This document shows positions 1 to 64,000 of a stretch of DNA of 64,000 nt, in pieces. The notes below the pieces were generated by a model, which made no database searches, was not told the DNA's origin, and saw nothing but the letters and a program-made list of their open reading frames with translations. The position numbers and the translations under genes are program-made. The stretch covers positions 124,001 to 188,000 of the forward strand of contig JAFDYY010000001.1 of NCBI GenBank assembly GCA_018267195.1. Direction: 5' to 3'. This stretch comes from Bacteroidota bacterium (lineage in GTDB: Bacteria; Bacteroidota; Bacteroidia; Cytophagales; Cyclobacteriaceae). Position 1 is the first letter of the stretch. Each line of letters opens with the position of its first letter.

Positions 1-1
1 C

Positions 2-487
2 ATAGGCGAAGGGCAAACGATTTCTCAACCTTATACAGTAGCCTTCCAAAGTGAAAAACTTTCTATTAAATCTGGAGACAAGGTATTGGAAGTTGGTACC
101 GGCTCAGGTTACCAGGCAGCCATTTTGCTCGAAATGGGCGCTCATGTCTATACCATTGAGTTTAACCGGAAACTTTACGAAACCGTAAGAGATTTCTTAC
201 CTCAGCTTGGCTATCGTCCTTATTTTTTTTATGGCGATGGCTCTAAAGGTATTCCGGCCAAAGCTCCGTTTGATAAAATCATTGTTACGGCCGGGGCTCC
301 AATCGTACCTCAGGCTTTGCTCGATCAGTTAAATGAAAATGGAATTATGATTATTCCGGTGGGCAACCGCGAAACACAAAGAATGATTAAACTCACTAAA
401 AAAGGAGGAAAAATTCTGAAAGAGGAGTTTAATCAGTTTGCGTTTGTTCCATTGCTGGGCGAGAGTGGATGGAGCCACCCAAAGTAA
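2..487 (+). CDS. pcm: Protein-L-isoaspartate O-methyltransferase, 5'-truncated
   Basis: This enzyme uses S-adenosylmethionine to methylate L-isoaspartyl residues in damaged cytosolic proteins, which starts their repair. The window opens inside the gene. The reading frame is open from base 2 and encodes the family signature GQTISQP close to the edge, followed by the SAM-binding motif LEVGTGSGYQ and the later IIVTAGAP segment, and ends with the typical LLGESGW tail. About 160 residues are visible; the family is usually 210-220, so roughly 50 N-terminal residues lie outside. It converges on the FrnE-like gene with a three-base gap. The identification rests on several family-specific motifs and is firm; only the start is missing. 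Confidence 0.95.
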   Translation: MGEGQTISQPYTVAFQSEKLSIKSGDKVLEVGTGSGYQAAILLEMGAHVYTIEFNRKLYETVRDFLPQLGYRPYFFYGDGSKGIPAKAPFDKIIVTAGAPIVPQALLDQLNENGIMIIPVGNRETQRMIKLTKKGGKILKEEFNQFAFVPLLGESGWSHPK

Positions 488-490
488 CAA

Positions 491-1171
491 TCAGCACTTC
501 TCTCCTATTTCACATGATTCTCCGCTAGTCACCTCGCCCCCTATTTCGCGAAGTGCATTTACAAAAACATCAGCCGGTTGCGCTCCCGACACTCCATATT
601 TACCATGGATGATAAAATAGGGAACCCCCGATATGCCCCGCTGGTAATTCATTTGCTCTTGCATTTTTACTTCGGCCGATAGGTCATCTCCGGAAAGGAA
701 TTTTTTTACTTTATCGCGATCCAGCCCTACGCTCACGGCAGCCTCTACCAGGTTTTCATTTTTTGTAAGATCAATTCCTTTTTCAAAATATGCATGCATC
801 AGGGCTTCGTTCATCGTATGTTGTTTTCCGTATTGCTTAGCAAATGCAATCAGCCGGTGCGACTGAAAGGTGTTAGGCGAAACCGATTGTTTTTCAAAAT
901 CAAAATGAAGTCCTTCTGCTGCGGCCGTTCGGGCAGTATGGGCTGTAATCTGATTATAGCGGTCTTCTCCGCCAAATTTTTCAGATAAGTATTTTTTTTG
1001 GTTCATCCCCTCTGCCGGCATCGATGGATTGAGTTCAAACGGATGAAATTCAACATCAAAATCTATTTCATTTTTTAATACATCCATTGCTTTTTCAAGT
1101 CTTCGTTTACCAATATAACACCAAGGGCAAACCACATCCGAAACTACGTCTATTTTAATCCGTGCTTTCAT
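491..1171 (-). CDS. DsbA-family oxidoreductase, FrnE-like
   Basis: A cytosolic thioredoxin-fold protein of the FrnE/DsbA-like family (226 aa). The N-terminus carries a CPWC redox motif at residues 15-18 directly after the first beta strand, followed by IGKRRLE, which is typical of FrnE and of 2-hydroxychromene-2-carboxylate isomerase relatives. The cis-proline loop appears as SGVPYF near residue 180. There is no signal peptide, so a cytoplasmic disulfide oxidoreductase or isomerase role is inferred. Length matches the family. It lies divergently from mtaB with about 90 bases between the starts. The true substrate cannot be read from sequence; glutathione-transferase-like isomerase activity is a less likely alternative because the CxxC pair is intact. 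Confidence 0.9.
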   Translation of the reverse strand: MKARIKIDVVSDVVCPWCYIGKRRLEKAMDVLKNEIDFDVEFHPFELNPSMPAEGMNQKKYLSEKFGGEDRYNQITAHTARTAAAEGLHFDFEKQSVSPNTFQSHRLIAFAKQYGKQHTMNEALMHAYFEKGIDLTKNENLVEAAVSVGLDRDKVKKFLSGDDLSAEVKMQEQMNYQRGISGVPYFIIHGKYGVSGAQPADVFVNALREIGGEVTSGESCEIGEKC

Positions 1172-1245
1172 GCTTTTAGTTTAGTTGTAAACAGGAATCT
1201 ACTCTACAAGGTTCAAAATAAGCGAAATACACATTAGCAAATGTT

Positions 1246-1253
1246 TACCTTTG
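1246..1253 (+). promoter_or_regulatory. Bacteroidota -7 promoter element for mtaB
   Basis: TACCTTTG fits the TAnnTTTG consensus of the Bacteroidota primary sigma factor. It lies 10 bases before the mtaB ATG, implying a very short leader. No convincing -33 TTTG was seen. Confidence 0.5.
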
Positions 1254-1263
1254 CGGCCTGAGT

Positions 1264-2583
1264 ATGAAAAAAGTTGCTTTTTACACGCTGGGGTGCAAGT
1301 TGAATTTCTCCGAAACATCTACCATTGCGCGCAAATTTGAAGATAGCGGTTATCGCAAAGTGGATTTTACCGATACCCCCGATATTTTTATTATTAATAC
1401 TTGTTCGGTTACCGAAAATGCGGATAAGAAGTGCAAAAAGGTAGTGCGCGAAGCCAGGGCTATATCGTCCAATGCTTACATAGCTATTATCGGCTGCTAT
1501 GCCCAACTAAAACCCAAAGAAATAGCTGAAATCCCTGGCGTGGATGCCGTACTCGGGGCCTCCGAAAAATTCAGGCTGATCGAATTGCTCGATGGCTTCA
1601 AAAGACCGGAACAACCTCAAGTATTTAATACCGAAATTACAGAAGTAAAAAAATTCAATACATCTTATTCTTTATTCGACCGGACACGAACATTTTTAAA
1701 AGTGCAAGACGGATGCGATTACTCTTGTAGTTTCTGCACCATTCCACTGGCGCGCGGCAACAGTCGCAGCGATAGCATTGAAAACATACTAAAGACAGCC
1801 AACGAAATAGCCCGGACAGAGGTAAAAGAAATTGTACTGACCGGTGTAAATACAGGCGACTTCGGTTTGTATGAGGGCGAACGCAAAGAGCGATTTCTGG
1901 ATTTGATCAAAGTATTAGATAAAGTGGAGGGAATTGAACGGTTTCGTATTTCCTCCATCGAACCCAACCTGCTGCACGATGAAATCATTGAGTTCGTAGC
2001 TCAAGCCAGGCGGTTTGCGCCTCACTTCCACATTCCGTTGCAATCGGGATCAAACAAAATATTAAAGATGATGCGTAGGCGCTACCAGCGCGAGTTGTAT
2101 GCCGCCCGTGTAACCAAAATTAAATCCATTATGCCCTTGGCCTGCATAGGGGTGGATGTCATTGTTGGATTTCCAGGAGAAACTCAAGAAGACTTTTTGG
2201 AAACGTACCGGTTTCTGAACGAGTTAGATATCTCCTATTTGCATGTATTCACTTATTCTGAACGGGAAAACACCCTCGCCTCTACCCTGCCCGATTCGGT
2301 ACCGGCCAAAACACGGCACGAGCGCTCTACCATGCTACACTCATTATCCGATAAAAAAAGAAGGGCTTTTTATGAAGCCAACCTTGGCAAAGAGTTTACG
2401 GTACTATTCGAAAATGATGTGGAGGATGGGCAAATGCACGGATTCACTGAAAACTACGTGCGTGTGGCCGCAAAATACGACCCTGTACTCATTAACGAAC
2501 CCAAAAAAGTGCGGCTACAGTTCATCACTCCCAAAGGAGTGGGAGCTATCAGCGAAATAGACGATGTGGTTTTATCGCATTAG
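1264..2583 (+). CDS. mtaB: tRNA (N6-threonylcarbamoyladenosine(37)-C2)-methylthiotransferase MtaB
   Basis: A radical-SAM methylthiotransferase that converts t6A to ms2t6A at position 37 of ANN-decoding tRNAs. The N-terminal UPF0004 domain has its three cluster-binding cysteines at residues 11 (TLGCKLN), 47 (NTCSVTENA) and 78 (IGCYAQ). The radical-SAM CxxxCxxC motif follows as CDYSCSFC near residue 150, and a C-terminal TRAM-like region is present. The TLGCKLN and NTCSVT motifs favour MtaB over the related MiaB and RimO. At 439 aa it is full length for the family. Transcription is probably monocistronic from the TAnnTTTG element just upstream. Confidence 0.95.
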   Translation: MKKVAFYTLGCKLNFSETSTIARKFEDSGYRKVDFTDTPDIFIINTCSVTENADKKCKKVVREARAISSNAYIAIIGCYAQLKPKEIAEIPGVDAVLGASEKFRLIELLDGFKRPEQPQVFNTEITEVKKFNTSYSLFDRTRTFLKVQDGCDYSCSFCTIPLARGNSRSDSIENILKTANEIARTEVKEIVLTGVNTGDFGLYEGERKERFLDLIKVLDKVEGIERFRISSIEPNLLHDEIIEFVAQARRFAPHFHIPLQSGSNKILKMMRRRYQRELYAARVTKIKSIMPLACIGVDVIVGFPGETQEDFLETYRFLNELDISYLHVFTYSERENTLASTLPDSVPAKTRHERSTMLHSLSDKKRRAFYEANLGKEFTVLFENDVEDGQMHGFTENYVRVAAKYDPVLINEPKKVRLQFITPKGVGAISEIDDVVLSH

Positions 2584-2648
2584 TTGCTTAAAGTATTTCT
2601 TTAGCATGCAAAATCAAGTACGATTGAAGTAAGGTTTTTAGGTAGCAT

Positions 2649-2697
2649 CGCCAAAAAATAAGAAAAAAGAGTATTTTACTTCGTTTTTTTATTGGCG
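2649..2697. other. Imperfect inverted repeat in the mtaB-lipoprotein gap
   Basis: CGCCAA at 2649-2654 is the inverted complement of TTGGCG at 2692-2697. The intervening A-rich and T-rich arms could pair partially. This could be a weak terminator for mtaB, but the stem is interrupted and no clean T-tract follows. Low confidence. Confidence 0.2.
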
Positions 2698-2752
2698 CTT
2701 ACACATCTTTTATAGAGAGCGAGTACGCCAAAAGCAGGCTTGAGAGCTGCTC

Positions 2753-2760
2753 TACATTTG
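2753..2760 (+). promoter_or_regulatory. Bacteroidota -7 element upstream of the small lipoprotein
   Basis: TACATTTG matches TAnnTTTG exactly and lies 23 bases before the ATG of the 52-residue lipoprotein. It supports that small gene being real and fixes its start at the inner ATG rather than at base 2760. Confidence 0.5.
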
Positions 2761-2783
2761 TGTCAACAAAAAACACAAACGTT

Positions 2784-2942
2784 ATGCGCTTCCTACTCAT
2801 TCTTCTCGCCATTTGCCTGCTGGCTTCTTGCACGACCGAATTTCAGTGCACTTCCTACGGCAATACCAACAACATTACGACCCACGGCAAAAAGTCGCAG
2901 TCTAAATATGCCCGCCATAACAAGCATCGCCTTTTATTCTAA
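2784..2942 (+). CDS. Small lipoprotein of unknown function (52 aa)
   Basis: No family is recognised. The protein starts with MRFLLILLAICLLASC, a textbook type II signal peptide with lipobox LASC and acylated Cys16. The mature part is only about 36 residues: one further cysteine, an asparagine/threonine-rich stretch, then a strongly basic tail rich in K, R and H. The inner ATG is chosen because the signal peptide begins there and a TAnnTTTG promoter element lies just upstream; a longer form from base 2760 would put polar residues before the signal. It converges with the LolD-like gene, overlapping it by four bases. The short basic tail suggests an envelope-anchored peptide that binds an anionic partner, but this is speculation. 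Confidence 0.6.
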   Translation: MRFLLILLAICLLASCTTEFQCTSYGNTNNITTHGKKSQSKYARHNKHRLLF

Positions 2943-3592
2943 GAAACCATTACTCCGTCTTTAATCTCAAGCTTCCGGTCGGCCATGGAAGCAAATTCGG
3001 AGTTGTGAGTAACAATAATAAAAGTTTGGCCGAAGTCTTTTCGAAGTTGGAAAAATAGAGCATGCAATTCTTCTGCATTTTTTGAGTCGAGATTTCCGCT
3101 GGGCTCATCGGCAAAAACCAATAAAGGCGAATTGATCAGTGCCCGGGCTACGGCAACCCGCTGCTGCTCGCCTCCAGAAAGGGCAGAAGGTTTATGATGT
3201 ATTCGATGCCTCAGGTTCAGTAACCCTAGCAATTCTTCACCTCTCTCCCGCACCTGCTTACGTTCCATCTTCCCGATCATTCCGGGGATCATCACATTTT
3301 CTAATGCGGTAAATTCGGGCAACAGGTTATGAAACTGAAATACAAAACCCATGTTTTTATTTCTGAATTCAGCCAACGACTGGGCCGACTGATTAAATAC
3401 ATCTGTTCCGTTTACTTCTACCTTTCCGCCATCCGGCACATCGAGCGAACCTAAAATATGCAGCAACGTGCTTTTGCCTGCGCCCGAAGCACCCATGATG
3501 GCCACTATGCTGCCCCTTGCCACCTCCAGGTTTACTCCTTTTAATACGGGTAAAGATCCATACGATTTGGTTAGTTCAACGGCTTTAAGCAT
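2939..3592 (-). CDS. ABC transporter ATP-binding protein, LolD/MacB-like
   Basis: Cytoplasmic ATPase of the LolD/MacB/FtsE branch of ABC proteins, here about 217 aa. Visible motifs are Walker A MGASGAGKST, the Q-loop in FVFQFHNLLPEF, the signature ALSGGEQQRVAVARAL and Walker B LLVFADEPSGNLD, followed by the H-loop VTHN. FQFHNLLPEFTALENV is typical of LolD. The start is placed at the ATG giving MLKAVELTKSYG, because the 24 residues of the longer frame are not ABC-like and contain the promoter. No permease gene is adjacent, so the partner must lie elsewhere. A role in lipoprotein release to the outer membrane is inferred from family similarity only; a MacB-type exporter is the alternative. Confidence 0.88.
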   Translation of the reverse strand: MLKAVELTKSYGSLPVLKGVNLEVARGSIVAIMGASGAGKSTLLHILGSLDVPDGGKVEVNGTDVFNQSAQSLAEFRNKNMGFVFQFHNLLPEFTALENVMIPGMIGKMERKQVRERGEELLGLLNLRHRIHHKPSALSGGEQQRVAVARALINSPLLVFADEPSGNLDSKNAEELHALFFQLRKDFGQTFIIVTHNSEFASMADRKLEIKDGVMVS

Positions 3593-3610
3593 AGTACAAA
3601 AATTGGGTAG

Positions 3611-3618
3611 CAAAGCTA
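3611..3618 (-). promoter_or_regulatory. Bacteroidota -7 element for the LolD-like gene
   Basis: On the minus strand TAGCTTTG fits TAnnTTTG, 18 bases before the chosen ATG. It supports the shorter start for the ATPase. Confidence 0.45.
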
Positions 3619-3669
3619 ATTTGAAATAAAGGTTTAAAAAAAGTAGCTTGCTTCCAAAAATCAAGACTC

Positions 3670-4881
3670 ATGAATATTCACGAATATCAGGCCAAAGAAC
3701 TTTTGAAAAAATTCAAAGTAACCGTACAACGTGGCATCGTTGCCGATACGCCTGATAAGGCCGTGGCCGCAGCTAAAAATCTACAAGCCGAAACAGGTTC
3801 GAAATGGTTTGTGGTAAAATCGCAAATTCATGCCGGAGGGCGAGGGAAGGGCACCGTTAAAGAAACAGGATCGCGCGGTGTGGTGTTAGCCAAAAATTTT
3901 GATGAAGTCTTTGAAAAATCGAAAGCTATCCTTGGGGGAACATTAGTTACAATACAAACCGGAGCTCATGGTAAAAAAGTAAATAAAGTATTGGTAGCCG
4001 AAGATGTGTATTACCCTGGAGAAACTGAACCTAAAGAATATTATATGAGCATTTTGCTCGACCGTGCCAAAGGCATACCGGTTATCATGGCCAGTACAGA
4101 AGGGGGTATGAATATTGAAGAAGTAGCGGCCACCCATCCGGAGAAGATCGTAAAAGAATGGGTTGATCCATCTATTGGGTTGCAGCCCTTTCAAGCCAGA
4201 AAAATTGCTTTTGCTTTAGGCCTCGAAGGCAATGCGTATAAAGAAATGCTGAAGTTTGTCAGTTCTCTTTATACAGCCTACATGGGGTTGGATGCCTCCA
4301 TGTTCGAGATCAACCCGGTTTTAAAAACATCAGACAACCGTATTCTTGCTGTGGATGGAAAAGTAAACCTGGACGACAACTCGCTATTCCGCCATCCGGA
4401 TTTAGAGGAACTCCGCGATATTACGGAAGAGGATCCACTGGAAGTGGAAGCCGGAAAATCAGGCTTGAATTATGTAAAACTTGATGGTAATGTGGGGTGC
4501 ATGGTAAACGGTGCGGGGCTCGCCATGGCTACGATGGATATCATTAAATTATCAGGAGGAGATCCGGCTAATTTTCTGGATGTGGGCGGTGGCGCCAATG
4601 CCGAAACTGTAGAAGCAGGGTTTAGAATAATCCTGAAAGACCCCAATGTAAAAGCTATTTTGATTAATATTTTCGGTGGAATCGTTCGGTGCGACCGAGT
4701 AGCCAACGGGGTGGTAGAAGCCTATAAAAAGGTAGGGAACATTCCCGTGCCGATCATTGTACGGCTGCAAGGAACCAATGCCGAAGAAGGAGCCAAGATT
4801 ATCAAGGAATCAGGGTTAAAAGTGTACTCCGCTATCTTGCTTAAAGAGGCGGCTCAACGCATAAAAGAAGTCTTGGCCTGA
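3670..4881 (+). CDS. sucC: Succinyl-CoA synthetase (ADP-forming) beta subunit
   Basis: TCA-cycle enzyme subunit that works with SucD to interconvert succinyl-CoA and succinate with formation of ATP. The N-terminus [12 protein letters not shown] is the family signature and begins the ATP-grasp domain; [11 protein letters not shown] is the nucleotide-binding loop, and the C-terminal ligase-CoA domain shows [13 protein letters not shown] and FGGIVRCD. At 403 aa it is full length. The partner sucD is not next to it, as is common in Bacteroidota. The gene is divergent from the LolD-like gene and is followed, after about 40 bases, by an outer-membrane protein gene on the same strand. Confidence 0.97.
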
Positions 4882-4920
4882 CCGGTTTCCTAATCCCAAC
4901 AAATTGCATAAATTGCCATA

Positions 4921-5838
4921 ATGAAAAAACAGAAACTCCTTTTGCTGTTTTCTTTTTGGTTACTTACCGATTGGGCGGGGGCACAAAGTTTTTATGCCGT
5001 CCGTAGAGAGCGTACACTTATGGTTACTGCCGGCACCGGATCGGCCACCTACTATGGTGAACTTTCTAATCCGGGTTCACTCATTAATTTACAGCCCAAT
5101 CTTAATGTAGGATTACAGGCTTTTGTAACTCCTCGGATCAATGTTCGGGCAGAGCTTAACTGGTTTAGGTTATCCGGATCAGATGCTCAAGCTAGCGACC
5201 AAGCCCGCAAAGCAAGAGGATTATCGTTTCACACCAATGGCTTTGAGATTAGTACAGTGGGGGCAATTAACCTGTTTGCTAATGGCAACCGATACTATCG
5301 CAGGCAACAAATTAACTTATATGGGTTTGCCGGTATTGGCCTTTTGTATTTCAACCCACAGGCCGAATTGAAAGGAAAAAATTATAATCTTGAACCCCTC
5401 CATACCGAAGGGGTAAGTTACAGCCGGGTAGTGCCGGTCATTCCATTTGGGTTAGGTATGCGGGTTAAAATGGGGCCTAATACCAATATTGTAATCGAGG
5501 GGGGCTACCGTAAAACATTTACTGATTATCTGGATGACGTAAGTTCAAGGTACATCGCCCCTACTACCGACCCCATCAGAAACTATTTCATTAATCCGAA
5601 CAATCCGGCTTATAATACATTAACACCCATTCAATCTGGCGAACAAAATAACTATAATGCCGGATCTAAACGCGGAAACCCCAACAATCCCGACAGTTAT
5701 TTCTTGTTGAATGTAAAGGTTGAGTATTATCTTCCTATTCGCGAGGGAATTAACAGAAGAGGTAATGGATTGCTCTTTCAAAAGAAGCGTTCTTCTACCT
5801 ACCGTTATAAAAAGAACGGAGCACTAAAACGAAGGTAA
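4921..5838 (+). CDS. Outer-membrane beta-barrel protein of unknown function
   Basis: A 305-residue envelope protein. Residues 1-21 form a Sec signal peptide ending near AGA-QS. The rest consists of alternating polar and hydrophobic strands with glycine turns (for example GTGSATYYGELS and LYGFAGIGLLYF), as in the eight-stranded porin-like or OmpA-like barrels common in Bacteroidota. The segment rich in Asn and Pro near residues 220-250 looks like a long loop. The last strand is followed by a basic tail of Arg, Lys and Tyr. It converges on the large PglF-like gene with a six-base gap. No specific transport or adhesion role can be assigned. Confidence 0.7.
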   Translation: MKKQKLLLLFSFWLLTDWAGAQSFYAVRRERTLMVTAGTGSATYYGELSNPGSLINLQPNLNVGLQAFVTPRINVRAELNWFRLSGSDAQASDQARKARGLSFHTNGFEISTVGAINLFANGNRYYRRQQINLYGFAGIGLLYFNPQAELKGKNYNLEPLHTEGVSYSRVVPVIPFGLGMRVKMGPNTNIVIEGGYRKTFTDYLDDVSSRYIAPTTDPIRNYFINPNNPAYNTLTPIQSGEQNNYNAGSKRGNPNNPDSYFLLNVKVEYYLPIREGINRRGNGLLFQKKRSSTYRYKKNGALKRR

Positions 5839-5844
5839 GCCAAG

Positions 5845-7749
5845 CTATTTGTCGAGTATTTCGTACCTCGAATAATTGCTTTTATACTCGGGCACCAATT
5901 CTTTCATCAGGGCTACACTTTTCAATTCATTTTTATCGTACAATAAATCATTAAAAAGTTCTACGTACCGATTGATTTCTTCGTAGGGATACTTCTTTAC
6001 CCTGGCTATCATAATTTTTTCATGATGCGTAGAAATTGTATCCTCCTGATTGTTTAGCAGTTCTTCATAAAGTTTTTCTCCTTCGCGAAGCCCGGTAAAA
6101 ACAATATCAATATCCTTTCGAGGCTCGAGGCCAGAAAGCCAGATCATTTTTTCTGCCAAATCGAGGATTTTTACCGAACTCCCCATATCAAAAATAAAAA
6201 TCTCCCCTCCCTTACCCATCGTGCCGGCCTCCAAAACCAATTGACAAGCCTCGGGGATGGTCATGAAGTATCGAGTGATCTCCGGATGGGTTACCGTTAC
6301 GGGGCCGCCTTCCTGTATTTGTTTTTTAAACAATGGAATAACGGATCCATTTGAACCTAAAACGTTGCCAAATCGGGTAGTAACAAATGCTGTACGTTGT
6401 TTGCCCTGTGTTTCAAGATAATCGTTATATGATTGTACATAAATCTCGGCTATCCGCTTGGCACATCCCATAACATTAGTGGGGTTTACCGCCTTGTCGG
6501 TAGATATCATAACGAATTTGGCCACTCCCCATTCAACAGCTAAATCGGCCACAGTCTTTGTGCCTAACACATTGCATTTAATTGCTTCTGATGGGTTACT
6601 CTCCATCATTGGAACATGTTTGTAGGCAGCCGCATGATAAACAATGGAAGGCCGATGCTCTGCAAAAATAGTACGCATCCGGTCGGCATCATTAATATCG
6701 GCCAAGTACCAGAATAAACGAGAGCTTACATCCATCGATCTGGATTCCAGTTCTAATTCATATAAAGCTGATTCTGCTTGATCAATAAGAATAATTGAAC
6801 TTGGGTTAGCCGATGAAACTTGCCTGAAAATCTCCGAACCAATGGAACCGGCTGCCCCGGTAATCAATACTCTTTTACCGCGCAGATCCGATTCAATATT
6901 TCCATTCTTTAACTTAATGGATTCGCGACCAAGCAATTCTTCAATATTAAGATCTTTAATTTGATTAATACTCAACTCTCCCCTCACCCATTTCTCTACC
7001 GGTGGAACTGTGCGTACTTTAATTTGATTGCGCACACAAGTATCCACGACTTTATTCTTTCTATCCAGTGAAATCGTGGTGGCGGTAAAAATTACTTCAT
7101 CTACGTTGTAGTCACTCAATAGGCTATTAAGGTCTATCACACCTGCATCAAAAATGGTAATTCCGTCTATTACCTTTCCAATTTTGTCGGGGGCATCTTC
7201 CAGAAACCCCACTACCTTCATACGCGGGGTTGATTCCAGCACATGACGGGTAATAATACCCGTTTGGCCGGCTCCAAAAATCATGATCCGGAGTTGATTG
7301 ATCATCGAATTCCGGTAATAAGAAAACACTTGCTTAACCAGTAGCCGGTAATAAAACAAAAGCAAAAAAGAAGACAACCAACTAATCAAAATAACTGAAT
7401 AGGGAATCAGGTTGGGTTTATGCCCCAGGCTAAGAATTAAATTAGTCGTTCCTACCAGGGTTAAATTCAATGCGTTCATATAAAAAATGCGAACGCCATC
7501 TTGTGTGCCGGTGTATCTGATAATTCCCCGGTGGCTGTTGGATAGTAAAATAGAGATTAGCCCACAAAAAGAATATAGAGCGATACCAAAACCGAACTGG
7601 TTCCTATCCAATTCATCCATTGAAAAATTGAACCGTAATAAATACCCCAATAGTACAGAAAAGGAAATCAGCGCTACATCAATAAAAATAATTACCCACC
7701 TCGGAAGAATTTTGAGGTTGCGGATAAAACGAATAAAAAGACGGATCAC
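5845..7749 (-). CDS. UDP-GlcNAc 4,6-dehydratase, PglF/WbpM/CapD type
   Basis: Membrane-anchored nucleotide-sugar dehydratase (634 aa) that makes UDP-4-keto-6-deoxy-GlcNAc at the inner face of the cytoplasmic membrane. The N-terminal 130 residues hold four hydrophobic membrane segments. A CoA-binding-like Rossmann domain follows (MIFGAGQTG, near residue 155), then the SDR catalytic domain with GxxGxxG as TGAAGSIGSE. The membrane PglF/WbpM class replaces the usual SYK triad, and this protein shows the matching STDKAVNPTNVMGCAK segment. It is the last gene of the leftward operon and overlaps the small candidate exosortase substrate by four bases. Together with the aminotransferase, acetyltransferase and phosphoglycosyltransferase of the same operon it completes a bacillosamine-type pathway. 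Confidence 0.93.
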   Translation of the reverse strand: MIRLFIRFIRNLKILPRWVIIFIDVALISFSVLLGYLLRFNFSMDELDRNQFGFGIALYSFCGLISILLSNSHRGIIRYTGTQDGVRIFYMNALNLTLVGTTNLILSLGHKPNLIPYSVILISWLSSFLLLFYYRLLVKQVFSYYRNSMINQLRIMIFGAGQTGIITRHVLESTPRMKVVGFLEDAPDKIGKVIDGITIFDAGVIDLNSLLSDYNVDEVIFTATTISLDRKNKVVDTCVRNQIKVRTVPPVEKWVRGELSINQIKDLNIEELLGRESIKLKNGNIESDLRGKRVLITGAAGSIGSEIFRQVSSANPSSIILIDQAESALYELELESRSMDVSSRLFWYLADINDADRMRTIFAEHRPSIVYHAAAYKHVPMMESNPSEAIKCNVLGTKTVADLAVEWGVAKFVMISTDKAVNPTNVMGCAKRIAEIYVQSYNDYLETQGKQRTAFVTTRFGNVLGSNGSVIPLFKKQIQEGGPVTVTHPEITRYFMTIPEACQLVLEAGTMGKGGEIFIFDMGSSVKILDLAEKMIWLSGLEPRKDIDIVFTGLREGEKLYEELLNNQEDTISTHHEKIMIARVKKYPYEEINRYVELFNDLLYDKNELKSVALMKELVPEYKSNYSRYEILDK

Positions 7750-7964
7750 CGGCTGGTTTTTTTCTTCTGATCTGTAATCAATTTCTTAATACCATATAAC
7801 CCTCCTAAGCCCAGCAAATACTCAATACCGGTAATTGGTACCGGTGGCGGGCAAGGCGGCTTAGGGCAAGGCCGCCCTCCTCCCGGCTGGGCAGAAAGGG
7901 TTATACTTACCCCTATAAAGAGAGACAAAATCAAGTATTTAAAAACTTTAATAATGCGTTGCAT
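7746..7964 (-). CDS. Small tail-anchored protein, candidate exosortase substrate (PID/PIT-CTERM-like)
   Basis: A 72-residue protein with the layout of a sortase or exosortase substrate. Residues 1-25 are a Sec signal peptide ending LSA. Residues 26-43 are a Gly/Pro-rich linker with two cysteines (PCPKPPCPPP). Then comes the motif VPITG (42-46), a short hydrophobic segment (47-59, GIEYLLGLGGLYG) and a basic tail of KK and KKK. The motif, hydrophobic helix and basic tail parallel PEP-CTERM signals and closely resemble the short Bacteroidota proteins annotated as PID-CTERM; here Thr replaces Asp. It sits seven bases after the giant secreted protein and overlaps the PglF-like gene, in the same operon as an exosortase. 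Substrate status is inference. Confidence 0.72.
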   Translation of the reverse strand: MQRIIKVFKYLILSLFIGVSITLSAQPGGGRPCPKPPCPPPVPITGIEYLLGLGGLYGIKKLITDQKKKTSR

Positions 7965-7971
7965 GGGTGGT

Positions 7972-10900
7972 TTAATCTTTTATCACGCGGATAATGGTAG
8001 TTGTGTTTCCCTGATTAATTCTTACAAAATAAATGCCGGCACTTTCGTGTGAAAAATCGTAACTGGAAACTTGTTTTTGTCCATCTCCCACAAATCCTAA
8101 AACAGATATCCGCGAGCCTACCGCATTGTACATTTCACCAAAAGCCTGATCAGCATCAGGAACTTCCAAATACAATGTTCCTTTTACCGGCACCGGGTAG
8201 GCTTTAATCTTATCCGATAGATTCTCTACTGCCGTAACCACCATGTCTTTGTTAGGAGCCGTAACCGAACAACCCTGCGAGGTAACTATTAACCCATACG
8301 TGCCCGATTGTGTTAAGGTAAGCGTTTGTCCCGTTGCTCCGCTTATAACTGATCCGTTTAAGTACCATTGGTTGCCTGCCGCATAGTTAGATTGTAGTGT
8401 AGAAAGACCGGTAACCGTTATGGTAGCGGGGGTAAGATTTACAATATTAGCTGTAACGGGAGACTTAGGTCCTTCGCATCCCAGATTGCTCGTCATGGAA
8501 ACATAGTATGTTTTAGCTTTACTTAAACTGTCGGTAACAAACGTAGCCGATTGAACCGGGTAAGGAACGGGTGCATTAAGTGAATCGTACCAGTTGTAGT
8601 ACCCGCTTCCGGTTGCCCCAGATGCGGTAAGCGTAACTGATCCCAGACCGCAAGAAGTAGAAGATAATACCGTAGGAGCTTTAGGAGAGGAAACTAAATT
8701 AACCGATGAGGTATCGGATAAAGACAGTGCCTGACAAAAATTATTAGACGCCTGAACCGTAAACGTGTTTTTACCTAACGCTAAGTTCTTAGAGGGTACT
8801 GTAAAAACAATATTCGAACCATTTCCCTGAACAGGCGAGCCTATGGTAACATTAGAGGACGATTTAAGACTATAGTAAAACTCAGAAGAGGTATTCTTGA
8901 TTGTTACCTTAGCTAAAGTGGTATCGCAAACCATACTGCCATTTGCCACAATAGAAGGCGGCAAGTTAGAATAAGTAAACAATAGACTAAACCGAGTCGA
9001 ATCTATAGAGGCCGGTTTGGTTTGATCAATAGAAAAAGAGTATGCCTGAGTCTGGCGAATATCTATCTGCGAATTGGGTATGTATTTATCTACCAGTTTT
9101 ATTGATAATGAAGCTGGCATCGATTGAAATTCGCTAAACTCTAACGAATAATTACCCGATACAACATTGGTAATTTTTAATGGTACCGTCATCGCACAAG
9201 CGCTATTATCAAAAGGCATGGCGTGAATGGCAAACGGTTCATTAACCGGAGAAAGTGATGAAAGATTTAAATAACCATATTGGTTATTTAATTTTCTAGC
9301 GTCATACCGTTTATCAAACCCAACCGTAGCCGAATCAGAAAAATAGATTACGGTTTCATCGCGAAGAGCATTAACATCGGTAAGCGCCACCCGAATTAAA
9401 TTAGAAGGCTCGGCCTGCCTAAAAAAAGTAGTTTGTTGACCCGCTACTTTTACATTTTCAGAGACCCCTACCACGGGAGCTGCTGCATTGGCATGCACCC
9501 AAAATCCTTGCCCGGTAGCCACATACTGAGTGCCTCCATTCGTACCTACACCATTAACATAGGCTGCAAAAACCGGGTTGGCTGTATTATAGTCGTCAAT
9601 ATAAATGGCATCGTCCACATTGGTTTTAGTCCATCCCGAGCCTGCCTTCCAATCTATCGTTGAAGGATAAGGGTTGCCCACTAAATTCCAGCCATCAGCC
9701 GATGCGTTGCCTGTATTGGTATAGGTTACCGGCAAATTAAACGAGCCGCTCCAGATAGGTCCTGTTAAAGACCATTTGGCCATGCCGCTGCCTGATACCG
9801 GTGGGTCGCTGCCAAAAACAAAAAGGGAATATCCTCGCCCTTTAACAAAACTTGCTGTATTGTCTGTTCCGTCAGCCGGAAAATCAGTCCAGCCAACATC
9901 AATACCTCCAGCCTGTGTTTCATTATACCAAGACATCGCGGCTGATCCCGGATTTGAGTTCGTTACCCCGGAAACCACACTGGCTCCGGTAAAATTACCG
10001 GTTATAGGGAGCGAGTTTTGAAGATCGGCCACGTTTGTGTTCACAGGTGATGATATATCATGATATACCTGATAGTTATAAGCCGCTACTCCTATTTTAC
10101 TCATGTAGCGTTGCACGGTTACTTTCCCTGTGATAGAACTTCCGGCCGGAATAGTGGCAATGCTCGCATCAACGGTTGGCCGGTCGGCCGTAGATAGCAA
10201 GGTAAATGGACAACTTGCATTAATGGTTAAAACGGCCGGGTTAGGAACTCCTATTAAATTCACAATACCCAAAACATCTGCTCCGGCTGTGGTGGCCAAG
10301 GTTAGGTCATTGGCGTTGGTGCCTCCGGTAAGTGTTAAATTCGTAAATATTATTTTATTACTGCCCAAAATTTGTTTGGCCGTATTGCCTGAAAATAAAA
10401 CCGTGCTGCCCGTTGCCGTAAAGGATCCGTTATTAGTCAGGCTTCCTGTTAACGGAAAAGATGCCGGTGTGGTAAAGCTTCCAGCCGCATCAATAACAAA
10501 GTTGTTAAAGGTAGGTATTGTTCCCGAAATAGTTACCGGAGCCCCCACATGAACCGTTCCGTTATTGGCGTTAAATGTTCCCGCATTTGTAAAATTTCCA
10601 TTTAAGGTTAACCCGGTTGATGCCGCGGCAGACGATGCCGTAAAGGTTCCGTTATTAACCAATGTGCCAACCGAAACATTGTTCGATCCGGATGAAAATG
10701 TTCTGCCTGAGTTCGTAATGGTAAAGGCATTCGTAACATTTAATGCCTGCCCGGCCTGAAGAGTAATCGTTGTACCGCTGTTGTTATTCAATGTTACACT
10801 TAACACATTACCGGAAGAAGGAATTTCCAATCCGGTTGTTTTAGATGTGCCTGTATAAATAACATCCCAAGGGCCGCCTCCGGGGGAAGAGGTAGAAATT

Positions 10901-13737
10901 ACACCGGCAGCGCGCGAAATGTTCGTACCATTGGCAAGGCTCAGGTTATTGGCTGTAATCGCCAGCGTACCAGCCGTAAGAGTAAGTGTGCCCGAAGCAT
11001 TGGTCATGGACACAGGTGAAGATATATTGAACGTTCCGGCTGTCAGGGTCAGGTTATTGGAAACCGTTTCTGCTGAACTAGCCGTTAGGTTTCCTCCCGA
11101 TTTATTTACTGTTAAGTTGTAAAAAGGCGTATTCGATGTTCCGGAAATGGTTTGCACATTGGCTCCCGTAAAATTAACGGTGCCCGTTCCGCCTGAAAAC
11201 GTTCCATTGTTTGTAAAGTTACTTTGAATATTCCATGTTGCCGGAGCCGTAACGGAAGCCACATTGTTTATTGTAACGGCATAATAAGAAGGGTTTAAAG
11301 TACCCGAGATAACTGACGATCCATTAAAAACAACTGTACCTGTGTTGTTATTAAACGCTGTGCCTGAAAGTGTGAGGTTGCCAGTCAATGTCAGTGTGGC
11401 GCTGGACGAAGTAAAAGTGCCGGCCGTTTGACTTAAAAGAGAAGTAGAAACGGCATTAGCCGCACAAGTAAACGTTCCACCCGTTCCGTTTTGAGTAATG
11501 CCATCCGATCCAACCGAAAGAGCCTGACCTAACGTAATGGTTCCACCGGTCGTTGAAACTGTTAATCCCTTTATCTGTGGAGATCCGGCAGAGGGTATTT
11601 CTAAGCCTGTTGTAACACTGGCGGTTCCGGTGTAGATAACCGACCATAGGCCTCCTGAGGGGCTATTTGTTGTTATTGAACTGGGGCTGGCTCCGGTTAC
11701 ATTTCGGGTTATTACGGAATTGCTCCCCATCGTTAAAAGCCCAGGGGTGGAAATATTAAGGGTACCGTCTTTAAGGGTTAAAGAACTCGTTACATTCATT
11801 CCGGGTGCATTAACACCTACCGTACCCGATGCATTGGTATAATTTATAGTAAGGGATTGAACCGTGTTATTCGTATTTAAGAAAACAAGATCGGATGTAA
11901 TGGCCGCCCCGCTATTCATGGTAAGGGTGGATGTTCCGCTGGCCGAGAGTGCTCCCGTTCCTGAAAAAGTAAGATCGCCTCCGGTCGTCAACGATTGATT
12001 ATCGAAAGCCAGCACCGTGCCGGTTGCCAACGAAATATTTCCGGTTAAGGTAGTAGCCCCTCCTAATGTTACGGTACCATTACTAATGGTGGTGGTGCCG
12101 GTAACCGTAATCGGATTTCCAAAGTTTACTGTGCCCGAAGTGGTCCGGCTCACCGTTAGCGAACCAAATGTTTGAGTGCCTGACGGAAAGGGGAAAATAC
12201 CAAATGCCCCCGATCCATTAATAACAAGATTAGAGTTAGCTGCCAAAGAAATGGTATTGCCATTGGGTGTAATCGTGCCACCTGTGGTAGAAGCTGTAAA
12301 CATGGTAAGAGACCGGCCAGTACCTACGCTAAGCGAACCATTAGTAAAAATGAGATCATACGGAATAACCAAAATGGCCGCACCGCCATTGCCGGCATTT
12401 GCGGTAGTAAATGTAACTCCACTTGAGTTATCAATTTCGGTGGTTACATTTCCTGTACTGGGGTGTCCATTTCCCAAACTTTGTGCACCGGTTGCGCCTG
12501 CATACACAATGCGGCTTCCACTGGCATACGTTCTTACGCCAGAAGTTCTAATATTTCCTAAAGTTGTTCCGGTAACAATAGCCCCCGAAGGGTTAATTGA
12601 GCCGGCTCGTAATATGCCATTTAATGTAAAAGTGCCTGATCCTTGAATGCGCGAATCCGTTACGTTGTCCCACATATTAACCGGCATATTTAAAGTGGTC
12701 GATGAGCCCACTGTAAAATTCACTACAGAAGAAATAGTACCTACTGAATCGTTAGAGAATGTTTGCATTCCATTAAAATTGAAATTAACAGCCCCCGCCC
12801 CTCCGGTGCGCGTCAGAGTACCTCTTTTCAATAAGAAATTTCCCTGGTTCATATTCCAGACTCCATTACCGGCCCCGGATGAAAACGAAAGAAGCCCGTT
12901 GGCTCCCCCGGTATTCATGTTAAAATCACCGGTCAGGTTTAAGGTGTACGAACCGGTTGTTTTTAAAATAGATCCGCTGGTGTTGGTTGATTGGTAATAA
13001 AAATTACCTCCAATGTTTATAATAGCTCCTCCGCCCGTAGTAACAAAAGATAATCTTGAATTTCCTTTAACTACCAGGTTGTTTCCGATATTAACCAACG
13101 GAGTTTGTGAAGTTGCCACTTGTAACTGTTGTCCGTTCGTAGAATAGATAATAAAATCTGTTCCGACAGAGGTTAAGTTTCCGGCAAAATTTATAGTTCC
13201 GGTTTGAGCGCAATTCCAGGTAAACGTATCAAAGTTCTGACTCAACCCACTGGGCACCGTGTTTGTTGTTCCGGTTATATTGCAAAATGAACCAGCCACC
13301 CAGGTTGCTGTTACTATGTTCCCTCCGTTTTGTGAGTGGTTATAGTTGCCATTTACAGTAACTAATGAACTGGAACCTGTTACCGTGCCGCTATTTTGTA
13401 ACGTTCCGTTAATAGTTGTTGGATTCGTAAGGTTAAGATTGAGAGTTATTCCTGCATTAACAACAAGTGTTCCATTCACCGTCAGGTTATCAATATTTAA
13501 TACGGCTGTAACGGTTACCGTATGAGTTGCCAAAATTGTTTTTACAGCTGCAGACGTACCCGATGGAGGCGCTGCCGCTGCTGCTTGCCAGGACGATCCA
13601 TTATAAATTTGCCAAGTAGAGGCCTGATTCCAATTGCCACTATGTGCCGTTTGGTAATCACCGGTAGTTTGACAAAAACTGTTTCCCCAGCTTATCAGAA
13701 GCACCAATAGCGCAAGGCCAGTAAATTTCACTCTCAT
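7972..13737 (-). CDS. Giant secreted repeat protein with type IX secretion sorting domain
   Basis: A 1921-residue surface or secreted protein. Residues 1-22 are a signal peptide. The next segment (GNWNQASTW) resembles the start of G8-type or parallel beta-helix domains, and about 1200 residues of Gly/Thr/Ser/Asn-rich repeats with recurring NGT, TLTLTG and GTVNF motifs follow, typical of a long beta-helix. A roughly 75-residue unit occurs at least twice, marked by VIYTGT followed by TTGLEIPS. A non-repetitive lectin- or jelly-roll-like region, then two Ig-like segments, precede the C-terminal sorting domain (YPVPVKGTLYLEV to IIRVIKD) that directs export by the type IX system. It is the longest gene in the operon. 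Adhesin or matrix function is inferred. Confidence 0.88.
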   Translation of the reverse strand: MRVKFTGLALLVLLISWGNSFCQTTGDYQTAHSGNWNQASTWQIYNGSSWQAAAAAPPSGTSAAVKTILATHTVTVTAVLNIDNLTVNGTLVVNAGITLNLNLTNPTTINGTLQNSGTVTGSSSLVTVNGNYNHSQNGGNIVTATWVAGSFCNITGTTNTVPSGLSQNFDTFTWNCAQTGTINFAGNLTSVGTDFIIYSTNGQQLQVATSQTPLVNIGNNLVVKGNSRLSFVTTGGGAIINIGGNFYYQSTNTSGSILKTTGSYTLNLTGDFNMNTGGANGLLSFSSGAGNGVWNMNQGNFLLKRGTLTRTGGAGAVNFNFNGMQTFSNDSVGTISSVVNFTVGSSTTLNMPVNMWDNVTDSRIQGSGTFTLNGILRAGSINPSGAIVTGTTLGNIRTSGVRTYASGSRIVYAGATGAQSLGNGHPSTGNVTTEIDNSSGVTFTTANAGNGGAAILVIPYDLIFTNGSLSVGTGRSLTMFTASTTGGTITPNGNTISLAANSNLVINGSGAFGIFPFPSGTQTFGSLTVSRTTSGTVNFGNPITVTGTTTISNGTVTLGGATTLTGNISLATGTVLAFDNQSLTTGGDLTFSGTGALSASGTSTLTMNSGAAITSDLVFLNTNNTVQSLTINYTNASGTVGVNAPGMNVTSSLTLKDGTLNISTPGLLTMGSNSVITRNVTGASPSSITTNSPSGGLWSVIYTGTASVTTGLEIPSAGSPQIKGLTVSTTGGTITLGQALSVGSDGITQNGTGGTFTCAANAVSTSLLSQTAGTFTSSSATLTLTGNLTLSGTAFNNNTGTVVFNGSSVISGTLNPSYYAVTINNVASVTAPATWNIQSNFTNNGTFSGGTGTVNFTGANVQTISGTSNTPFYNLTVNKSGGNLTASSAETVSNNLTLTAGTFNISSPVSMTNASGTLTLTAGTLAITANNLSLANGTNISRAAGVISTSSPGGGPWDVIYTGTSKTTGLEIPSSGNVLSVTLNNNSGTTITLQAGQALNVTNAFTITNSGRTFSSGSNNVSVGTLVNNGTFTASSAAASTGLTLNGNFTNAGTFNANNGTVHVGAPVTISGTIPTFNNFVIDAAGSFTTPASFPLTGSLTNNGSFTATGSTVLFSGNTAKQILGSNKIIFTNLTLTGGTNANDLTLATTAGADVLGIVNLIGVPNPAVLTINASCPFTLLSTADRPTVDASIATIPAGSSITGKVTVQRYMSKIGVAAYNYQVYHDISSPVNTNVADLQNSLPITGNFTGASVVSGVTNSNPGSAAMSWYNETQAGGIDVGWTDFPADGTDNTASFVKGRGYSLFVFGSDPPVSGSGMAKWSLTGPIWSGSFNLPVTYTNTGNASADGWNLVGNPYPSTIDWKAGSGWTKTNVDDAIYIDDYNTANPVFAAYVNGVGTNGGTQYVATGQGFWVHANAAAPVVGVSENVKVAGQQTTFFRQAEPSNLIRVALTDVNALRDETVIYFSDSATVGFDKRYDARKLNNQYGYLNLSSLSPVNEPFAIHAMPFDNSACAMTVPLKITNVVSGNYSLEFSEFQSMPASLSIKLVDKYIPNSQIDIRQTQAYSFSIDQTKPASIDSTRFSLLFTYSNLPPSIVANGSMVCDTTLAKVTIKNTSSEFYYSLKSSSNVTIGSPVQGNGSNIVFTVPSKNLALGKNTFTVQASNNFCQALSLSDTSSVNLVSSPKAPTVLSSTSCGLGSVTLTASGATGSGYYNWYDSLNAPVPYPVQSATFVTDSLSKAKTYYVSMTSNLGCEGPKSPVTANIVNLTPATITVTGLSTLQSNYAAGNQWYLNGSVISGATGQTLTLTQSGTYGLIVTSQGCSVTAPNKDMVVTAVENLSDKIKAYPVPVKGTLYLEVPDADQAFGEMYNAVGSRISVLGFVGDGQKQVSSYDFSHESAGIYFVRINQGNTTTIIRVIKD

Positions 13738-13756
13738 CCCCTTTTGTGGTAAAATG

Positions 13757-13764
13757 CAAATATA
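13757..13764 (-). promoter_or_regulatory. Bacteroidota -7 element upstream of the giant protein gene
   Basis: TATATTTG on the minus strand matches TAnnTTTG 19 bases before the ATG. A TTTG lies 24 bases further upstream, slightly longer spacing than usual for the -33 box. It suggests that the giant protein, the small tail-anchored protein and the PglF-like gene can be transcribed separately from the upstream aminotransferase/exosortase genes. Confidence 0.5.
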
Positions 13765-13806
13765 AATTAAAAATACGAAGAATTACGGCAAATAAATCCA
13801 CTTCAA

Positions 13807-14940
13807 CTAAGCTGTGTAACCTGCGGTTTCAATCAATTTTTTAATAATTATTTCCTGATCTTCTTCCGATAAGCTGGTGCCGCTGGGCAGGCACAGTCCG
13901 TTTATAAACAAATGCTCAGCTGCACCCGAAAGATAGCTTGGGTATTGGTTAAAGGCAGGCTGCAGGTGCATCGGTTTCCATAAGGGGCGCGATTCAATGT
14001 TTTGACCTTCCAAAGCAAGTCGTATTTTTTCATTTAAACCGTTTTTTGATTTTACAGGCATTAATATGCTGGTTATCCATCGGTTAGAAAATGTATTTGA
14101 ATTTTCTTCTTGAAATAAAAATCCATGTGTTTTCAACTCCGATTGGTAGGTTTCAAAGATTTTACGCTTTTGTTTCAGCCGTTCATTAAGCACAGAAAAT
14201 TGCCCTATTCCAATACTTGCACTGATGTTGCTCAACTGGTAATTGTATCCAGTAGTTTCGTGATGATAGTACGGCACAGCACTTCGGGCTTGCCCTGATA
14301 AATATCGGGCCCTCTCTATCCAATCTTTGTTACATGACACCAGCGCACCGCCACCGGAAGTAGTAATAATTTTATTCCCATTAAATGAATAAATACCGAT
14401 GTCGCCCAAAGTACCGGCATGTTGGCCCTCGTAAACTGAACCGAGCGCTTCAGCCGCGTCTTCCACTACCGGAATCGTATATTTTTTAGCTACGTTCCGT
14501 ATCTCATTCATACAGGCCGGCATACCAAACAGGTGTACTACAATGATCGCCCTGGGTTTCTTGCCTAACCTGATCCGATCTTCAATGGCTTCTTCCAGTA
14601 ATTGGGGATCTAAACACCAACTTTCTTTTTCCGCATCTACAAAAACCGGCACAGCCCCCTGATATAGTATGGGGTTGCAAGATCCGGCAAATGTAAAGGT
14701 GGGGCAGATTACTTCATCTCCCTTTTCCACTCCCAAAACAATTAGAGCTAAGTGAATGGCTGCCGTGCCTGAATTGACGGCCACGCAGTAATCCGTTTGG
14801 TTATACTCTGTTATTTTCTTTTCAAATAAAGCCGTGGCCGGACCTGCAGGCGCTATCCAGTTAGACTGTATAGCCTTTTGCACTTCTTTAATCTCCTCTC
14901 CACCAAGGTGAGGCGGTGAAAGAAAAATCCGTTTCCTCAT
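13807..14940 (-). CDS. DegT/DnrJ/EryC1 aminotransferase, PglE-like
   Basis: PLP-dependent sugar aminotransferase (377 aa) expected to convert UDP-4-keto-6-deoxy-GlcNAc into the 4-amino sugar. It begins IFLSPPHLGGEE, very typical of PglE/EpsN-type enzymes. Other markers are GTAAIHLAL in the cofactor phosphate-binding region, VEDAAEALGS and SFNGNK, which holds the PLP-binding lysine. The length is normal. It overlaps the exosortase-associated gene by four bases (ATGA), so the two are translationally coupled. Placement beside PglD-like and PglC-like genes supports the bacillosamine assignment over perosamine- or other 4-amino-sugar synthesis. Confidence 0.92.
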   Translation of the reverse strand: MRKRIFLSPPHLGGEEIKEVQKAIQSNWIAPAGPATALFEKKITEYNQTDYCVAVNSGTAAIHLALIVLGVEKGDEVICPTFTFAGSCNPILYQGAVPVFVDAEKESWCLDPQLLEEAIEDRIRLGKKPRAIIVVHLFGMPACMNEIRNVAKKYTIPVVEDAAEALGSVYEGQHAGTLGDIGIYSFNGNKIITTSGGGALVSCNKDWIERARYLSGQARSAVPYYHHETTGYNYQLSNISASIGIGQFSVLNERLKQKRKIFETYQSELKTHGFLFQEENSNTFSNRWITSILMPVKSKNGLNEKIRLALEGQNIESRPLWKPMHLQPAFNQYPSYLSGAAEHLFINGLCLPSGTSLSEEDQEIIIKKLIETAGYTA

Positions 14941-15350
14941 CTTTTAGCTGATAATTTTTGGAAATATACAGCCGGGATTAATAAGATCATCAATGTTGGG
15001 TTGATAATGAGGCGGTGAAGTTGGGAAAGCAAGGGGGCTGATATTTCGGAGGTACCTTCCCATGAAAGTTTAATATATAAATACACCGGGAGAAGAAGGA
15101 GCCCATCAATGAGTTGAATGGCGATGGCGAGTTGCGTTACTTTTCTGTCTTTAAACCAAGCAACCATAAAGAGCAGCATAAAAAAATCGTTCAGCACAAC
15201 CCGCAAGGTTTTACGCAAAATAAAATGTCCCTCTTCTGAAATATTAAGATCGTTTAAAAACGAAAAATCCTGAAATAAAAAAGTAGCTGCTATGCCCATA
15301 AGGGCAGCAGTCAAAAGAAGTTTATTATACAACCTGTTATGATGACTCAC
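14937..15350 (-). CDS. Exosortase F-associated membrane protein
   Basis: A 137-residue integral membrane protein with four hydrophobic segments (about residues 11-25, 48-66, 75-92 and 110-128). The pattern of FLNDLNISEEGHFILRK, then RVVLNDFF and QLHRLIINP, resembles the small protein that accompanies XrtF-type exosortases in Bacteroidota. It overlaps the exosortase gene by 14 bases and the aminotransferase by four, so all three are tightly coupled. Its biochemical role in the family is not known; a structural partner or substrate-presenting subunit of the exosortase is plausible. Confidence 0.75.
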   Translation of the reverse strand: MSHHNRLYNKLLLTAALMGIAATFLFQDFSFLNDLNISEEGHFILRKTLRVVLNDFFMLLFMVAWFKDRKVTQLAIAIQLIDGLLLLPVYLYIKLSWEGTSEISAPLLSQLHRLIINPTLMILLIPAVYFQKLSAKR

Positions 15351-15882
15351 CGGATTTTTTTCTGACTTGTTTTACCCAAAAAAACCAAAGAATAAAAACA
15401 GCTATATAGATGAACCCCGTAAAAAGATATTTATGAAAAAAATATAACCGTTCAGGAAAATAAAATGCCACGGCATACAGCAGCACAATGCGGGTAATAT
15501 TAAGAATATAAATAACGGCCGTGCCCAGCGATGCAAAGATTATTAAAAGCCTTGATGTACCTTTAAACGCTAACAGAAAACCGACATACACTATTATTAC
15601 GTTAAGGCTATTGCACCCTTCAAAAACATAAATCATATTTTCGCGGTCGTTGGCAATGGGTATGTACTCGCTAAACAGGGAAGGGAAGGCCGCAATACTT
15701 GAATCAAACAAGGAGAGAACCCACACTACTTGAGTTGAAACCATCCGGGTAAAGGGGTCAGACCCGGGGTAGTAGTGTTGAACATAAAAACCGTAGAGTG
15801 TATTCAACACCAGATAAGAGCCCACGAAGGTGGCCAAAAAGTACAACGACTTTTTATTCTCCGTTATCAGTTTCATAATCAA
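15337..15882 (-). CDS. xrtF: Exosortase family protein, XrtF-like
   Basis: Polytopic membrane transpeptidase-like enzyme (181 aa) of the exosortase/archaeosortase superfamily. The three catalytic positions are all visible: Cys90 in VFEGCNSLN, Arg131 in LNITRIVLL and His150 in FFHKYLF, each at or next to a membrane segment. At least five hydrophobic helices are evident. The short single-domain form and the neighbouring associated protein point to XrtF of Bacteroidota. Exosortases recognise C-terminal motif/helix/basic-tail signals and are genetically linked to exopolysaccharide loci; here the enzyme lies between the PglD-like and PglE-like genes. The start overlaps the PglD-like stop by four bases. 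A second ATG two codons in is equally possible. Confidence 0.88.
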   Translation of the reverse strand: MIMKLITENKKSLYFLATFVGSYLVLNTLYGFYVQHYYPGSDPFTRMVSTQVVWVLSLFDSSIAAFPSLFSEYIPIANDRENMIYVFEGCNSLNVIIVYVGFLLAFKGTSRLLIIFASLGTAVIYILNITRIVLLYAVAFYFPERLYFFHKYLFTGFIYIAVFILWFFWVKQVRKKSGESS

Positions 15883-16508
15883 ATTGAGCGGGCCGGAATG
15901 CCCATAATTCTTTTATTGCCTTCAAAGGACTTGGTAACAACTGCTCCCGCCCCGATCCGGCAATCTTGGCCAACCGATAAACCCTGAAGTACTATCGCCC
16001 CCACTCCCACATAACATCGCTGGCCTATTTGCACCGCCCCGGAAATATTTACCGAAGGCATCAGTGAAGAAAAATCGCCAACCACACTATCATGCCCTAA
16101 CGTACACGATAAATTTATCAATGAAAACTTACCCAGCCTTACATGGCATGTAATAAGGACTCCCGCACAGATAATCGAGCCCTCTCCTATCTCCACATCC
16201 GCACTCAGGCAAACACTCGGATGGATAATAGAAGGAAAGGATCGTTTTGACGAATGGAGCTGCTGATAAATTGACTGACGTACTAAAGGCTCGGCAATGG
16301 CAATAACAATCGCCAGATCGGTACGATAATTTTGCAAAAAAGAAAGCCCGCCCAAAACAGGCAGCCCGGCCACTATCTGCCCCTCAGCTTTGCCGTCATC
16401 GGCAAAACCGAGTATGTTCCAGCAAGGTGTTGCCTTATTTATCTGGTGCAGCAACCAAGCCGTTTCTTGCCCAAAACCTCCGGCTCCGTATATAACTAGG
16501 TCTTTCAT
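15879..16508 (-). CDS. Sugar acetyltransferase, PglD/NeuD family
   Basis: Cytosolic acetyl-CoA-dependent N-acetyltransferase (209 aa) expected to acetylate the 4-amino group of UDP-4-amino-6-deoxy-GlcNAc. The N-terminal Rossmann-like substrate-binding domain opens LVIYGAGGFGQE, the signature of PglD-type enzymes. The C-terminal left-handed beta-helix follows with hexapeptide repeats (VEIGEGSIICAGV through VGVGAIVLQGLSVGQDC) and ends GIPARSI. The catalytic His lies in CTLGHDSVVGD. Length matches C. jejuni PglD. It is coupled by a four-base overlap to the exosortase gene and follows the PglC-like gene by about 30 bases. Confidence 0.9.
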   Translation of the reverse strand: MKDLVIYGAGGFGQETAWLLHQINKATPCWNILGFADDGKAEGQIVAGLPVLGGLSFLQNYRTDLAIVIAIAEPLVRQSIYQQLHSSKRSFPSIIHPSVCLSADVEIGEGSIICAGVLITCHVRLGKFSLINLSCTLGHDSVVGDFSSLMPSVNISGAVQIGQRCYVGVGAIVLQGLSVGQDCRIGAGAVVTKSFEGNKRIMGIPARSI

Positions 16509-16540
16509 GAAACAACAAAGCTAAAGCTAACTTACCATTT

Positions 16541-17128
16541 TTATAGCGGCTGGTTCCCCTCAAATTTTTTTTCTTCCAGCGACCGGTCTTTTCTTGGAAA
16601 CAAGAACAGGTTTGCCGTAAGCAAAAGAATTTTTAAGTCGAACAAAAACGAAATATGATGAACATAATAAAGATCTAACTCAAATTTGGTATTCCAACTG
16701 ATCGTGTGGCGGCCATTTACCTGTGCCCATCCGGTAATGCCGGGCCGTACTGTATGCCGGTTCTTTTGTTGTTCGTTCATCCGCGGCAGATATTCTACCG
16801 GTAATGGTCTGGGCCCGATCAGCGACATATCGCCCCGCAGCACATTCCATAATTGAGGCCATTCATCTAACGAAAAATAACGGAGGAAATCGCCCAGCCT
16901 AAATCTTCGTTTTTGTAAGTCGCCTGACGGGCTATCTAAAAGTGTTCGGAACTTATACATAACAAATGGGGTGTTGTTTCTGCCGATGCGTGCTTGCTTA
17001 AAAAAAACAGGGAACTGAAATGTAAAAAAATAAGCTAAAAAAATAAGGCCAACCAGCCATAAACTCAGCACGATCCCGATCAGGCTTAAACCCACATCCA
17101 ACCCTCGTTTACAGTTTGCGGTATACAC
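16541..17128 (-). CDS. Initiating sugar transferase, PglC/WcaJ C-terminal type
   Basis: Monotopic phosphoglycosyltransferase (195 aa) that transfers a sugar-1-phosphate from a UDP-sugar to undecaprenyl phosphate. It starts with the KRGLDVGLSLIG membrane re-entrant helix and continues with the family signature FFKQARIGRNNTPFVMYKFRT, then RRFRLGDFLRYFSLDEWPQLWNV and GPRPLP. The minimal, single-helix size is that of PglC rather than of the large WcaJ/WbaP proteins. With PglF-, PglE- and PglD-like genes in the same operon, di-N-acetylbacillosamine phosphate is the likely substrate; UDP-QuiNAc or galactose are alternatives. Its stop lies about 30 bases before the PglD-like start. Confidence 0.92.
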   Translation of the reverse strand: MYTANCKRGLDVGLSLIGIVLSLWLVGLIFLAYFFTFQFPVFFKQARIGRNNTPFVMYKFRTLLDSPSGDLQKRRFRLGDFLRYFSLDEWPQLWNVLRGDMSLIGPRPLPVEYLPRMNEQQKNRHTVRPGITGWAQVNGRHTISWNTKFELDLYYVHHISFLFDLKILLLTANLFLFPRKDRSLEEKKFEGNQPL

Positions 17129-17133
17129 AAAAT

Positions 17134-18099
17134 TTATTTTACTGATATCTTTCTAATTACCCGGTAGCGCACGGCCAGATACAGTCCTGCAAACAAAAAA
17201 ACAGAAAGAAACAAAACAGCTAAGTGGTCGGTTTCAAATGAATAAATCAGCAAAACATTAAATATCAGTTGGCATAGGCCGTACCCAACCGAAACTACCC
17301 GGTGATCATAGCCCCATTCATTGGAAAGGTATTGAAACAAGTGAGTGCGGTGAGCCTTAAAAATATTTTCTCTGCGTATCAAACGAAAAAAAATAGTAAT
17401 AACTGAATCCAAACCATAAATCAAAAGCAGAAAAATCCATCCCGGGTAAGATGTAGTTACCATCAGCTGCGTGAGTAAAAAAACAATAATCAACGCTATG
17501 GTTATACTGCCCACATCGCCCGCAAAGCATCTGGCCATTTTCCTAAAATTAAAAAAAAGAAAAACCAGTAACGACATCATTACCCCAACCAGAAAGGAAA
17601 GCTCAGTAAACGGAATGCGCAGTTGAATTACCATCATCGTAAGCAAAGTAACTAACGAGTATATACCGGTAATACCATTGATACCATCCATAAAATTAAA
17701 AGCATTGAGTGTACCTACGCCCACTACAAAAGCAAAAATTACACCTATCAGCGGATAACGAAAGACATCGGCCTGATAAAATACGAGCAGCATGGCCGCG
17801 GTTTGAAAAACAATGCGAGTTACGAAATTAACCGACACCAAATCATCAGCAAAACTCACCACCGCCACCACACCCACGGCCAGCATAAACCAAGGCCACA
17901 TCAGCGAGTGTGTAAAAAACCAGGCTATGACGCTGACAAAAAAAATAATTCCTCCCCCGCGAATAATAGGGTGGGCATGCGAACTACGCTCGTTCGGCTT
18001 ATCGATAATAGCCAACCGGGCAGCCACCCGGAAATAGGCTACCTCGGCAAGCCATAAAAAAATAAAGCCGAGTCCAATAAAAATCCAGTTAGTGAGCAT
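17134..18099 (-). CDS. Undecaprenyl-phosphate sugar-1-phosphate transferase, WecA/WbpL-like
   Basis: Polytopic phosphoglycosyltransferase of the MraY/WecA superfamily (321 aa, about ten membrane helices). The early IDKPNERSSHAHPIIRGGG segment is the family signature; SFADDLVSV holds the catalytic Asp pair, NAFNFMDGINGI the second Asp motif and FAGDVGSI the third. RTHLFQYL near the end is the HxH-like region. The immediately upstream 4-keto-reductase makes a WbpL-like specificity for UDP-FucNAc or UDP-QuiNAc plausible. Presence of this enzyme five bases from the PglC-like gene means the operon encodes two unrelated initiating transferases. Confidence 0.92.
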   Translation of the reverse strand: MLTNWIFIGLGFIFLWLAEVAYFRVAARLAIIDKPNERSSHAHPIIRGGGIIFFVSVIAWFFTHSLMWPWFMLAVGVVAVVSFADDLVSVNFVTRIVFQTAAMLLVFYQADVFRYPLIGVIFAFVVGVGTLNAFNFMDGINGITGIYSLVTLLTMMVIQLRIPFTELSFLVGVMMSLLVFLFFNFRKMARCFAGDVGSITIALIIVFLLTQLMVTTSYPGWIFLLLIYGLDSVITIFFRLIRRENIFKAHRTHLFQYLSNEWGYDHRVVSVGYGLCQLIFNVLLIYSFETDHLAVLFLSVFLFAGLYLAVRYRVIRKISVK

Positions 18100-19015
18100 C
18101 GAATGAACGAATGGTATATTGCAATCCTTCTCTCAGGCTAACCGGCAGCTTCTCTCCCAACGCCTCGCAAATTTTTCGGTTAGACACTTTCATACTTTCG
18201 GTCAGTTTATTCAACATTGATTTTTTGCCAAACAAAGTAGCCATAAATACAATAAAATGAATGGGCAAATTCAGGATTATTTTTTTTCGCTGAGTAGTTT
18301 GAACTGTCAGTTCATATAACTCTGTGGTTGATAGGTATCCATCATCGGCTACCTGATAAATCCCCGGCTGAATTTTGTTGTTTATCAATGCTTGAATTAC
18401 AAAACAAAAATTCTCTATCGAAAGAAAGGAGCGTTCATTTTTTAGCTGCCCAAAAGGAAAAGGCAGTCGCCATTTTACAAACCGGTAGAGCAGATTAAGA
18501 TTGCCTTTATTGCCGGGCCCGTGCATCATGGCCGGTCTTAAAATATAAAAAAGCTTTCCGTTCCCTGTTTTAGATTGAATATATCGCTCGGCTTTTAATT
18601 TGGATTTTCCGTAGTCGGTAGTGGGATGAGGAATAAAACCCTCATCAACAATTTGCTCTGAATGATCAACCACTGCTTTAATCGAACTAACAAAAATAAA
18701 TACAGATGCATTTGATTTTAGGAATTCATCAAATACCTGCTGTGTGCCCTCCACGTTTACCTTCTCATAATCATCCGGTTTATATTTTCCGCTTAAATCA
18801 TGCGCCATTCCGGCCAGATGAACCACCGCATCAACTTGGTGTTCATCCCATTCGTTATGATTCATTCCAATTTGTACTATCTCCCCCCGATTTGGTAACA
18901 GGCTCATCTTTCTCCGGCTGGAGCCCAAAATTTTCCAGTCCGTGTGGGAATGCAAATAGGCAGCCAGATTAGTACCCACAAAGCCGCTGATGCCGGTAAT
19001 CAAAATATTTTTCAT
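18089..19015 (-). CDS. NAD-dependent epimerase/4-keto-reductase, WbpK/WbpV-like
   Basis: Short-chain dehydrogenase of the extended (epimerase) class, 308 aa. The nucleotide-binding motif is ITGISGFVGTNL, followed by VVHLAGMAHD, the Ser of FVSSIKAV and the catalytic YGKSK. Members with HLAGMAHD next to a WbpL-type transferase are reductases that turn UDP-4-keto-6-deoxy-GlcNAc into UDP-FucNAc or UDP-QuiNAc. It overlaps the WecA/WbpL-like gene by 11 bases and the upstream GT2 gene by four, so it belongs to this operon. C4-epimerase activity on an intact UDP-HexNAc is the alternative reading. Confidence 0.85.
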   Translation of the reverse strand: MKNILITGISGFVGTNLAAYLHSHTDWKILGSSRRKMSLLPNRGEIVQIGMNHNEWDEHQVDAVVHLAGMAHDLSGKYKPDDYEKVNVEGTQQVFDEFLKSNASVFIFVSSIKAVVDHSEQIVDEGFIPHPTTDYGKSKLKAERYIQSKTGNGKLFYILRPAMMHGPGNKGNLNLLYRFVKWRLPFPFGQLKNERSFLSIENFCFVIQALINNKIQPGIYQVADDGYLSTTELYELTVQTTQRKKIILNLPIHFIVFMATLFGKKSMLNKLTESMKVSNRKICEALGEKLPVSLREGLQYTIRSFDAH

Positions 19016-19758
19016 CCGAGCAACTCAAACAATTTTCTAAAATATTTGCTGTACACCATGAAAGCGTTGGTGTAGATTCCGTTCTCGCGGCAGCCGCGTA
19101 TAATTTCATTATTCAAAATTAAGTTGCTCTTTAAATTTTTAGAGCTGATCCCTCCCTTACGCATCACCACCATTTTCAATGGAAGGTATTGATATTTCAG
19201 TTGGTGTACGGCTAAAAAGCGGATGAGTAATTCATAATCTGCTGCAATTTTATAATCCGTTTTAAAAAGCCCAAATTGTTCATAGTATTTTCTGCGAACA
19301 AAAAAGGTAGGATGAGCCGGCATAAAACCCCAGGCAAATTTTTTAGGGTTCCAATGAGCGGACGAATACGTACGAACAATTTTTGATAGATTATTGGAAT
19401 CAACAAATACCAGGTTGCCAAATACAGCGTCTACTGACGGGTCTTTAAAAGCGTGTGCTACTTTTTCCAGAATGGTTTCGTCCGCATAAAAATCGTCCGA
19501 GTTTAAAATACCTACAACCTCCCCCGTAGCCAGACCAATGGCTTTATTCATGGCATCATAAATACCGCGGTCTGACTCAATAAGTTGTTTTTGTATTATA
19601 TCCCTATTCGCATTAATAACATCAATGGTTCCATCTGTTGAGTTTCCGTCCACCACCACATATTCTATATTCTTATACGTTTGAGATCGAATAGAATTGA
19701 ATGTACTCAAAATGGTGCGAGCCGAGTTGTACGACACCGTAAGGATAGATAGTTTCAT
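19012..19758 (-). CDS. Glycosyltransferase family 2
   Basis: A GT-A-fold inverting glycosyltransferase of 248 aa, cytosolic and probably membrane-associated. The N-terminus LSILTVSYNSA and YVVVDGNSTDGT are GT2 signatures; the metal-binding motif is LNSDDFY and the following GFMPAHPTFFVRR resembles WcaA/WbbD-like enzymes. The SDRGIYDAMNKAI segment is typical of colanic-acid-type GT2 proteins. Donor and acceptor cannot be read from sequence. It shares four-base overlaps with the genes on both sides, the reductase and the carbamoyltransferase. Confidence 0.9.
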   Translation of the reverse strand: MKLSILTVSYNSARTILSTFNSIRSQTYKNIEYVVVDGNSTDGTIDVINANRDIIQKQLIESDRGIYDAMNKAIGLATGEVVGILNSDDFYADETILEKVAHAFKDPSVDAVFGNLVFVDSNNLSKIVRTYSSAHWNPKKFAWGFMPAHPTFFVRRKYYEQFGLFKTDYKIAADYELLIRFLAVHQLKYQYLPLKMVVMRKGGISSKNLKSNLILNNEIIRGCRENGIYTNAFMVYSKYFRKLFELLG

Positions 19759-21479
19759 CGTTCAATCACACAATTTTCTAATACCAGCATATCCATTTCC
19801 GTACGCAAAAAACAATCGAGTGCTTCGGCTGGTGTGTTTACGATCGGTTCATTTTCATTAAAGGAAGTATTTAACAAAATGGGCACACCTGTTTTTTTTC
19901 TAAACTGATCGATGAGGGCATAATAGCGGGGCGAACTATTTTTCATTACGGTTTGCAACCGGCCGGTGCCGTCCACATGGGTAACAGCCGGAATTTGTTC
20001 ACGTTTTTCTTTCCGTATCGGGAACACCTTTTCCATAAAAGGCACCTCATCCACTTTCTCAAAATAATCGGCCACATATTCTTTTAAGATCGATGGCGCG
20101 AACGGACGAAAACTTTCCCGTCTTTTAATTTTGGCATTCAGTAAATCCTTTGCCCGGGGATTTCGCGGGTCGGCCAAAATGGAACGCCCCCCCAAAGCCC
20201 GCGGACCAAATTCGGCTCGCCCGGTAAACCAGCCCACCACGCCCGGCTCCATAAGTTTGTTTGTGACGCAATCGTACAATTCGTCATCGTTCATTCGTTT
20301 AAATGTCATGTTTCTTTCGCGAAGCAATAACTCAATGGTTTCGTTAGAAAACTGACTTCCCGTGTAGGCATTGTAGATGGGCGGACTTCGTTTATTTTTT
20401 AGTATATGATTGTGTGCATACAAAGCACTGCCCATGCTGATGCCGGCATCATGCCCGGCCGAAGGGATATATAGTTTTTCAAATTTTGTGCGCTCCAAAA
20501 TTTTTCCGTTCGCTACCGAGTTTTGTGCTACGCCTCCGGCAATACAAATATTTTTCAGGCCGGTACGGGCCTGCAGATGATTTAGTACATAAAAAATAAT
20601 TTCTTCACAAACTGCCTGCACACTGGCGGCCATGTCTTTGTGCCTTTGTGTCAGCTCTTCTCCGGCCTGTCGGGCTGGCCCAAACACATCTAAAATTTTT
20701 TTACCATATAAAGTGGAAATTTTTGGGATATGAGTGGTGTAATCGAGTTTAATTTCAGTAGGATTAGAAAAATAGCCGGCATCCCATGTAAACAATCCGG
20801 AGGGGTGCAACTGAAAAATTTTATTAATCTGATCTTGAAAAACCGGTTGCCCATACGGAGCCAGCCCCATCACTTTGTATTCATCGCCATAATGCGGAAA
20901 ACCAAGATATTGAGTAAAGGCCGTATAAAACAACCCTACCGACACCGGGAAGTCCACCGAATCGAGTACGGTAATCTGGTTGCCCTTCCCCACGGCCCGC
21001 ATCGTGGTGGTAAAATCGCCCGAGCCATCCACCGATAAAATAGCGGCCTCCTCAAACGGGCTGGCAAAAAAAGCCGATGCCAGGTGGCTGCGGTGATGCT
21101 CTACATAAACCATTTTAGGTTTAATTTCACGTTCGGTTAACCCGCTCAGGGCAGCCAGTTCATTCTCTAAGCTGATTATTTTTTTTGAGTTCTTGAGGCG
21201 ATCTACTAAAAGTGGATTTTTTTTGTGCGCGTGAGTGAGAACAAATTTTACTTTATTCCAAAATTTAGCTTTGGCATCGCGACCAATGGTAATAGAATCT
21301 ACCTCGCGCAACGAAATACCCGCTTCGTGCAGACAAAATTTTACTGCTTCGGAAGGAAATCCGGCCCAGTGTTTAATTCTTCTAAACCGTTCTTCTTCAG
21401 CAGCCGCTATAAGGATACCATCTTTAAAAATGGCAGCCGAGGAATCGGCATGATGCGCATTTAGGCCAAGGATGAACAT
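19755..21479 (-). CDS. O-carbamoyltransferase, NodU/CmcH/TobZ family
   Basis: Cytosolic enzyme (574 aa) that makes carbamoyl-adenylate from carbamoyl phosphate and ATP and transfers the carbamoyl group to a hydroxyl, here presumably of a sugar. The start ILGLNAHHADSSAA is the family signature. The YrdC/Kae1-like domain shows EHHRSHLASAFFASPF and LSVDGSGDFT with metal-binding histidines, and GGVAQNSVANGKI; the C-terminal domain has EFGPRALGGRSILADPR. The length is typical. It overlaps the downstream GT2 gene, and a 21-base gap separates it from the FkbM methyltransferase, which suggests co-transcription. Glycan carbamoylation would be one of several decorations encoded in the locus. Confidence 0.93.
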   Translation of the reverse strand: MFILGLNAHHADSSAAIFKDGILIAAAEEERFRRIKHWAGFPSEAVKFCLHEAGISLREVDSITIGRDAKAKFWNKVKFVLTHAHKKNPLLVDRLKNSKKIISLENELAALSGLTEREIKPKMVYVEHHRSHLASAFFASPFEEAAILSVDGSGDFTTTMRAVGKGNQITVLDSVDFPVSVGLFYTAFTQYLGFPHYGDEYKVMGLAPYGQPVFQDQINKIFQLHPSGLFTWDAGYFSNPTEIKLDYTTHIPKISTLYGKKILDVFGPARQAGEELTQRHKDMAASVQAVCEEIIFYVLNHLQARTGLKNICIAGGVAQNSVANGKILERTKFEKLYIPSAGHDAGISMGSALYAHNHILKNKRSPPIYNAYTGSQFSNETIELLLRERNMTFKRMNDDELYDCVTNKLMEPGVVGWFTGRAEFGPRALGGRSILADPRNPRAKDLLNAKIKRRESFRPFAPSILKEYVADYFEKVDEVPFMEKVFPIRKEKREQIPAVTHVDGTGRLQTVMKNSSPRYYALIDQFRKKTGVPILLNTSFNENEPIVNTPAEALDCFLRTEMDMLVLENCVIER

Positions 21480-21500
21480 GGTTGGTTAAATAGGTATAGA

Positions 21501-22196
21501 TTAACTAATTAATTCCTCAGATAATTTGGTATTCAAATAAATTAAATTGCAATTATAAACTGAAATAAGTTTAAAATTTATACCCAGTATCTCTTCAATA
21601 GTAAATTGTTCTTCTTTCAAATCAAACTCTATACAAATAATTAATGCTTTTTGAATAGTATCTCCTGCTCCTCTCAATACATCAATATTTAAGCCTTCAA
21701 CATCGATACTTAATAAGGAAATAAATTGATACCTAATGTGTTTAAGCGCTAAATCAAGAGGGAAGACAGGTGTATAAACTGATTTATAAACAGTATGGTT
21801 TATCTCCTTAAACGAGCTTAAAACAGGCGTTTTAGAAATATTAAACTTTAGAAGTTCGGGTTGACTGCTAATTGCAATAGGAAGCACAATATCTTCTGAT
21901 CTTGTAATCTTTGCCAATTCAGATAACTCGTTATTCGGCTCAATCAAAACACCCCTCATTCCGTTTCGATATAGCAAGTATGTATTAGAAATATCAGTGG
22001 GATGATTCGCACCTACATCCACATAAATAGCATTCTCAGTATTATATTTTCTTAATAAATTTAAAATATAAACATCTTCCTGATGCTGAGAATATGATTT
22101 TTTAACTGGCAGAAAACGATCTAAAAAAGCTATTGTGTATCTTTTGTAAGATCCTAAGCTTGGAAAATTATATGCAACCCATTTTCTGAAATTCAT
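21501..22196 (-). CDS. FkbM family methyltransferase (1 of 3)
   Basis: SAM-dependent O-methyltransferase-like protein of 231 aa. SYSQHQEDVYIL is the common FkbM opening, YVDVGANHPTDIS the SAM-binding glycine motif, GVLIEPNNEL the acidic ribose-binding loop and LLSIDVEGLNIDVL the diagnostic FkbM IDVEG segment. Such proteins in polysaccharide loci methylate sugar hydroxyls. It is AT-rich compared with its right-hand neighbours. A four-copy pentanucleotide repeat lies immediately before the ATG. The target sugar is unknown. Confidence 0.88.
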   Translation of the reverse strand: MNFRKWVAYNFPSLGSYKRYTIAFLDRFLPVKKSYSQHQEDVYILNLLRKYNTENAIYVDVGANHPTDISNTYLLYRNGMRGVLIEPNNELSELAKITRSEDIVLPIAISSQPELLKFNISKTPVLSSFKEINHTVYKSVYTPVFPLDLALKHIRYQFISLLSIDVEGLNIDVLRGAGDTIQKALIICIEFDLKEEQFTIEEILGINFKLISVYNCNLIYLNTKLSEELIS

Positions 22197-22215
22197 AAAT
22201 CAAATCAAATCAAAT
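22197..22215. repeat. AAATC pentanucleotide repeat abutting an FkbM start codon
   Basis: Nearly four copies of AAATC on the plus strand (GATTT on the coding strand) run directly up to the ATG of the FkbM methyltransferase. The tract occupies the ribosome-binding region. Copy-number change would alter leader length and possibly translation. It is short, so instability is only a possibility. Confidence 0.6.
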
Positions 22216-22287
22216 TAAGTAATAATAACATCCTCCTGAAAATTATATACAGTAAAGTAATTTTTTTAACATCTGAACAGAAATAAA

Positions 22288-23418
22288 TTAATCACAATTA
22301 TCCAGAATTAAAAAAAAGTACTGTTTCATAAAAATTGACTCGTTCCAAAAGTTTGTAGCATAACTGTACGCCTGTTTGCGAATAGTCTCATATGCATGAG
22401 AATTCAATTTTTTCACCTGAGTTAAGACAGAAAATACCTGCTGAGTAGATTGACCTGTGATATCCAAATAAAATCCAGCTCCTGTTGTTTCAATATCTTT
22501 CCACGGTGTATTTTTTGAAATCATAACCGGCACACTGGACGATAGCGCATCGAAAATGGCATGACCGAAATTTTCGCCTTGTGTGGGCAACACAAAAAAA
22601 TGATATTGACAGAGCAATTCCTGAATCTGCCAGGGGGGCACCGCCCCTTTATATAAAATATGAGGAGCCATTTTTATTTTTTCATGACAAGTCTTCCAAT
22701 ACACCGTATCGGCCACCGGCCCGAAAATATCCAGCGTATAATCTTCCTGAAGCGGAAGCACGGCATCTATAAGAAGATGTAGGTTTTTATTTGGATTAAT
22801 CAGCGACAGAAAAACGAGTTTCATTTTTTCACCGGGCTTCCATTCCAAAGGTTGGTACAAAGCCGGCTTTCTCGGCACGTTCGGAGCAATATAAATCGGT
22901 CGGTTCTGCCCAAAGATTTTAATGATATCCTGTTGTTCTTTTAGGTCGGTGGCATGCCACGCCAGCGTATGGGGAATAATCCTTTTCAATAAAAAAAGAT
23001 ATGCGCGCTTAATCCATTTTCGCCTGGCCAGTCCCCACGATTGCAACATGCCCCGTGGCGAAAAAAAGATTTTAATACCTAAAATTCGGGCAAACAAAAT
23101 ACCGGGTAAAGTAGTAGCGGCATTAAAAATACCGTTTACCAAAACCGCATCGGGGTTAACTTCAGCCAATAACCGGTAAACCGACCCGGGTGAAATTGAA
23201 TTTAAGTAAAATATATTTTCTCCGTTCGGCCCGATAATCCATTTATTCTTTACCAGATCGTTGGCAGAAGTACCATCCACATCCTTTGTTCGCGAGAGCA
23301 CATACACTTGCACATGTTCTTTTAAAATGTTTGCCAGATTAAATAACGACTGTACCGGCCCGCCTGCTTGGTAGTGCGGCCAGTAGTAGGGATAAAGAAA
23401 AAATATCTTTTTTTTCAA
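22288..23418 (-). CDS. Glycosyltransferase family 4
   Basis: Retaining GT-B glycosyltransferase (376 aa). The N-terminal acceptor domain begins FLYPYYWPHYQAGGPVQSL, typical of GT4 enzymes with the GGP/GGxxxS loop. The C-terminal nucleotide-sugar domain shows LVFLSLINPNKNLHLLIDAV and FFVLPTQGENFGHAIFDAL, the equivalent of the EGFGLxxxEAM motif in which the Glu residues bind the donor. It overlaps the polymerase-like gene by four bases. A 91-base AT-rich gap separates it from the FkbM gene downstream. Donor specificity is unknown. Confidence 0.9.
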   Translation of the reverse strand: MKKKIFFLYPYYWPHYQAGGPVQSLFNLANILKEHVQVYVLSRTKDVDGTSANDLVKNKWIIGPNGENIFYLNSISPGSVYRLLAEVNPDAVLVNGIFNAATTLPGILFARILGIKIFFSPRGMLQSWGLARRKWIKRAYLFLLKRIIPHTLAWHATDLKEQQDIIKIFGQNRPIYIAPNVPRKPALYQPLEWKPGEKMKLVFLSLINPNKNLHLLIDAVLPLQEDYTLDIFGPVADTVYWKTCHEKIKMAPHILYKGAVPPWQIQELLCQYHFFVLPTQGENFGHAIFDALSSSVPVMISKNTPWKDIETTGAGFYLDITGQSTQQVFSVLTQVKKLNSHAYETIRKQAYSYATNFWNESIFMKQYFFLILDNCD

Positions 23419-24680
23419 CGAACCGCCTGCTCCGGCCAGATTAGCTTAAATAAAAACTGAACCAACAAAAACAGTAAAAAACTTTTAAACAATGTATTGA
23501 CCAGCATATAAAAATCATTGTTGGCCCGCGCCCATATACCAAACAAAACCGGTATCCAAATAATATTGATCGGCTGCGGCACTACCACTTTATGGATAAA
23601 CCAATATAGTAACCGTGCCAGCACGGCCCCAAAAATAAATAACCCGACTAAAGCTCCGGTAGGGCCAAAGTTGATGTAAAAATCGCCCAACACCCCCACC
23701 GTCATTGATGTGTTATTGTGAAGAATGTGACCGGTGTAGTACTCAAACTTGCTGTGGTCGCCAATATTTTTTTTATCCGGAAACAATACGCGGGGCAATA
23801 CCACGCCTTGTAAATCCGACCAGGTATCGGCCCCATCGGCAAACGGCACACTGCGGGGCACATGCTTCATTACTTTGCCCACATGCCAGCCCTGGTTTAA
23901 CCGGCCTACGGTCTTAATCGTGCCGGAAGACTCGGCAAAAGGCGTATCTTCCTGCTCTTGCTTTTTTACCGCCAACTCGGTCAGCGTACTCAGCCCGGTT
24001 TCTTTTTTCCCTTTTTGGGTGTACATCCGGTACTCTTGTTTAATGGATTGAATCAGGATTAACAAGGGAGCCGCCAGCAAAATAAAAAAAGACCGCTTAA
24101 ACAAAGAAAGGCGAAAGCGGAAAGAAAACATCAGAAAGAAATAGGTACACCACATAAAGAAGTCGATGAATATGCCTCCGGCCAGCGCATCGCTCAGCAG
24201 TTTTAAAAAAATGAGAGACATTAAAAAAATATTGAGCGGGGTAAGCGAAAACAAATAACACATAAAGGCTCCGTATTTCAACGGATGCGATAATGATCCG
24301 ATCGACCTGATGGGTGGAAAAACGAAAGAGAGAATATCTACCGACAGGGAAACAGCTAACAGTAAATGCCCTAACCGAGTGGCTCGTTCGGGTTTAATCA
24401 TTTCTAACAACCCAGAGAGGTCTATGTCCTTTTTAAAAAGAAAGGCTCCGGCAAAAAAAGCGATAACAGCCGGAATCAGATACCCAAATAATTCTTCCTG
24501 CTTCAGGGGCATTTCCCGGGCCAGGATGGGATACACATTATAGGTCAGATAAACTGAAAAAATATATTGAATATAGTACGTAAACAGCGAGAGGTAGATA
24601 ACGGGTATAAATTTATCAGCCTTCCGCATCATCAGGTAATACAAAATAAAAAACAAAGCGAAAATAATAAACAACATCAT
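23415..24680 (-). CDS. Wzy-like O-antigen/polysaccharide polymerase
   Basis: Highly hydrophobic protein of 421 aa with about eleven predicted membrane segments and one large polar loop (roughly residues 220-320), the usual architecture of Wzy/EpsK oligosaccharide repeat-unit polymerases. Sequence conservation in this class is weak; the assignment rests on topology, size and context between glycosyltransferases. The loop contains Arg/His/Pro-rich segments (for example GVLPRVLFPDKK followed by a Tyr-containing stretch), as in polymerases that hold Arg residues outside the membrane. It overlaps both neighbouring glycosyltransferase genes by four bases. An O-antigen ligase is the main alternative. 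Confidence 0.75.
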   Translation of the reverse strand: MMLFIIFALFFILYYLMMRKADKFIPVIYLSLFTYYIQYIFSVYLTYNVYPILAREMPLKQEELFGYLIPAVIAFFAGAFLFKKDIDLSGLLEMIKPERATRLGHLLLAVSLSVDILSFVFPPIRSIGSLSHPLKYGAFMCYLFSLTPLNIFLMSLIFLKLLSDALAGGIFIDFFMWCTYFFLMFSFRFRLSLFKRSFFILLAAPLLILIQSIKQEYRMYTQKGKKETGLSTLTELAVKKQEQEDTPFAESSGTIKTVGRLNQGWHVGKVMKHVPRSVPFADGADTWSDLQGVVLPRVLFPDKKNIGDHSKFEYYTGHILHNNTSMTVGVLGDFYINFGPTGALVGLFIFGAVLARLLYWFIHKVVVPQPINIIWIPVLFGIWARANNDFYMLVNTLFKSFLLFLLVQFLFKLIWPEQAVR

Positions 24681-25687
24681 GACGTATGAGGGGGGTTGTT
24701 CCGATCCTTTATTTTTCTGTATAAGGAAGCATACTCTCCGGCCAGCAGCCGGGCATTGAACCTCCGGGCATTTTCATATCCCTTGGCTATAAGTTGATCC
24801 CGGTAAGCCCCATCCTCCATTACTTTTCTTATTCCTGCGCGGATAGAATCCACCTCAAACGGATTTACCAAATGGGCGCTGCCGCCCGCAACCTCCGGCA
24901 TAGACGATACGTTGCCGGTTACTACTACCCGGCCCACGGCATTGGCCTCTACAATCGGCAATCCGAATCCTTCCAGGGTAGAGACAAATGAAACGATGTC
25001 GCATTCTTTATAGAGACCGGCTACTTCTTCTGTACTTAAATTGGTAAACACTTTAAATTTAATTTGGTATCGGTCAATCAGTTGCCGCTGGTGCGGGGTA
25101 AGTTTACCCAATATATAGAGTACGCACGGAATTTCGCTTACTGCCTGCAACTGTCTTTCTATGTTTTTATTTGGCTTGGTGCCAATGAGTAAAATAATTG
25201 GATTGGTCGGATTAAATTTATGGGGGCTCGCTATAAACAAATCGGAAATAGGATTGTAAATCACCTGAATTTTAGAGCCGGCTTCCGGCACATATTTTAC
25301 AATTTCATTTTTAGAGGTTTCTGAAATTGTGGTGATGACCGCACAATGGCGTACCGGCCACTGCACCCAGAACCATTTTAGCAGATAGGCCGAAAGCCCT
25401 TTCCGGTTTTCTAAAAAACCAATATCGTGTAGGGTGAGGATCGTATTCCGTCCGGGCAGAAACAAGGACACAAAATGAATATCGCCCGTTATGTGATTAA
25501 TTTCTCCCTGCGAAAACAATGTCTGCATACCACAAAAGAGCCGCCTAACTATTCCTTTGCTTTGCCAGTTCATCTCCACCACCCGGCTTGCGATATCGCC
25601 CGGCAGGTTTTCACGGATTTGTTGAAACAAAGCCTCAATGCTGAAGTTGCCTTTTATATTTTTTCGATGGAAAAAAATAACTTTCAA
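24677..25687 (-). CDS. Glycosyltransferase family 4
   Basis: GT-B glycosyltransferase (336 aa). The N-terminal half contains ILTLHDIGFLE and ITTISETSKNEI, the acceptor-domain signatures of mannosyltransferase-like GT4 proteins. The C-terminal domain has ILLIGTKPNKNIERQL and VSTLEGFGLPIVEANAVGR, with donor-binding glutamates, then GNVSSMPEVAGGSAHLVNP. The last motif is typical of GT4 enzymes acting in O-antigen and capsule loci. It overlaps the Wzy-like gene and the next FkbM gene by four bases each. Confidence 0.92.
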   Translation of the reverse strand: MKVIFFHRKNIKGNFSIEALFQQIRENLPGDIASRVVEMNWQSKGIVRRLFCGMQTLFSQGEINHITGDIHFVSLFLPGRNTILTLHDIGFLENRKGLSAYLLKWFWVQWPVRHCAVITTISETSKNEIVKYVPEAGSKIQVIYNPISDLFIASPHKFNPTNPIILLIGTKPNKNIERQLQAVSEIPCVLYILGKLTPHQRQLIDRYQIKFKVFTNLSTEEVAGLYKECDIVSFVSTLEGFGLPIVEANAVGRVVVTGNVSSMPEVAGGSAHLVNPFEVDSIRAGIRKVMEDGAYRDQLIAKGYENARRFNARLLAGEYASLYRKIKDRNNPPHTS

Positions 25688-26514
25688 GGCTGCACAAGGT
25701 TAGATTTTGTAGCCAAAAACATTTTGCTTCCTGTGGTTAAACAGGGATTAATTTTTATAAAACGGCTACCGGAAACCCCATATAAGCTGTATCCCAACGA
25801 ACGCAAAATTTTCTGTGAAGAACCGGGCACTAACCCGGCAGCTTCTTCGCACCAATCATTAAACTCAAAATAAATATCCGGAGCATGGGGCTGAGACAAC
25901 AGCCTTTGCCCACCATCAAAGGCAAAATACTCATACCCTTCAATATCTATTTTTATCATCCCCACCTCTCCATCTATCCGGCTCTTCAATTCATCTAATG
26001 TAATGGTCAAAACCGGTTCGGATTGGTTAGTGAATACCGAATTGAGCGAGCCTTTACCATATTTCTCTTCAGGATTAAAAAAATTGACAGTCTTACCTGA
26101 TTCGTTAAACATAGCCTTTTCTATAACGTCAACATTAGTTAACCCGTTTATAGCGATATTCTGTCTTAAGTAAGCAGCCATACGCGATGATGCCTCCACA
26201 CAAATTATTTTAGATTCAGATCGAGCCTTTGCTATGGGAATTGCTATGGAGCCGATGTTGGCTCCTATATCTAAAAAGGATTGGCCCGGTTTAACCCTCG
26301 ATAACAGAAGAGCAATACTTTCAGGTTCATATTCACCGTTGATCAGCATATCAAATCCTACATTTTCTTTTACATTCGGGAGCCGGAATACGCATCCGTT
26401 TTTAGCCCGAACCTCAATGTCTTGGGCATATTTTATATATCGTCCTAACAATATTCTGGACAACCTGTTTTTTCCTTTAAAAGCAGGTAAGGCTCGTAAC
26501 AGTTTGGCGATCAC
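25684..26514 (-). CDS. FkbM family methyltransferase (2 of 3)
   Basis: A 276-residue SAM-dependent methyltransferase. The glycine motif is FLDIGANIGSIAIPIA, the ribose-binding acid lies in IICVEASSRMAAYL, and the diagnostic segment MIKIDIEGYEYFAFDGG is present near residue 195. The N-terminal 60 residues form a separate cap. It is coupled by four-base overlaps to glycosyltransferase genes on both sides, suggesting that methylation is tied to their products. The exact hydroxyl methylated cannot be deduced. Confidence 0.9.
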   Translation of the reverse strand: MIAKLLRALPAFKGKNRLSRILLGRYIKYAQDIEVRAKNGCVFRLPNVKENVGFDMLINGEYEPESIALLLSRVKPGQSFLDIGANIGSIAIPIAKARSESKIICVEASSRMAAYLRQNIAINGLTNVDVIEKAMFNESGKTVNFFNPEEKYGKGSLNSVFTNQSEPVLTITLDELKSRIDGEVGMIKIDIEGYEYFAFDGGQRLLSQPHAPDIYFEFNDWCEEAAGLVPGSSQKILRSLGYSLYGVSGSRFIKINPCLTTGSKMFLATKSNLVQP

Positions 26515-27635
26515 GGTTCGGTTAGTTTATGGATTAATGGCTGCAGCACTTCTTCGCAAAAATAAGGGTACGCTTGCAGTGTAAGTCCTTCCCGGGCAAA
26601 AAGATTTTCCGGGTCCACTTTAGGAATCGTTTTAAAATCGAGCGCCACCACTTGGGGGTAAGTTTGTGTGGTTACCAGCGGCAACGAACTTTTGAGCACA
26701 TCCGGAAACCAAATATCCAATCCGCAGGCTAAGTACTCAAATAATTTATTGGGCGCATTATAAACATAATTTGGAATGTGTCCATTGTAGAGAATTACGC
26801 CCACATCGTATTTTCTCAATAAAGAAGGCAGTTGATCATAGTTAACTCCTTCATAAAAATGGATAAATTCCGATCCCAGTCCCTCCAGATACTGCCGCGC
26901 GTTCGCAGCATAGTTTGATGAATAGATATCCCATATCACTTTTCCTTGCCAGCTTAAAACCCACTGGGCAAATTCCCGGGTAAACATGGTATCAAGACTT
27001 AGTGCACCAACATAAATTATCTTCATCGGCAAGGCTACCTTTTCTTTCGGCATTATAAACCAACTTTGTGGCGGATAATTAGGAAGTATTTGCGGATTGG
27101 GAATGGATATGGGTTTAATGTCGTTTACGAAAAAATCCATCCTTTGCCGGTTGGTGTGCGATACCCAAATTGATCGAGAATAAAGCCAACGTTCACGTCT
27201 ATGAAAAAAACTGGAAAGCCACATCCCGTCTTGGTATTCCATTGGTGAGGTGTACTCGTGGTAATGGATCAGTATCTCTGTATTTCTTTTAAGGAACCTC
27301 TTAAAAAAATATACCGGCCAGGAAGAAAGGGTTTCAAAATACAAGATGCGCTTGGGCCGATACCAACACAGCAACATCAGGCACGCAGTATAAAAATACA
27401 AGTACCCCATGTATCTGCGTAAGCGATTGTCTTTACGGCCTGAGGCTCCCAACCGAATTATTGTAACAGCCTTTGAGTTTACAGCAAATAAATTATTACT
27501 GCCCACATCAATCGGCCTTGTGGTGATTACGAGTATGCTCGATCGCATCTCTTTTTTTGCCAACTCTTTTAGAAGGTTTTGAACGGGCGGGTAGAGTTCA
27601 AGTGGGGCAAAGTGCACAATCACTATATTTTTCAT
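26511..27635 (-). CDS. Glycosyltransferase (GT-B fold)
   Basis: A 374-residue protein recognised as a GT-B glycosyltransferase from its layout rather than from strong family motifs. It begins with a VIVHFAPLELYPPVQNLL Rossmann strand-loop. The C-terminal domain shows MKIIYVGALSLDTMFTREF, KYDVGVILYNGHI, then NAPNKLFEYLACGLDIWFP, where NKLFEYLA matches the donor-binding segment of GT4-like sugar transferases. Basic residues and a hydrophobic patch near residues 78-96 suggest membrane contact. It is coupled to neighbours by four-base overlaps. Donor and acceptor are unknown. Confidence 0.82.
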   Translation of the reverse strand: MKNIVIVHFAPLELYPPVQNLLKELAKKEMRSSILVITTRPIDVGSNNLFAVNSKAVTIIRLGASGRKDNRLRRYMGYLYFYTACLMLLCWYRPKRILYFETLSSWPVYFFKRFLKRNTEILIHYHEYTSPMEYQDGMWLSSFFHRRERWLYSRSIWVSHTNRQRMDFFVNDIKPISIPNPQILPNYPPQSWFIMPKEKVALPMKIIYVGALSLDTMFTREFAQWVLSWQGKVIWDIYSSNYAANARQYLEGLGSEFIHFYEGVNYDQLPSLLRKYDVGVILYNGHIPNYVYNAPNKLFEYLACGLDIWFPDVLKSSLPLVTTQTYPQVVALDFKTIPKVDPENLFAREGLTLQAYPYFCEEVLQPLIHKLTEP

Positions 27636-28657
27636 AGGCTACGCAAAACGTTTGCCACATGAAGTGATCGATCTCTATAAGTATATCCCGAGGCTATCGA
27701 TCGCGCCCGGGCATTCTTCCTGATTTCATTTGCCTGCGAAACTGTAAGCCGAAGCAAGGAATTTATTTTATCGACACATTCATTCACATCGTTGAAAAGA
27801 AATACTTCTTTTCCTTCTTCAAAGAAAGTTCGGTGTTCAAGGGTATCTGGTGCCAACATGATCCCTCCCACTCCCGGCACTTCAAAAGTGCGCATGTTAT
27901 GCGAATCGGGATTATGTGGGCGCATCAGATTTAGCTGAACGCGATACCTGCGCAACGTTTTCCATTGCTCACCGGCATAAACTGCATCCTGTATTTCTAC
28001 CCCAGGATGATCTATAAATTTTTTCCAGTGATGACCATATACCACTATTTGTACTTTCATTTCAGCGAGTGCATTAATAAACGCAGCTCGTTCTTTATCA
28101 GGGTTTCCCACGAAGCATACCTTAACAATTTCTTCTTCTTTTACACATTCACTGAATTGCTCATCAGTAAGATCAAAACCAAAAGGCAGCCACGCGGTTT
28201 TTGCCCGATACTCTTCTTCTAATCGTTTCTTAACCGACAGGTTGTAGGTAAAATGAAAATCGTACAGTGAAATTGACTTCGTAATATTTGCGTTGCCGCT
28301 TCCCTTACCGGAAAAAAGGAAAGGATTATCGGGATTATAATTAACTAATTTTATTCCCTGATCTTTTATTATTTTTAATGTATCGGGAAAAATTTCCATG
28401 CCTTTGAATACGATAGCTACATCAGGCAAACTACTTTGTTCTTTTAATGACTTAATCAAGTCAGTATTGATTTTAGAATAAATAGAATTGTTGTAAAGCT
28501 TAAACCTAAGTTTCTTATAGAAACTGGAGGTGTACTCATCAAGGAATAATCGCTGCGCAGGAAAATGAATCACCTCATGACCAAAAGCGCGAAAATACTT
28601 AGCGTAATAATTTTCTATTGCATAGATTTTATCCGAGCCTGTAACAAGAATTTTCAC
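27632..28657 (-). CDS. CgeB-like glycosyltransferase
   Basis: A 341-residue GT-B protein of the CgeB/spore-maturation-like glycosyltransferase group. Markers are KLVNYNPDNPFLFS in the N-terminal domain, TAWLPFGFDL between domains, VCFVGNPDKERAAFINAL at the start of the C-terminal domain and FEVPGVGGIMLAPDTLEHRTFF, followed by VFLFNDVNE, which is the group's donor-binding region. The start carries a Rossmann strand but no signal peptide. Adjacent genes overlap by four bases on both sides. The sugar transferred is unknown. Confidence 0.85.
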   Translation of the reverse strand: MKILVTGSDKIYAIENYYAKYFRAFGHEVIHFPAQRLFLDEYTSSFYKKLRFKLYNNSIYSKINTDLIKSLKEQSSLPDVAIVFKGMEIFPDTLKIIKDQGIKLVNYNPDNPFLFSGKGSGNANITKSISLYDFHFTYNLSVKKRLEEEYRAKTAWLPFGFDLTDEQFSECVKEEEIVKVCFVGNPDKERAAFINALAEMKVQIVVYGHHWKKFIDHPGVEIQDAVYAGEQWKTLRRYRVQLNLMRPHNPDSHNMRTFEVPGVGGIMLAPDTLEHRTFFEEGKEVFLFNDVNECVDKINSLLRLTVSQANEIRKNARARSIASGYTYRDRSLHVANVLRSL

Positions 28658-29535
28658 ATCGATGTTCTTAAAGATATTTCAATAGAGTCTATGCCCTTAA
28701 AGTAAGGCGCTCGAGCTACGATCAAACCATCTTCCAAAAAGCTCTGATCCAGGTTAGCGGAAGCAATTATTATAAAATTCCTTTCCTTGAGGAACTGAGC
28801 ACATTGATCGTGCACTGAATTAGAATGAGTAGAAATAAAAACATATCCCACTTTTTGTTCTTCAAAGGTTTTATTTGCGCCTTCCAGCATTTCGTATTCA
28901 AAGCCTTGAATGTCGCTGTGAAGCATGTGAACAAATTTGATAGATCGATCTTTCACGAAGTCATCCACGCAAACTGCTGGAATATCTCCCTTCTGAGATC
29001 GACTACTTACGAATGCTTGCACAAAATGGCCTCTGTGTCCGTTCAGCTTGAAATTACGTTGTCCTTGCCCCAGATTAAAGAGGTCGGGCTCAATCATAAA
29101 GTTAGTTGCTTCGGGCAATTCTTTCTTAAACCATAATGAATAAAAACTCCAAAATGCACCCATCTCAATCATCATGGCATCTTTAGGAAGAGTTTTAAGA
29201 ACCTCCATAAAAACCCGCTCTTCTTGAGGTTCATGTACTCCCCTTGATGCCATCAACAATCTGGAAAATTCAGGACCATAATAACTACCGAGATAAATCT
29301 GAATTCCGTTATGCATGGTCTGCTTGCCATGTTTAATTTTACCAGCGTTGGGTACGCGTGAGATGAATTGATTATCACTGCTTAATAAAACATCATTAAT
29401 CCTTTTTTCCCATGGTGGAGATAATTTATAGTTCTTGAAAAAAGAATCAAATAAACCAGAAGGAGCTATGTAATAACTCACAAATTGGCGTAGCCATAAA
29501 TTCTTGCGAGCCAATTGTCTAATAGTGCCAATCAT
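28654..29535 (-). CDS. FkbM-like methyltransferase (3 of 3)
   Basis: A 293-residue SAM-dependent methyltransferase, more divergent than the other two FkbM genes in this locus. The SAM motif is changed to MIEMGAFWSFYSLWF instead of D-G-A-N-x-G, with FMIEPDLFNL as the acidic loop and HMLHSDIQGFEYEML replacing the usual IDVEG. The retained Asp and the general order place it in the FkbM group. The altered glycine loop may reflect a different substrate or weakened SAM binding. It overlaps the acyltransferase and the CgeB-like gene by four bases. Confidence 0.78.
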   Translation of the reverse strand: MIGTIRQLARKNLWLRQFVSYYIAPSGLFDSFFKNYKLSPPWEKRINDVLLSSDNQFISRVPNAGKIKHGKQTMHNGIQIYLGSYYGPEFSRLLMASRGVHEPQEERVFMEVLKTLPKDAMMIEMGAFWSFYSLWFKKELPEATNFMIEPDLFNLGQGQRNFKLNGHRGHFVQAFVSSRSQKGDIPAVCVDDFVKDRSIKFVHMLHSDIQGFEYEMLEGANKTFEEQKVGYVFISTHSNSVHDQCAQFLKERNFIIIASANLDQSFLEDGLIVARAPYFKGIDSIEISLRTSM

Positions 29536-30647
29536 TTTTTCATTGAGCTTAGTGAATATCGTTTACGAAAATAAGGAGCCTCAAAAAGTTTATATGAAAT
29601 CAACGACATTGGATAGAGTAAAATCAGTGACAAAAAAAAAGTAATATTAACCGCAACAAATGAATTCAAATTCAATACTGATTTTACTATAGCTGAAAGT
29701 TTCTCTGCCACTAACCAATGCCATAAATACATGCTGTAAGAGTATTTCCCAATGGATGTCATAACACCAGACTCCAAAAATCTTGAGAAAGCAGATCGCA
29801 AAGAAAGCGTATTTAAAATCACAATTGCGTAGCCTGCCGATAGCAAAAAAAGGTCAAAAGTTCTGGCGAATACCCCCATCGAATCTGCTCGGAAATGAAA
29901 ATATGCACTAAGAAAAACTCTACCCGTAAAGGCTAGTGTCACTCCAAAAATCAAAGCAATAATATTTTGAAAATGCAGCAATCTTTGGCTAAGAAAAAGT
30001 TCCGCCATAATTATTCCCATTGCAAATTCAATTAGGCGGCTGGGTAATGAGTAATTAATGATATTAAACTCATCCTTCGAATTAGTTAGTGCCATAAAGA
30101 ATCGAAACATTAAGCATAACAACACCAAAAAAGTAAGGCAGGTTTTAAACGAATGCCTTTGTATTAACCACAAAATAAATGAAAGAATCAGATAAAATTG
30201 CCACTCAGTAGACAACGACCAAAAGTGTGGCGCATACAGAGAAGATTCTGGAAAAAAGTTTCGTATAAACAGTGCATTCTTAAATGCGTATGACAGATCA
30301 AACTGCAATACATTAAAATTTACTGATATGATTCCGTATACGAGTATAGCAATATAAAATGCAGGCGCAATTCGAAGCCAACGCTTCGACAAATAACGCA
30401 AGTTCCATCCCCAATTGATAGTTTGATCAGTGTTTGTTTTGAACATCAGATACATGCAGAAGCCACTGATAACAAAAAATAAATCAACCCCTGTCCCAAA
30501 AAAAGAAATAAGTTGCGCTATATTAACTTGGAAAACTGTAAAATCAGGATTACCAAAGAACATCCAAATATGAGCCCACAAAACACCTAATATGGCAATT
30601 GCACGGAAACCGTCCAGCACTTTTATTCTACTTTTATCCATATTCAA
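29532..30647 (-). CDS. Acyltransferase family 3 (OafA/YrhL-like O-acetyltransferase)
   Basis: Integral membrane O-acyltransferase (371 aa, about ten membrane segments). It begins VLDGFRAIAILGVLWAH, the family-3 signature including the essential His in the first helix, and continues with FFGTGVDLFFVISGFCM and the R-rich cytosolic loop YLSKRWLRIAPAF. APHFWSLSTEWQFYL is the second conserved motif. Such proteins transfer acetyl or other acyl groups to sugars of LPS or exopolysaccharide at the membrane. No C-terminal SGNH domain is present. The gene overlaps its neighbours by four bases. Confidence 0.93.
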   Translation of the reverse strand: MNMDKSRIKVLDGFRAIAILGVLWAHIWMFFGNPDFTVFQVNIAQLISFFGTGVDLFFVISGFCMYLMFKTNTDQTINWGWNLRYLSKRWLRIAPAFYIAILVYGIISVNFNVLQFDLSYAFKNALFIRNFFPESSLYAPHFWSLSTEWQFYLILSFILWLIQRHSFKTCLTFLVLLCLMFRFFMALTNSKDEFNIINYSLPSRLIEFAMGIIMAELFLSQRLLHFQNIIALIFGVTLAFTGRVFLSAYFHFRADSMGVFARTFDLFLLSAGYAIVILNTLSLRSAFSRFLESGVMTSIGKYSYSMYLWHWLVAEKLSAIVKSVLNLNSFVAVNITFFLSLILLYPMSLISYKLFEAPYFRKRYSLSSMKK

Positions 30648-31549
30648 TTGACACCTAGGGATTGGATGTATCTAACTAAAAGTTCGTCATCCTCATTCAT
30701 GCGTCCCTCATAAACCTCTTTTAACGTCTCTTTACTTCGAATAGGGTGATGAATGTGATCCGGATGCATGATGATAGGCGCTTCTGATAAAAAGCCGGCC
30801 CAATAACTGAATGTGCTTCCAGCAGAAGTAACAATGATTTTGCTTTTGCTCAGCAACAACAGATCTATAATATCGTTATTTCCTTCAATTATAGTAATGT
30901 TATCCAATTTCAAAATAGCTTCTATCTCTGTTTTATATCCATCTGTAAAAATGGAAACGGGGAGTTCTGTCCGACTCATTTGTCGAATGCTACGAATAGT
31001 TTCAACAAAATATTCTTGCGGAGTTCGAACCGCCCCCACATTAGCAAAGTTTTCGTTGCTCGATAGCTTTCTAAAATCACCTAACCGCACATGTACTCCT
31101 ATATCGGGGGCGGGCAATGATATTAACTTGGATTTAATCTGGTCTCGCAGGATATCCCAAAATAACTCAATCACTAATGCCCTATGGTCTTTTAGCTGGT
31201 CGAAATAATCACTCCAGTGAGGGAGTAGCGCAAACTCGTAGATCGTTAGGTTGGTCACTTTTAGTACGGCTACCCGAGGCTCGCTGATGACCGCATATCC
31301 TGTCATTTTCATCAGCAAAATTTTCATACTGTCAATTAACTCGCCCAAAACGTTCTTCTCAAAATTAAAGCAACCAAGATACTTGCGTTTGGAGCGTTCC
31401 CCTCGAAGATAAGGGCCTATCTTAATTTGATGATATCCGATAATTACAAAAGATAATTTATTTAAATGTGCAAATACAAGTGCTCTCATCAACGGAAAGA
31501 GTTGATTGCCCAATCCGGCTTTAGGAAGATTACAAACAACCAGGCTCAT
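30644..31549 (-). CDS. Glycosyltransferase family 11-like (alpha-1,2-fucosyltransferase-like)
   Basis: A 301-residue protein with GT11 motifs: LPKAGLGNQLFPLMRAL at the N-terminus (the G-x-G-N-Q-L/M-F motif) and IGVHVRLGDFRKL, the HxRxGD donor-phosphate site, near residue 165. The third motif appears as IIVTSAGSTFSYWAGFL. GT11 enzymes use GDP-L-fucose, and this locus encodes its synthesis through gmd and fcl, which supports fucosyl transfer; other GDP-sugar use cannot be excluded. The gene lies just upstream of the acyltransferase, with a four-base overlap. About 107 bases without a gene precede it. Confidence 0.78.
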   Translation of the reverse strand: MSLVVCNLPKAGLGNQLFPLMRALVFAHLNKLSFVIIGYHQIKIGPYLRGERSKRKYLGCFNFEKNVLGELIDSMKILLMKMTGYAVISEPRVAVLKVTNLTIYEFALLPHWSDYFDQLKDHRALVIELFWDILRDQIKSKLISLPAPDIGVHVRLGDFRKLSSNENFANVGAVRTPQEYFVETIRSIRQMSRTELPVSIFTDGYKTEIEAILKLDNITIIEGNNDIIDLLLLSKSKIIVTSAGSTFSYWAGFLSEAPIIMHPDHIHHPIRSKETLKEVYEGRMNEDDELLVRYIQSLGVN

Positions 31550-31656
31550 TGTGCTAATTGATCTAGCTTAGTCAAGTGAGCAAAATAAAAATTTTCAATA
31601 GAAAAAAAAATTTTATAATCCACTATGATATCTTTATTCAAAAAAATTTAACAGAA

Positions 31657-32820
31657 TCAGCTAAGCATACATATCTCAATTGCCTCGCATATTTTATCAA
31701 AAGAAAATTTTTGAATATACTCTTGTGCAAAGAGTTTCATCTCATTAAGATTATTTAGTTCCATAATTTTTTTTATTTTTTCTTTCAATTCTTCTTTGTT
31801 GCCTGCAACAAATGAAAAGCCATTTTTCCCTTCAACAATAACATCGCGGCAAGCTCCACAATTCGTACTTAAAATTACAACACAACCGCTAGCCATTGCT
31901 TCGTTTGCAGCCAATCCCCAGGTTTCGCCACTTTTTGATGGTAAAATAAAAACATCGGCCAAGCGGTAAATTATCGGCATTTGTGTTTGGTTCTGAAAAT
32001 CTAAAAAATGAAGATTGTGAGTATCACCAAAATCTTGTTTCAGTTTATTTTCTAAAGCACCATTGCCAACAATAATCAGATGTGCATTTAAATAAGCTAA
32101 TTCCGTATATGCCTGAATTAACAAGGATACATTCTTGTTCTCTTTTAATTTACCGGCATACAAGAAAACTCTGTGGCTTTCATTTATACCTATTTTATTT
32201 AATAGTCGGTTTGCCTGACTGGTGTATTCTTTGTCGGGGTTTATAAACCGATCATTATCTACTGCGTGCGGAGCATATATAAGTTGTTCATTTTTTACCC
32301 CATGGGCAATAAAATAGTCGTAGTTGGATTGTCCGGTATAAAACGCTACATCAATGTGTTTATATACCCATTTTAAAAAAATACGTCTAACAATTTTTTT
32401 TATTGAAAATCTTTTTGGCTCATCCAACAAAGTAGAATCACCTCTAAAAAAAATTTGTTTTTTTTTATAAAAATGCCTCATCACACTCAGATGGCTTTTA
32501 AAATTCCACCCATAAAGCAGGATGGCATCCGGCTTCCATTGTTCCAGCATATTAATAAGCTGCGGGGTAACAATTCCATAGAAATGATGCGAGCCCTTAT
32601 CGGTCGCTCTGTTTTCTACAAATGTATAAGCATAACCTTCTAACAAAGGAATATCCCAGGTAACTTCCTTTTGAAATCCGGGGTCATATTTCGATAATGC
32701 AGTTTCACCCCACGTATAAAAAACCATTATTTCTATCATCCCCCTCTCCGATAGTTTTTTAAACATTGGCGCATTGTATTGTATAGGGTGTGTTGTTACT
32801 ATGGCCAACCGGGGCTTCAT
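31657..32820 (-). CDS. Glycosyltransferase family 4
   Basis: GT-B glycosyltransferase (387 aa). The N-terminus LAIVTTHPIQYNAPMFKKL is a common start of a GT4 group found in exopolysaccharide loci. The C-terminal domain holds VFLYAGKLKENKNVSLLIQA, then FILPSKSGETWGLAANEAMASG, the E-x(7)-E donor motif. It ends with a conserved helix. The gene is more AT-rich than the genes to its right, particularly near its 3' end. About 50 bases separate it from the upstream glycosyltransferase. Confidence 0.92.
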   Translation of the reverse strand: MKPRLAIVTTHPIQYNAPMFKKLSERGMIEIMVFYTWGETALSKYDPGFQKEVTWDIPLLEGYAYTFVENRATDKGSHHFYGIVTPQLINMLEQWKPDAILLYGWNFKSHLSVMRHFYKKKQIFFRGDSTLLDEPKRFSIKKIVRRIFLKWVYKHIDVAFYTGQSNYDYFIAHGVKNEQLIYAPHAVDNDRFINPDKEYTSQANRLLNKIGINESHRVFLYAGKLKENKNVSLLIQAYTELAYLNAHLIIVGNGALENKLKQDFGDTHNLHFLDFQNQTQMPIIYRLADVFILPSKSGETWGLAANEAMASGCVVILSTNCGACRDVIVEGKNGFSFVAGNKEELKEKIKKIMELNNLNEMKLFAQEYIQKFSFDKICEAIEICMLS

Positions 32821-32871
32821 AAAAAAGTAGATTCAATAAAAATTCTTCTATTTAAAAAAACAATAATCAAT

Positions 32872-34005
32872 TCAATTTAAAAATCTTTCTATGCGTTCAA
32901 CCTGTTTAGAGTATGTGTTTTCGGCTGCTGTTTTTCTTCTCCTCTCCATACGCGGCAGGGCATTGTATATGATGAGCGACTGTTTTACTTTATTAAAAAT
33001 AGCAGGTAATTCCTTATTGTGCTCCCGACTCACACACATTTCTAAAAGATCACTGTCTTTATAAGCCGTAATATTATTGGAAATAATCACCTTACCCGTA
33101 CCCAGGTATTCCATCACTTTGTGGGAGTTCGTACCCTTGCTTTGGTCTTTTTGCACATCATAACATATCAGGAAAACGTCCATCTCACGCATACCAAGTG
33201 CCAGTTCTTTGGACGTAACCGCACCCTTTAACTTTACATTATCTCTGCGTTTCAATTGATCAATAAAATCTTTAGTGGGTTGATCAATTCCTCCTCCTAT
33301 GTTGCTGTCATGAGGTGAATAACTGCCCCAAATAAAAAAAAGTGCCGTTGGATTTTCATCTATAATTTGCAGAAAAACGTCACGATCTATGTCGGGCCGA
33401 AGCAAATTACCGGAATACCCGACCCGGAGAGGGCTATTAGGCGTATAGTTACTAGCTGGAGATATAAAATCTTCGGTCACCCCATGATTTATTAAGCATC
33501 GAGGCACTTTATATCCTTTGTACTTTCCCAGGATTTCATGGGTTACTGAAAAAATGATTGCTGCCCCTATTGCCGCTCTGATTGCTTCTTTATTGAGTGG
33601 TTCATCCACCGGATGAAAAATCTTATACGCGCTTTTTCCAAAAAAAGAAAGCGAATACAAATTGCCAATATCAAATGACCAAACAATATCGATCGGCCTT
33701 CCCACCTTCTTTACCAGTTTTTGAACATGAAACCGCATCAGCCAATGAAAAATTGTCATGACTTTAAACTTGAGCACGTAAGGAAAAAAAAGCTCGTGCT
33801 CAATCAAAAACAAATTAGGATGAATATCCGATAATTTAATTTCAATGGATTCCTTTCTTGCTACTTTCTGCTGATCGGGCGGGTTCAGGAAATAAACCGT
33901 GTTCCCTCTCTTCGCCAACTCAATAGCATAATGATGTTTTGATATAAACATTTTTCCCCAAACTTGAGGAGACAGGATGAGTATTGTTTTTCCTTTTAAT
34001 TCCAC
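32872..34005 (-). CDS. Glycosyltransferase, GT4-like
   Basis: A 377-residue GT-B protein. It starts with a Rossmann strand, TILILSPQVWGKMFISKHH, like TuaH-type glycosyltransferases. IVWSFDIGNLYSL, FHPVDEP and LRVGYSGNLLRPDIDRDVF mark the two domains, and GTNSHKVMEYLGTGKVIISN is the donor-binding segment in which SHKVMEYLG corresponds to NKLFEYLA-type motifs. The product ends with basic residues. Its stop is close to the next gene; a three-base gap separates its start from the aminotransferase. The sugar is unknown. Confidence 0.85.
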   Translation of the reverse strand: MELKGKTILILSPQVWGKMFISKHHYAIELAKRGNTVYFLNPPDQQKVARKESIEIKLSDIHPNLFLIEHELFFPYVLKFKVMTIFHWLMRFHVQKLVKKVGRPIDIVWSFDIGNLYSLSFFGKSAYKIFHPVDEPLNKEAIRAAIGAAIIFSVTHEILGKYKGYKVPRCLINHGVTEDFISPASNYTPNSPLRVGYSGNLLRPDIDRDVFLQIIDENPTALFFIWGSYSPHDSNIGGGIDQPTKDFIDQLKRRDNVKLKGAVTSKELALGMREMDVFLICYDVQKDQSKGTNSHKVMEYLGTGKVIISNNITAYKDSDLLEMCVSREHNKELPAIFNKVKQSLIIYNALPRMERRRKTAAENTYSKQVERIERFLN

Positions 34006-34008
34006 ATG

Positions 34009-35142
34009 TCAAGAATAGAATTGTCTGATCGACTTGGCCACATATTTTATTTGCTCTTCCGTTAACTCAGGAAACATGGGCAACGAAAGAATTTCATTTT
34101 GCAATTGGCTGGCCACCGGAAAATCGGCAGGCGTATGATTAAGGTATTGGTATGCTTTCAGGTTGGGCAGTGCCGTGGGGTAATGTATGGAGGTTTCAAT
34201 TCCTTTTTCTTTTAAGGAGCGCATTAACTCTTGGCGATCCTTACAGCGGATCACATACAAATGAAAGGTATGTTTGCTGTGCGGCCTTACCCTGGGCAAT
34301 ACAATTTCTTTTACTTCGCTCAGCAGTCGGCTATACAAAGCGGCATGCGCCATGCGCTGATTCGTCCACTTGTTTATATGGTGTAATTTAACTGAAAGTA
34401 TAGCGGCCTGTAAAGAGTCCATCCGGCTGTTAACGCCTTCTATTTGGTGCTCGTGTTTTTTCAGCGCACCATGCCGGGCATACATCCGCAATTTAGTTGC
34501 CAGATCATCATCGTTGGTCATCATACACCCGGCATCGCCATAAGCGCCCAGGTTTTTTCCGGGGTAAAAACTAAACGATGAAGCAATCCCAAAAAGTCCA
34601 GCCTTCGTTCCGCGGTATTCCGAAAAATGAGCTTGTGCACAGTCCTCAATCAAATAAAGAGAATGGGTTTTACAAAAAGACTGAATAAAATCCATCTCGC
34701 AAACCTGGCCATGAAGATGAACCGCCACCACCGCTTTGGTGCGGGAAGTGAGTTTTTGTTTAAGCTGTGTTTCGTTAATACTGTAATATTCGGGATGCAC
34801 GTCTGCAAAGACCACACGGGCTCCGGTTTGCGTAATGGTTTCCGAACTTGAAATCCAACTGTTGGCCACCGTAATTACTTCGTCACCCGGTCCGATACCC
34901 AGCATCTTCATAATGATATACAGAGAATCCGTGCCATTGCCGCAAGAGATGACGTGCTTTACGCCATAAGCTTTTGCAAAATCTTGTTCAAATTGCTGAA
35001 CAAACCGCCCGCCAATAAATGTCATTTCCGTGAACACGGATTTTAGGGCTGTCTCCATTTCATCTTTTATAGACTCATACTGGATGTTCAAGTCCACAAA
35101 GGGGACAGGCAAATATTTTTTTAAATCCGGCATCGAACTCAA
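34009..35142 (-). CDS. DegT/DnrJ/EryC1 aminotransferase, WbpE-like
   Basis: PLP-dependent sugar aminotransferase (377 aa). VPFVDLNIQYESI at the N-terminus is shared with WbpE, FdtB and QdtB enzymes, which act on 3-keto sugars. Further markers are CGNGTDSLYI, ANSWISSSETI, VAVHLHGQVCEM, LIEDCAQAHFSEY and SFYPGKNLGAYGDAG, which holds the PLP-binding lysine. Its position next to a WbpB-like dehydrogenase suggests that it adds the 3-amino group of a 2,3-diamino sugar. It differs clearly from the PglE-like enzyme elsewhere in this locus, so the two serve different sugars. Confidence 0.9.
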   Translation of the reverse strand: MSSMPDLKKYLPVPFVDLNIQYESIKDEMETALKSVFTEMTFIGGRFVQQFEQDFAKAYGVKHVISCGNGTDSLYIIMKMLGIGPGDEVITVANSWISSSETITQTGARVVFADVHPEYYSINETQLKQKLTSRTKAVVAVHLHGQVCEMDFIQSFCKTHSLYLIEDCAQAHFSEYRGTKAGLFGIASSFSFYPGKNLGAYGDAGCMMTNDDDLATKLRMYARHGALKKHEHQIEGVNSRMDSLQAAILSVKLHHINKWTNQRMAHAALYSRLLSEVKEIVLPRVRPHSKHTFHLYVIRCKDRQELMRSLKEKGIETSIHYPTALPNLKAYQYLNHTPADFPVASQLQNEILSLPMFPELTEEQIKYVAKSIRQFYS

Positions 35143-35191
35143 TCCATTATACTTAATGAGAATAATAATCTAAAAGCAATCATTTAAACTT

Positions 35192-36193
35192 TCAACGCGA
35201 AGAATATATCTTATCAATAATCTCTACGGTTTTTAATCCGTCAAACGAACTGGTGGTAATGGTGGCGTTGTGCTGCAATACTTCAATCAGGTTGTCATAC
35301 ACTTTGTCATGGTTGCTCATCGATCCCACGTACGTGCCGTAATTGTTCGGGCGATTTCCTTCCGGCAAATTTTCTATCGTGTATCCTTCTATTTGCTGGT
35401 ACTCTAATTCATTCAAATATTGTCCTCCGATTTTAACCGTTCCTTTTTCACCAAAAATAGTAAGCGACCCCTCCATGTTTTGCCGGTAACTATTTACCGT
35501 GTAATTGATGGTGCCGATAGCCCCGTTATAAAACTCGAGGATCACTACACCGGTGTCTTCAAACTCAATGACTCCCTGATGGGCTAAATTTCCGAAGTAA
35601 GCTTGTGCCTTGCGCACATCGCCTACCATCCAGTAAACCAAATCAATAAAATGACTGAACTGAGTAAACAACGTACCTCCATCCATATTTTTTGTTCCTT
35701 TCCATTCTTTATAATAATCGGCATTGCGATTCCAAAAGCAACTTAATTGAATGCTTAAAATTTTTCCTAACCTTCCTTCATCAATTGCTTTTTTTACTGC
35801 CGCTACCGGGGGATTATACCGGTTTTGTTTAATAGCAAACAGCCGCTTATTAGACTGCTCTGCGGCTTGTATCATCCGACCACAATCTGGTACGCTAATG
35901 GCCATCGGTTTTTCGCACAACACATGAAATCCCGCCCGCAATGATTTAATGGCATGCTCAGCATGCAGGCCATTGGGCGAGCATATTGAAATGACCTCTA
36001 TACTCTTTTCCGTAGCCAGCATCTCCTCCAGCGAGTAGTAAGCCTTTGCCCGGTAGATGCCGGCCAGTTTATCCGCTTTTTCTTTTACCACATCACATAC
36101 GGCCACCAATTGTCCTTTTTTATCAATATGTTCGGCATGACGTTGGGCTATGCGGCCACATCCTACCATTCCAAAATTAATTTTACTTCTCAT
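35192..36193 (-). CDS. Gfo/Idh/MocA oxidoreductase, WbpB-like
   Basis: NAD(P)-dependent sugar oxidoreductase (333 aa). The N-terminal Rossmann motif is FGMVGCGRIAQRHAEHI, followed by the family's EKPMA motif with its catalytic lysine in LCEKPMAISV, and a C-terminal substrate domain (DGGTLFTQFSHFIDLVYWM) with the conserved DxGxHxxD-like pattern altered to have Phe-Ser before His. WbpB-type enzymes oxidise the 3-hydroxyl of UDP-GlcNAcA before WbpE-type transamination. The next gene toward the 3' end is the WbpE-like aminotransferase, consistent with that pair. Its start overlaps the amidotransferase stop by four bases. Confidence 0.88.
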   Translation of the reverse strand: MRSKINFGMVGCGRIAQRHAEHIDKKGQLVAVCDVVKEKADKLAGIYRAKAYYSLEEMLATEKSIEVISICSPNGLHAEHAIKSLRAGFHVLCEKPMAISVPDCGRMIQAAEQSNKRLFAIKQNRYNPPVAAVKKAIDEGRLGKILSIQLSCFWNRNADYYKEWKGTKNMDGGTLFTQFSHFIDLVYWMVGDVRKAQAYFGNLAHQGVIEFEDTGVVILEFYNGAIGTINYTVNSYRQNMEGSLTIFGEKGTVKIGGQYLNELEYQQIEGYTIENLPEGNRPNNYGTYVGSMSNHDKVYDNLIEVLQHNATITTSSFDGLKTVEIIDKIYSSR

Positions 36194-37341
36194 AATTTTT
36201 TTAAAAACGCACGAAACCGCTGTGTGCGTTTCAGCATGTTCATATATTTCTCTTTTAACCTTCTGTCGGATTTAAATTCTAAATGAGATCGGGGTGGCCG
36301 GTGCATAATTTCGTCAAATTGCTCCTCGGTTAGTCCCAACTTCTTAAGTACAAACTCCCGGTCAACCTTTAGTTCTTGTGTCTCATAAAGGGGTTCTTTC
36401 AATTCTTCCAAAGCCTGCGCCCGGCTAATTTGCTCTGAACATATAAGTGTAGAAAGGTGCGCTTTGCGTTTATCCATTTTAAATTTTTCAGGAAGAATAT
36501 AGGCCTGATAAAATTTTGTAAACCGTGATTCGTAATGCTTTCCGCCATAGTCCCTCCAACTCAATTCGCGGCTGATCACTCTTTTAGCTTCTTCTTTCCG
36601 GTAATCAATGTAGTTTAAAATAGAAATAGGGGTCAGCCGAAGCAGTGATGAATAATAAAGGTATTTTTTAAAATCAAAGGTAGGGTACGTTTTTATTTTT
36701 CTTGATCCAAACTGGCGGTGAATGTCTTTTAGATTAGCAAAATCCATTTTAGAATATATCCAACCGGGTGGCATAATGTGTTCGGTTACCACATTGGTAC
36801 CGCTGATTATGTACCCAATCTTCTTCTCTTTGGCCAGTTTATACATTGTGGCAAAAATAGCATGATCCGACACTACCTCAATATCTACTACCGATGCCTT
36901 AAGATAAGCCAGTTGAATATCTTTAAACTCTTCCCAATCTACCACCAGGGTATATAAATCAATGTTCAGTTTCTTAACTATGTTTTCAATATTCATCACG
37001 GCCAGTTCCGAGTTCCAGCCATTATCAAAATGTACCGCTAATGGCCGGAGGCCATGCTGTTTAATTAAATAGGCCACATAGGTGCTATCCACCCCCCCGC
37101 TTAGCCCGATCAGGCAATCGTATTTTTTACCGGCTCCGCTCTGCTTAATTTTACTGATGAGTGCATTCAGTTTTTTACTTCCCGCCTCTCCCTTCAATAC
37201 ATTGGTTGCCTCAGCCGCTTTATACTCATGGTAATAGTTACAAACTCCATTTTCATCAAAGCGAATATCCGGATCGGCAATATTATCCATAATGCTTACC
37301 GTGCATTGGCGGTAGCCGGGATCAGAGGCACTCAAAATCAT
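36190..37341 (-). CDS. N-acetyl sugar amidotransferase, WbpG/PseA family
   Basis: ATP-dependent enzyme of the PP-loop class (383 aa) that converts an acetamido group to an acetamidino group, using ammonia made by HisH2 and delivered by HisF2. The ATP-pyrophosphatase motif LIGLSGGVDSTYVAYL and GTNVVTEHIMP are visible. The N-terminal segment normally carries paired cysteines; here it reads CTVSIMD then CNYYHEY, so only one of each pair is retained. A run of seven G lies within the PP-loop codons. The gene follows the HisF-like gene by seven bases and precedes the WbpB-like gene, making a compact acetamidino-sugar module. Confidence 0.9.
   Translation of the reverse strand: MILSASDPGYRQCTVSIMDNIADPDIRFDENGVCNYYHEYKAAEATNVLKGEAGSKKLNALISKIKQSGAGKKYDCLIGLSGGVDSTYVAYLIKQHGLRPLAVHFDNGWNSELAVMNIENIVKKLNIDLYTLVVDWEEFKDIQLAYLKASVVDIEVVSDHAIFATMYKLAKEKKIGYIISGTNVVTEHIMPPGWIYSKMDFANLKDIHRQFGSRKIKTYPTFDFKKYLYYSSLLRLTPISILNYIDYRKEEAKRVISRELSWRDYGGKHYESRFTKFYQAYILPEKFKMDKRKAHLSTLICSEQISRAQALEELKEPLYETQELKVDREFVLKKLGLTEEQFDEIMHRPPRSHLEFKSDRRLKEKYMNMLKRTQRFRAFLKKL
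37092..37098. repeat. Seven-base G/C homopolymer in the amidotransferase
   Basis: C7 on the plus strand, G7 on the coding strand, within the GG codons of the PP-loop. It is shorter than tracts normally associated with slippage. Confidence 0.7.
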
Positions 37342-37348
37342 TTTTCAG

Positions 37349-38119
37349 CTACAAATTAATACGCGAAAATACGGTTTCTTTCAATTCCGTTTCAGAGGGG
37401 TAACTAATTAAAACCGCCCGGTGCGGGCGTTGAAATACAAAAAAACTTCCGGCCGCTACGGCCGATGCCCCATGGGCTATGGCCTCGCTAAAATGGGCTA
37501 ACCCTCCGGCTCCACCGAGAGCCACTACGGGTATAGAAACCGCCCGGCACACGGCTGCCAGCAATTCGGTGTCGTATCCCTCAAACGTACCATCCCGGTC
37601 GATGGACGTAAGCAAAATTTCGCCCGCCCCGGCCTGCTCCATTTTTTGAGCATACGCCACCGGGTCTGTACCGGTATTTTTTGTTCCGTTGGCTATATAC
37701 ACTTTGTATTTACCCATCCAGTTTTTCTTTACATCGATAGAGGCTACTATACTCTGGCTGCCTACATACTTAGCTCCATCGGTTACCAACTGAGGGTGGG
37801 TAAAGGTGCTGGTATTGAGAATAATTTTTTCTACCCCTCCGGCAATCAGTTGCTGAATCTGAGCAAGTTGGGTGATGCCGCCTCCGTAGCCCATCGGCAT
37901 AAAAGCTTCTCCGGCAATTTCCTGAATCTTAACCAGGTCCGGTCCTTTGCCGGAAGCAGAGCGGTCGAGCAGCACTATTTCGTCTGCCCCTTTTTCATTA
38001 AAAATTTTTACGGCATTGATCGGGTCGCCTACGTACTTATGATCTTTAAACCGGATGGACTTTACCAATCCGCCATTTTGCATCAATAAACCCGGAATAA
38101 CCCTGACTCTCTTCATCAA
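37349..38119 (-). CDS. HisF-like cyclase homologue of the sugar-amidination system (HisF2)
   Basis: A 256-residue TIM-barrel protein related to imidazole glycerol phosphate synthase HisF but of the HisF2 type found with WbpG. The start RVRVIPGLLMQNGGLVKS keeps the barrel strand but lacks the HisF catalytic Asp, while ASIDVKKNW, GEILLTSIDRDGT and VVALGGAGGLAHF match the second half. In WbpG systems HisF2 channels ammonia rather than making imidazole, and the loss of the first catalytic Asp agrees with this. It overlaps the HisH2 gene by four bases. It is unlikely to serve histidine synthesis because no other his gene is nearby. Confidence 0.9.
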   Translation of the reverse strand: MMKRVRVIPGLLMQNGGLVKSIRFKDHKYVGDPINAVKIFNEKGADEIVLLDRSASGKGPDLVKIQEIAGEAFMPMGYGGGITQLAQIQQLIAGGVEKIILNTSTFTHPQLVTDGAKYVGSQSIVASIDVKKNWMGKYKVYIANGTKNTGTDPVAYAQKMEQAGAGEILLTSIDRDGTFEGYDTELLAAVCRAVSIPVVALGGAGGLAHFSEAIAHGASAVAAGSFFVFQRPHRAVLISYPSETELKETVFSRINL

Positions 38120-38730
38120 TAGTTCTTTACAAAGTTGCTGAGCAGTTTCATTCCAAACTGGTGACTTTTTTCGGGGTGGAATTGTACACCAAGAATATTG
38201 TTTCTCTCAACAGCAGCAGCGAATGTGTAACCGTAAGTGGCTGTTAAAACCGCGTCATTAGAGTCTGAAAGCCGGGCATGGTATGAATGAACAAAATAGA
38301 ATCGCGGCTCTTTAATCCCTTCCACCAATCTCGATTGTTTTGCCGGAGTAACGTCAGCCCACCCCATGTGTGGCACTTTATAAGTATCAGGCATTTCGGA
38401 TTTAATAAACCTTATATTCTTTCCTTTGATCCAACCGAGCCCTTTTTGACTTCCTTCTTCGCTTCCTTCCAACAATAATTGCATGCCTACACATACACCA
38501 AGCACCGGAGTTTTTTCATCGATTACCTTACGGGTCAATGCCGATATCAAACCTGATGCTTGAAGTTGCGAAGCGCAGGTATCAAACGCACCTACGCCCG
38601 GCAAAATAATTTTTGAAGCCGTTATTACATCTTCATCTCGTGCCGAAATCCGTGCCTCCACGCCTATGCGTTTTAACATATTGGCAATAGAAGCCAGGTT
38701 TCCGACACCGTAGTTGAGTATGGTGAGCAT
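38116..38730 (-). CDS. HisH-like glutamine amidotransferase of the sugar-amidination system (HisH2)
   Basis: Class I glutamine amidotransferase (204 aa) that releases ammonia from glutamine for the WbpG-like enzyme. The nucleophile lies in PVLGVCVGMQLLLEGSEEG, with the His and Glu of the triad in LGVQFHPEKSHQFG; LPGVGAFDTCASQL gives the oxyanion region. The length is typical of HisH. It overlaps the HisF2 gene by four bases and touches the hexapeptide acyltransferase by one base (TAATG). Its genetic link to WbpG indicates the sugar pathway rather than histidine synthesis. Confidence 0.92.
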   Translation of the reverse strand: MLTILNYGVGNLASIANMLKRIGVEARISARDEDVITASKIILPGVGAFDTCASQLQASGLISALTRKVIDEKTPVLGVCVGMQLLLEGSEEGSQKGLGWIKGKNIRFIKSEMPDTYKVPHMGWADVTPAKQSRLVEGIKEPRFYFVHSYHARLSDSNDAVLTATYGYTFAAAVERNNILGVQFHPEKSHQFGMKLLSNFVKNY

Positions 38731-39404
38731 TAGACATTAAGATGATTTTTTCTAAAATCATTAAATTCAGATGAAGGAATGAATCCATTATATTCAAACA
38801 AATTTTTATATTTTACAAATTTCATTTTAATACTATCATTTTGGCTATAATCCTGAACGATTTTGGCTGGATTACCAGAAATAACACAATAACCTTGTGG
38901 AAATGATCTGGTAACTATTGAACCAGCACTAACAGTGGTAAAATCACCTAATACAACACCGGGTAAGATAATAGACCCCATTCCTATTCTACAATACTTA
39001 CCTATTCTGATTTCGTTTATCACATGCTTTCTAATATCGAGCATAAAATGATTAGAACTGATGAGACCAACATTGGGGGCAATTTGAGTATAATCGTCAA
39101 TATATATTTTTCCCATTGCTTGAATATAACATCCTCCAGATATGCCGGGAGCAGCATCAACACCTACATAAATATTTCTCCAACTCCCACTAACTATTGA
39201 TGTATGATGAATCGGCCAATAAGGCCCAGAATTATTGCCTAATATTTTATGAGTGAACCATTGATTAAACTTAATTGGGCTCTCATTTATTCTTGTCTCA
39301 TATAAAGGCTTAAAAAAGGGAATATGTTTGACTATCCAAGAGTAACATCTGCCATGAAAAAGAAATATATACCCTCGATAAAAAAATCTTAGTACAGGTA
39401 TCAT
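38730..39404 (-). CDS. Hexapeptide-repeat acyltransferase
   Basis: A 224-residue left-handed beta-helix acyltransferase. The N-terminal 60 residues are aromatic and basic. The hexapeptide coils start near IYVGVDAAPGIS and continue through IYIDDYTQIAPNVGLISSNH, where the His is the likely catalytic base, to IGKYCRIGMGSIILPGVVLG and the C-terminal VISGNPAKIV. This last motif is typical of O-acetyltransferases acting on sugars (CatB/MaaT-like). It is the first of four AT-rich genes that include an acyl carrier protein and an adenylation enzyme, so it may take its acyl group from the carrier protein instead of from acetyl-CoA; this is inference. A WbpD-like N-acetyltransferase role for the amidino sugar is the alternative. 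Confidence 0.82.
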   Translation of the reverse strand: MIPVLRFFYRGYIFLFHGRCYSWIVKHIPFFKPLYETRINESPIKFNQWFTHKILGNNSGPYWPIHHTSIVSGSWRNIYVGVDAAPGISGGCYIQAMGKIYIDDYTQIAPNVGLISSNHFMLDIRKHVINEIRIGKYCRIGMGSIILPGVVLGDFTTVSAGSIVTRSFPQGYCVISGNPAKIVQDYSQNDSIKMKFVKYKNLFEYNGFIPSSEFNDFRKNHLNV

Positions 39405-39406
39405 TT

Positions 39407-39667
39407 TTAAAATTCAACGGTAGAATTAGTTAATATATAACCACAAAAATCGCCCACATTTTCTGCTTCAAAAATAAAATCAATTGAAAACTGAATATTA
39501 AATTTTTCTTCAATTGAAGAAATAAGTAATAGATTGGTTACAGAATCCCATCCTTCTATATTTTTTGGTGACGATAAAAAATCAATAATTAAACTGTCAT
39601 TATTCAATTCTTTTCTAAATATTTCATTTAAGACTTTCAATATTTTCTCCTTTTTTTCCATTTTCAT
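39407..39667 (-). CDS. Acyl/aminoacyl carrier protein
   Basis: An 86-residue helical carrier protein. The phosphopantetheine attachment site is Ser42 in EGWDSVTNLLL, with the typical following helix ISSIEEKFNIQFS and an acidic overall composition. The prosthetic arm would hold an activated aminoacyl or acyl group. It is encoded between the hexapeptide acyltransferase and a GNAT acetyltransferase, and beside an adenylation enzyme that could load it. It overlaps the GNAT gene by four bases (ATGA). The unlinked fatty-acid AcpP is more conserved; this one is a specialised carrier. Confidence 0.92.
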   Translation of the reverse strand: MKMEKKEKILKVLNEIFRKELNNDSLIIDFLSSPKNIEGWDSVTNLLLISSIEEKFNIQFSIDFIFEAENVGDFCGYILTNSTVEF

Positions 39668-40404
39668 TTAATTTTTTTATACAAAAAGCATGAGCCTGTT
39701 CTTTCAAATCCTATATTTTCATACATATAAACTCCTAATTTGGTTGCCTGTAAAATACATAAGTTGATATTTCTTTCTAAAATAATTTTAAGGCAGTGTC
39801 TAGTGATTTTACGCCCCACCCCCATACCTCTATACTTTTCTATGACACTAACCATATAAATTCCTGCAATATTATTTTCATCAATCCATATTAAAGCGGT
39901 ACCTATTACTACATTAAATGATTTAGCAATAACAATTTGTGCTCCTTTGCTAATTAAATATTTTACAATCTGTGTATCAAATATTTTTTTATTAAATAAA
40001 GTGACTGAAACAACTTCAGCCCATTTCTCAAGATCAGAATCAATTATAGTAACAAAAATATCAACGTTAGTTTCGCATACAACATTTGGTATATTAGCAA
40101 AATTATTGTAAGTCATACCGATCCATTTTTCAATCGGAAAAAATCCTTTGTCCTTTAACTTAAGATATGATTGAGTTGAATTTTCAAGAAGTATTAAATC
40201 TGAAAAGTTGTTTTTTTTTATTATATAAATGAACTCCTCAATTAAATTGTCAGTAAATATTCCTTCATCTGTCCTGTATATTATATTTGGCCATACTGAA
40301 GTTTCAGAAGCTACTACAGTGTAGTTTTGGGTCTTTATGACAGAAACACCGTGTTTATTTCCATAAAATGAATCAAGCAAAGAATATAAATTATTTATAT
40401 TCAC
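39664..40404 (-). CDS. GNAT family N-acetyltransferase
   Basis: A protein of about 246 residues. The C-terminal 130 residues form a GNAT fold with the acyl-CoA binding motif EKYRGMGVGRKITRHCL and the usual closing strand YMYENIGFERTG. The N-terminal half is a second, degenerate GNAT-like or substrate domain. The chosen start is a GTG that overlaps the adenylation gene by 14 bases and has GGAGAAG upstream; an ATG 57 bases earlier would give 265 residues but a 71-base overlap. Together with the adjacent carrier protein and adenylation enzyme it may transfer a carrier-bound acyl group or acetylate the sugar amine. AT-rich. Confidence 0.8.
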   Translation of the reverse strand: MNINNLYSLLDSFYGNKHGVSVIKTQNYTVVASETSVWPNIIYRTDEGIFTDNLIEEFIYIIKKNNFSDLILLENSTQSYLKLKDKGFFPIEKWIGMTYNNFANIPNVVCETNVDIFVTIIDSDLEKWAEVVSVTLFNKKIFDTQIVKYLISKGAQIVIAKSFNVVIGTALIWIDENNIAGIYMVSVIEKYRGMGVGRKITRHCLKIILERNINLCILQATKLGVYMYENIGFERTGSCFLYKKIK

Positions 40405-41908
40405 CTCGTAGATCTTCTCCACTAATAATGGTTTTAATCTTATTTCTGTCAGTCTTGCCACTTGACGTTAACGGAAACCTGTCAATAAATATTACTTTAA
40501 AAGGAATCATGTAATCGGGTAAAATAGATTTTAAATAATTAATGATAGTAATAGTATCACGCCCCAATCCTTCATTTTCAATCACAAGTACCAACCCTAA
40601 TGTTCCTGTTTTATTTTCAATTGGAACCACAACATTATTAACATTGTATTGATTTCTAACTAAAAATTCAATTTCACCTAATTCAATCCTAAAGCCCTGA
40701 ATTTTCACCTGATTATCTAATCTCCCGCAATAAAAAAAATCACCCTCCTCATCGAAATAACACAAATCGCCTGTTTTGTAAAACCTATTTTTTACTTTTT
40801 TATAAGTTAGCTCAACAAAAGAATTGCTATTTTTTTGTATATTATTAATATATCCATCGGTTAATTGCTCCCCCGAAATACATAGTTCTCCTTTTTCATT
40901 TACTTCCGCGAAATCAGTTTCATTTTTAAGGATTACTAAATCAATCCCACTCATAGCTTTACCAATTGCAAGCAATCCGTTGTAATTTTTAATTATACTA
41001 TTTTCATATTTATAATAAGTGCTATATATAGTGGCTTCTGTTGGGCCATACATATTGCAAAAATATGAATTTGGCAATGCTTTTTGCCACATTGGAAGTA
41101 AATCTATATGTGTTGCTTCCCCTGTAAGAATGCACAACCTAACGTCTGGTAAAATTATTCGACTTAACAATGAATTTAAGAGCTTGATTACGGATGGTAC
41201 AATTTGAATTACAGTCAATCTCTTTTCCTTCATTAACTTCAATACGTTTAAATATTTAATTTTATCATCTGGAATGGTATAAACACACGCTCCATTCAAT
41301 AAAGGAACCAAAAAAGAAACAATAGAAACATCAAATGTAAGTTCAAACATTTGCAAACATCTATCATTTACGTTTATATTAAAATGTAGTTTTTCAAATG
41401 AATTTAAAAAAGAATTTAAACTATTATGAGTTATTGGAACTCCCTTAGGGACTCCAGTACTCCCGGAAGTATATAAAATATAAGCAAGTTGATCGTTCTT
41501 AATATTAGGGACTTTTATTTTTTCAAGTGAATCAATTCCTGCTTCAGGCTGAATAACTGTAAACATTGAATATCTCGCATCATCCAAAGTAACAGATGAG
41601 ATAATTATATTGACGCATGCATCTTTTAAAATAGTAAGGTTTCGCTCAATTGGGTTATGAAGTCCGAGAGGAACATAAGAATTTCCAGAAAACCAAATTG
41701 CTAGTAACGAAGAATAGGTTCTAATATCATCATTACAAACCACAGCAATACGCAAACTTACTCCACTTACAGATATATCCTCAATTTGTTTTTGAATTGC
41801 AATAATACTTTTTTTTAAATACGCATAGGTATAATACTCGTCATTTATACAAAAAGCATTATTGTCTGAATAATTTTCAAAATTTATACTAAGTCTCTCA
41901 AGAAACAT
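40391..41908 (-). CDS. Stand-alone amino acid adenylation enzyme (DltA-like)
   Basis: AMP-forming ligase of the NRPS A-domain/DltA class (505 aa, the size of DltA). Core motifs are complete: A3 YTSGSTGVPKG, A4 FDVS whose Asp binds an alpha-amino group, A5 NMYGPTEA, A7 YKTGDL, A8 GRLDNQVKIQGFRIELGE and A10 PLTSSGKTDRNK with the catalytic Lys. The FDVS Asp favours an amino acid over a fatty acid. No fused carrier or condensation domain is present, and the discrete carrier protein two genes downstream is the obvious acceptor. The gene is notably AT-rich, suggesting acquisition. A six-copy AAGAA repeat lies 27-57 bases before the ATG. Confidence 0.9.
   Translation of the reverse strand: MFLERLSINFENYSDNNAFCINDEYYTYAYLKKSIIAIQKQIEDISVSGVSLRIAVVCNDDIRTYSSLLAIWFSGNSYVPLGLHNPIERNLTILKDACVNIIISSVTLDDARYSMFTVIQPEAGIDSLEKIKVPNIKNDQLAYILYTSGSTGVPKGVPITHNSLNSFLNSFEKLHFNINVNDRCLQMFELTFDVSIVSFLVPLLNGACVYTIPDDKIKYLNVLKLMKEKRLTVIQIVPSVIKLLNSLLSRIILPDVRLCILTGEATHIDLLPMWQKALPNSYFCNMYGPTEATIYSTYYKYENSIIKNYNGLLAIGKAMSGIDLVILKNETDFAEVNEKGELCISGEQLTDGYINNIQKNSNSFVELTYKKVKNRFYKTGDLCYFDEEGDFFYCGRLDNQVKIQGFRIELGEIEFLVRNQYNVNNVVVPIENKTGTLGLVLVIENEGLGRDTITIINYLKSILPDYMIPFKVIFIDRFPLTSSGKTDRNKIKTIISGEDLRGEYK
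40414..40420 (-). promoter_or_regulatory. Possible ribosome-binding site for the GNAT gene
   Basis: GGAGAAG on the coding strand lies 9 bases before the GTG proposed as the GNAT start. Shine-Dalgarno sites are uncommon in Bacteroidota, so it supports this start only modestly. Confidence 0.4.
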
Positions 41909-41935
41909 CTTATAATTTCATTATGTTATAATATT

Positions 41936-41965
41936 AAGAAAAGAAAAGAAAAGAAAAGAAAAGAA
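41936..41965. repeat. Six-copy AAGAA pentanucleotide repeat
   Basis: Six perfect copies of AAGAA (TTCTT on the coding strand of the adenylation gene) lie in the short gap upstream of that gene, 27-57 bases before its ATG and 14 bases after the preceding GT2 stop. The position fits a promoter spacer or leader. Perfect repeats of this type are prone to slipped-strand changes in copy number. Confidence 0.9.
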
Positions 41966-41979
41966 AGTATATTCATAAT

Positions 41980-42819
41980 TTAAGTATATCTATTCCTCCA
42001 TAATAATTTAAAAAATAGTCTAGCATTTACTAATTGGATTTTAACTATGAATTTAATCACCTGCCATTTCAGTTTTTTTCGTTCGTTATTAAAAATTGAC
42101 TTTGCCATTTCTTTTTCCAGCGGGCATTGCTGATCGGCCAGGTAATCAAATTTAATTTGCTCGTAAACTTGTGTAAACTGGTTTCGAAATATTACTTCTT
42201 GTTCGTTATGCTCCCTATACCACACTATTCCGTCAGGCATTAAAACCACCGGGTAACGTTGTGCCAGCCGGTGCCACATTTCAAAGTCGCCTGCCATACG
42301 AATAGGCCGGAATCCGTTTTCTTTTTCAAAGACGCTCCGGCAAATAATAGACGACAGTGGGGCTTTGTGAAACAACCCGGGGCCTCGGTAATGGTATTCA
42401 TACGCTTCGCGGGGCGACAGTATAAACGGAAAAGGTTTTTGTATAAACTGAAGCAGCGAACAAAGCCCCCACCCGGCTTCCGGAAATTTTTCCATCATAG
42501 CAACCAGCACTTCCAGCCCGCCCGGATAAAGGTAATCATCGGCATCTACATATTTCAGGTATTTGCCCTTTGCATACGAAGCCGCCCGATTCCGGTTAGG
42601 ATAATCGCCCAGGTTTTTTTCGTTTACATATACCTTTACACGGGGGTCTTGCTCATAGGTGCGGGCGATCGCTACGGTTTTGTCTTTCGAGCCGTCATCC
42701 ACAATGATCAATTCAAAATGAGTATAAGTGGAGGCCAACACACTTTCAATCGCCTCGGCTATATATTTTTCACGGTTGTAGGCCGTCATCAGTATGCTTA
42801 CGAGGGGCAAATGATTCAT
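41980..42819 (-). CDS. Glycosyltransferase family 2
   Basis: GT-A fold inverting glycosyltransferase (279 aa). VSILMTAYNREKYIAEAIESVL and LIIVDDGSKDKTV are GT2 signatures, with the metal-binding YVDADDYLYPGG and the RMAGDFEMWHRLAQ acceptor segment, whose ED-like acid is the catalytic base candidate. The C-terminal 30 residues are basic and hydrophobic, suitable for membrane contact. About 90 bases separate it from the upstream GT4 gene; the pentanucleotide repeat follows its stop. Substrate unknown. Confidence 0.93.
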   Translation of the reverse strand: MNHLPLVSILMTAYNREKYIAEAIESVLASTYTHFELIIVDDGSKDKTVAIARTYEQDPRVKVYVNEKNLGDYPNRNRAASYAKGKYLKYVDADDYLYPGGLEVLVAMMEKFPEAGWGLCSLLQFIQKPFPFILSPREAYEYHYRGPGLFHKAPLSSIICRSVFEKENGFRPIRMAGDFEMWHRLAQRYPVVLMPDGIVWYREHNEQEVIFRNQFTQVYEQIKFDYLADQQCPLEKEMAKSIFNNERKKLKWQVIKFIVKIQLVNARLFFKLLWRNRYT

Positions 42820-42906
42820 TGTTATTCATTAAAAATCCTTATACTAACTCAGTCTATAGAAAATTCTAAAAATTAAAAAAAGTTGTCTTTTTAAGATGTC
42901 CTTAAA

Positions 42907-44037
42907 TCATTTTAACAATACAATTTGATTAACCAGTTTCTTTTCAATCTCCCAGTCATAAACCTCCTTTAAATGATTAAAACCTTCTATGCCCATGGTG
43001 TACCATTGGTCCTTCATGCTCCAGGCCGTCTCTAATGAAGCATCGAGACTTTTAATACTAAAGGAGGTTGCAAGAAAACCAGTTTTACCATCAATAATCA
43101 ATTTTTCATGTCCGCCTACATCCGTAACAACCGCCACCCTTCCACAAGCAACGGCTTCAATCAGTGACAAGGCACATCCTTCTCCAGCAGAAGGCAGAAT
43201 AAGCATGTGGTGATTTGCCCAGAGGTTTTGGATGTCATCCACATGGCCCCCAAAATGTACCCTTTCTCCTAGTTTTAAATTTAAAGTTAACTCCTTCAGG
43301 TATTTCAAATCAGGTCCTGCTCCAAAAAAATTAAGTTGCCATTTACGATTTCTCCATTTTTCCTGTGATAAAACTTTCAAAAGCAGGTTCTGACATTTCA
43401 CATTAACATCCAAACGTGCCACACAAGCAAAAAATATTATTTCACTGTCGGGATAGGGTAATGGAATATTATTTTTTATCCGTATTGGGTTATTCACTAC
43501 CACGGCATTAGACAAGGAAAACCCTATAAAAGTTTCACAAATTATTCTGTTCCTATCCGACACAAAAAATATTTTCCTCGCCAATGGAAATATTAGACGT
43601 GCTCTTTTGTATAAAAAAGAATCTAGCTTCCCAAACTCATTGTGATATTGGCATATCAGATAGTACGAAGTATTAAATTTAACGATACGGTCAAATAAAT
43701 CAAGGTCAAAGCAAGCTTCGTACGCCCCCCCCTGACTAATTACAACCAAATCAATCTCCGAAAAATTGATATTTTTATAATAGCCAAATAACCTAGGTAT
43801 TTTTTTTCGTACTAAAAACTCCAATTTTGATATTAAATTGATTTTACCAAAACTCTTTCTAAGGTGAAAAATTGCTCCCTTCTTTTTCAACTGAATCATT
43901 TCAGGTTCACCCCTCATCTGTTCACTTACCACTACCTCAATCGCATGACCTTCATCAAGTGCCACCTTGGCCATGAGTGACCAAAGAAATTCAGAACCTC
44001 CCCACTTGGTCACCGTTGAAATAAACAACATCCTCAT
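42907..44037 (-). CDS. Glycosyltransferase family 4
   Basis: GT-B glycosyltransferase (376 aa). The N-terminus MLFISTVTKWGGSEFLW has the GGSE/GGAE loop common to GT4 proteins. The C-terminal domain shows FACVARLDVNVKCQNLLLKVL, VHFGGHVDDI and MLILPSAGEGCALSLIEAVACGR, the EG-x-x-L-x-x-x-E donor motif, then VTDVGGHEKLI. A run of eight G on the coding strand lies in the SQGGAYEA codons near residue 100. It overlaps the next glycosyltransferase gene by four bases. The donor sugar is unknown. Confidence 0.92.
   Translation of the reverse strand: MRMLFISTVTKWGGSEFLWSLMAKVALDEGHAIEVVVSEQMRGEPEMIQLKKKGAIFHLRKSFGKINLISKLEFLVRKKIPRLFGYYKNINFSEIDLVVISQGGAYEACFDLDLFDRIVKFNTSYYLICQYHNEFGKLDSFLYKRARLIFPLARKIFFVSDRNRIICETFIGFSLSNAVVVNNPIRIKNNIPLPYPDSEIIFFACVARLDVNVKCQNLLLKVLSQEKWRNRKWQLNFFGAGPDLKYLKELTLNLKLGERVHFGGHVDDIQNLWANHHMLILPSAGEGCALSLIEAVACGRVAVVTDVGGHEKLIIDGKTGFLATSFSIKSLDASLETAWSMKDQWYTMGIEGFNHLKEVYDWEIEKKLVNQIVLLK
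43725..43732. repeat. Eight-base G tract in a GT4 gene
   Basis: C8 on the plus strand, G8 on the coding strand, spanning CAG GGG GGG GCG in a gene of otherwise moderate to low GC. Slippage by one base would break the reading frame about a quarter of the way into the protein. Confidence 0.8.
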
Positions 44038-44900
44038 TTTACTAATAATTTTTTTAGACCCCTAAACACTATTATAAGATTAAGCCTGCTCAATGGTCGG
44101 TACCAGAAAAGTTGCAGGTAAGACCAAATCAAAGTTAAATTAAACTGGCGAAAAGCGATTAGGTAATCAATTTGTTTAATATTAGAAAAATGTTGCAGGG
44201 TTCGATGCTCCACTGTACTGATTTGAATTACGGTTTTTGGTAGTGTGGTTCTCCATTTTTTAACAAAAAGTTTTGAATCTTTATACCACGACAAGGAATA
44301 TTTACCGGCCGAAAAGTGCTCAATCAGAATTTCATGAGTCACAAAAAGCTTGTAACGCTCACTAATAGCCATCGAAATATCAAGGTCATACAGGTCAAAT
44401 TTGGTAAACATTTTTTCATCAAAAGGAAATTGTCTCCACACTTCCTTACGCATGCAAAGAAACATACCATCAAGAACCGCAACCTCACTTAATAGAGTCA
44501 ATGAGTTTTCTTTTAATACGATCGTTTTACGTTCTCTGCCCCACGCTGCAACTGCATTGACTCGATGGTATTTTTGAGGAACATCCACCCAGCTAGTCGG
44601 AAGATTAGTTTTAATAACGGCACCCGCCACGCCTAATAATCCAATAAATTTATCTTGAAGATTCTTAATAATGATATTACCCCAATTTGAGGTAAGGAAA
44701 AACACATCCTCATGAACAAAAATTAAAAAATCATATTTTGATTTTCTTGCACCTTCATTATAAGCTGCACAAATTCCTAGTCGACAATCTGAATTATTTA
44801 TTGTGATTACCTCATGGGCAACCCCGATCGTTTCATTAATATTGTCTTCAATTTTATCAAGTAGTGATTTTTCCCGGCTGCAGATAATAATAGAAATCAT
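44034..44900 (-). CDS. Glycosyltransferase, GT2-like
   Basis: A 288-residue GT-A-like glycosyltransferase. It starts MISIIICSREKSLLDKI, with EVITINNSDCRLGICAAYNEG as the nucleotide-binding part. YDFLIFVHEDVFFLT supplies the metal-binding acidic motif in the HED form seen in a GT2 subgroup. LDGMFLCMRKEVW and DLYDLDISMAISER belong to the acceptor domain. Its start codon lies only ten bases from that of the divergent DUF1919 gene, so its promoter, if it has its own, must be inside that gene. It overlaps the downstream GT4 gene by four bases. Confidence 0.85.
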   Translation of the reverse strand: MISIIICSREKSLLDKIEDNINETIGVAHEVITINNSDCRLGICAAYNEGARKSKYDFLIFVHEDVFFLTSNWGNIIIKNLQDKFIGLLGVAGAVIKTNLPTSWVDVPQKYHRVNAVAAWGRERKTIVLKENSLTLLSEVAVLDGMFLCMRKEVWRQFPFDEKMFTKFDLYDLDISMAISERYKLFVTHEILIEHFSAGKYSLSWYKDSKLFVKKWRTTLPKTVIQISTVEHRTLQHFSNIKQIDYLIAFRQFNLTLIWSYLQLFWYRPLSRLNLIIVFRGLKKLLVK

Positions 44901-44910
44901 ATTAATTAAA

Positions 44911-45603
44911 ATGTCTCGAACTCTAAAAAAAATATCATATCACATAGATACAATCAAGAAAAAGCTTGTTAGAAATATCTATTCATTAGTTTATTCTTCA
45001 AGGCTCAAAAATAAGGACTTTGCAATCATATCAAATAACTGCTGGGGGGGGGGCATTTATCAAATCACTAAGTCTCCTTACAATACTCCTTTTATAGGAT
45101 TATTTATAAATGCTCCTTGTTATATTAAATTCTTAAGAAACCCCGATTACTATTTAAATCAAAATATTGAATTTGTTAAAAAATCAAAATATTTACACCT
45201 TAACACACTACAAAAATATCCTATAGGATGCCTCTCCGACATTGAAATACATTTTTTGCATTATAAATCCGAAGATGAAGCTACTAAGAAATGGACTAGA
45301 AGATGTCAAAGACTTCCTTCCAAAGATTCTTGGTACATCAAATTTGATGATCGTGATAATTTCGAGGAGACTCATATCCACGAGTTTCACCAGCTTAGCT
45401 ATAAGAATAAAATTTCTTTTACAAAAAAGAAATATGAATATGAACTTAATCTCAAGCTAAAAAATAAAGATGATTTAATTTTGTTTCATACCACATATGA
45501 TCTTATGGATATCATCCATTGGATCAACACAACGGAAGTCAAAAAACCTAATGGTTTTCTTCTTGTTATTCAAACTTTGCTCAAATATTACCCTAAATAT
45601 TAA
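44911..45603 (+). CDS. DUF1919 polysaccharide-modification protein (inverted gene, contains G10 tract)
   Basis: A 230-residue protein of the DUF1919 family, found in capsule and exopolysaccharide loci and thought to modify or transfer to sugars; its activity is not established. The signature FAIISNNCWGGGIY lies near residues 35-48, followed by NTPFIGLFINAP, YPIGCLSDIEIHFLHY and a C-terminal FHTTYD region. It is the only plus-strand gene in the 50-kb cluster. The start at the inner ATG leaves ten bases to the divergent GT2-like gene; its 3' end overlaps the methyltransferase by 11 bases. Ten consecutive G encode the WGGG of the signature. It is AT-rich otherwise, and in frame as sequenced. Confidence 0.85.
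   Translation: MSRTLKKISYHIDTIKKKLVRNIYSLVYSSRLKNKDFAIISNNCWGGGIYQITKSPYNTPFIGLFINAPCYIKFLRNPDYYLNQNIEFVKKSKYLHLNTLQKYPIGCLSDIEIHFLHYKSEDEATKKWTRRCQRLPSKDSWYIKFDDRDNFEETHIHEFHQLSYKNKISFTKKKYEYELNLKLKNKDDLILFHTTYDLMDIIHWINTTEVKKPNGFLLVIQTLLKYYPKY
45044..45053 (+). repeat. Ten-base poly-G tract inside the DUF1919 coding region
   Basis: The run spans TGG GGG GGG GGC within an AT-rich gene. In the read frame it encodes WGGG and the full protein. With 11 G the frame reaches TAA six codons later; with nine G it reaches TAG about 15 codons later. This is the classic arrangement of a slipped-strand on/off switch. Confidence 0.92.
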
Positions 45604-46426
45604 AACCAAAAGAGGCGATATATTTCTTAATTTGCCTAAAAGGTTTCAATATTATTTCGCCCACTATGAAACTCCTGTACCTTTTAACCTCTTCTACTTT
45701 ATCTTTAAGCATTTGCTCTAAAACTTTTTCCCCATCAAAAATACTACTACCAATAATGGGCAATGGACCATCAGAAGCAATAGCGATTAAATAAAGAGCA
45801 CCCATTTCATCAGAAGACTGCAAACGGTCATAATCACCGCTATATATTTGTATTCCTTCACTGGTACCCTCTGTATAAATAAATGATCCAAAAAAAGATT
45901 TTTGCCTGACTATTTTAATCTTCCGAAAGTGATTTTTTAGTAAGGCTTCAAATTCATTTGCATACAGTTCCTTAATATGGAAAGGGTTTCGCTCCCCTCT
46001 CTTATCAGTATAATACAATTTATCAGGTGAAGAAATAATTAAAAGTCCCTCTTCTTTTAAAACTCGCTTTAGTTCTAGCATCATTTCCTGGTGTTGATCA
46101 TGATGTTCAATTGTTTCAAAACTAACTGCGATATCAAAATAGTTATCAGGATAAGGTATCGCAGTAGCCGATCCTACTTTATAACTTAGATTCTTCTTAC
46201 TATATTTTTTTTGAGCCTCCTCAATAGATTTCGAATCAATATCGACTCCAACCACTTCAGCAGCTGTTGAGGATAAAAGGTTAGATCCATAACCTTCACC
46301 CGATGCAATATCAATCACCTTCTTACCATATACCAACGACAATGTGAGAGCATACCTATGCAAGTGCTCAGCAGTATTAAAATTATGTATGTGTGTTTCT
46401 AAACGTTCTCCTGTCCATTTAGCCAT
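45593..46426 (-). CDS. Class I SAM-dependent methyltransferase
   Basis: A 277-residue methyltransferase of the Methyltransf_11 type. KVIDIASGEGYGSNLL is the SAM-binding motif, VVGVDIDSKSIEEA the acidic loop, and PYPDNYFDIAVSFETIEHHDQHQEMM the typical motif II/III region. The N-terminal GERLETHIHNFNTAEHLHRY segment is shared with methyltransferases that sit next to ABC-transporter exporters of O-polysaccharide. The gene follows the Wzt-like gene by four bases, so chain-end methylation as an export or length signal is possible, as in some ABC-exported O antigens; that role is inferred. It converges with the DUF1919 gene with an 11-base overlap. Confidence 0.88.
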   Translation of the reverse strand: MAKWTGERLETHIHNFNTAEHLHRYALTLSLVYGKKVIDIASGEGYGSNLLSSTAAEVVGVDIDSKSIEEAQKKYSKKNLSYKVGSATAIPYPDNYFDIAVSFETIEHHDQHQEMMLELKRVLKEEGLLIISSPDKLYYTDKRGERNPFHIKELYANEFEALLKNHFRKIKIVRQKSFFGSFIYTEGTSEGIQIYSGDYDRLQSSDEMGALYLIAIASDGPLPIIGSSIFDGEKVLEQMLKDKVEEVKRYRSFIVGEIILKPFRQIKKYIASFGFNI

Positions 46427-46430
46427 GTTT

Positions 46431-47705
46431 CTACTTATTTATTTTTTGAACTTCCCAATTCAAAAGAGGCCTTACAATTCCAGGAAATTTTCCAATTGAG
46501 TCTCCGCGTGCTGTCATCCCTTGATGTACCTCAAATACATCTATAATTACAGTCTCTCGCACATACAAATGTACCACATGTTTATTGTGATTGAATATGG
46601 CGCTATTGACTACATATGTGCCATCTGCCAAAAGATTAGCTGGAATTATAGTAGTGGCCTGATGGAGACCTTTTTCATGAGGTTTATGATAAAGTTCAGA
46701 TTTTACACTATGAGTATCAAAAACGTTAATACCTTCCGCATTATAAATACTATGTCCCATCCATAATATATGTCCATCTTCGAGAACCTCGTACTCCATA
46801 TCAATTCGGATATTTTCATTAATCTTATAAGAATCTTTTATAATTCCATTAATGTCGCGAACCCGAATAGCATTTATTTTCACAACACTATCACCGGGGC
46901 GCTCATTGGCCCATATTCGCTCGGAGTTCTTTTTTAATCCTTTTTCAAAGTAAAAGTCAATAATCTTATCAACAGTATTCTCATGAACAATTTTTCCATT
47001 TTGTAAAAAAAATCCTTTATTACATAAAGTTGAAATGGCTGCCATATTATGGCTCACAAACAACACCGTTCTTCCCTCATTCTTGCTCACGTCTTCCATT
47101 TTGCCGAGGCATTTTTTTTGAAATTGGGCATCGCCTACGGCCAGCACTTCATCCACAATCAGTATCTCCGGTTCGAGGTGTGCAGCCACCGCAAAAGCCA
47201 GCCGCACATACATGCCGCTGCTGTAGCGCTTCACGGGCGTATCCAGAAATTTTTCTACTTCGGCAAAGGCCACGATCTCGTCAAACTTGCTTCTGATTTC
47301 GGCCCGGCTCATGCCGAGGATGGCTCCGTTCAAAAAAACATTTTCACGGCCGGTTAGCTCCGGGTGAAACCCCGTGCCTACTTCGAGCAGCGAAGCTACA
47401 CGCCCGTCTATGGTAATGCGGCCGTGGGTGGGCTCGGTAATGCGGCTCAGAATTTTCAGCAACGTACTCTTGCCCGCCCCGTTGCGTCCGATGATGCCAA
47501 CGCGGTCGCCTTGCTTAACTTCAAAAGTAAGGTCTTTCAGTGCCCAAAATTCTTCTTCGGTTTGCTGTACTTGGTTTTTTCGGGTCAGTAATTTTTTGGC
47601 ACTGCGAGTCAGGCTATCGCGGAGCGACCGGTACGGCTCGCGTATTTCGTGCGAAATGATAAACCGTTTCGACAGATTTTCAACTTTTATAACCGATTCA
47701 GACAT
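46431..47705 (-). CDS. wzt: Polysaccharide ABC exporter ATP-binding protein (Wzt-like)
   Basis: ATPase subunit (424 aa) of an O-antigen or capsule ABC exporter. The nucleotide-binding domain covers about residues 1-255: Walker A GRNGAGKST, KRYSSGMYVRLAFA as signature and ILIVDEVLAVGD as Walker B, with VSHN as H-loop. The C-terminal 160 residues form a Wzt-type carbohydrate-binding beta-sandwich (MGHSIYNAEGINVF and so on) that in E. coli recognises the modified chain end. The start is placed at MSESVIKVENLSKRF because the longer frame overlaps the permease gene without ABC homology. It follows the Wzm-like permease by four bases. Confidence 0.94.
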   Translation of the reverse strand: MSESVIKVENLSKRFIISHEIREPYRSLRDSLTRSAKKLLTRKNQVQQTEEEFWALKDLTFEVKQGDRVGIIGRNGAGKSTLLKILSRITEPTHGRITIDGRVASLLEVGTGFHPELTGRENVFLNGAILGMSRAEIRSKFDEIVAFAEVEKFLDTPVKRYSSGMYVRLAFAVAAHLEPEILIVDEVLAVGDAQFQKKCLGKMEDVSKNEGRTVLFVSHNMAAISTLCNKGFFLQNGKIVHENTVDKIIDFYFEKGLKKNSERIWANERPGDSVVKINAIRVRDINGIIKDSYKINENIRIDMEYEVLEDGHILWMGHSIYNAEGINVFDTHSVKSELYHKPHEKGLHQATTIIPANLLADGTYVVNSAIFNHNKHVVHLYVRETVIIDVFEVHQGMTARGDSIGKFPGIVRPLLNWEVQKINK

Positions 47706-47709
47706 CTGC

Positions 47710-48531
47710 TTAAATATTGTCGGCAAAGCCGCGTTCAGTTTTACGGAAATACCCAATGCCCACAATTAAAAAAAATAAAATGACAGTGGTAGAAATAGCA
47801 AAAGCACCCCAGTTCATCGGCTCGTTTAAAATGCACCAACGAAAACCATCTACAATGCTTACCATGGGGTTGAGCGCATACCACAACCGCCACTTTTCGG
47901 GCACCACACTGCTGCTAAAACCCACGGGCGTAATATACAGTCCCAGTTGCACCACAAACGGAATAACGTACCGCACATCGCGGTATTTTACATTCAGTGC
48001 GGTAATGTATAAGCTTACACCCAGTGCCGCGAGCAGCGCCAACACAATAAAAAAAGGCAAGAGTATGATCTTTACATCGGGCAAGGTTTGGTAAAAGGCC
48101 ATCATGGCCAACAACAATAAAAACGAAATGGCAAAATCTACCAACGCGGTAAAGATCGAGCTGGCCGGAATAATCAGGCGCGGAAAATAGACTTTAGAAA
48201 CCAGATTGGCATTAGTTACCAAACTGTTGCTGGCCTCCGATAAAGCGCTGGCAAAAAACTGCCAGGGCAACATGCCCGCGAAAACCATGATGGCATAAGG
48301 CGCGTTTCCGGGCGATGAAAGCTTGGCCACCCGGCTAAAAACCACGGTAAAAATAAGGGTGGTTAATATGGGTCTGATCAGCGCCCAGGCAGCGCCCAGC
48401 ACCGTTTGTTTATAGCGCACTTTTACATCGCGCCACGATAGTATGTAAAACAACTCGCGAAACCGCCATAGGTCGTGCCAGTAATTTTTTTCGCTGCGCC
48501 CTGCTTCAATAACAATCCGGTCGGGTTTCAT
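47710..48531 (-). CDS. wzm: Polysaccharide ABC exporter permease (Wzm-like)
   Basis: Inner-membrane permease (273 aa) of the ABC-2 family with six membrane segments. The N-terminal cytosolic WRDVKVRYKQTVLGAAWAL interface helix is the family signature, followed by GMLPWQFFASALSEASNSL and LVSKVYFPRLIIP, then NVKYRDVRYVIPF and the C-terminal ALNPMVSIVDGFRW. It pairs with the ATPase gene immediately downstream. The system exports lipid-linked polysaccharide across the cytoplasmic membrane. About 80 bases without a gene separate it from asnB. Confidence 0.95.
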   Translation of the reverse strand: MKPDRIVIEAGRSEKNYWHDLWRFRELFYILSWRDVKVRYKQTVLGAAWALIRPILTTLIFTVVFSRVAKLSSPGNAPYAIMVFAGMLPWQFFASALSEASNSLVTNANLVSKVYFPRLIIPASSIFTALVDFAISFLLLLAMMAFYQTLPDVKIILLPFFIVLALLAALGVSLYITALNVKYRDVRYVIPFVVQLGLYITPVGFSSSVVPEKWRLWYALNPMVSIVDGFRWCILNEPMNWGAFAISTTVILFFLIVGIGYFRKTERGFADNI

Positions 48532-48610
48532 GTGACTGCAAAGGTAATTTAAAGGTTTGATTGGTTGGGCATCTCAAGCTGTTTGCGCAAAAAATTCTTG
48601 TCCGAAAGGG

Positions 48611-50386
48611 TTACCGAAATTGGTTGAGCACCGCCAGGCTCCAGCTCTTGCTCCAATGACCACGGCCATGTAAAAAATCGGTAACAATTGTATCTGTGTT
48701 TTGGCCCGTCAGGGATTTTAGTTTGTCTGCATCTTCCTTTATCCAGACCGACAACGGAAAAGTAAACCCTTGCTTTTTGCGGGAGACGATCTCTTCCGGC
48801 AAAAGATCTGAAAAGGTATCGGTCAGCAGTTTTTTAGTGCCGAGTTTAGGGTACCGGATCGGTGTCGGAATGGAATGGAATTTACGTATCAGTTCGGTAT
48901 CCAGAAAAGGAACACGTACCTCCAGCCCATGCCACATCCCCATCACATCCGTTATTTTAAGCAGTTGGTTGGTCATGTATATTTTTGATTCCAATTGCGA
49001 TATATATTCGTTATCCGGAACGTTGGGGGGGATATAAACGGAAATATTTTGCAGCACGTTCCACACTTCCCGCTCCGAAACATTGAGCAGCGAAGCAATG
49101 ACATCGGGCGTGTGGATGCCGCGCAAGAAAAGATAATCGCCCACGGGGCCTTCGATATCCAAAAAAACCAATCGTTTATAGGAAGGGTTCAGTGCGCCCA
49201 TCCAATCGGAAAATGATTCTTTAAAAGGCAGCATAGACCGTAGGAATTTTACACTTTGTATTCTGCGAAAGGAAGCATAGCCGCCAAATACCTCATCGGC
49301 TCCTACCCCCGATAAAACTGCCTTGAGTCCATCGCGGTGGGCGCTGCGCGAAACAAAGTACATGTTCACCCCATCCACAGTGGGCTGATCCATCGCCCGC
49401 CAGATATCATCAAGCGAATCCCAAAACATACGTGAGGTAACCCGGTGTGCAATATGATCTGCATGATGGGTGCGTTCCAGTACTTTTTTTTGAAAGGGTC
49501 GTTCATCAAAAGAAGTATCGTCAAAATTGATGGATATACTTTTTACGACCTCCTGATATTGATCGGCCAGCAAAGTGAGTAAACTCGAATCAATCCCTCC
49601 ACTCAGAAAAACCCCCAGCGGAGCATCGGCTATTAAATTCTTTTTTACAGCGTCTATGACGGCTGCCCGAATCAGGAGCAACTCCTCTCCTTTATTTACC
49701 TGTAGCGGGTTAGCGTTTTCTGAATAGTAGGTATGGCGGACGGCTGTAAAATGATTCAGGTTTATCTCCATCCACGTACCCGGCTCCAGATCGTGTACTC
49801 CGTGCAAGGTGGTGGCCGGCTGCGGGAGCGACCCAAACGCTAAAAATAAAATGCGCCAGTCTTTATTTTCCGGCCAGGCCGGATCAACCGCTTTAAAGGC
49901 CCGTACTTCAGAAGAAAAAATAACCTGATTATTGCGCAAGGAATAGTACAAAGGTTTTACCCCGATCTGATCGCGCACCAGCAGAAGTTTATTCTCCTTC
50001 TTGTCATATAACCCAAAAGCAAAAATTCCTTCCAGACGCTGAAAGCATTGAACGCCCCACTGCCGGTAGGCCTGCAAGATAACCTCGGTATCGGTTTGGG
50101 TTTTAAATGATTTTCCCAACGACTCCAGTTCTTTTCGGAGTACTTGAAAATTATATATCTCGCCATTAAATGTAATGGCCAGGCTTTCATCTTCCGAAAG
50201 CATCGGTTGGTGACCGCCCGAGGTAAGATCAATAATGGAAAGCCTCCGGTGGCCGAGAGTTACCAGATTATCATTGTAAATCCCTTCATCATCGGGGCCG
50301 CCATGAGCCAACCGGTTCAGCATAGCTTGTACAGCCCCGGTTCTTGACGAAGACAAATGGCCTGCAATACCGGCTATCCTGCACAT
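48611..50386 (-). CDS. asnB: Asparagine synthase (glutamine-hydrolysing)
   Basis: Cytosolic enzyme of 591 aa. The glutaminase domain begins with the N-terminal nucleophile Cys2 (MCRIAGIAG) after Met removal, with LAHGGPDDEG and LGHRRLSIIDL. The synthetase domain has the PP-loop GVFLSGGIDSSLL and LSGVGADEVFGGY. AsnB paralogues of this type occur in O-antigen loci (WbpS-like), where they may amidate uronic acids rather than make asparagine; that is inferred from context. The tail RKKQGFTFPLSVW is conserved. It lies six bases after gmd. Seven consecutive G lie within the PP codons of VYIPPNV. Confidence 0.93.
   Translation of the reverse strand: MCRIAGIAGHLSSSRTGAVQAMLNRLAHGGPDDEGIYNDNLVTLGHRRLSIIDLTSGGHQPMLSEDESLAITFNGEIYNFQVLRKELESLGKSFKTQTDTEVILQAYRQWGVQCFQRLEGIFAFGLYDKKENKLLLVRDQIGVKPLYYSLRNNQVIFSSEVRAFKAVDPAWPENKDWRILFLAFGSLPQPATTLHGVHDLEPGTWMEINLNHFTAVRHTYYSENANPLQVNKGEELLLIRAAVIDAVKKNLIADAPLGVFLSGGIDSSLLTLLADQYQEVVKSISINFDDTSFDERPFQKKVLERTHHADHIAHRVTSRMFWDSLDDIWRAMDQPTVDGVNMYFVSRSAHRDGLKAVLSGVGADEVFGGYASFRRIQSVKFLRSMLPFKESFSDWMGALNPSYKRLVFLDIEGPVGDYLFLRGIHTPDVIASLLNVSEREVWNVLQNISVYIPPNVPDNEYISQLESKIYMTNQLLKITDVMGMWHGLEVRVPFLDTELIRKFHSIPTPIRYPKLGTKKLLTDTFSDLLPEEIVSRKKQGFTFPLSVWIKEDADKLKSLTGQNTDTIVTDFLHGRGHWSKSWSLAVLNQFR
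49025..49031. repeat. Seven-base G/C homopolymer in asnB
   Basis: G7 on the plus strand, C7 in the coding strand, within proline codons. Probably too short to be a slippage switch. Confidence 0.7.
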
Positions 50387-50392
50387 AAAAAA

Positions 50393-51520
50393 TTATTCGG
50401 TAGGGCGGAAAATTTTATGCCCTTGGCTTTGTAAAACAAGGTCCTGCTGAAAAAGTTTTAGGTCGGCATGCACCATTTCATGAACTAACATGGGGAGATT
50501 GTACTTGGGTTTCCAGTTCAGCTTCTCTCTGGCTTTGGTGGCATCGCCAATGAGCAGATCCACTTCAGTAGGCCGGAAATAAGATTGATCTATAGCGACC
50601 AGCACATCGCCCGGTTTGGGCATGGTTTGGGCAGCGGGTGCGCGGTCTTTATCGATGGAAACCAATACGCCTGTTTCATTACTCCCCTTTCCTTCAAAAC
50701 GAATGGTATAACCTACCTCAGCGAAGGCCATCTTAATAAAATCGCGAACGTAAGTAGTCTGCCCGGTAGCAATAACAAAATCTTCGGCTACCGGTTGCTG
50801 AAGAATGAGCCACATAGCTTCTACAAAATCTTTGGCATGACCCCAGTCACGGCGGGCATCTAAATTTCCGATGTATAATTTTTTTTCAATGCCCAGCGCG
50901 ATCTTGGCTACCGCCCGGGTAATTTTGCGGGTAACAAAGGTTTCGCCCCGCAGGGGCGATTCGTGATTAAATAATATTCCATTGCTGGCAAACATACCAT
51001 AGGCTTCGCGGTAATTTACGGTTATCCAATACGCATAGAGTTTGGCTACCGCATACGGAGAGCGTGGATAAAACGGAGTTTTTTCATTTTGAGGTACGGC
51101 CTGCACCAATCCATACAACTCGGAGGTGGAAGCCTGGTATATTTTTGTTTTTTTGCTGAGACCGAGCATCTTCACCGCCTCCAAAATACGCAACGTACCG
51201 ATGCCATCGGCATTGGCCGTGTATTCGGGTGTATCGAAACTTACCTTTACATGGCTCATAGCCGCGAGGTTGTAAATTTCATCGGGCTGGGTTTCCTGAA
51301 TGATGCGGATGAGGTTGGTGGAATCGGTGAGGTCGCCATAGTGAAGTTTCAACTTCAGGTCTTTTTCATGCAAGTCCTGATACAGGTGATCGATGCGATC
51401 GGTATTGAACAACGAAGACCTCCTTTTGATGCCATGCACAAAGTATCCTTTGGCCAAAAGCAATTCGGTAAGGTAGGCACCGTCTTGCCCGGTTACACCC
51501 GTTATTAAAGCAGTTTTCAT
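50393..51520 (-). CDS. gmd: GDP-mannose 4,6-dehydratase
   Basis: NADP-dependent short-chain dehydrogenase (375 aa) that converts GDP-D-mannose into GDP-4-keto-6-deoxy-D-mannose. [20 protein letters not shown] is the classic Gmd N-terminus; [15 protein letters not shown] and [13 protein letters not shown] follow. The catalytic tyrosine and lysine are in [10 protein letters not shown], and [18 protein letters not shown] is the Gmd substrate region. LNWKPKYN ends the protein in typical fashion. Its start overlaps the fcl stop by four bases, so the two enzymes are coupled, as is usual. Confidence 0.97.
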
Positions 51521-52458
51521 TTTGCCAGTGTTTCGTATCGGTTTAAAAAATCCTGGTAGCTCAATCGGATACCATCTCTTAATTCTGTTTTATGTTTCCA
51601 GCCCAGTGCCTGTATTTTTGATACATCCATTAGTTTACGCGGGGTGCCATCGGGTTTAGATAAATCATTTTTAATTACTCCCCGGTATCCTATCTCCTGG
51701 GCGATGAGCGTGGCCAATTCCTGAATAGACAGATCGGTGCCGCTGCCAATGTTGATGATCTCGGGAGAATGGTAGTGGTTCATCAGAAACAAGCAAGCCT
51801 CGGCTAAGTCATCGGCAAACAAAAATTCGCGCAATGGTTTACCACTGCCCCAAATCACCACTTCCGGTACATTTTGAACTTTAGCCTCATGAAAGCGTCT
51901 GATCAGAGCCGGCAGTACGTGTGCGTTTTGCGGATGGTAATTATCGCCATAGCCATATAAATTAGAAGGCATTACACTGATAAAGTGGTCGCCATATTGA
52001 TCATGAAACGACTGGCAAAGTTTAATGCCCGCAATTTTGGCCACCGCATACGCATCGTTGGTAGGTTCGAGCGGCCCGGTAAGCAGCGATTCTTCGCGGA
52101 TGGGCTGCTCGGCAAACTTGGGGTAAATACACGAAGACCCGAGCAGCAATAATTTTTTTACCTTATGATCATGAGCGGCCTTAATGACGTTGGCTTCTAT
52201 AATCAGGTTATCGTAAATAAAATCGGCTTTATAAAGACTGTTGGCCAGAATGCCACCAACTTTGGCTGCTGCTACGAAAACATAATCGGGTTTTTCTTTT
52301 TCAAAAAAAGATTGTACCGCATGCTGATGACGCAGGTCTAACTCAGCCGATGTGCGGGTAATTAAATTTTGGTAGCCAGCCTTCTGCAGCGCACGATCAA
52401 TGGCTGAGCCCACCATACCCCGATGCCCGGCCACATATATTTTAGAAGTCAGTTCCAT
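51517..52458 (-). CDS. fcl: GDP-L-fucose synthase
   Basis: NADPH-dependent epimerase/reductase (313 aa) that converts GDP-4-keto-6-deoxymannose to GDP-L-fucose. The start [18 protein letters not shown] is the family signature, followed by [11 protein letters not shown] and LLGSSCIYP. The catalytic Tyr and Lys are in [12 protein letters not shown], and [21 protein letters not shown] is diagnostic. It precedes gmd and follows the Wzc-like kinase by three bases. With the GT11-like enzyme in this locus it argues that fucose is a component of the polysaccharide. Confidence 0.97.
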
Positions 52459-52461
52459 TCT

Positions 52462-54816
52462 TTATTCTGAATAATAACCGTACCCGTTTTTCTTTTTGGA
52501 AGAGCCATAGCCGTACGAATAACCGTAGCCATACCCGTAGCCATAGCCATACCCGGTTTTATACACGTCATTTAGCACCAAACTAATGCTCTTCAGTTTT
52601 CCCGACCGGTAAAATTCATCTACATCTTTTAATAAAGCTTTCGGAGTATAATTCTGCCGCACGATAAAAACCGTATGATCGGCATACTTGGCCATTTCAA
52701 AGGCATCCGTTACGATGGCCAGCGGAGGGGTATCTATTATAATATAATCGTATTCGTTCAGCACCTCTTTCAGCAGTTTATCAAACCGGTCAGTCAGCAA
52801 TAACTCAGAAGGGTTAGGCGGCACAGGCCCTCCGCTAATGATGTCCAGATTTTCTACGGAAGTATGTTGCAACACTTCCCGAAGTGTATTGAGGTTGCTC
52901 AGGTAATTACTGAGGCCTTTGTCGTTAGTAAGGTTAAAGTCGGTAAAAATTTTAGGCTTGCGCATATCGGCACCGATAATCAGTGTTTTGCGCCCCGACA
53001 TGGCAAATACGGTAGCCAGGTTGATGGTAGAAAATGTTTTTCCTTCTCCACTGATGGAACTGGACACCACAAATATTTTTTTAATTTGATTGCCGGTAAA
53101 AAAATTGAGGTTAGAGCGTATGGCCCGGAACGACTCGGCCACCGATGATTTAGGCTGAAGGGTTACGGCCAGGTTATCTTTAGATGCGTGGTGTCCAATA
53201 CCCCCGATAAAAGGAATGGCTGTAATTTTTTCAATGTCTTCTTTCGACTGGACTTTCTGATTAAAAAACTCGACTAAAACAAACCCCAGTGCCGGGATAA
53301 CCAGCCCGATCAGCCAGCCGAAAAGGTAGTTTCTGCTGGTGTTGGGAGAAATGGCAACTCCCTGCATGGGCGGGTTTACACGCAAAATACTCGAGGTGTT
53401 AGAGGCTTTCGATATGCCCGCTTCCGACATTTTTTGCATCAGAAAAACATACAAGCCTTCCAGCAAAGAATAGTTGCGTTGAATAGAAATATATTGGCGT
53501 TGGGTAATGGGTAATTGATTGGTCTGCTTTTCTAAGGCATTGAATTGTTGAGCCAGAATATCGCTTTTAAATTTATCGGTTACCCTCAAGGAATGTATTG
53601 ATTCCAGTAAATTTCCTTTTATCTTATCTAACCGGCTGAGGCCTCCATGCACTAACGGGTTTTCGACCAAGCCTTTTTCTAAATACATTTTTAACTCTAA
53701 CTGGATATCAATCATCTTACCAACCAGAGAGGATAACACGCCATCCGTAACCCCCACAGACGAAGGCAATACTACCAGATCGAGATTTTTTCCTTGCCGG
53801 ATATATTTTTCCAAATAATCATAATAATTAGTCCGGATGATCTGCTCCATCTTCTGTTCATCCAGCTTATCGAGCTTCTCATATAACCGCTTCGCCTCGT
53901 CATCCAGTTTTTCTGTACTATTAGAAATTTGAAATTGCTGCAACTTGTTTTCAAAAATATGGAGGGAGTCGGCAATCTCATTTAATTGTTTGCGAATAAA
54001 AATAATGCTTCGTTCGGCTGCCTGATTTTTTTTATCTAAATCGTATTGCTGGTATTTAGTAATAAGTCCGTTCATGAAATCAATTTCCTTCTGCGGGTTA
54101 GTGCCATTGACCGATAAGTTCAGTACCCCCGCTCCTTCTTCGGCCCAATCAGCCGTCACCCTACCAACATACGAGGAGGTTACGGCCAGCGGATCTAAAA
54201 AGGTTAAAATGAAAGGCATGTTTTTGATTGATGTCACCTCTTGCCATCCGTTTTTCATAACCATAAAATGATGCCCCTGAAACTCCAGGCTGTCGTTAAA
54301 CCGGAATATTTTTTCCTGAATAGGAGCTTCCCTGCTTTTTATGGAAAAGGTATTCTCATCCAGTACCTTAAACATTAACGATGCACCATACGAGCCGTTC
54401 TTTATCAACAGTTTTACTTTCACGGGCATACCGTATGTCTCGGTGGTTTTGATGTCGCCTTCATTAAAAAAAGCTACTTCAAAATTTAAGTCTTCAATTA
54501 CTTCCTGAATTAACGGGTAAGAACGGATAATATAGGGTTCGTTCAGGTAATTCCGGTATGGATCAATCAGTGAGTTTTTGTATAATAAATCTGCCCCGCT
54601 GGCATCTTCTTTCTCGCGTATAATAACGGAAGCTGTAATGGGGTAAACCCGGTCGGCATACCGGTTTACTATAAAAGCATACGTAAGCGAGGCCGCTACC
54701 GAAAGCACAATCAGATACCAGTAGCGCAAGGCCCGGTAGGCCATGCGTTTATAATCAAGAGTGGCCCCTTCCAGCGGATTTGTTTTAGTCGGAATACCCG
54801 ATTGTGGTGTGTTCAT
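52462..54816 (-). CDS. Wzc-like polysaccharide co-polymerase and tyrosine autokinase
   Basis: Inner-membrane protein (784 aa) controlling chain length and export. A Wzz-type chain-length domain flanked by two membrane helices (about residues 34-52 and 500-520) with a periplasmic coiled-coil region is followed by a cytosolic BY-kinase: Walker A VSSSISGEGKTFS, A' IIGADMRKPK and Walker B YDYIIIDTPPL. The C-terminus is a tyrosine cluster of alternating Tyr and Gly, encoded by a hexanucleotide-like repeat, with about a dozen Tyr as autophosphorylation sites. It overlaps the Wza-like gene by four bases and precedes fcl by three. Confidence 0.95.
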   Translation of the reverse strand: MNTPQSGIPTKTNPLEGATLDYKRMAYRALRYWYLIVLSVAASLTYAFIVNRYADRVYPITASVIIREKEDASGADLLYKNSLIDPYRNYLNEPYIIRSYPLIQEVIEDLNFEVAFFNEGDIKTTETYGMPVKVKLLIKNGSYGASLMFKVLDENTFSIKSREAPIQEKIFRFNDSLEFQGHHFMVMKNGWQEVTSIKNMPFILTFLDPLAVTSSYVGRVTADWAEEGAGVLNLSVNGTNPQKEIDFMNGLITKYQQYDLDKKNQAAERSIIFIRKQLNEIADSLHIFENKLQQFQISNSTEKLDDEAKRLYEKLDKLDEQKMEQIIRTNYYDYLEKYIRQGKNLDLVVLPSSVGVTDGVLSSLVGKMIDIQLELKMYLEKGLVENPLVHGGLSRLDKIKGNLLESIHSLRVTDKFKSDILAQQFNALEKQTNQLPITQRQYISIQRNYSLLEGLYVFLMQKMSEAGISKASNTSSILRVNPPMQGVAISPNTSRNYLFGWLIGLVIPALGFVLVEFFNQKVQSKEDIEKITAIPFIGGIGHHASKDNLAVTLQPKSSVAESFRAIRSNLNFFTGNQIKKIFVVSSSISGEGKTFSTINLATVFAMSGRKTLIIGADMRKPKIFTDFNLTNDKGLSNYLSNLNTLREVLQHTSVENLDIISGGPVPPNPSELLLTDRFDKLLKEVLNEYDYIIIDTPPLAIVTDAFEMAKYADHTVFIVRQNYTPKALLKDVDEFYRSGKLKSISLVLNDVYKTGYGYGYGYGYGYSYGYGSSKKKNGYGYYSE

Positions 54817-55598
54817 CTTCTGTTCAGGGTAATAACTAACAACAAAATAGAAACAGCCGAGAGCACCATGGCCAGGTTTTGGCTAAAGTACAAACGGTAC
54901 GGACGTTGCTTCAATGGCGGAACGATGATCACATCATTTTGGTGCACATAGTAGTGGGGCGACTTAATAAAATCTTCACTGAGCAAATCCACATAATACA
55001 CCTCCGCCTTATCGCTTTCTTGCCGGATAATTTTCACCCTGGAGCGATCGGCAAAGTCATTTAACCCACCGGCCAGCCCAATTGCCTCAGGTAAACTGAC
55101 CCGGTTATTGTTGAGCGTGATGGAGCCTTCCTTTAACACTTCGCCCAAAATCGTGATGCGGTAGTTTAGCAATCTCACTTTTACTATGGGAGCCTCCAGA
55201 TACGATTTAACAATTTTTTGAAGGGTATCTTGTGCCTGGAAAATGGTAAGCCCGGCCACCTTTACTTTGCCCACTACCGGAATGGGAATATCGCCATTTT
55301 CATCTACCAACTCGCCAAACAAGAGCGCTCCGCCTACCATTCCGTTTCCCATCATGGTATTGCCTTGCGTTTGTTGGCCTAAAAAATCGAACTCTTTTTG
55401 AGTCAGGCTCTGATACCGTACCGAAATAATGTCGTTGGTTTGTATTTTATATTCGAAAGGCTGGAGTTGGTATATCCGTACAGCCGTATCGGCCGGGTGC
55501 CGGGTCAGGTCATTTTTTTGAAAAAGCAAATGTTTTCGGTTGGTAACACAGGCCGTTACAACGACCATTCCCATAAAAAACAACCCGATCTTTCGCAT
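54813..55598 (-). CDS. Polysaccharide export lipoprotein, Wza-like
   Basis: Periplasmic/outer-membrane export protein (261 aa) of the Wza/KpsD family. The signal peptide starts MRKIGLFFMGMVVVTAC with a lipobox and lipidated Cys. The Poly_export domain covers YKIQTNDIISVRY to about residue 130, with SLBB-like domains near VRLLNYRITILGEVLKEGS and FADRSRVKII. Unlike E. coli Wza it ends with a hydrophobic helix (about residues 235-257) and a short basic tail. The inner ATG is chosen because the longer frame starts with GTG and puts extra residues before the signal. It is the first gene of the leftward cluster. Confidence 0.9.
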   Translation of the reverse strand: MRKIGLFFMGMVVVTACVTNRKHLLFQKNDLTRHPADTAVRIYQLQPFEYKIQTNDIISVRYQSLTQKEFDFLGQQTQGNTMMGNGMVGGALLFGELVDENGDIPIPVVGKVKVAGLTIFQAQDTLQKIVKSYLEAPIVKVRLLNYRITILGEVLKEGSITLNNNRVSLPEAIGLAGGLNDFADRSRVKIIRQESDKAEVYYVDLLSEDFIKSPHYYVHQNDVIIVPPLKQRPYRLYFSQNLAMVLSAVSILLLVITLNRR

Positions 55599-55613
55599 GA
55601 ATAAAAATTTCAC

Positions 55614-55818
55614 TGTAAAATAGAATGCAAATTAGGAATAATTAAGCGACCTGTAAAATTTGAAAATAGTATTCATCCATTCCGGTCTATTTGTTTTTTT
55701 CTCACCCTCCGCATTCCCATCTGCAATCAAACTTCGTTCTTTCTCCATGATCTATTTTCCAATACGGAGTTTGTCATTCGGCAAACTGGCCTTGTGGTTT
55801 CCTTACTTATTTCCACAC
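55614..55818. other. Gap between the polysaccharide cluster and the subtilase gene
   Basis: About 205 bases with no convincing gene. It must hold the promoter for the leftward polysaccharide genes starting with the Wza-like gene. The nearest candidate -7 element, CTAATTTG on the coding strand, deviates from TAnnTTTG, so no promoter is assigned. Confidence 0.5.
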
Positions 55819-57411
55819 TTAATTTATTCTTACCACGCGAACGGTGCGGGTAAATGTGGGTTGAGAAATTTTAGCAAAATATACTCCGGCTGCTACCTGC
55901 GAAAGATCAATGGCATACGGATTGTTTTGCCAGGAAAGGGTATCACTCCACTCTAAAATCATTTTTCCATTGGCATCATATAAACTAAAATTAAAGCGAC
56001 TGTTGTCGGGATTTTTAAATACAATTTTTATTTCCTGACTCGTGGGGTTCGGATATACCTGAAAGGCATCATCGAATGACGTAAACGTCATCGCTTTTAA
56101 AAAATTAGGAATACCGTAACCTAATTGATTGTTGGGCGTTTCAGCCAGCGATGCAGAGTTAATGATCCGCGAACAAATTTCTTTTGCCGAGGCATTGGGC
56201 AAGGCTTGCCGCAACCCGATAACCAGCGAAGCAATTAAGGGCGTAGAAAACGAAGTGCCATACTGCCCTATCAACACACCGGAAGAGTTAATTACAGAAG
56301 TTCCGCTGCCCATGGCCGCTACATCAGGTTTAATGCGTCCATCAGCCGTAGGCCCCACCAAACTGAAATTACTCCACAGCCCATTGCCATCTACCGATGC
56401 GCACGCCAAAATGCCTGCCGCATCAGCCGGAAAAAGAATGTTAGGCCACGTGCTGTCGTACCAGTTGCCGGCTGCGTTTACCACGAGTATGCCGCGCACA
56501 GCCGCAGCGTGTGCTGCCCGCGATATTACCGAAGTGTGGCCGTTCAAATCGGCCAGCGTATAGTTCATAGACGGATCATCAAACGTGCTGTACCCCAGTG
56601 AAGAGCTGATCACCTCTACCCCGATGCTGTCGGCCCGCTCGGCTGCAAATAGCCAGTTGTATTCTTCTACCCGGTATTCGCTCGTTACATCTTCTGTTTC
56701 GTAAAGGTAAAAATTGGCCTTGCCGGCTCCTCCCATATAACTTCCCAAAATAGTTCCGGCTATTACCGACAATACTTCTTCTCCATGGGAATTATCCGAA
56801 TACACATCGGTTGTATTTTTTACGAAATTAAATGCTTCTTTCAATCGGCTATCGGTATATATTTTTTGAAATGCCGTCATGGTATTGACCCCGGTAAAGC
56901 CGCCATCCAATACGGCTACATCAATGCCCTCGCCCTGATAGCCTTGCTGCTGCATCTGATCTACCCCGATCATCAGAAGTTGTTGCGGATACAGAGCCGA
57001 ACTAAGTTGCGATGTCTTCTCTAATTTCTGTTTTGTTTGTGTACGCGCATTGAGCTTGGTACCCGGAGCCACCAGCTCTACTGAAATAACAAACGGTAAA
57101 TTAGCTACCACCGAAGCAATGGAAACCGTTGTCTGTATCAACACGCCATTCAACCAACGCGAAGAATAAAACACCGATGCTCCCGTGGCCTTCACCTGAT
57201 TTACATACGTTGCATTAACCGGAAAATCTTCAGCCGAAAGAGAAAAATTTTCTTTTCCTCTCCGGTCAATACTTTTTTGAGAAAGAAACTGCAAAGGGGC
57301 GCTTGCCGAATAAACTGAATTTGCCTTGTCTTTAAAGTGAACAAAATACCGGTTTACCTGGGCATTGACTGAAAACGGCAAGAGTAAAAGCAACCATCTA
57401 CTGATGCCCAT
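55819..57411 (-). CDS. Secreted subtilase (S8 family) with type IX sorting domain
   Basis: Serine protease of 530 aa. The signal peptide spans residues 1-17 (ending NAQ). An I9-like propeptide region follows, then the catalytic Asp169 in DVAVLDGG, His209 in NSHGEEVL and Ser387 in GTSFSTP, with Asn in VNAAGNW as oxyanion residue. The C-terminal 80 residues form a type IX secretion sorting domain (VYPNPTSQEIKIVF to VRVVRIN), so it is exported across the outer membrane. It overlaps the upstream lipoprotein gene by 14 bases and probably shares its promoter. All catalytic residues are intact. Confidence 0.95.
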   Translation of the reverse strand: MGISRWLLLLLPFSVNAQVNRYFVHFKDKANSVYSASAPLQFLSQKSIDRRGKENFSLSAEDFPVNATYVNQVKATGASVFYSSRWLNGVLIQTTVSIASVVANLPFVISVELVAPGTKLNARTQTKQKLEKTSQLSSALYPQQLLMIGVDQMQQQGYQGEGIDVAVLDGGFTGVNTMTAFQKIYTDSRLKEAFNFVKNTTDVYSDNSHGEEVLSVIAGTILGSYMGGAGKANFYLYETEDVTSEYRVEEYNWLFAAERADSIGVEVISSSLGYSTFDDPSMNYTLADLNGHTSVISRAAHAAAVRGILVVNAAGNWYDSTWPNILFPADAAGILACASVDGNGLWSNFSLVGPTADGRIKPDVAAMGSGTSVINSSGVLIGQYGTSFSTPLIASLVIGLRQALPNASAKEICSRIINSASLAETPNNQLGYGIPNFLKAMTFTSFDDAFQVYPNPTSQEIKIVFKNPDNSRFNFSLYDANGKMILEWSDTLSWQNNPYAIDLSQVAAGVYFAKISQPTFTRTVRVVRIN

Positions 57412-58102
57412 ATCGCAACAAAGTTTGCCGATAATAGAAACCGTTCTTAATTATTTTAGCACCAAAACAATTTCCATCTGTTAAATAGTTAAATACAGAC
57501 AACTCTTTATAGACCAAACCTGCGGGGGGCGCATACACCTCTACTTCCACATCTTTAGTAACCAGGTTCTGCACATTGCTTTGACTCACCGTTAAACTGA
57601 TGGCAAATTTTTTTCCGTTTGGCATCGTAAAGGGCACATTGTGGCTAATCAATTTATAATTGGCAGCCCCCAGGTTATTATATAGGTTTCCATTCCAGGT
57701 GGTGCTGTCTTTTAGCGGAAAAATAATTTTTACATACGAAATATTCCCTTCATTTATTACTACTTGGTTGGCCGTTACCCGGGCCGACCAGACATCTAAG
57801 TTTATCCAGGCCAGTGTGGTGTCGGGGGTGGTAAACCGTTGTATCACATACGTAAAACCACCTTCAGCATTTTTAGACGAATCGGTTACCAGTGTTTTTA
57901 AAAAATAAATGCGGGTGGTGTCGTTGGCCTGAGCGGTACAAGCCAACTGGTTGTAGGATGTACTCGTTACCTGATAGATGCGGTAATCGCCCACCTGTAA
58001 CGGGTAGTAGCTTTGCGGGTTGGGCAAGAGCATCTCCGAATGAGAGCATCTCCCGGTTAAAATAACCAATCCAAAAAAAAACAGGAAATTTTTTAACCTC
58101 AT
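57398..58102 (-). CDS. Lipoprotein of unknown function
   Basis: A 234-residue protein with no recognised family. The N-terminus MRLKNFLFFFGLVILTGRC is a lipoprotein signal with Cys19 as likely acylation site. The mature part opens with NPQSYYPLQVGDYRIYQV, a pattern seen in Bacteroidota lipoproteins that hold a beta-sandwich or barrel, and continues with alternating strands. It contains several Thr/Asn-rich loops. A strong Shine-Dalgarno-like site precedes the start and a TAnnTTTG element lies further up. The end overlaps the subtilase start by 14 bases, so the two are linked; it could be a chaperone or substrate of the protease. Confidence 0.8.
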   Translation of the reverse strand: MRLKNFLFFFGLVILTGRCSHSEMLLPNPQSYYPLQVGDYRIYQVTSTSYNQLACTAQANDTTRIYFLKTLVTDSSKNAEGGFTYVIQRFTTPDTTLAWINLDVWSARVTANQVVINEGNISYVKIIFPLKDSTTWNGNLYNNLGAANYKLISHNVPFTMPNGKKFAISLTVSQSNVQNLVTKDVEVEVYAPPAGLVYKELSVFNYLTDGNCFGAKIIKNGFYYRQTLLRYGHQ

Positions 58103-58108
58103 AACGAT

Positions 58109-58113
58109 CCTCC
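58109..58113 (-). promoter_or_regulatory. Strong Shine-Dalgarno-like site for the lipoprotein gene
   Basis: GGAGG on the coding strand stands six bases before the ATG. Such sites are rare in Bacteroidota, where most genes lack one, so this start is well supported. Confidence 0.6.
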
Positions 58114-58139
58114 AATCAAAAAAATAATTTAGCCAACAT

Positions 58140-58147
58140 CAAAGTTA
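58140..58147 (-). promoter_or_regulatory. Bacteroidota -7 element for the lipoprotein/subtilase pair
   Basis: TAACTTTG on the coding strand matches TAnnTTTG, 37 bases before the lipoprotein start. It lies in the 70-base gap shared with the divergent TrpF-like gene. Confidence 0.5.
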
Positions 58148-58172
58148 TTTTTTTCTTTTCAATATTTGAGGC

Positions 58173-58733
58173 ATGTTAAAAACAAAAGTAAAAGTAAGTA
58201 ACATTACCAACCTGAGCGAAGCCCGGTATTGTGCCGGCATGGGGGTAGATTATTTATCCTTTCCGGTGCCCCTGGTTTCGCTTGAAGTCTATCGCGAAAT
58301 CGCCTCGTGGGTAACCGGTCCTCAATTTGGTATTGAAATAGATGCCGACCATATTCCGTTGCTAAACGATTATCCTTTTGATTTTATTGAAATAGCCTCC
58401 TCCGATATTTTATCTGTGCCGTTCACTTCAGAAAAATTTATCAGGATTCAGACGAAAGACTGGCCACAACAAAGAGCGGCCATCCGGCATTTAAAAAATA
58501 CGAACGTAATCGTTGAACTGGCTGTCTCCTCCCCGGATGAGGCTACAATTCAATTCATTAAAAATGTAGCCACCGAATTTAATATCTTCATCAAGATAGA
58601 AAACAATGCTTGGCTCAGTACGCTGTTGCAACTGCCGGTGGCCGGCTTCAGTCTGGAAGGAAATCACGAATCGAAACCGGGGCTAAAAGAATATCCGCTT
58701 TCAGAAATTTTGGAACAATTAGATGTAGATTAG
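58173..58733 (+). CDS. TrpF-like protein (phosphoribosylanthranilate isomerase-like)
   Basis: A 186-residue protein whose N-terminus KVKVSNITNLSEARYCAGMG closely parallels TrpF (K-V/I-C-G-I-T-x-x-x-D-A-x-x-A-x-x-x-G). The general barrel layout and the late GFSLEGNHESKPGLKEY segment, where TrpF has its phosphate-binding loop, fit a TIM barrel. The catalytic Cys of TrpF is replaced by Ser (VSN instead of ICG), and the length is slightly short. It is not next to other trp genes. Isomerase activity is doubtful; a related sugar-phosphate or ligand-binding role is possible. It faces the sirtuin gene across about 70 bases. Confidence 0.55.
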   Translation: MLKTKVKVSNITNLSEARYCAGMGVDYLSFPVPLVSLEVYREIASWVTGPQFGIEIDADHIPLLNDYPFDFIEIASSDILSVPFTSEKFIRIQTKDWPQQRAAIRHLKNTNVIVELAVSSPDEATIQFIKNVATEFNIFIKIENNAWLSTLLQLPVAGFSLEGNHESKPGLKEYPLSEILEQLDVD

Positions 58734-58806
58734 CTGTCTTTCAAAATTTAAATCCAATTGGGCAGATGATGCATCCCTCATGCATAACCTAGGTTAAAAT
58801 TTATAG

Positions 58807-59499
58807 TCAGTCATTCTCATTCAACCAATTCCGTTTTACCATCTCTAAACCGATGCTCGCCTTTTCGGCCACAAAGTGCAGATTGGGAATAGGTAAAATT
58901 TCCGGTTTCTTCGGATCTACAATATATTTAACAGCGTCCTCCGGTACATAATCAATAAGGCCGGCCGCGGGGTAAACTACCAAAGATGTGCCCACTACCA
59001 AAAAAATAGCAGCCTGCGCAGCGGTTCGGGCAGCTACCTCCATCATCGGCACCATTTCGCCAAACCAAACTATATTCGGGCGAAGTTGTGAGCCGCGCTC
59101 ACAGCAGTCGCCCATGTTTAGCTCCTCTCCTTCTATTTTATAAATAAGTGAAGGGTCTATTGTGCTTCTCGATTCAAACAAACTACCGTGAAGGTGAATG
59201 ACCTTCTTCGAGCCGGCCCGTTCGTGCAAATCATCTACATTTTGTGTTAGGATGGTTACTTCAAAGTGCTGTTGAAGCTCCGACAGAATCTCGTGTGCCC
59301 GGTTGGGCTTTGCGTGCCGGGCGGCTTTTCTGCGTTGATTATAAAACGTAAGAACACGTTCCGGATTTTTCTGCCAGGCTTCGGGGGTGGCCACATCTTC
59401 CACTTTGTGTCCTTCCCACAAACCACCGGCATCGCGAAAGGTAGCCAGCCCGCTTTCGGCCGAAATACCGGCCCCGGTTAATACCACCAATTTTTTCAC
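58807..59499 (-). CDS. cobB: NAD-dependent protein deacylase (sirtuin, CobB-like)
   Basis: Class III sirtuin (230 aa) that removes acetyl or succinyl groups from protein lysines, using NAD. LTGAGISAESGLATFRDAGGLW and LTQNVDDLHERAGS bind NAD; the catalytic His is in IHLHGSL. FYNQRR has the YxxR residues linked to desuccinylation. The usual zinc CxxC pairs are missing: only a CC dipeptide remains near residue 132 before RPNIVWFGE. It follows the S9 peptidase by 18 bases and likely forms an operon with it. Confidence 0.93.
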   Translation of the reverse strand: MKKLVVLTGAGISAESGLATFRDAGGLWEGHKVEDVATPEAWQKNPERVLTFYNQRRKAARHAKPNRAHEILSELQQHFEVTILTQNVDDLHERAGSKKVIHLHGSLFESRSTIDPSLIYKIEGEELNMGDCCERGSQLRPNIVWFGEMVPMMEVAARTAAQAAIFLVVGTSLVVYPAAGLIDYVPEDAVKYIVDPKKPEILPIPNLHFVAEKASIGLEMVKRNWLNEND

Positions 59500-59517
59500 A
59501 ACCGGTTCAACTGTATT

Positions 59518-61560
59518 TTACTTCAGCTTCCGGTCAAAAAAATCTTTTGCACTATTAAACACCCGTAACCAGGTTTCATGTTTTAAAAATCCGTGTACTT
59601 CATCCGGAAAAACAATAACTTCTACGGGTATATTTTTTTCGCGCAGTTTGGTGGCCAGATCGGTGGTTTGTTGAAACTGCACATTGCGGTCGTCATCGCC
59701 ATGTATAAACAATACCGGAGCTACCCACTTAGAAAGATCGGCTACAGGCGATGAGTTGAAGGCCACTTCCATTTCCTTTTTGGTTAGCCCCCAACTGTTT
59801 GTGGCATCTTGCGCATCAAACGACCAATCGTGCACACCATGAAGGTCTACCCCGGCTTTAAAAAATTCGGGGTTACGTGCCAGCCCCATCGCGGTAAGAT
59901 AACCTCCGTACGAGCCGCCCCATAACCCAATCTTGGCGGCCTCCACTTCGGGAAGCGCCTGCAAAAATTTAGCTGCTGCTACTACGTCCTGATACTCGCT
60001 GGCTCCGCGCGGTCCCTGGTTTTTTGCCAACCTGAAATTTTTTCCATACCCGATGCCATCCCGGTAATTGACCGATACCACCGCATACCCTGAGGCAGCT
60101 AAAAATTGATTGAACGAATAATCTCCGCTGTAGTAATCCATATAATGAAAGCCCAGCAGCATCTGTCGCTCGGGGCCACCGTGCATGTACACAATGCCGG
60201 GCCTCTTACCCGAAATTTTACGGTCTATAAAAAGCTGGCCATGAATAGTGGTTCCATCAGCCGCTTTAAAAATTACCTGCTCCGGTTTAATAAATGAAGT
60301 TGCTGAATACAACGGGGCTTTAACCATAACATTCAGCACCACAAAGGCTTTTTTTAATTCATCTACTTTGGCCAGCGCCATGGGTTGGTTAGTAGTCGTT
60401 CGGAAGCAGTATAGCTGCGTCCCTCCAAACGCGGGATACATTTCAATGCCATCGCCCGAAGTAACAGGCACCGGGTTGCCGGTGGTAACACTCGATTTCC
60501 AAATATGCCTCCGGTCTGTGTCATCTTTGTTTCCATCAAAGTAAATGTTTTGACCGGTGGCATCAAGTACTATATTTTCCACTTCACTGTTATCCCCGGG
60601 GGTAATGTCTTTTATGTCGGTGCCATCGGGGTTCATAGAGAAAACATGATTCCAGCCAATATGCTCCGAATAAAAAAGGATACGATTGGTGGCCGTCCAG
60701 AGTAATGGCTTTTCGCGGTCTTGTGCAAAGCCGCCATCGTCTGCCGGAGACGACCAGATCATTTTTGCGTGAAGCGATTCGGCATCGGCCACCCAAACCG
60801 AAAATTTCATACCGGATATATAATTTTTGATTTCATTAATTTTTGTTCCGGCTGTACGAAGGAAGGCAATACTTTTCCCATCGGGCGACCAAACCGGAAA
60901 ATTGTCGCTGGATATGTCGGGCGATACCCATCTGATTTTTTTGGTGACTGAATTATAAATTCCGCTAAATGCATGATCGCCCCGGTCGCTGGTAAAAAGA
61001 ATTTCAAGACCGTTAGGTGAAAATTTTGGATTGTAGTTATGGCCGCGAGCACGAAAGAGCAATTTGGGCACGGCATTAATGTCGAGGTTGGTTTCGTATA
61101 TCTGGCCGTCTTTGGCAAACAGGATTTTTAATCCATCGGGGGAAAACAAAGGACTGCTGCCGGAGGTGATTTTGGAAGGAACATTTTTGGAGGACAGGTC
61201 TTTAAAATAAATAGCCTGCTCTGCGCCTTCGGCCAGGCTGGCCGGATTGGGATGTTCGCCTCGAATATTGGCCGACCCGCCACGAACAAAAATAAGTTTG
61301 GTGCCGTTGGGCGAAAACGCAAGCTGTGAAATTTCCTGTCCGTCATCTTGCTCGTAGTTTGTGATAACACGGGGCAACTCATTTCCGGTTTTTAGCAAAA
61401 TGTTTCGCTTACCCTGATCGTTAATAACCCACGCTACATTTTTGCCATCGGCCGTAGCCGCAAACTCCGATTCAAACGGATGGCTAAAAAAGCGTTCGAG
61501 GCCCTGAGCAAAAACAGATTGGCTGGCAGCCACCCAAAACAGAAATACTAATTTTTTCAT
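59518..61560 (-). CDS. Secreted S9 family peptidase (prolyl oligopeptidase/DPP-like)
   Basis: Periplasmic serine peptidase (680 aa). The signal peptide begins MKKLVFLFWVAASQSVFAQG, which fixes the start 12 codons inside the longest frame. A beta-propeller follows, with repeated PDG motifs (LIFVRGG, FSPDGLKILFA, WSPDGKSIAFL) like TolB/WD40 blades. The alpha/beta-hydrolase domain holds the nucleophile in WGGSYGGYL, the Asp in FIHGDDDRNV and the His in FPDEVHGF. HGGPERQMLLGFHYM is the oxyanion segment. Probably a dipeptidyl or prolyl peptidase acting on peptides in the periplasm. Confidence 0.94.
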   Translation of the reverse strand: MKKLVFLFWVAASQSVFAQGLERFFSHPFESEFAATADGKNVAWVINDQGKRNILLKTGNELPRVITNYEQDDGQEISQLAFSPNGTKLIFVRGGSANIRGEHPNPASLAEGAEQAIYFKDLSSKNVPSKITSGSSPLFSPDGLKILFAKDGQIYETNLDINAVPKLLFRARGHNYNPKFSPNGLEILFTSDRGDHAFSGIYNSVTKKIRWVSPDISSDNFPVWSPDGKSIAFLRTAGTKINEIKNYISGMKFSVWVADAESLHAKMIWSSPADDGGFAQDREKPLLWTATNRILFYSEHIGWNHVFSMNPDGTDIKDITPGDNSEVENIVLDATGQNIYFDGNKDDTDRRHIWKSSVTTGNPVPVTSGDGIEMYPAFGGTQLYCFRTTTNQPMALAKVDELKKAFVVLNVMVKAPLYSATSFIKPEQVIFKAADGTTIHGQLFIDRKISGKRPGIVYMHGGPERQMLLGFHYMDYYSGDYSFNQFLAASGYAVVSVNYRDGIGYGKNFRLAKNQGPRGASEYQDVVAAAKFLQALPEVEAAKIGLWGGSYGGYLTAMGLARNPEFFKAGVDLHGVHDWSFDAQDATNSWGLTKKEMEVAFNSSPVADLSKWVAPVLFIHGDDDRNVQFQQTTDLATKLREKNIPVEVIVFPDEVHGFLKHETWLRVFNSAKDFFDRKLK

Positions 61561-61612
61561 CGGTTGATTTTTTTGATGGATGAGAAACGAGAACAAGCTA
61601 TCGCTTATGTAG

Positions 61613-61620
61613 CAAATCTA
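61613..61620 (-). promoter_or_regulatory. Bacteroidota -7 element for the S9 peptidase/sirtuin genes
   Basis: TAGATTTG on the coding strand matches TAnnTTTG and lies 52 bases before the chosen peptidase ATG, supporting that start and a shared transcript with the sirtuin gene. Confidence 0.5.
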
Positions 61621-61672
61621 ACTTTTGTTTTCCCAAGTTTCAACCGGGGTCAATACGAAAAAATATGTCCGG

Positions 61673-63118
<1,446 letters not shown>

Positions 63119-63124
63119 CTATGG

Positions 63125-63141
63125 ATGATGATCTTCATCAT
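63125..63141. promoter_or_regulatory. Inverted repeat between the two lyase genes
   Basis: ATGATGA-TCT-TCATCAT, a 7-base perfect inverted repeat with a 3-base centre, lies in the 107-base gap between divergent lyase genes, 18 bases before a TAnnTTTG element. It could be an operator for shared control. No regulator gene is visible in the window. Confidence 0.4.
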
Positions 63142-63158
63142 GTTTATCGTGCAAATAA

Positions 63159-63166
63159 TATTTTTG
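63159..63166 (+). promoter_or_regulatory. Bacteroidota -7 element for the tryptophanase-like gene
   Basis: TATTTTTG matches TAnnTTTG, 23 bases before the ATG of the rightward lyase gene. Confidence 0.45.
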
Positions 63167-63189
63167 TTTTAGCGTTAAATTTTTCTGTT

Positions 63190-64000
63190 ATGCCATTTAA
63201 AACCATTATTGAACCGTTCAAAATAAAATCAATAGAACCGCTCTCCATTTCCACCGAAAAACAGCGCGAACAATACATAAAAGAGGCTCACTATAATCCC
63301 TTTTTATTGGATGCCGACAAAGTGATGATTGATTTATTAACCGACAGCGGCACCTCGGCCATGAGTAGCCTCCAGTGGCAGCCATTATGCGGGGCGATGA
63401 ATCGTATGCGGGTGCTTCCAGTTGGAAACGGATGTATCAAGAAATTCATGATCTCACGGGATTTGAATTTGTATTACCTACCCATCAGGGTCGGGCAGCC
63501 GAAAAGATTTTATACAGCCACTTAGGCGGTGCCGGAAAAATTTTTATCAGCAACACGCACTTTGATACCACCCGGGCCAACATTGAATATAGCGGGGCTA
63601 CCGCCATAGACATTCCTTGTCGCGAATCGCATGACAATGAAACCGACTTTGCTTTTAAAGGAAATATGAACCTGCCCGCGTTGTCGGAGTTAATCGCAAA
63701 ACATGGTGCCTCAACAATTGCGGCTGTTATTCTTACCGTTACCAACAACAGCGGAGGCGGGCAACCGGTAAGTATGGAAAATGCCATACAGGTAAGTGCA
63801 CTCTGCAAAAAGCACCATCTACTTTTGATTATAGATTGTTGCCGCATTGCCGAAAATGCTTACTTCATCAAACATTTTGAAGAAGGAAATAAAACCAAAA
63901 GCTATCGCGCCATTGCCCGCGAATTATTTGCCCTGGCCGATGGCTGCATTATGAGTGCCAAAAAAGATGCTCTGGTAAACATTGGTGGATTTCTGGCGCT
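63190..64000 (+). pseudogene. tnaA: Tryptophanase-like lyase with a -1 frameshift, 3' end outside the window
   Basis: The gene starts MPFKTIIEPFKIKSIEPL and is a clear relative of tryptophanase up to SGTSAMSSLQWQ. The frame is then lost: one base is missing at about 63379-63381, and the rest continues in the +2 frame as AIMRGDESYAGASSWKR, PTHQGRAAEKIL, SNTHFDTTRANIEYSG, NNSGGGQPVSM and [14 protein letters not shown], running to the window edge. HFDTTR carries the Asp expected of tryptophanase, unlike its divergent neighbour. Either the gene is inactivated by a single deletion or the sequence has a base error. The rest of the gene is intact as far as visible. Confidence 0.85.

What the first reader, a model, noticed from the sequence alone, without database searches (positions are those of the whole stretch)
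7746..16508. Exosortase operon with a linked candidate substrate inside a bacillosamine pathway
An XrtF-like exosortase with its Cys, Arg and His in place (residues 90, 131, 150) and its companion membrane protein are embedded, with overlapping reading frames, between PglD-like and PglE-like genes. Further along the same strand, a 72-residue protein shows signal peptide, Pro-rich linker with two Cys, a VPITG motif, a short hydrophobic segment and a basic tail. Exosortases are known to be linked to exopolysaccharide loci, but their target in Bacteroidota and the chemical acceptor are poorly defined. The arrangement suggests that the enzyme cleaves this tail and joins the protein to a glycan or lipid made by the same operon.
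Basis: partly seen in the sequence, partly recalled or inferred. Interest (0 to 1): 0.82.

Follow-up and report, generated by a model that had tools for sequence, protein, structure and literature searches.

The report
Exosortase with a tiny paired substrate
In many Bacteroidota a membrane cutting enzyme (an exosortase) travels with a protein so small that trimming would leave only about 14 to 22 amino acids, and this mini-protein usually sits right behind a giant protein exported by another route, which suggests two surface-attachment machineries work together.

Summary
In detail: an XrtF exosortase, its TIGR04127 partner and a 72-aa mini-protein (VPITG, helix, basic tail) lie in one packed minus-strand sugar operon. 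The proposed pairing is strongly supported. In 148 family genomes exosortase and mini-protein occur as 55 both, 3 exosortase only, 3 mini only, 87 neither; in 396 Flavobacterium genomes 352/5/2/37. Twenty-nine relatives have it linked to xrtF; the motif P and G are invariant. (1) The predicted mature product is only 14-22 residues. (2) The gene directly upstream nearly always encodes a type IX secretion (T9SS) type A protein: 69 of 77 unique mini loci, against at most 6 of 78 random control ORFs. (3) In F. johnsoniae the one strong mini-protein hit maps to about Fjoh_0651 (inferred from gene counts and size), whose published deletion behaves like deletions of xrtF and its partner. Cleavage, the acceptor and the T9SS link are not shown biochemically. 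The window protein fails NCBI's PID-CTERM cut-off. Verdict: a new variant of a known kind, with a testable, unexpected exosortase-T9SS coupling.

The parts
15337..15882 (-). XrtF exosortase, 181 aa (TTG start); Cys90, Arg131, His150
   Evidence: TIGR04128 128.5 bits, cut-off 90; A2 invariant columns include C90, N128, R131, H150; AF2 model mean pLDDT 95.3
14937..15350 (-). XrtF system-associated membrane protein, 137 aa
   Evidence: TIGR04127 39.8 bits, cut-off 35; a profile built from this clade's own members finds it in the stretches around xrtF in 32 of 36 loci of this clade, 12 of 13 flavobacterial loci and 1 of 29 other exosortase loci
7746..7964 (-). 72-aa candidate XrtF substrate: signal peptide, QPGGGRPCPKPPCPPPVPIT|G, hydrophobic helix, basic tail
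   Evidence: only A1 match of the own genome apart from one at E 0.048 inside a 1035-aa frame
7972..13737 (-). 1921-aa protein with T9SS type A C-terminal domain; 7 bp upstream of the mini-protein gene
   Evidence: TIGR04183 26.4 bits (cut-off 23); PF18962 27.5 (cut-off 27), PF19081; a clustered large protein at this place in 30 of 35 loci
13807..14940 (-). DegT-family sugar aminotransferase (PglE-like)
   Evidence: PF01041 321 bits; LegC family model 376 bits, below its cut-off of 420
15879..16508 (-). PglD/NeuD-type sugar acetyltransferase
   Evidence: TIGR03570 206.3 bits, cut-off 160.8
5845..7749 (-). PglF/WbpM-type nucleoside-diphosphosugar 4,6-dehydratase; its start overlaps the mini-protein stop by 4 bp
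   Evidence: PF02719 402.7 bits; overlap
16541..17128 (-). PglC-like initiating sugar-phosphate transferase
   Evidence: PF02397 184.7 bits

Best explanation
The mini-protein is the dedicated substrate of this XrtF. Inferred course: Sec exports it; signal peptidase cuts at A|Q; XrtF recognises the P-[ILF]-[TSG]-G motif plus helix plus basic tail in the inner membrane and cuts there with Cys90/Arg131/His150, as archaeosortases are thought to, moving a peptide of about 14-22 residues onto an amine-bearing acceptor. The nearest acceptor candidate is the amino-sugar glycan or its lipid carrier made by the surrounding cluster. The product works with the neighbouring giant T9SS type A protein in building an adhesive cell surface. 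Shown here: gene order, co-occurrence, conservation, T9SS adjacency. Inferred: cleavage, site, transfer, acceptor, joint function.
For: Co-occurrence (both / exosortase only / mini only / neither): 55/3/3/87 in 148 family genomes, 30/1/1/44 by genus; 64/26/3/203 in 296 genomes across the phylum; 352/5/2/37 in 396 Flavobacterium genomes. All 37 genomes of this family's XrtF clade hold the mini-protein, 30 of them linked. Conserved order PglD-XrtF-TIGR04127-giant-mini-PglF, with PglE usually but not always after TIGR04127. T9SS-A tail directly upstream in 69 of 77 unique mini loci, against at most 6 of 78 random control ORFs with the same model. F. johnsoniae: one strong mini-protein at 710501-710767; porZ (Fjoh_0707, confirmed by NF052228) lies 56 ORFs of 100 aa or more further on, which gives Fjoh_0651. 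The FJ0651, FJ1448 (xrtF) and FJ1449 deletions have the same Table 2 row (PMC10936215, passages).
Against: No cleavage or conjugate data. In F. johnsoniae and F. limi the mini-protein is not behind a T9SS protein, and flavobacterial xrtF has no linked mini-protein. The same Table 2 row is shared by the porU, porZ and aminotransferase (Fjoh_0334) deletions, so the phenotype is not specific to XrtF. Equating the mini-protein with Fjoh_0651 rests on counting: lower ORF cut-offs (80, 55, 40 aa) give 57, 63 and 69 steps and a linear estimate gives 648. The F. johnsoniae mini-protein itself matches no NCBIfam model at E <= 0.1. 26 of 90 phylum genomes with a TIGR04128 match had no A1 match, though at most 20 candidates per genome were scored.
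Confidence: 0.72

Rival explanations
1. The mini-peptide is a covalent adaptor for T9SS cargo: the exosortase joins its C-terminus to a glycan or lipid, and the T9SS sortase PorU joins the cargo's new C-terminus to the peptide's N-terminus, one mini-peptide being consumed per cargo molecule.
For: Direct T9SS-A adjacency in 69 of 77 loci; several giant+mini cassettes per genome, with minis alike (tail identity median 0.71-0.84) but giants divergent (aligned-identical body fraction median 0.11-0.19) in the three genomes where two or more pairs were compared; in P. gingivalis cargo C-termini carry a linking sugar with a seryl group (PMC7468200, abstract, section 15 and passages); in F. johnsoniae the porU and porZ deletions share the Table 2 row of xrtF, whereas sprA and porV differ in one column (PMC10936215).
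Against: T9SS anchoring works in P. gingivalis without such a peptide (recalled); another T9SS-A cargo in this window (55819-57411) has none beside it, the own genome holding only one mini-protein; F. johnsoniae has one strong mini-protein hit but many T9SS cargoes (recalled).
Confidence: 0.13
2. Exosortase as plain protease: it only releases the peptide from the membrane; the free peptide then acts as a secreted factor, ligand or chaperone for the T9SS protein or the matrix, with no conjugation.
For: The predicted product is only 14-22 residues, small for an anchored structural protein; no acceptor identified.
Against: Exosortase, archaeosortase and rhombosortase substrates appear to stay surface-anchored, suggesting transpeptidation (PMC11980579, passages); sugar genes surround the module in this family.
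Confidence: 0.15
3. Linkage and co-occurrence only reflect a jointly inherited or horizontally moving surface-polysaccharide module; the mini-protein is a passenger that XrtF never touches.
For: In this family the genes share one operon, which by itself would produce co-occurrence.
Against: In 13 flavobacterial loci no mini-protein is linked to xrtF, and still they co-occur 352/5/2/37 in Flavobacterium; sorting-signal architecture conserved with invariant motif P and G.
Confidence: 0.06

Closest known systems
XrtF (TIGR04128) with TIGR04127, F. johnsoniae Fjoh_1448/1449
   Same: Family score over cut-off, catalytic residues, companion protein; sister clade in the tree (13 flavobacterial rows and 37 rows of this family joined at SH-aLRT 99)
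   Different: Here embedded in an amino-sugar operon with its candidate substrate; in 13 flavobacterial loci no linked mini-protein
PID-CTERM sorting domain (NF046080), found with XrtX-like exosortases
   Same: Small protein, P-I-[DTSG]-G, hydrophobic helix, basic tail; 18 of the 19 family genomes with a PID-CTERM match over cut-off also have a TIGR04128 match
   Different: Window protein scores 13.5 bits, cut-off 26; usual signature V-P-[ILF]-[TSG]-G-[ILV]-E instead of P-I-D-G-G; usually one linked copy, whereas four PID genomes have 10-12 matches
PEP-CTERM/EpsH exosortase A system
   Same: Polysaccharide locus, C-terminal sorting signal, multi-spanning enzyme (PMC1569441, search listing and start of abstract only; rest recalled)
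   Different: PF09721 not reached (14.2 bits, cut-off 25.7); substrate is a mini-peptide; T9SS cargo partner
T9SS PorU / Wbp-Vim linking-sugar anchoring
   Same: T9SS type A cargo, amino-sugar genes nearby, C-terminal conjugation
   Different: No exosortase or mini-peptide mentioned for it in the passages I read (PMC7468200)

Membership tests
XrtF exosortase (TIGR04128) | Curated score cut-off 90 bits | tested here: met
   128.5 bits
XrtF exosortase (TIGR04128) | Conserved Cys, Arg, His | tested here: met
   C90, R131, H150 invariant in 77 sequences
XrtF exosortase (TIGR04128) | Adjacent TIGR04127 protein | tested here: met
   39.8 bits, cut-off 35, overlapping gene
XrtF exosortase (TIGR04128) | Cleaves a sorting signal | not testable with these tools
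   needs biochemistry
PID-CTERM (NF046080) | Curated score cut-off 26 bits | tested here: not met
   13.5 bits, E 0.048; not filed as a member
PID-CTERM (NF046080) | Short protein with motif, helix, basic end | tested here: met
   sequence and alignment A1
T9SS type A cargo (TIGR04183/PF18962), giant protein | Curated cut-offs 23 and 27 bits | tested here: met
   26.4 and 27.5 bits, both close to the cut-off
Bacillosamine pathway (PglF, PglE, PglD) | All three enzymes as curated families | tested here: inconclusive
   PglD-type TIGR03570 over cut-off; aminotransferase and dehydratase match broad Pfam families but reach no NCBIfam cut-off shown
PEP-CTERM/EpsH (PF09721) | Gathering score 25.7 | tested here: not met
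   14.2 bits; no match at E <= 0.001 in the genome

The most novel reading that the evidence does not exclude
Exosortase and T9SS form one two-sortase pathway in Bacteroidota: the exosortase makes a glycan- or lipid-linked 14-22-residue peptide, which serves as consumable anchor or acceptor for the giant T9SS type A protein encoded directly upstream.
Probability: 0.14. Interest if true: 0.93.

Novelty: new variant of a known kind. Interest (0 to 1): 0.8.

Why it matters
The authors of the F. johnsoniae study name the exosortase substrates as future work (PMC10936215, passage). This work offers a specific candidate substrate for XrtF in two large lineages, predicts that an already existing and already phenotyped deletion (FJ0651) lacks it, and points to an unexpected partnership of exosortase substrates with T9SS cargo. 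It makes the open acceptor question testable on a peptide small enough for direct mass spectrometry.

Tried and rejected
A bare DNA pattern for the motif in the own genome gave 385 matches against 422 for the reversed control: uninformative. PF09721 in the own genome found nothing: XrtF lies below that model. NF046080 in the own genome gave only a weak match at another place (E 0.44), so the PID model misses the window protein. Looking for a linked mini-protein beside flavobacterial xrtF failed in 13 loci; whole-genome searches then found unlinked ones. The tandem colony-spreading genes of F. collinsii (PMC9950754, passages) are polysaccharide export and Wzz-type genes, not this system. Structure: the XrtF model is confident but no solved structure matches by fold (best E 1.4) or sequence, so it gave no mechanistic detail. 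F. johnsoniae UW101 was not among the 80 named loci; I identified genome G532 by its contig length of 6096872 (the reference length is recalled) and by its PorZ, a 2283-bp gene equal to the fragment size in the paper. A second 760-aa ORF lies at 802087; the PorZ model settles the choice for the first (591.9 and 305.3 bits for its two pieces, cut-off 260). Considered and dropped: that the two Cys matter (3 of 30 rows).

Limits of counts. The A1 model was built from loci next to xrtF in the same family set, and 10 of the 12 A4 rows come from Flavobacterium genomes, so the fair part of those tests is the near-absence in exosortase-negative genomes. The three mini-only family genomes (G041, G052, G116) are drafts of 570, 270 and 140 contigs. 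The threshold E <= 1e-4 was chosen after seeing the list; at E <= 0.1, 70 of 148 genomes matched. For the Flavobacterium table the tool listed only 20 of the 42 and 20 of the 39 negatives; I read the other 22 and 19 off the gaps in the handle numbers (15 older handles plus G436-G816 make 396). The genome sets overlap in part, and relatedness was not modelled except by the genus count. In one search I examined 86 loci (best per genome, at most 30 per search), dropped 9 duplicates; 2 of the remaining 77 had no upstream ORF of 110 aa or more. The tool gave only the number 69 of 75; which six fail was judged by eye and used. The T9SS profile was trained on those 69 tails, so its 27 of 30 against 20 of 1150 favours the positives; the control uses NCBI's own model, but its list stops at families with 6 members, so 'at most 6 of 78' is an upper bound. 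Clusters are single-linkage and merge paralogues. In one search two short weak matches (L118, L119) were left out of the tree. One search compared pairs in three genomes only (G007, G147, G120; 4, 5 and 2 pairs), after dropping pairs whose giants shared the last 200 residues (meant for overlapping stretches); G101 yielded no pair, G414 and G430 one each.
Full report
What is there. The window carries a long minus-strand polysaccharide cluster. Its downstream end reads, in transcription order, PglC-like transferase, PglD-like acetyltransferase, XrtF, TIGR04127 protein, DegT aminotransferase, a 1921-aa protein, a 72-aa protein, and a PglF/WbpM-type dehydratase. Gaps between these run from -14 to +69 bp. 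XrtF scores 128.5 bits against its curated cut-off of 90, the companion 39.8 against 35, and the 1921-aa protein carries a T9SS type A sorting domain (26.4 against 23). An AlphaFold2 model of XrtF has mean pLDDT 95.3 but no solved relative.

Is the small protein real and linked? XrtF homologues were sought in 148 genomes of the family: 58 have a TIGR04128 match, 42 over the cut-off. Stretches of up to 20 kb around all 59 matches but the window's own were taken and scanned for small proteins with signal peptide, motif, helix and basic tail, first by rule, then by profile. Twenty-nine relatives carry the protein on the same strand as xrtF, 3.6-10.7 kb downstream. Alignment A1 (30 rows) has M1, P43, G46, G54 and G58 invariant. 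The usual signature is V-P-[ILF]-[TSG]-G-[ILV]-E, with exceptions. NCBI's PID-CTERM model gives the window protein only 13.5 bits against a cut-off of 26, so it is a variant and not a filed member.

Co-occurrence (both / exosortase only / mini only / neither). With A1 at E <= 1e-4 the family set splits 55/3/3/87; by genus 30/1/1/44. Of the three exosortase-only genomes, G030 has a PID-like small protein beside its exosortase and G134 has a PID-CTERM match over cut-off; G075 has neither. Across 296 genomes of the phylum the split is 64/26/3/203; at most 20 candidates per genome were scored there, so negatives are soft. In 396 Flavobacterium genomes, with a profile from flavobacterial mini-proteins (A4), it is 352/5/2/37. 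Relatedness was not modelled apart from the genus count.

Tree. Exosortases fall into an XrtF branch (SH-aLRT 99) with a flavobacterial clade of 13 and a clade of 37 from this family, apart from the XrtX-like sequences (quick tree, 26 of 74 inner branches open). All 37 genomes of the latter clade hold the mini-protein; in 30 it is linked, and the other seven are contig ends or unlinked copies. Flavobacterial xrtF has no linked mini-protein in 13 loci, but unlinked ones exist in many flavobacterial genomes. My profile of the TIGR04127 partner, trained on this clade, finds it in 32 of 36, 12 of 13 and 1 of 29 loci of the three groups.

How small is the product? Signal peptidase most likely cuts at [AS]|Q; 29 of 30 sequences have such a site. 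From there to the third motif residue are 14-22 residues. The predicted product is an oligopeptide such as QPGDPGGDPDVPIT rather than a protein. This is prediction from sequence only.

The T9SS neighbour. In 35 loci including the window, a large protein clustering with the 1921-aa one stands downstream of xrtF in 30, and a PglF-type gene follows behind it in 29 (counted from its map); the 33 clustered large ORFs are 754-2825 aa long. The rule holds outside this family. Genomes with XrtX-like enzymes carry several PID-type mini-proteins, mostly right behind a large protein with a T9SS-like tail. For 77 unique mini-protein loci from three searches, the C-termini of the upstream ORFs were scanned: 69 match TIGR04183 at E <= 0.01, 6 do not, 2 have no such ORF. 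The same scan of 78 randomly chosen other ORFs of 150 aa or more, one per exosortase neighbourhood, shows TIGR04183 in at most 6 (it is not among the 25 commonest families listed, the last of which have 6 members). With my own T9SS profile, 27 of 30 mini-proteins in the fetched neighbourhoods have such a neighbour against 20 of 1150 other ORFs (the profile was trained on such tails). The three that fail are two mini-proteins directly beside an exosortase gene (G071, G030) and the F. johnsoniae one. Within three multi-copy genomes the mini-proteins are much more alike (tail identity median 0.71-0.84) than the giants before them (median aligned-identical fraction 0.11-0.19). That fits a generic partner made together with each cargo. 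It does not show what the partner does.

Link to published genetics. PMC10936215 (passages read; not the whole text) reports that in-frame deletions of xrtF (Fjoh_1448), Fjoh_1449 and a hypothetical gene Fjoh_0651 have the same row in its Table 2: less sand colonisation, much less biofilm, no zorbs. The porU, porZ and Fjoh_0334 (aminotransferase) deletions share that row; sprA and porV differ in one column. The authors leave the exosortase substrates to future work. Genome G532 has a contig of 6096872 bases, the length I recall for F. johnsoniae UW101. Its strongest mini-protein match by far is at 710501-710767 (-), E 7e-15; the next is 3e-4. It carries a P-I-N motif and matches no NCBIfam model at E <= 0.1. 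PorZ (Fjoh_0707) is the 2283-bp gene at 778668 (NF052228 over cut-off). Counting ORFs of 100 aa or more, porZ is the 56th after the mini-protein, which gives Fjoh_0651; cut-offs of 80, 55 and 40 aa, which admit more spurious frames, give 57, 63 and 69 steps, and a linear estimate gives 648. Among the ORFs from seven before to ten after it, only the mini-protein and a 64-aa ORF (a ribosomal L32-like protein, by recall) are short enough for a 434-bp fragment that includes a promoter, as the paper describes for its Fjoh_0651 plasmid. The identification is strong but inferred.

Mechanism. Best reading: XrtF cuts the mini-protein's tail and transfers the short peptide to an acceptor; the acceptor in this family may be the amino-sugar glycan or carrier of the cluster. 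The cluster also holds acetamidino-sugar genes (TIGR03573 and NF038364 over cut-off), which make amine-bearing sugars plausible. In P. gingivalis the linking sugar on T9SS cargo was concluded to be 2-N-seryl, 3-N-acetylglucuronamide (PMC7468200, section 15), and its authors speculate that exosortase acceptors could be similar amino-acid-modified sugars (passage). This gives the boldest reading: the exosortase-made peptide conjugate is the anchor for the T9SS cargo. I give it 0.14.

What is known. NCBIfam names XrtF, TIGR04127, XrtX, XrtY and PID-CTERM. In the held library no paper contains 'PID-CTERM'; three contain exosortase with T9SS, and in the two of these that I opened (passages only) I saw no pairing of exosortase substrates with T9SS cargo. 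Further searches listed nothing whose title or abstract start describes one. The library lacks most subscription papers, so this is not proof of absence in print.

Noticed in passing
window 34009-38730 (-): Acetamidino-sugar gene set: N-acetyl sugar amidotransferase (TIGR03573 over cut-off), AglZ/HisF2 (NF038364 over cut-off), HisH, with a MocA-type oxidoreductase and a second DegT aminotransferase.
   Followed up: partly
window 55819-57411 (-): Subtilase with its own T9SS tail (PF18962 52.4 bits); the own genome's single mini-protein lies elsewhere, so T9SS type A cargoes do not all have one.
   Followed up: partly
L328-L344: Genomes with XrtX-like exosortases carry several giant-T9SS-protein plus PID mini-protein cassettes; in some stretches (L328, L333, L334, L337) histidine-kinase/LytTR-like regulator pairs (kind named by recall) stand beside them.
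   Followed up: partly
L040, L043, L044, L050: Apparent three-gene cassette giant T9SS protein - mini-protein - exosortase in G028, G091, G089 and G023.
   Followed up: no
window 46431-47765 and 52462-55613 (-): Both a Wzt-type ABC exporter with sugar-binding domain and Wza/SLBB plus AAA-type (Wzc-like) export genes lie in the same cluster.
   Followed up: no

Follow-up and report, generated by a model that had tools for sequence, protein, structure and literature searches.

Within the 64,000-nucleotide stretch of Bacteroidota DNA analysed here (the window), a run of ten G lies inside the reading frame of a DUF1919 gene, and we are inclined to regard it as a real, slippage-prone and probably incidental tract, not one selectively maintained as a contingency switch. 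The gene and the elements that bear on its frame are as follows.

44911..45603, + strand: DUF1919 (PF08942) gene, 230 aa, about 29% GC, presently in frame (Pfam E 2.8e-49)
44925..44932, + strand: A8 run, a second, shorter homopolymer, codons 5-8 of the DUF1919 gene
45044..45053, + strand: G10 homopolymer, encoding W-G-G-G of the DUF1919 signature SNNCWGGxxY (last 2 bases of TGG, then GGG, GGG and the first 2 bases of GGC)
45069..45071, + strand: TAA stop reached with 11 (or 8) G
45095..45097, + strand: TAG stop reached with 9 (or 12) G

The tract is read as TGC TGG GGG GGG GGC ATT (C W G G G I), and both the codons and the spacing in homologues confirmed the first-pass annotation in its assignment of the run to the WGGG of the family signature in the present frame. 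Its frame arithmetic, a TAA six codons on with 11 G and a TAG about 15 codons on with nine, proved equally correct: the addition of one G cuts the 230-aa protein to 53 aa (C-terminus CWGGGHLSNH*), and the loss of one G to 61 aa (C-terminus CWGGAFIKSLSLLTILLL*). The open frame is kept at tract lengths of 7, 10 and 13, giving products of 229, 230 and 231 aa, of which that from 7 G is one residue short of the family spacing. Since CWG[GA]xxY is spaced identically in the homologues, ten G is the length that both keeps the frame and fits the family. Among the 26 homologues compared, the residues C44, P60, Y118, W128, R131 and R134 are invariant, and both shifted products lack all of them but one (P60, Y118, W128, R131 and R134 are lost). 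The tract has two marks of a poly-G contingency locus, being a homopolymer of at least about 8 within a frame in which one base more or less abolishes the product.

The protein scored 167.8 bits against PF08942 (cut-off 25), and its structure was predicted with a pLDDT of 90.9. The sole solved DUF1919 relative, 2g6t of Clostridium acetobutylicum, was found by phmmer (E 7.8e-18) and agreed with the model in Foldseek (E 3e-12) and VIA-align (Z 20.5, rmsd 4.0, 194 aligned residues), so that the protein is like its family and 2g6t in signature, invariant residues and fold. Structure comparison beyond 2g6t gave weak matches alone (Z below 5), and for this reason no enzyme class is proposed. In the literature DUF1919 is mentioned in capsule and EPS clusters and nothing further: as cps17F of Actinobacillus pleuropneumoniae serovar 17 (PMC5901230) and as an eps gene of Lactobacillus johnsonii (PMC3609815). 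From these published loci and the cluster found here, described below, a role of DUF1919 in glycan assembly is suggested by analogy. The gene stands in opposite orientation to its neighbours, which are listed next.

42907..44037, - strand: GT4-type glycosyltransferase (PF00534), whose coding strand has G8 at 43725-43732
44034..44900, - strand: glycosyltransferase (PF13712), divergent from the DUF1919 gene
45593..46426, - strand: SAM-dependent methyltransferase, convergent, with an 11-base overlap with the DUF1919 gene
46431..48531, - strand: two genes, a Wzt-like ABC ATPase and a Wzm-like permease of a glycan export system, as read from the translations

We read the cluster as one for O-antigen or exopolysaccharide, in which the DUF1919 gene would have an accessory part in glycan assembly. 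The G8 run of the GT4-type glycosyltransferase lies 1.3 kb from the G10 tract, both being among the 20 runs of at least 8 in the genome. At 38730-41908, next to hisH/hisF-like genes, a low-GC (28-32%) group of genes encodes an AMP-binding enzyme, a GNAT protein, a hexapeptide transferase and a small protein whose sequence suggests an acyl carrier protein; the group has the look of a module for decorating the glycan of this cluster with acyl or aminoacyl groups. The ATG codons of the DUF1919 gene and the divergent glycosyltransferase gene are 10 bases apart (44900-44911), and the promoter of either gene must therefore lie inside the other; a clear TTG/TAnnTTTG pair with its usual spacing was not seen for the DUF1919 gene. 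Phase variation of surface polysaccharides in Bacteroidota is known to proceed by DNA inversion (review PMC11868660). The gene shares the Bacteroidota surface-polysaccharide setting with the invertible capsule promoters of Bacteroides, but differs from them in the absence of convincing flanking inverted repeats; an invertible segment around the gene was rejected on this ground, and its opposite orientation is for the same reason no evidence of one.

The first-pass annotation had called a run of ten G far beyond chance by comparison with the AT-rich composition, and this was not borne out when the peptide was held fixed. The codons TGG GGN GGN GGN contain 8 G regardless of their third bases, eight of the ten G thus being forced by WGGG, and two GGG choices join them into the run. 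With GGG making up 19% of the Gly codons in the window, the probability of a run of at least 10, given WGGGI, was 0.037 with the codon usage of the window and 0.032 with the codons of the neighbouring genes alone. In the whole genome (3.29 Mb, a draft of 130 contigs), pattern searches on both strands gave 16 runs of G8, 3 of G9 and 1 of G10 (from 25 overlapping G8 and 5 overlapping G9 windows), a smooth tail in which the run at 45044-45053 is the longest. Resampling of synonymous codons of 54 window genes gave 0.83, 0.175 and 0.08 runs of at least 8, 9 and 10 per 64 kb, or about 42, 9 and 4 per genome by a rough scaling from one window, against 20, 4 and 1 observed. Long G runs in this genome are fewer, not more, than its proteins and codon usage predict, and the excess of tracts over expectation that goes with contingency loci was not seen. 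The three G9 runs lie in ftsZ (MGGGTGTG, L005), in rplV (HVGGGR, L004) and early in a norB-like gene (LPPPKRL, L003), all named by reading the translations; since two of these three genes, ftsZ and rplV, are essential, in this genome a long G run does not by itself point to a switch. The mutS1 gene is intact (MutS1 of 884 aa). An intact MutS1 lowers slippage without abolishing it, and mismatch repair in other bacteria is compatible with repeat-based switching.

Conservation of the tract was examined in relatives. In some 20 DUF1919 genes from the same order, G is repeated four times in a row at this position, and never more than six times; where the run would be, they use other codons for Gly, Ala or Lys. 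Breaking of the tract by synonymous changes in relatives, which the first-pass annotation had set against its own proposal, was what we saw in these homologues. The lone homologue in the same genus (L009), in a collinear glycan cluster of genome G008, reads TGGGGCGGCATT without the run. The idea that congeneric species hold an allelic locus was rejected, as the adjacent glycosyltransferase is matched in none of the other 62 genomes from this genus. Five pattern matches were obtained in viral contigs, none of which encodes the DUF1919 signature, and in plasmid DUF1919 genes the site never carries eight or more G in succession (a G7 was found on one Lactococcus plasmid). On a Lactiplantibacillus plasmid, a DUF1919 gene annotated in two parts was set aside as a frameshift that involves no G run.

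Among all homologues examined, the ten-G run recurred once. A scan for the motif AAYAAYTGYTG9 across about 85,000 species genomes gave 11 matches. Only one of these falls in a DUF1919 gene, that of a MAG of Clostridia obtained from goat jejunum (L036). This gene carries G10 at the same signature codons (L142:9499-9508), out of frame: the upstream frame, ending in FTIISNNCWGG, and the downstream frame, GGVVYEYYNLMKQSPTVGLFF, part exactly at the run, while the remainder of the gene and its neighbours in a polysaccharide cluster are open. It may be a natural off-frame allele, or else an assembly error, at homologous codons in another phylum. Because the gene was found via a pattern search, only its frame state counts as independent evidence. 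A wider sample of the phylum of this Clostridia genome gave one more genome with DUF1919.

Homopolymers of similar length were also searched for in the genus of the window, where 30 of 63 genomes have at least one G run of 10 or more; one locus was fetched per genome. Some of these runs are poly-G at contig ends and look technical (e.g. L110, G93), and the fetched runs well inside ORFs are in frame, as in a gene of L115 that reads as a DEAD-box helicase. At seven loci, in seven genomes, the stretch that codes for the n-region of a signal peptide of lipoprotein type contains C10-C16 (coding strand), the first C being located 10-16 bases behind the A of the ATG and the proteins starting in the MKKxPPPPP type.

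L105, 1501-1510: poly-C lipoprotein tract
L114, 549-562: poly-C lipoprotein tract
L117, 1501-1511: poly-C lipoprotein tract
L118, 1228-1240: poly-C lipoprotein tract
L122, 1501-1511: poly-C lipoprotein tract
L129, 1501-1513: poly-C lipoprotein tract
L130, 1501-1516: poly-C lipoprotein tract

At five of these seven loci the ATG and the lipoprotein are in different frames; that of L130 stays open through the signal peptide but ends 49 codons after the run. Two of the lipoproteins, one from L122 (C11, in frame) and one from L129 (C13, out of frame), are homologues of each other (25% identity, E 4e-19). From their position and frame states, these tracts probably represent repeat-based phase variation in Bacteroidota, for which they make a stronger case than the DUF1919 tract does. 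They render slippage at the DUF1919 run more plausible in this lineage, though they are no demonstration for the DUF1919 gene, and none of the window genome's own runs of at least 8 is of the lipoprotein type. In two genomes of the genus, peptidase C10 genes (streptopain-type, Spi domain) adjoin G/C homopolymers, at L121:1216-1225, where the run is about 40 bases upstream of the ATG, and at L130:1501-1516. A literature search found no paper on homopolymer phase variation in Bacteroidota, which does not prove that there is none.

The on/off switch of the first-pass annotation holds that slipped-strand mispairing puts the DUF1919 enzyme on with 10 G and off with 9 or 11 G, and with it the decoration of the surface glycan, as poly-G tracts do in Campylobacter. 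The tract, its frame, its place in the signature, the loss of function upon a shift by one base and the glycan-cluster setting were all supported, and slippage gained from the out-of-frame Clostridia tract and the poly-C lipoprotein tracts of the genus; the arguments from chance, from conservation of the tract and from a long G run as the mark of a switch were not supported. We consider such a switch, the main rival of the incidental reading, possible but not probable. In its favour, the poly-G contingency loci of Campylobacter, Helicobacter and Neisseria likewise have a G run of 9-11 in the coding region of a glycan gene and an early stop on one base more or less, and the unrelated Clostridia gene is otherwise intact. 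Unlike those loci, the window genome has a single tract, known here from one assembly, no excess of tracts and an intact mutS1, its other long runs lie in essential genes, and the tract falls inside the conserved signature itself; the chance figures, the relatives without the tract, the lack of a lipoprotein-type tract in the window genome and the single DUF1919 gene among the 11 matches also speak against a switch. That the tract length is an error of sequencing or assembly, homopolymers being error-prone and the genome a draft, is very improbable, as with ten G the frame is open and the CWGGxxY spacing exact, and an error would be more likely to disrupt the frame. Programmed slippage, transcriptional or ribosomal, giving two products from the gene, is more improbable still: a coding-region homopolymer is the minimal substrate for it, but the alternative frames stop 6 and 15 codons on and encode nothing conserved, and no homologue of the order has kept the run.

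The incidental origin that we prefer would run as follows. The DUF1919 signature requires W-G-G, whose codons (TGG GGN GGN) are rich in G, and with a third Gly following and two of the Gly codons happening to be GGG, these would have been joined into G10. The DUF1919 gene is ON in the sequenced genome, and since the run is presumably prone to slip, rare cells with 9 G and 11 G should arise, which would be DUF1919 null mutants able to revert via the same slip. We have shown the tract, its frame, the truncations, the family, the setting and the chance figures, and infer the slippage, its rate and the lack of selection at the tract. This incidental reading draws on the probability of 0.032-0.037 and the deficit of runs of at least 10, on the smooth run spectrum with G9 in ftsZ, rplV and the norB-like gene, on the in-frame state of the fetched runs of at least 10 G well inside ORFs of the genus, on the absence of the run from the homologues of the order and on the intact MutS1. 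Against it stand the length and the place of the tract, since no G run of the genome is longer and AT-rich accessory genes for surface glycans are where contingency tracts are commonly met; so do the out-of-frame G10 at the same codons of the Clostridia gene and the evident instability of the poly-C tracts of similar length in the same genus.

Should the tract prove to be a switch, slipped-strand phase variation of surface glycans would be added to a phylum in which inversion is the textbook mechanism; if it is none, it provides a clean example of how a Trp/Gly-rich family signature can seed a mutable run. Tentatively, we also put forward that the genus may use C/G homopolymers for phase variation, in lipoprotein signal peptides and, in the window genome, through the DUF1919 tract in a glycan gene. 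If this is true, repeat-based phase variation would operate in a phylum known for DNA inversion.
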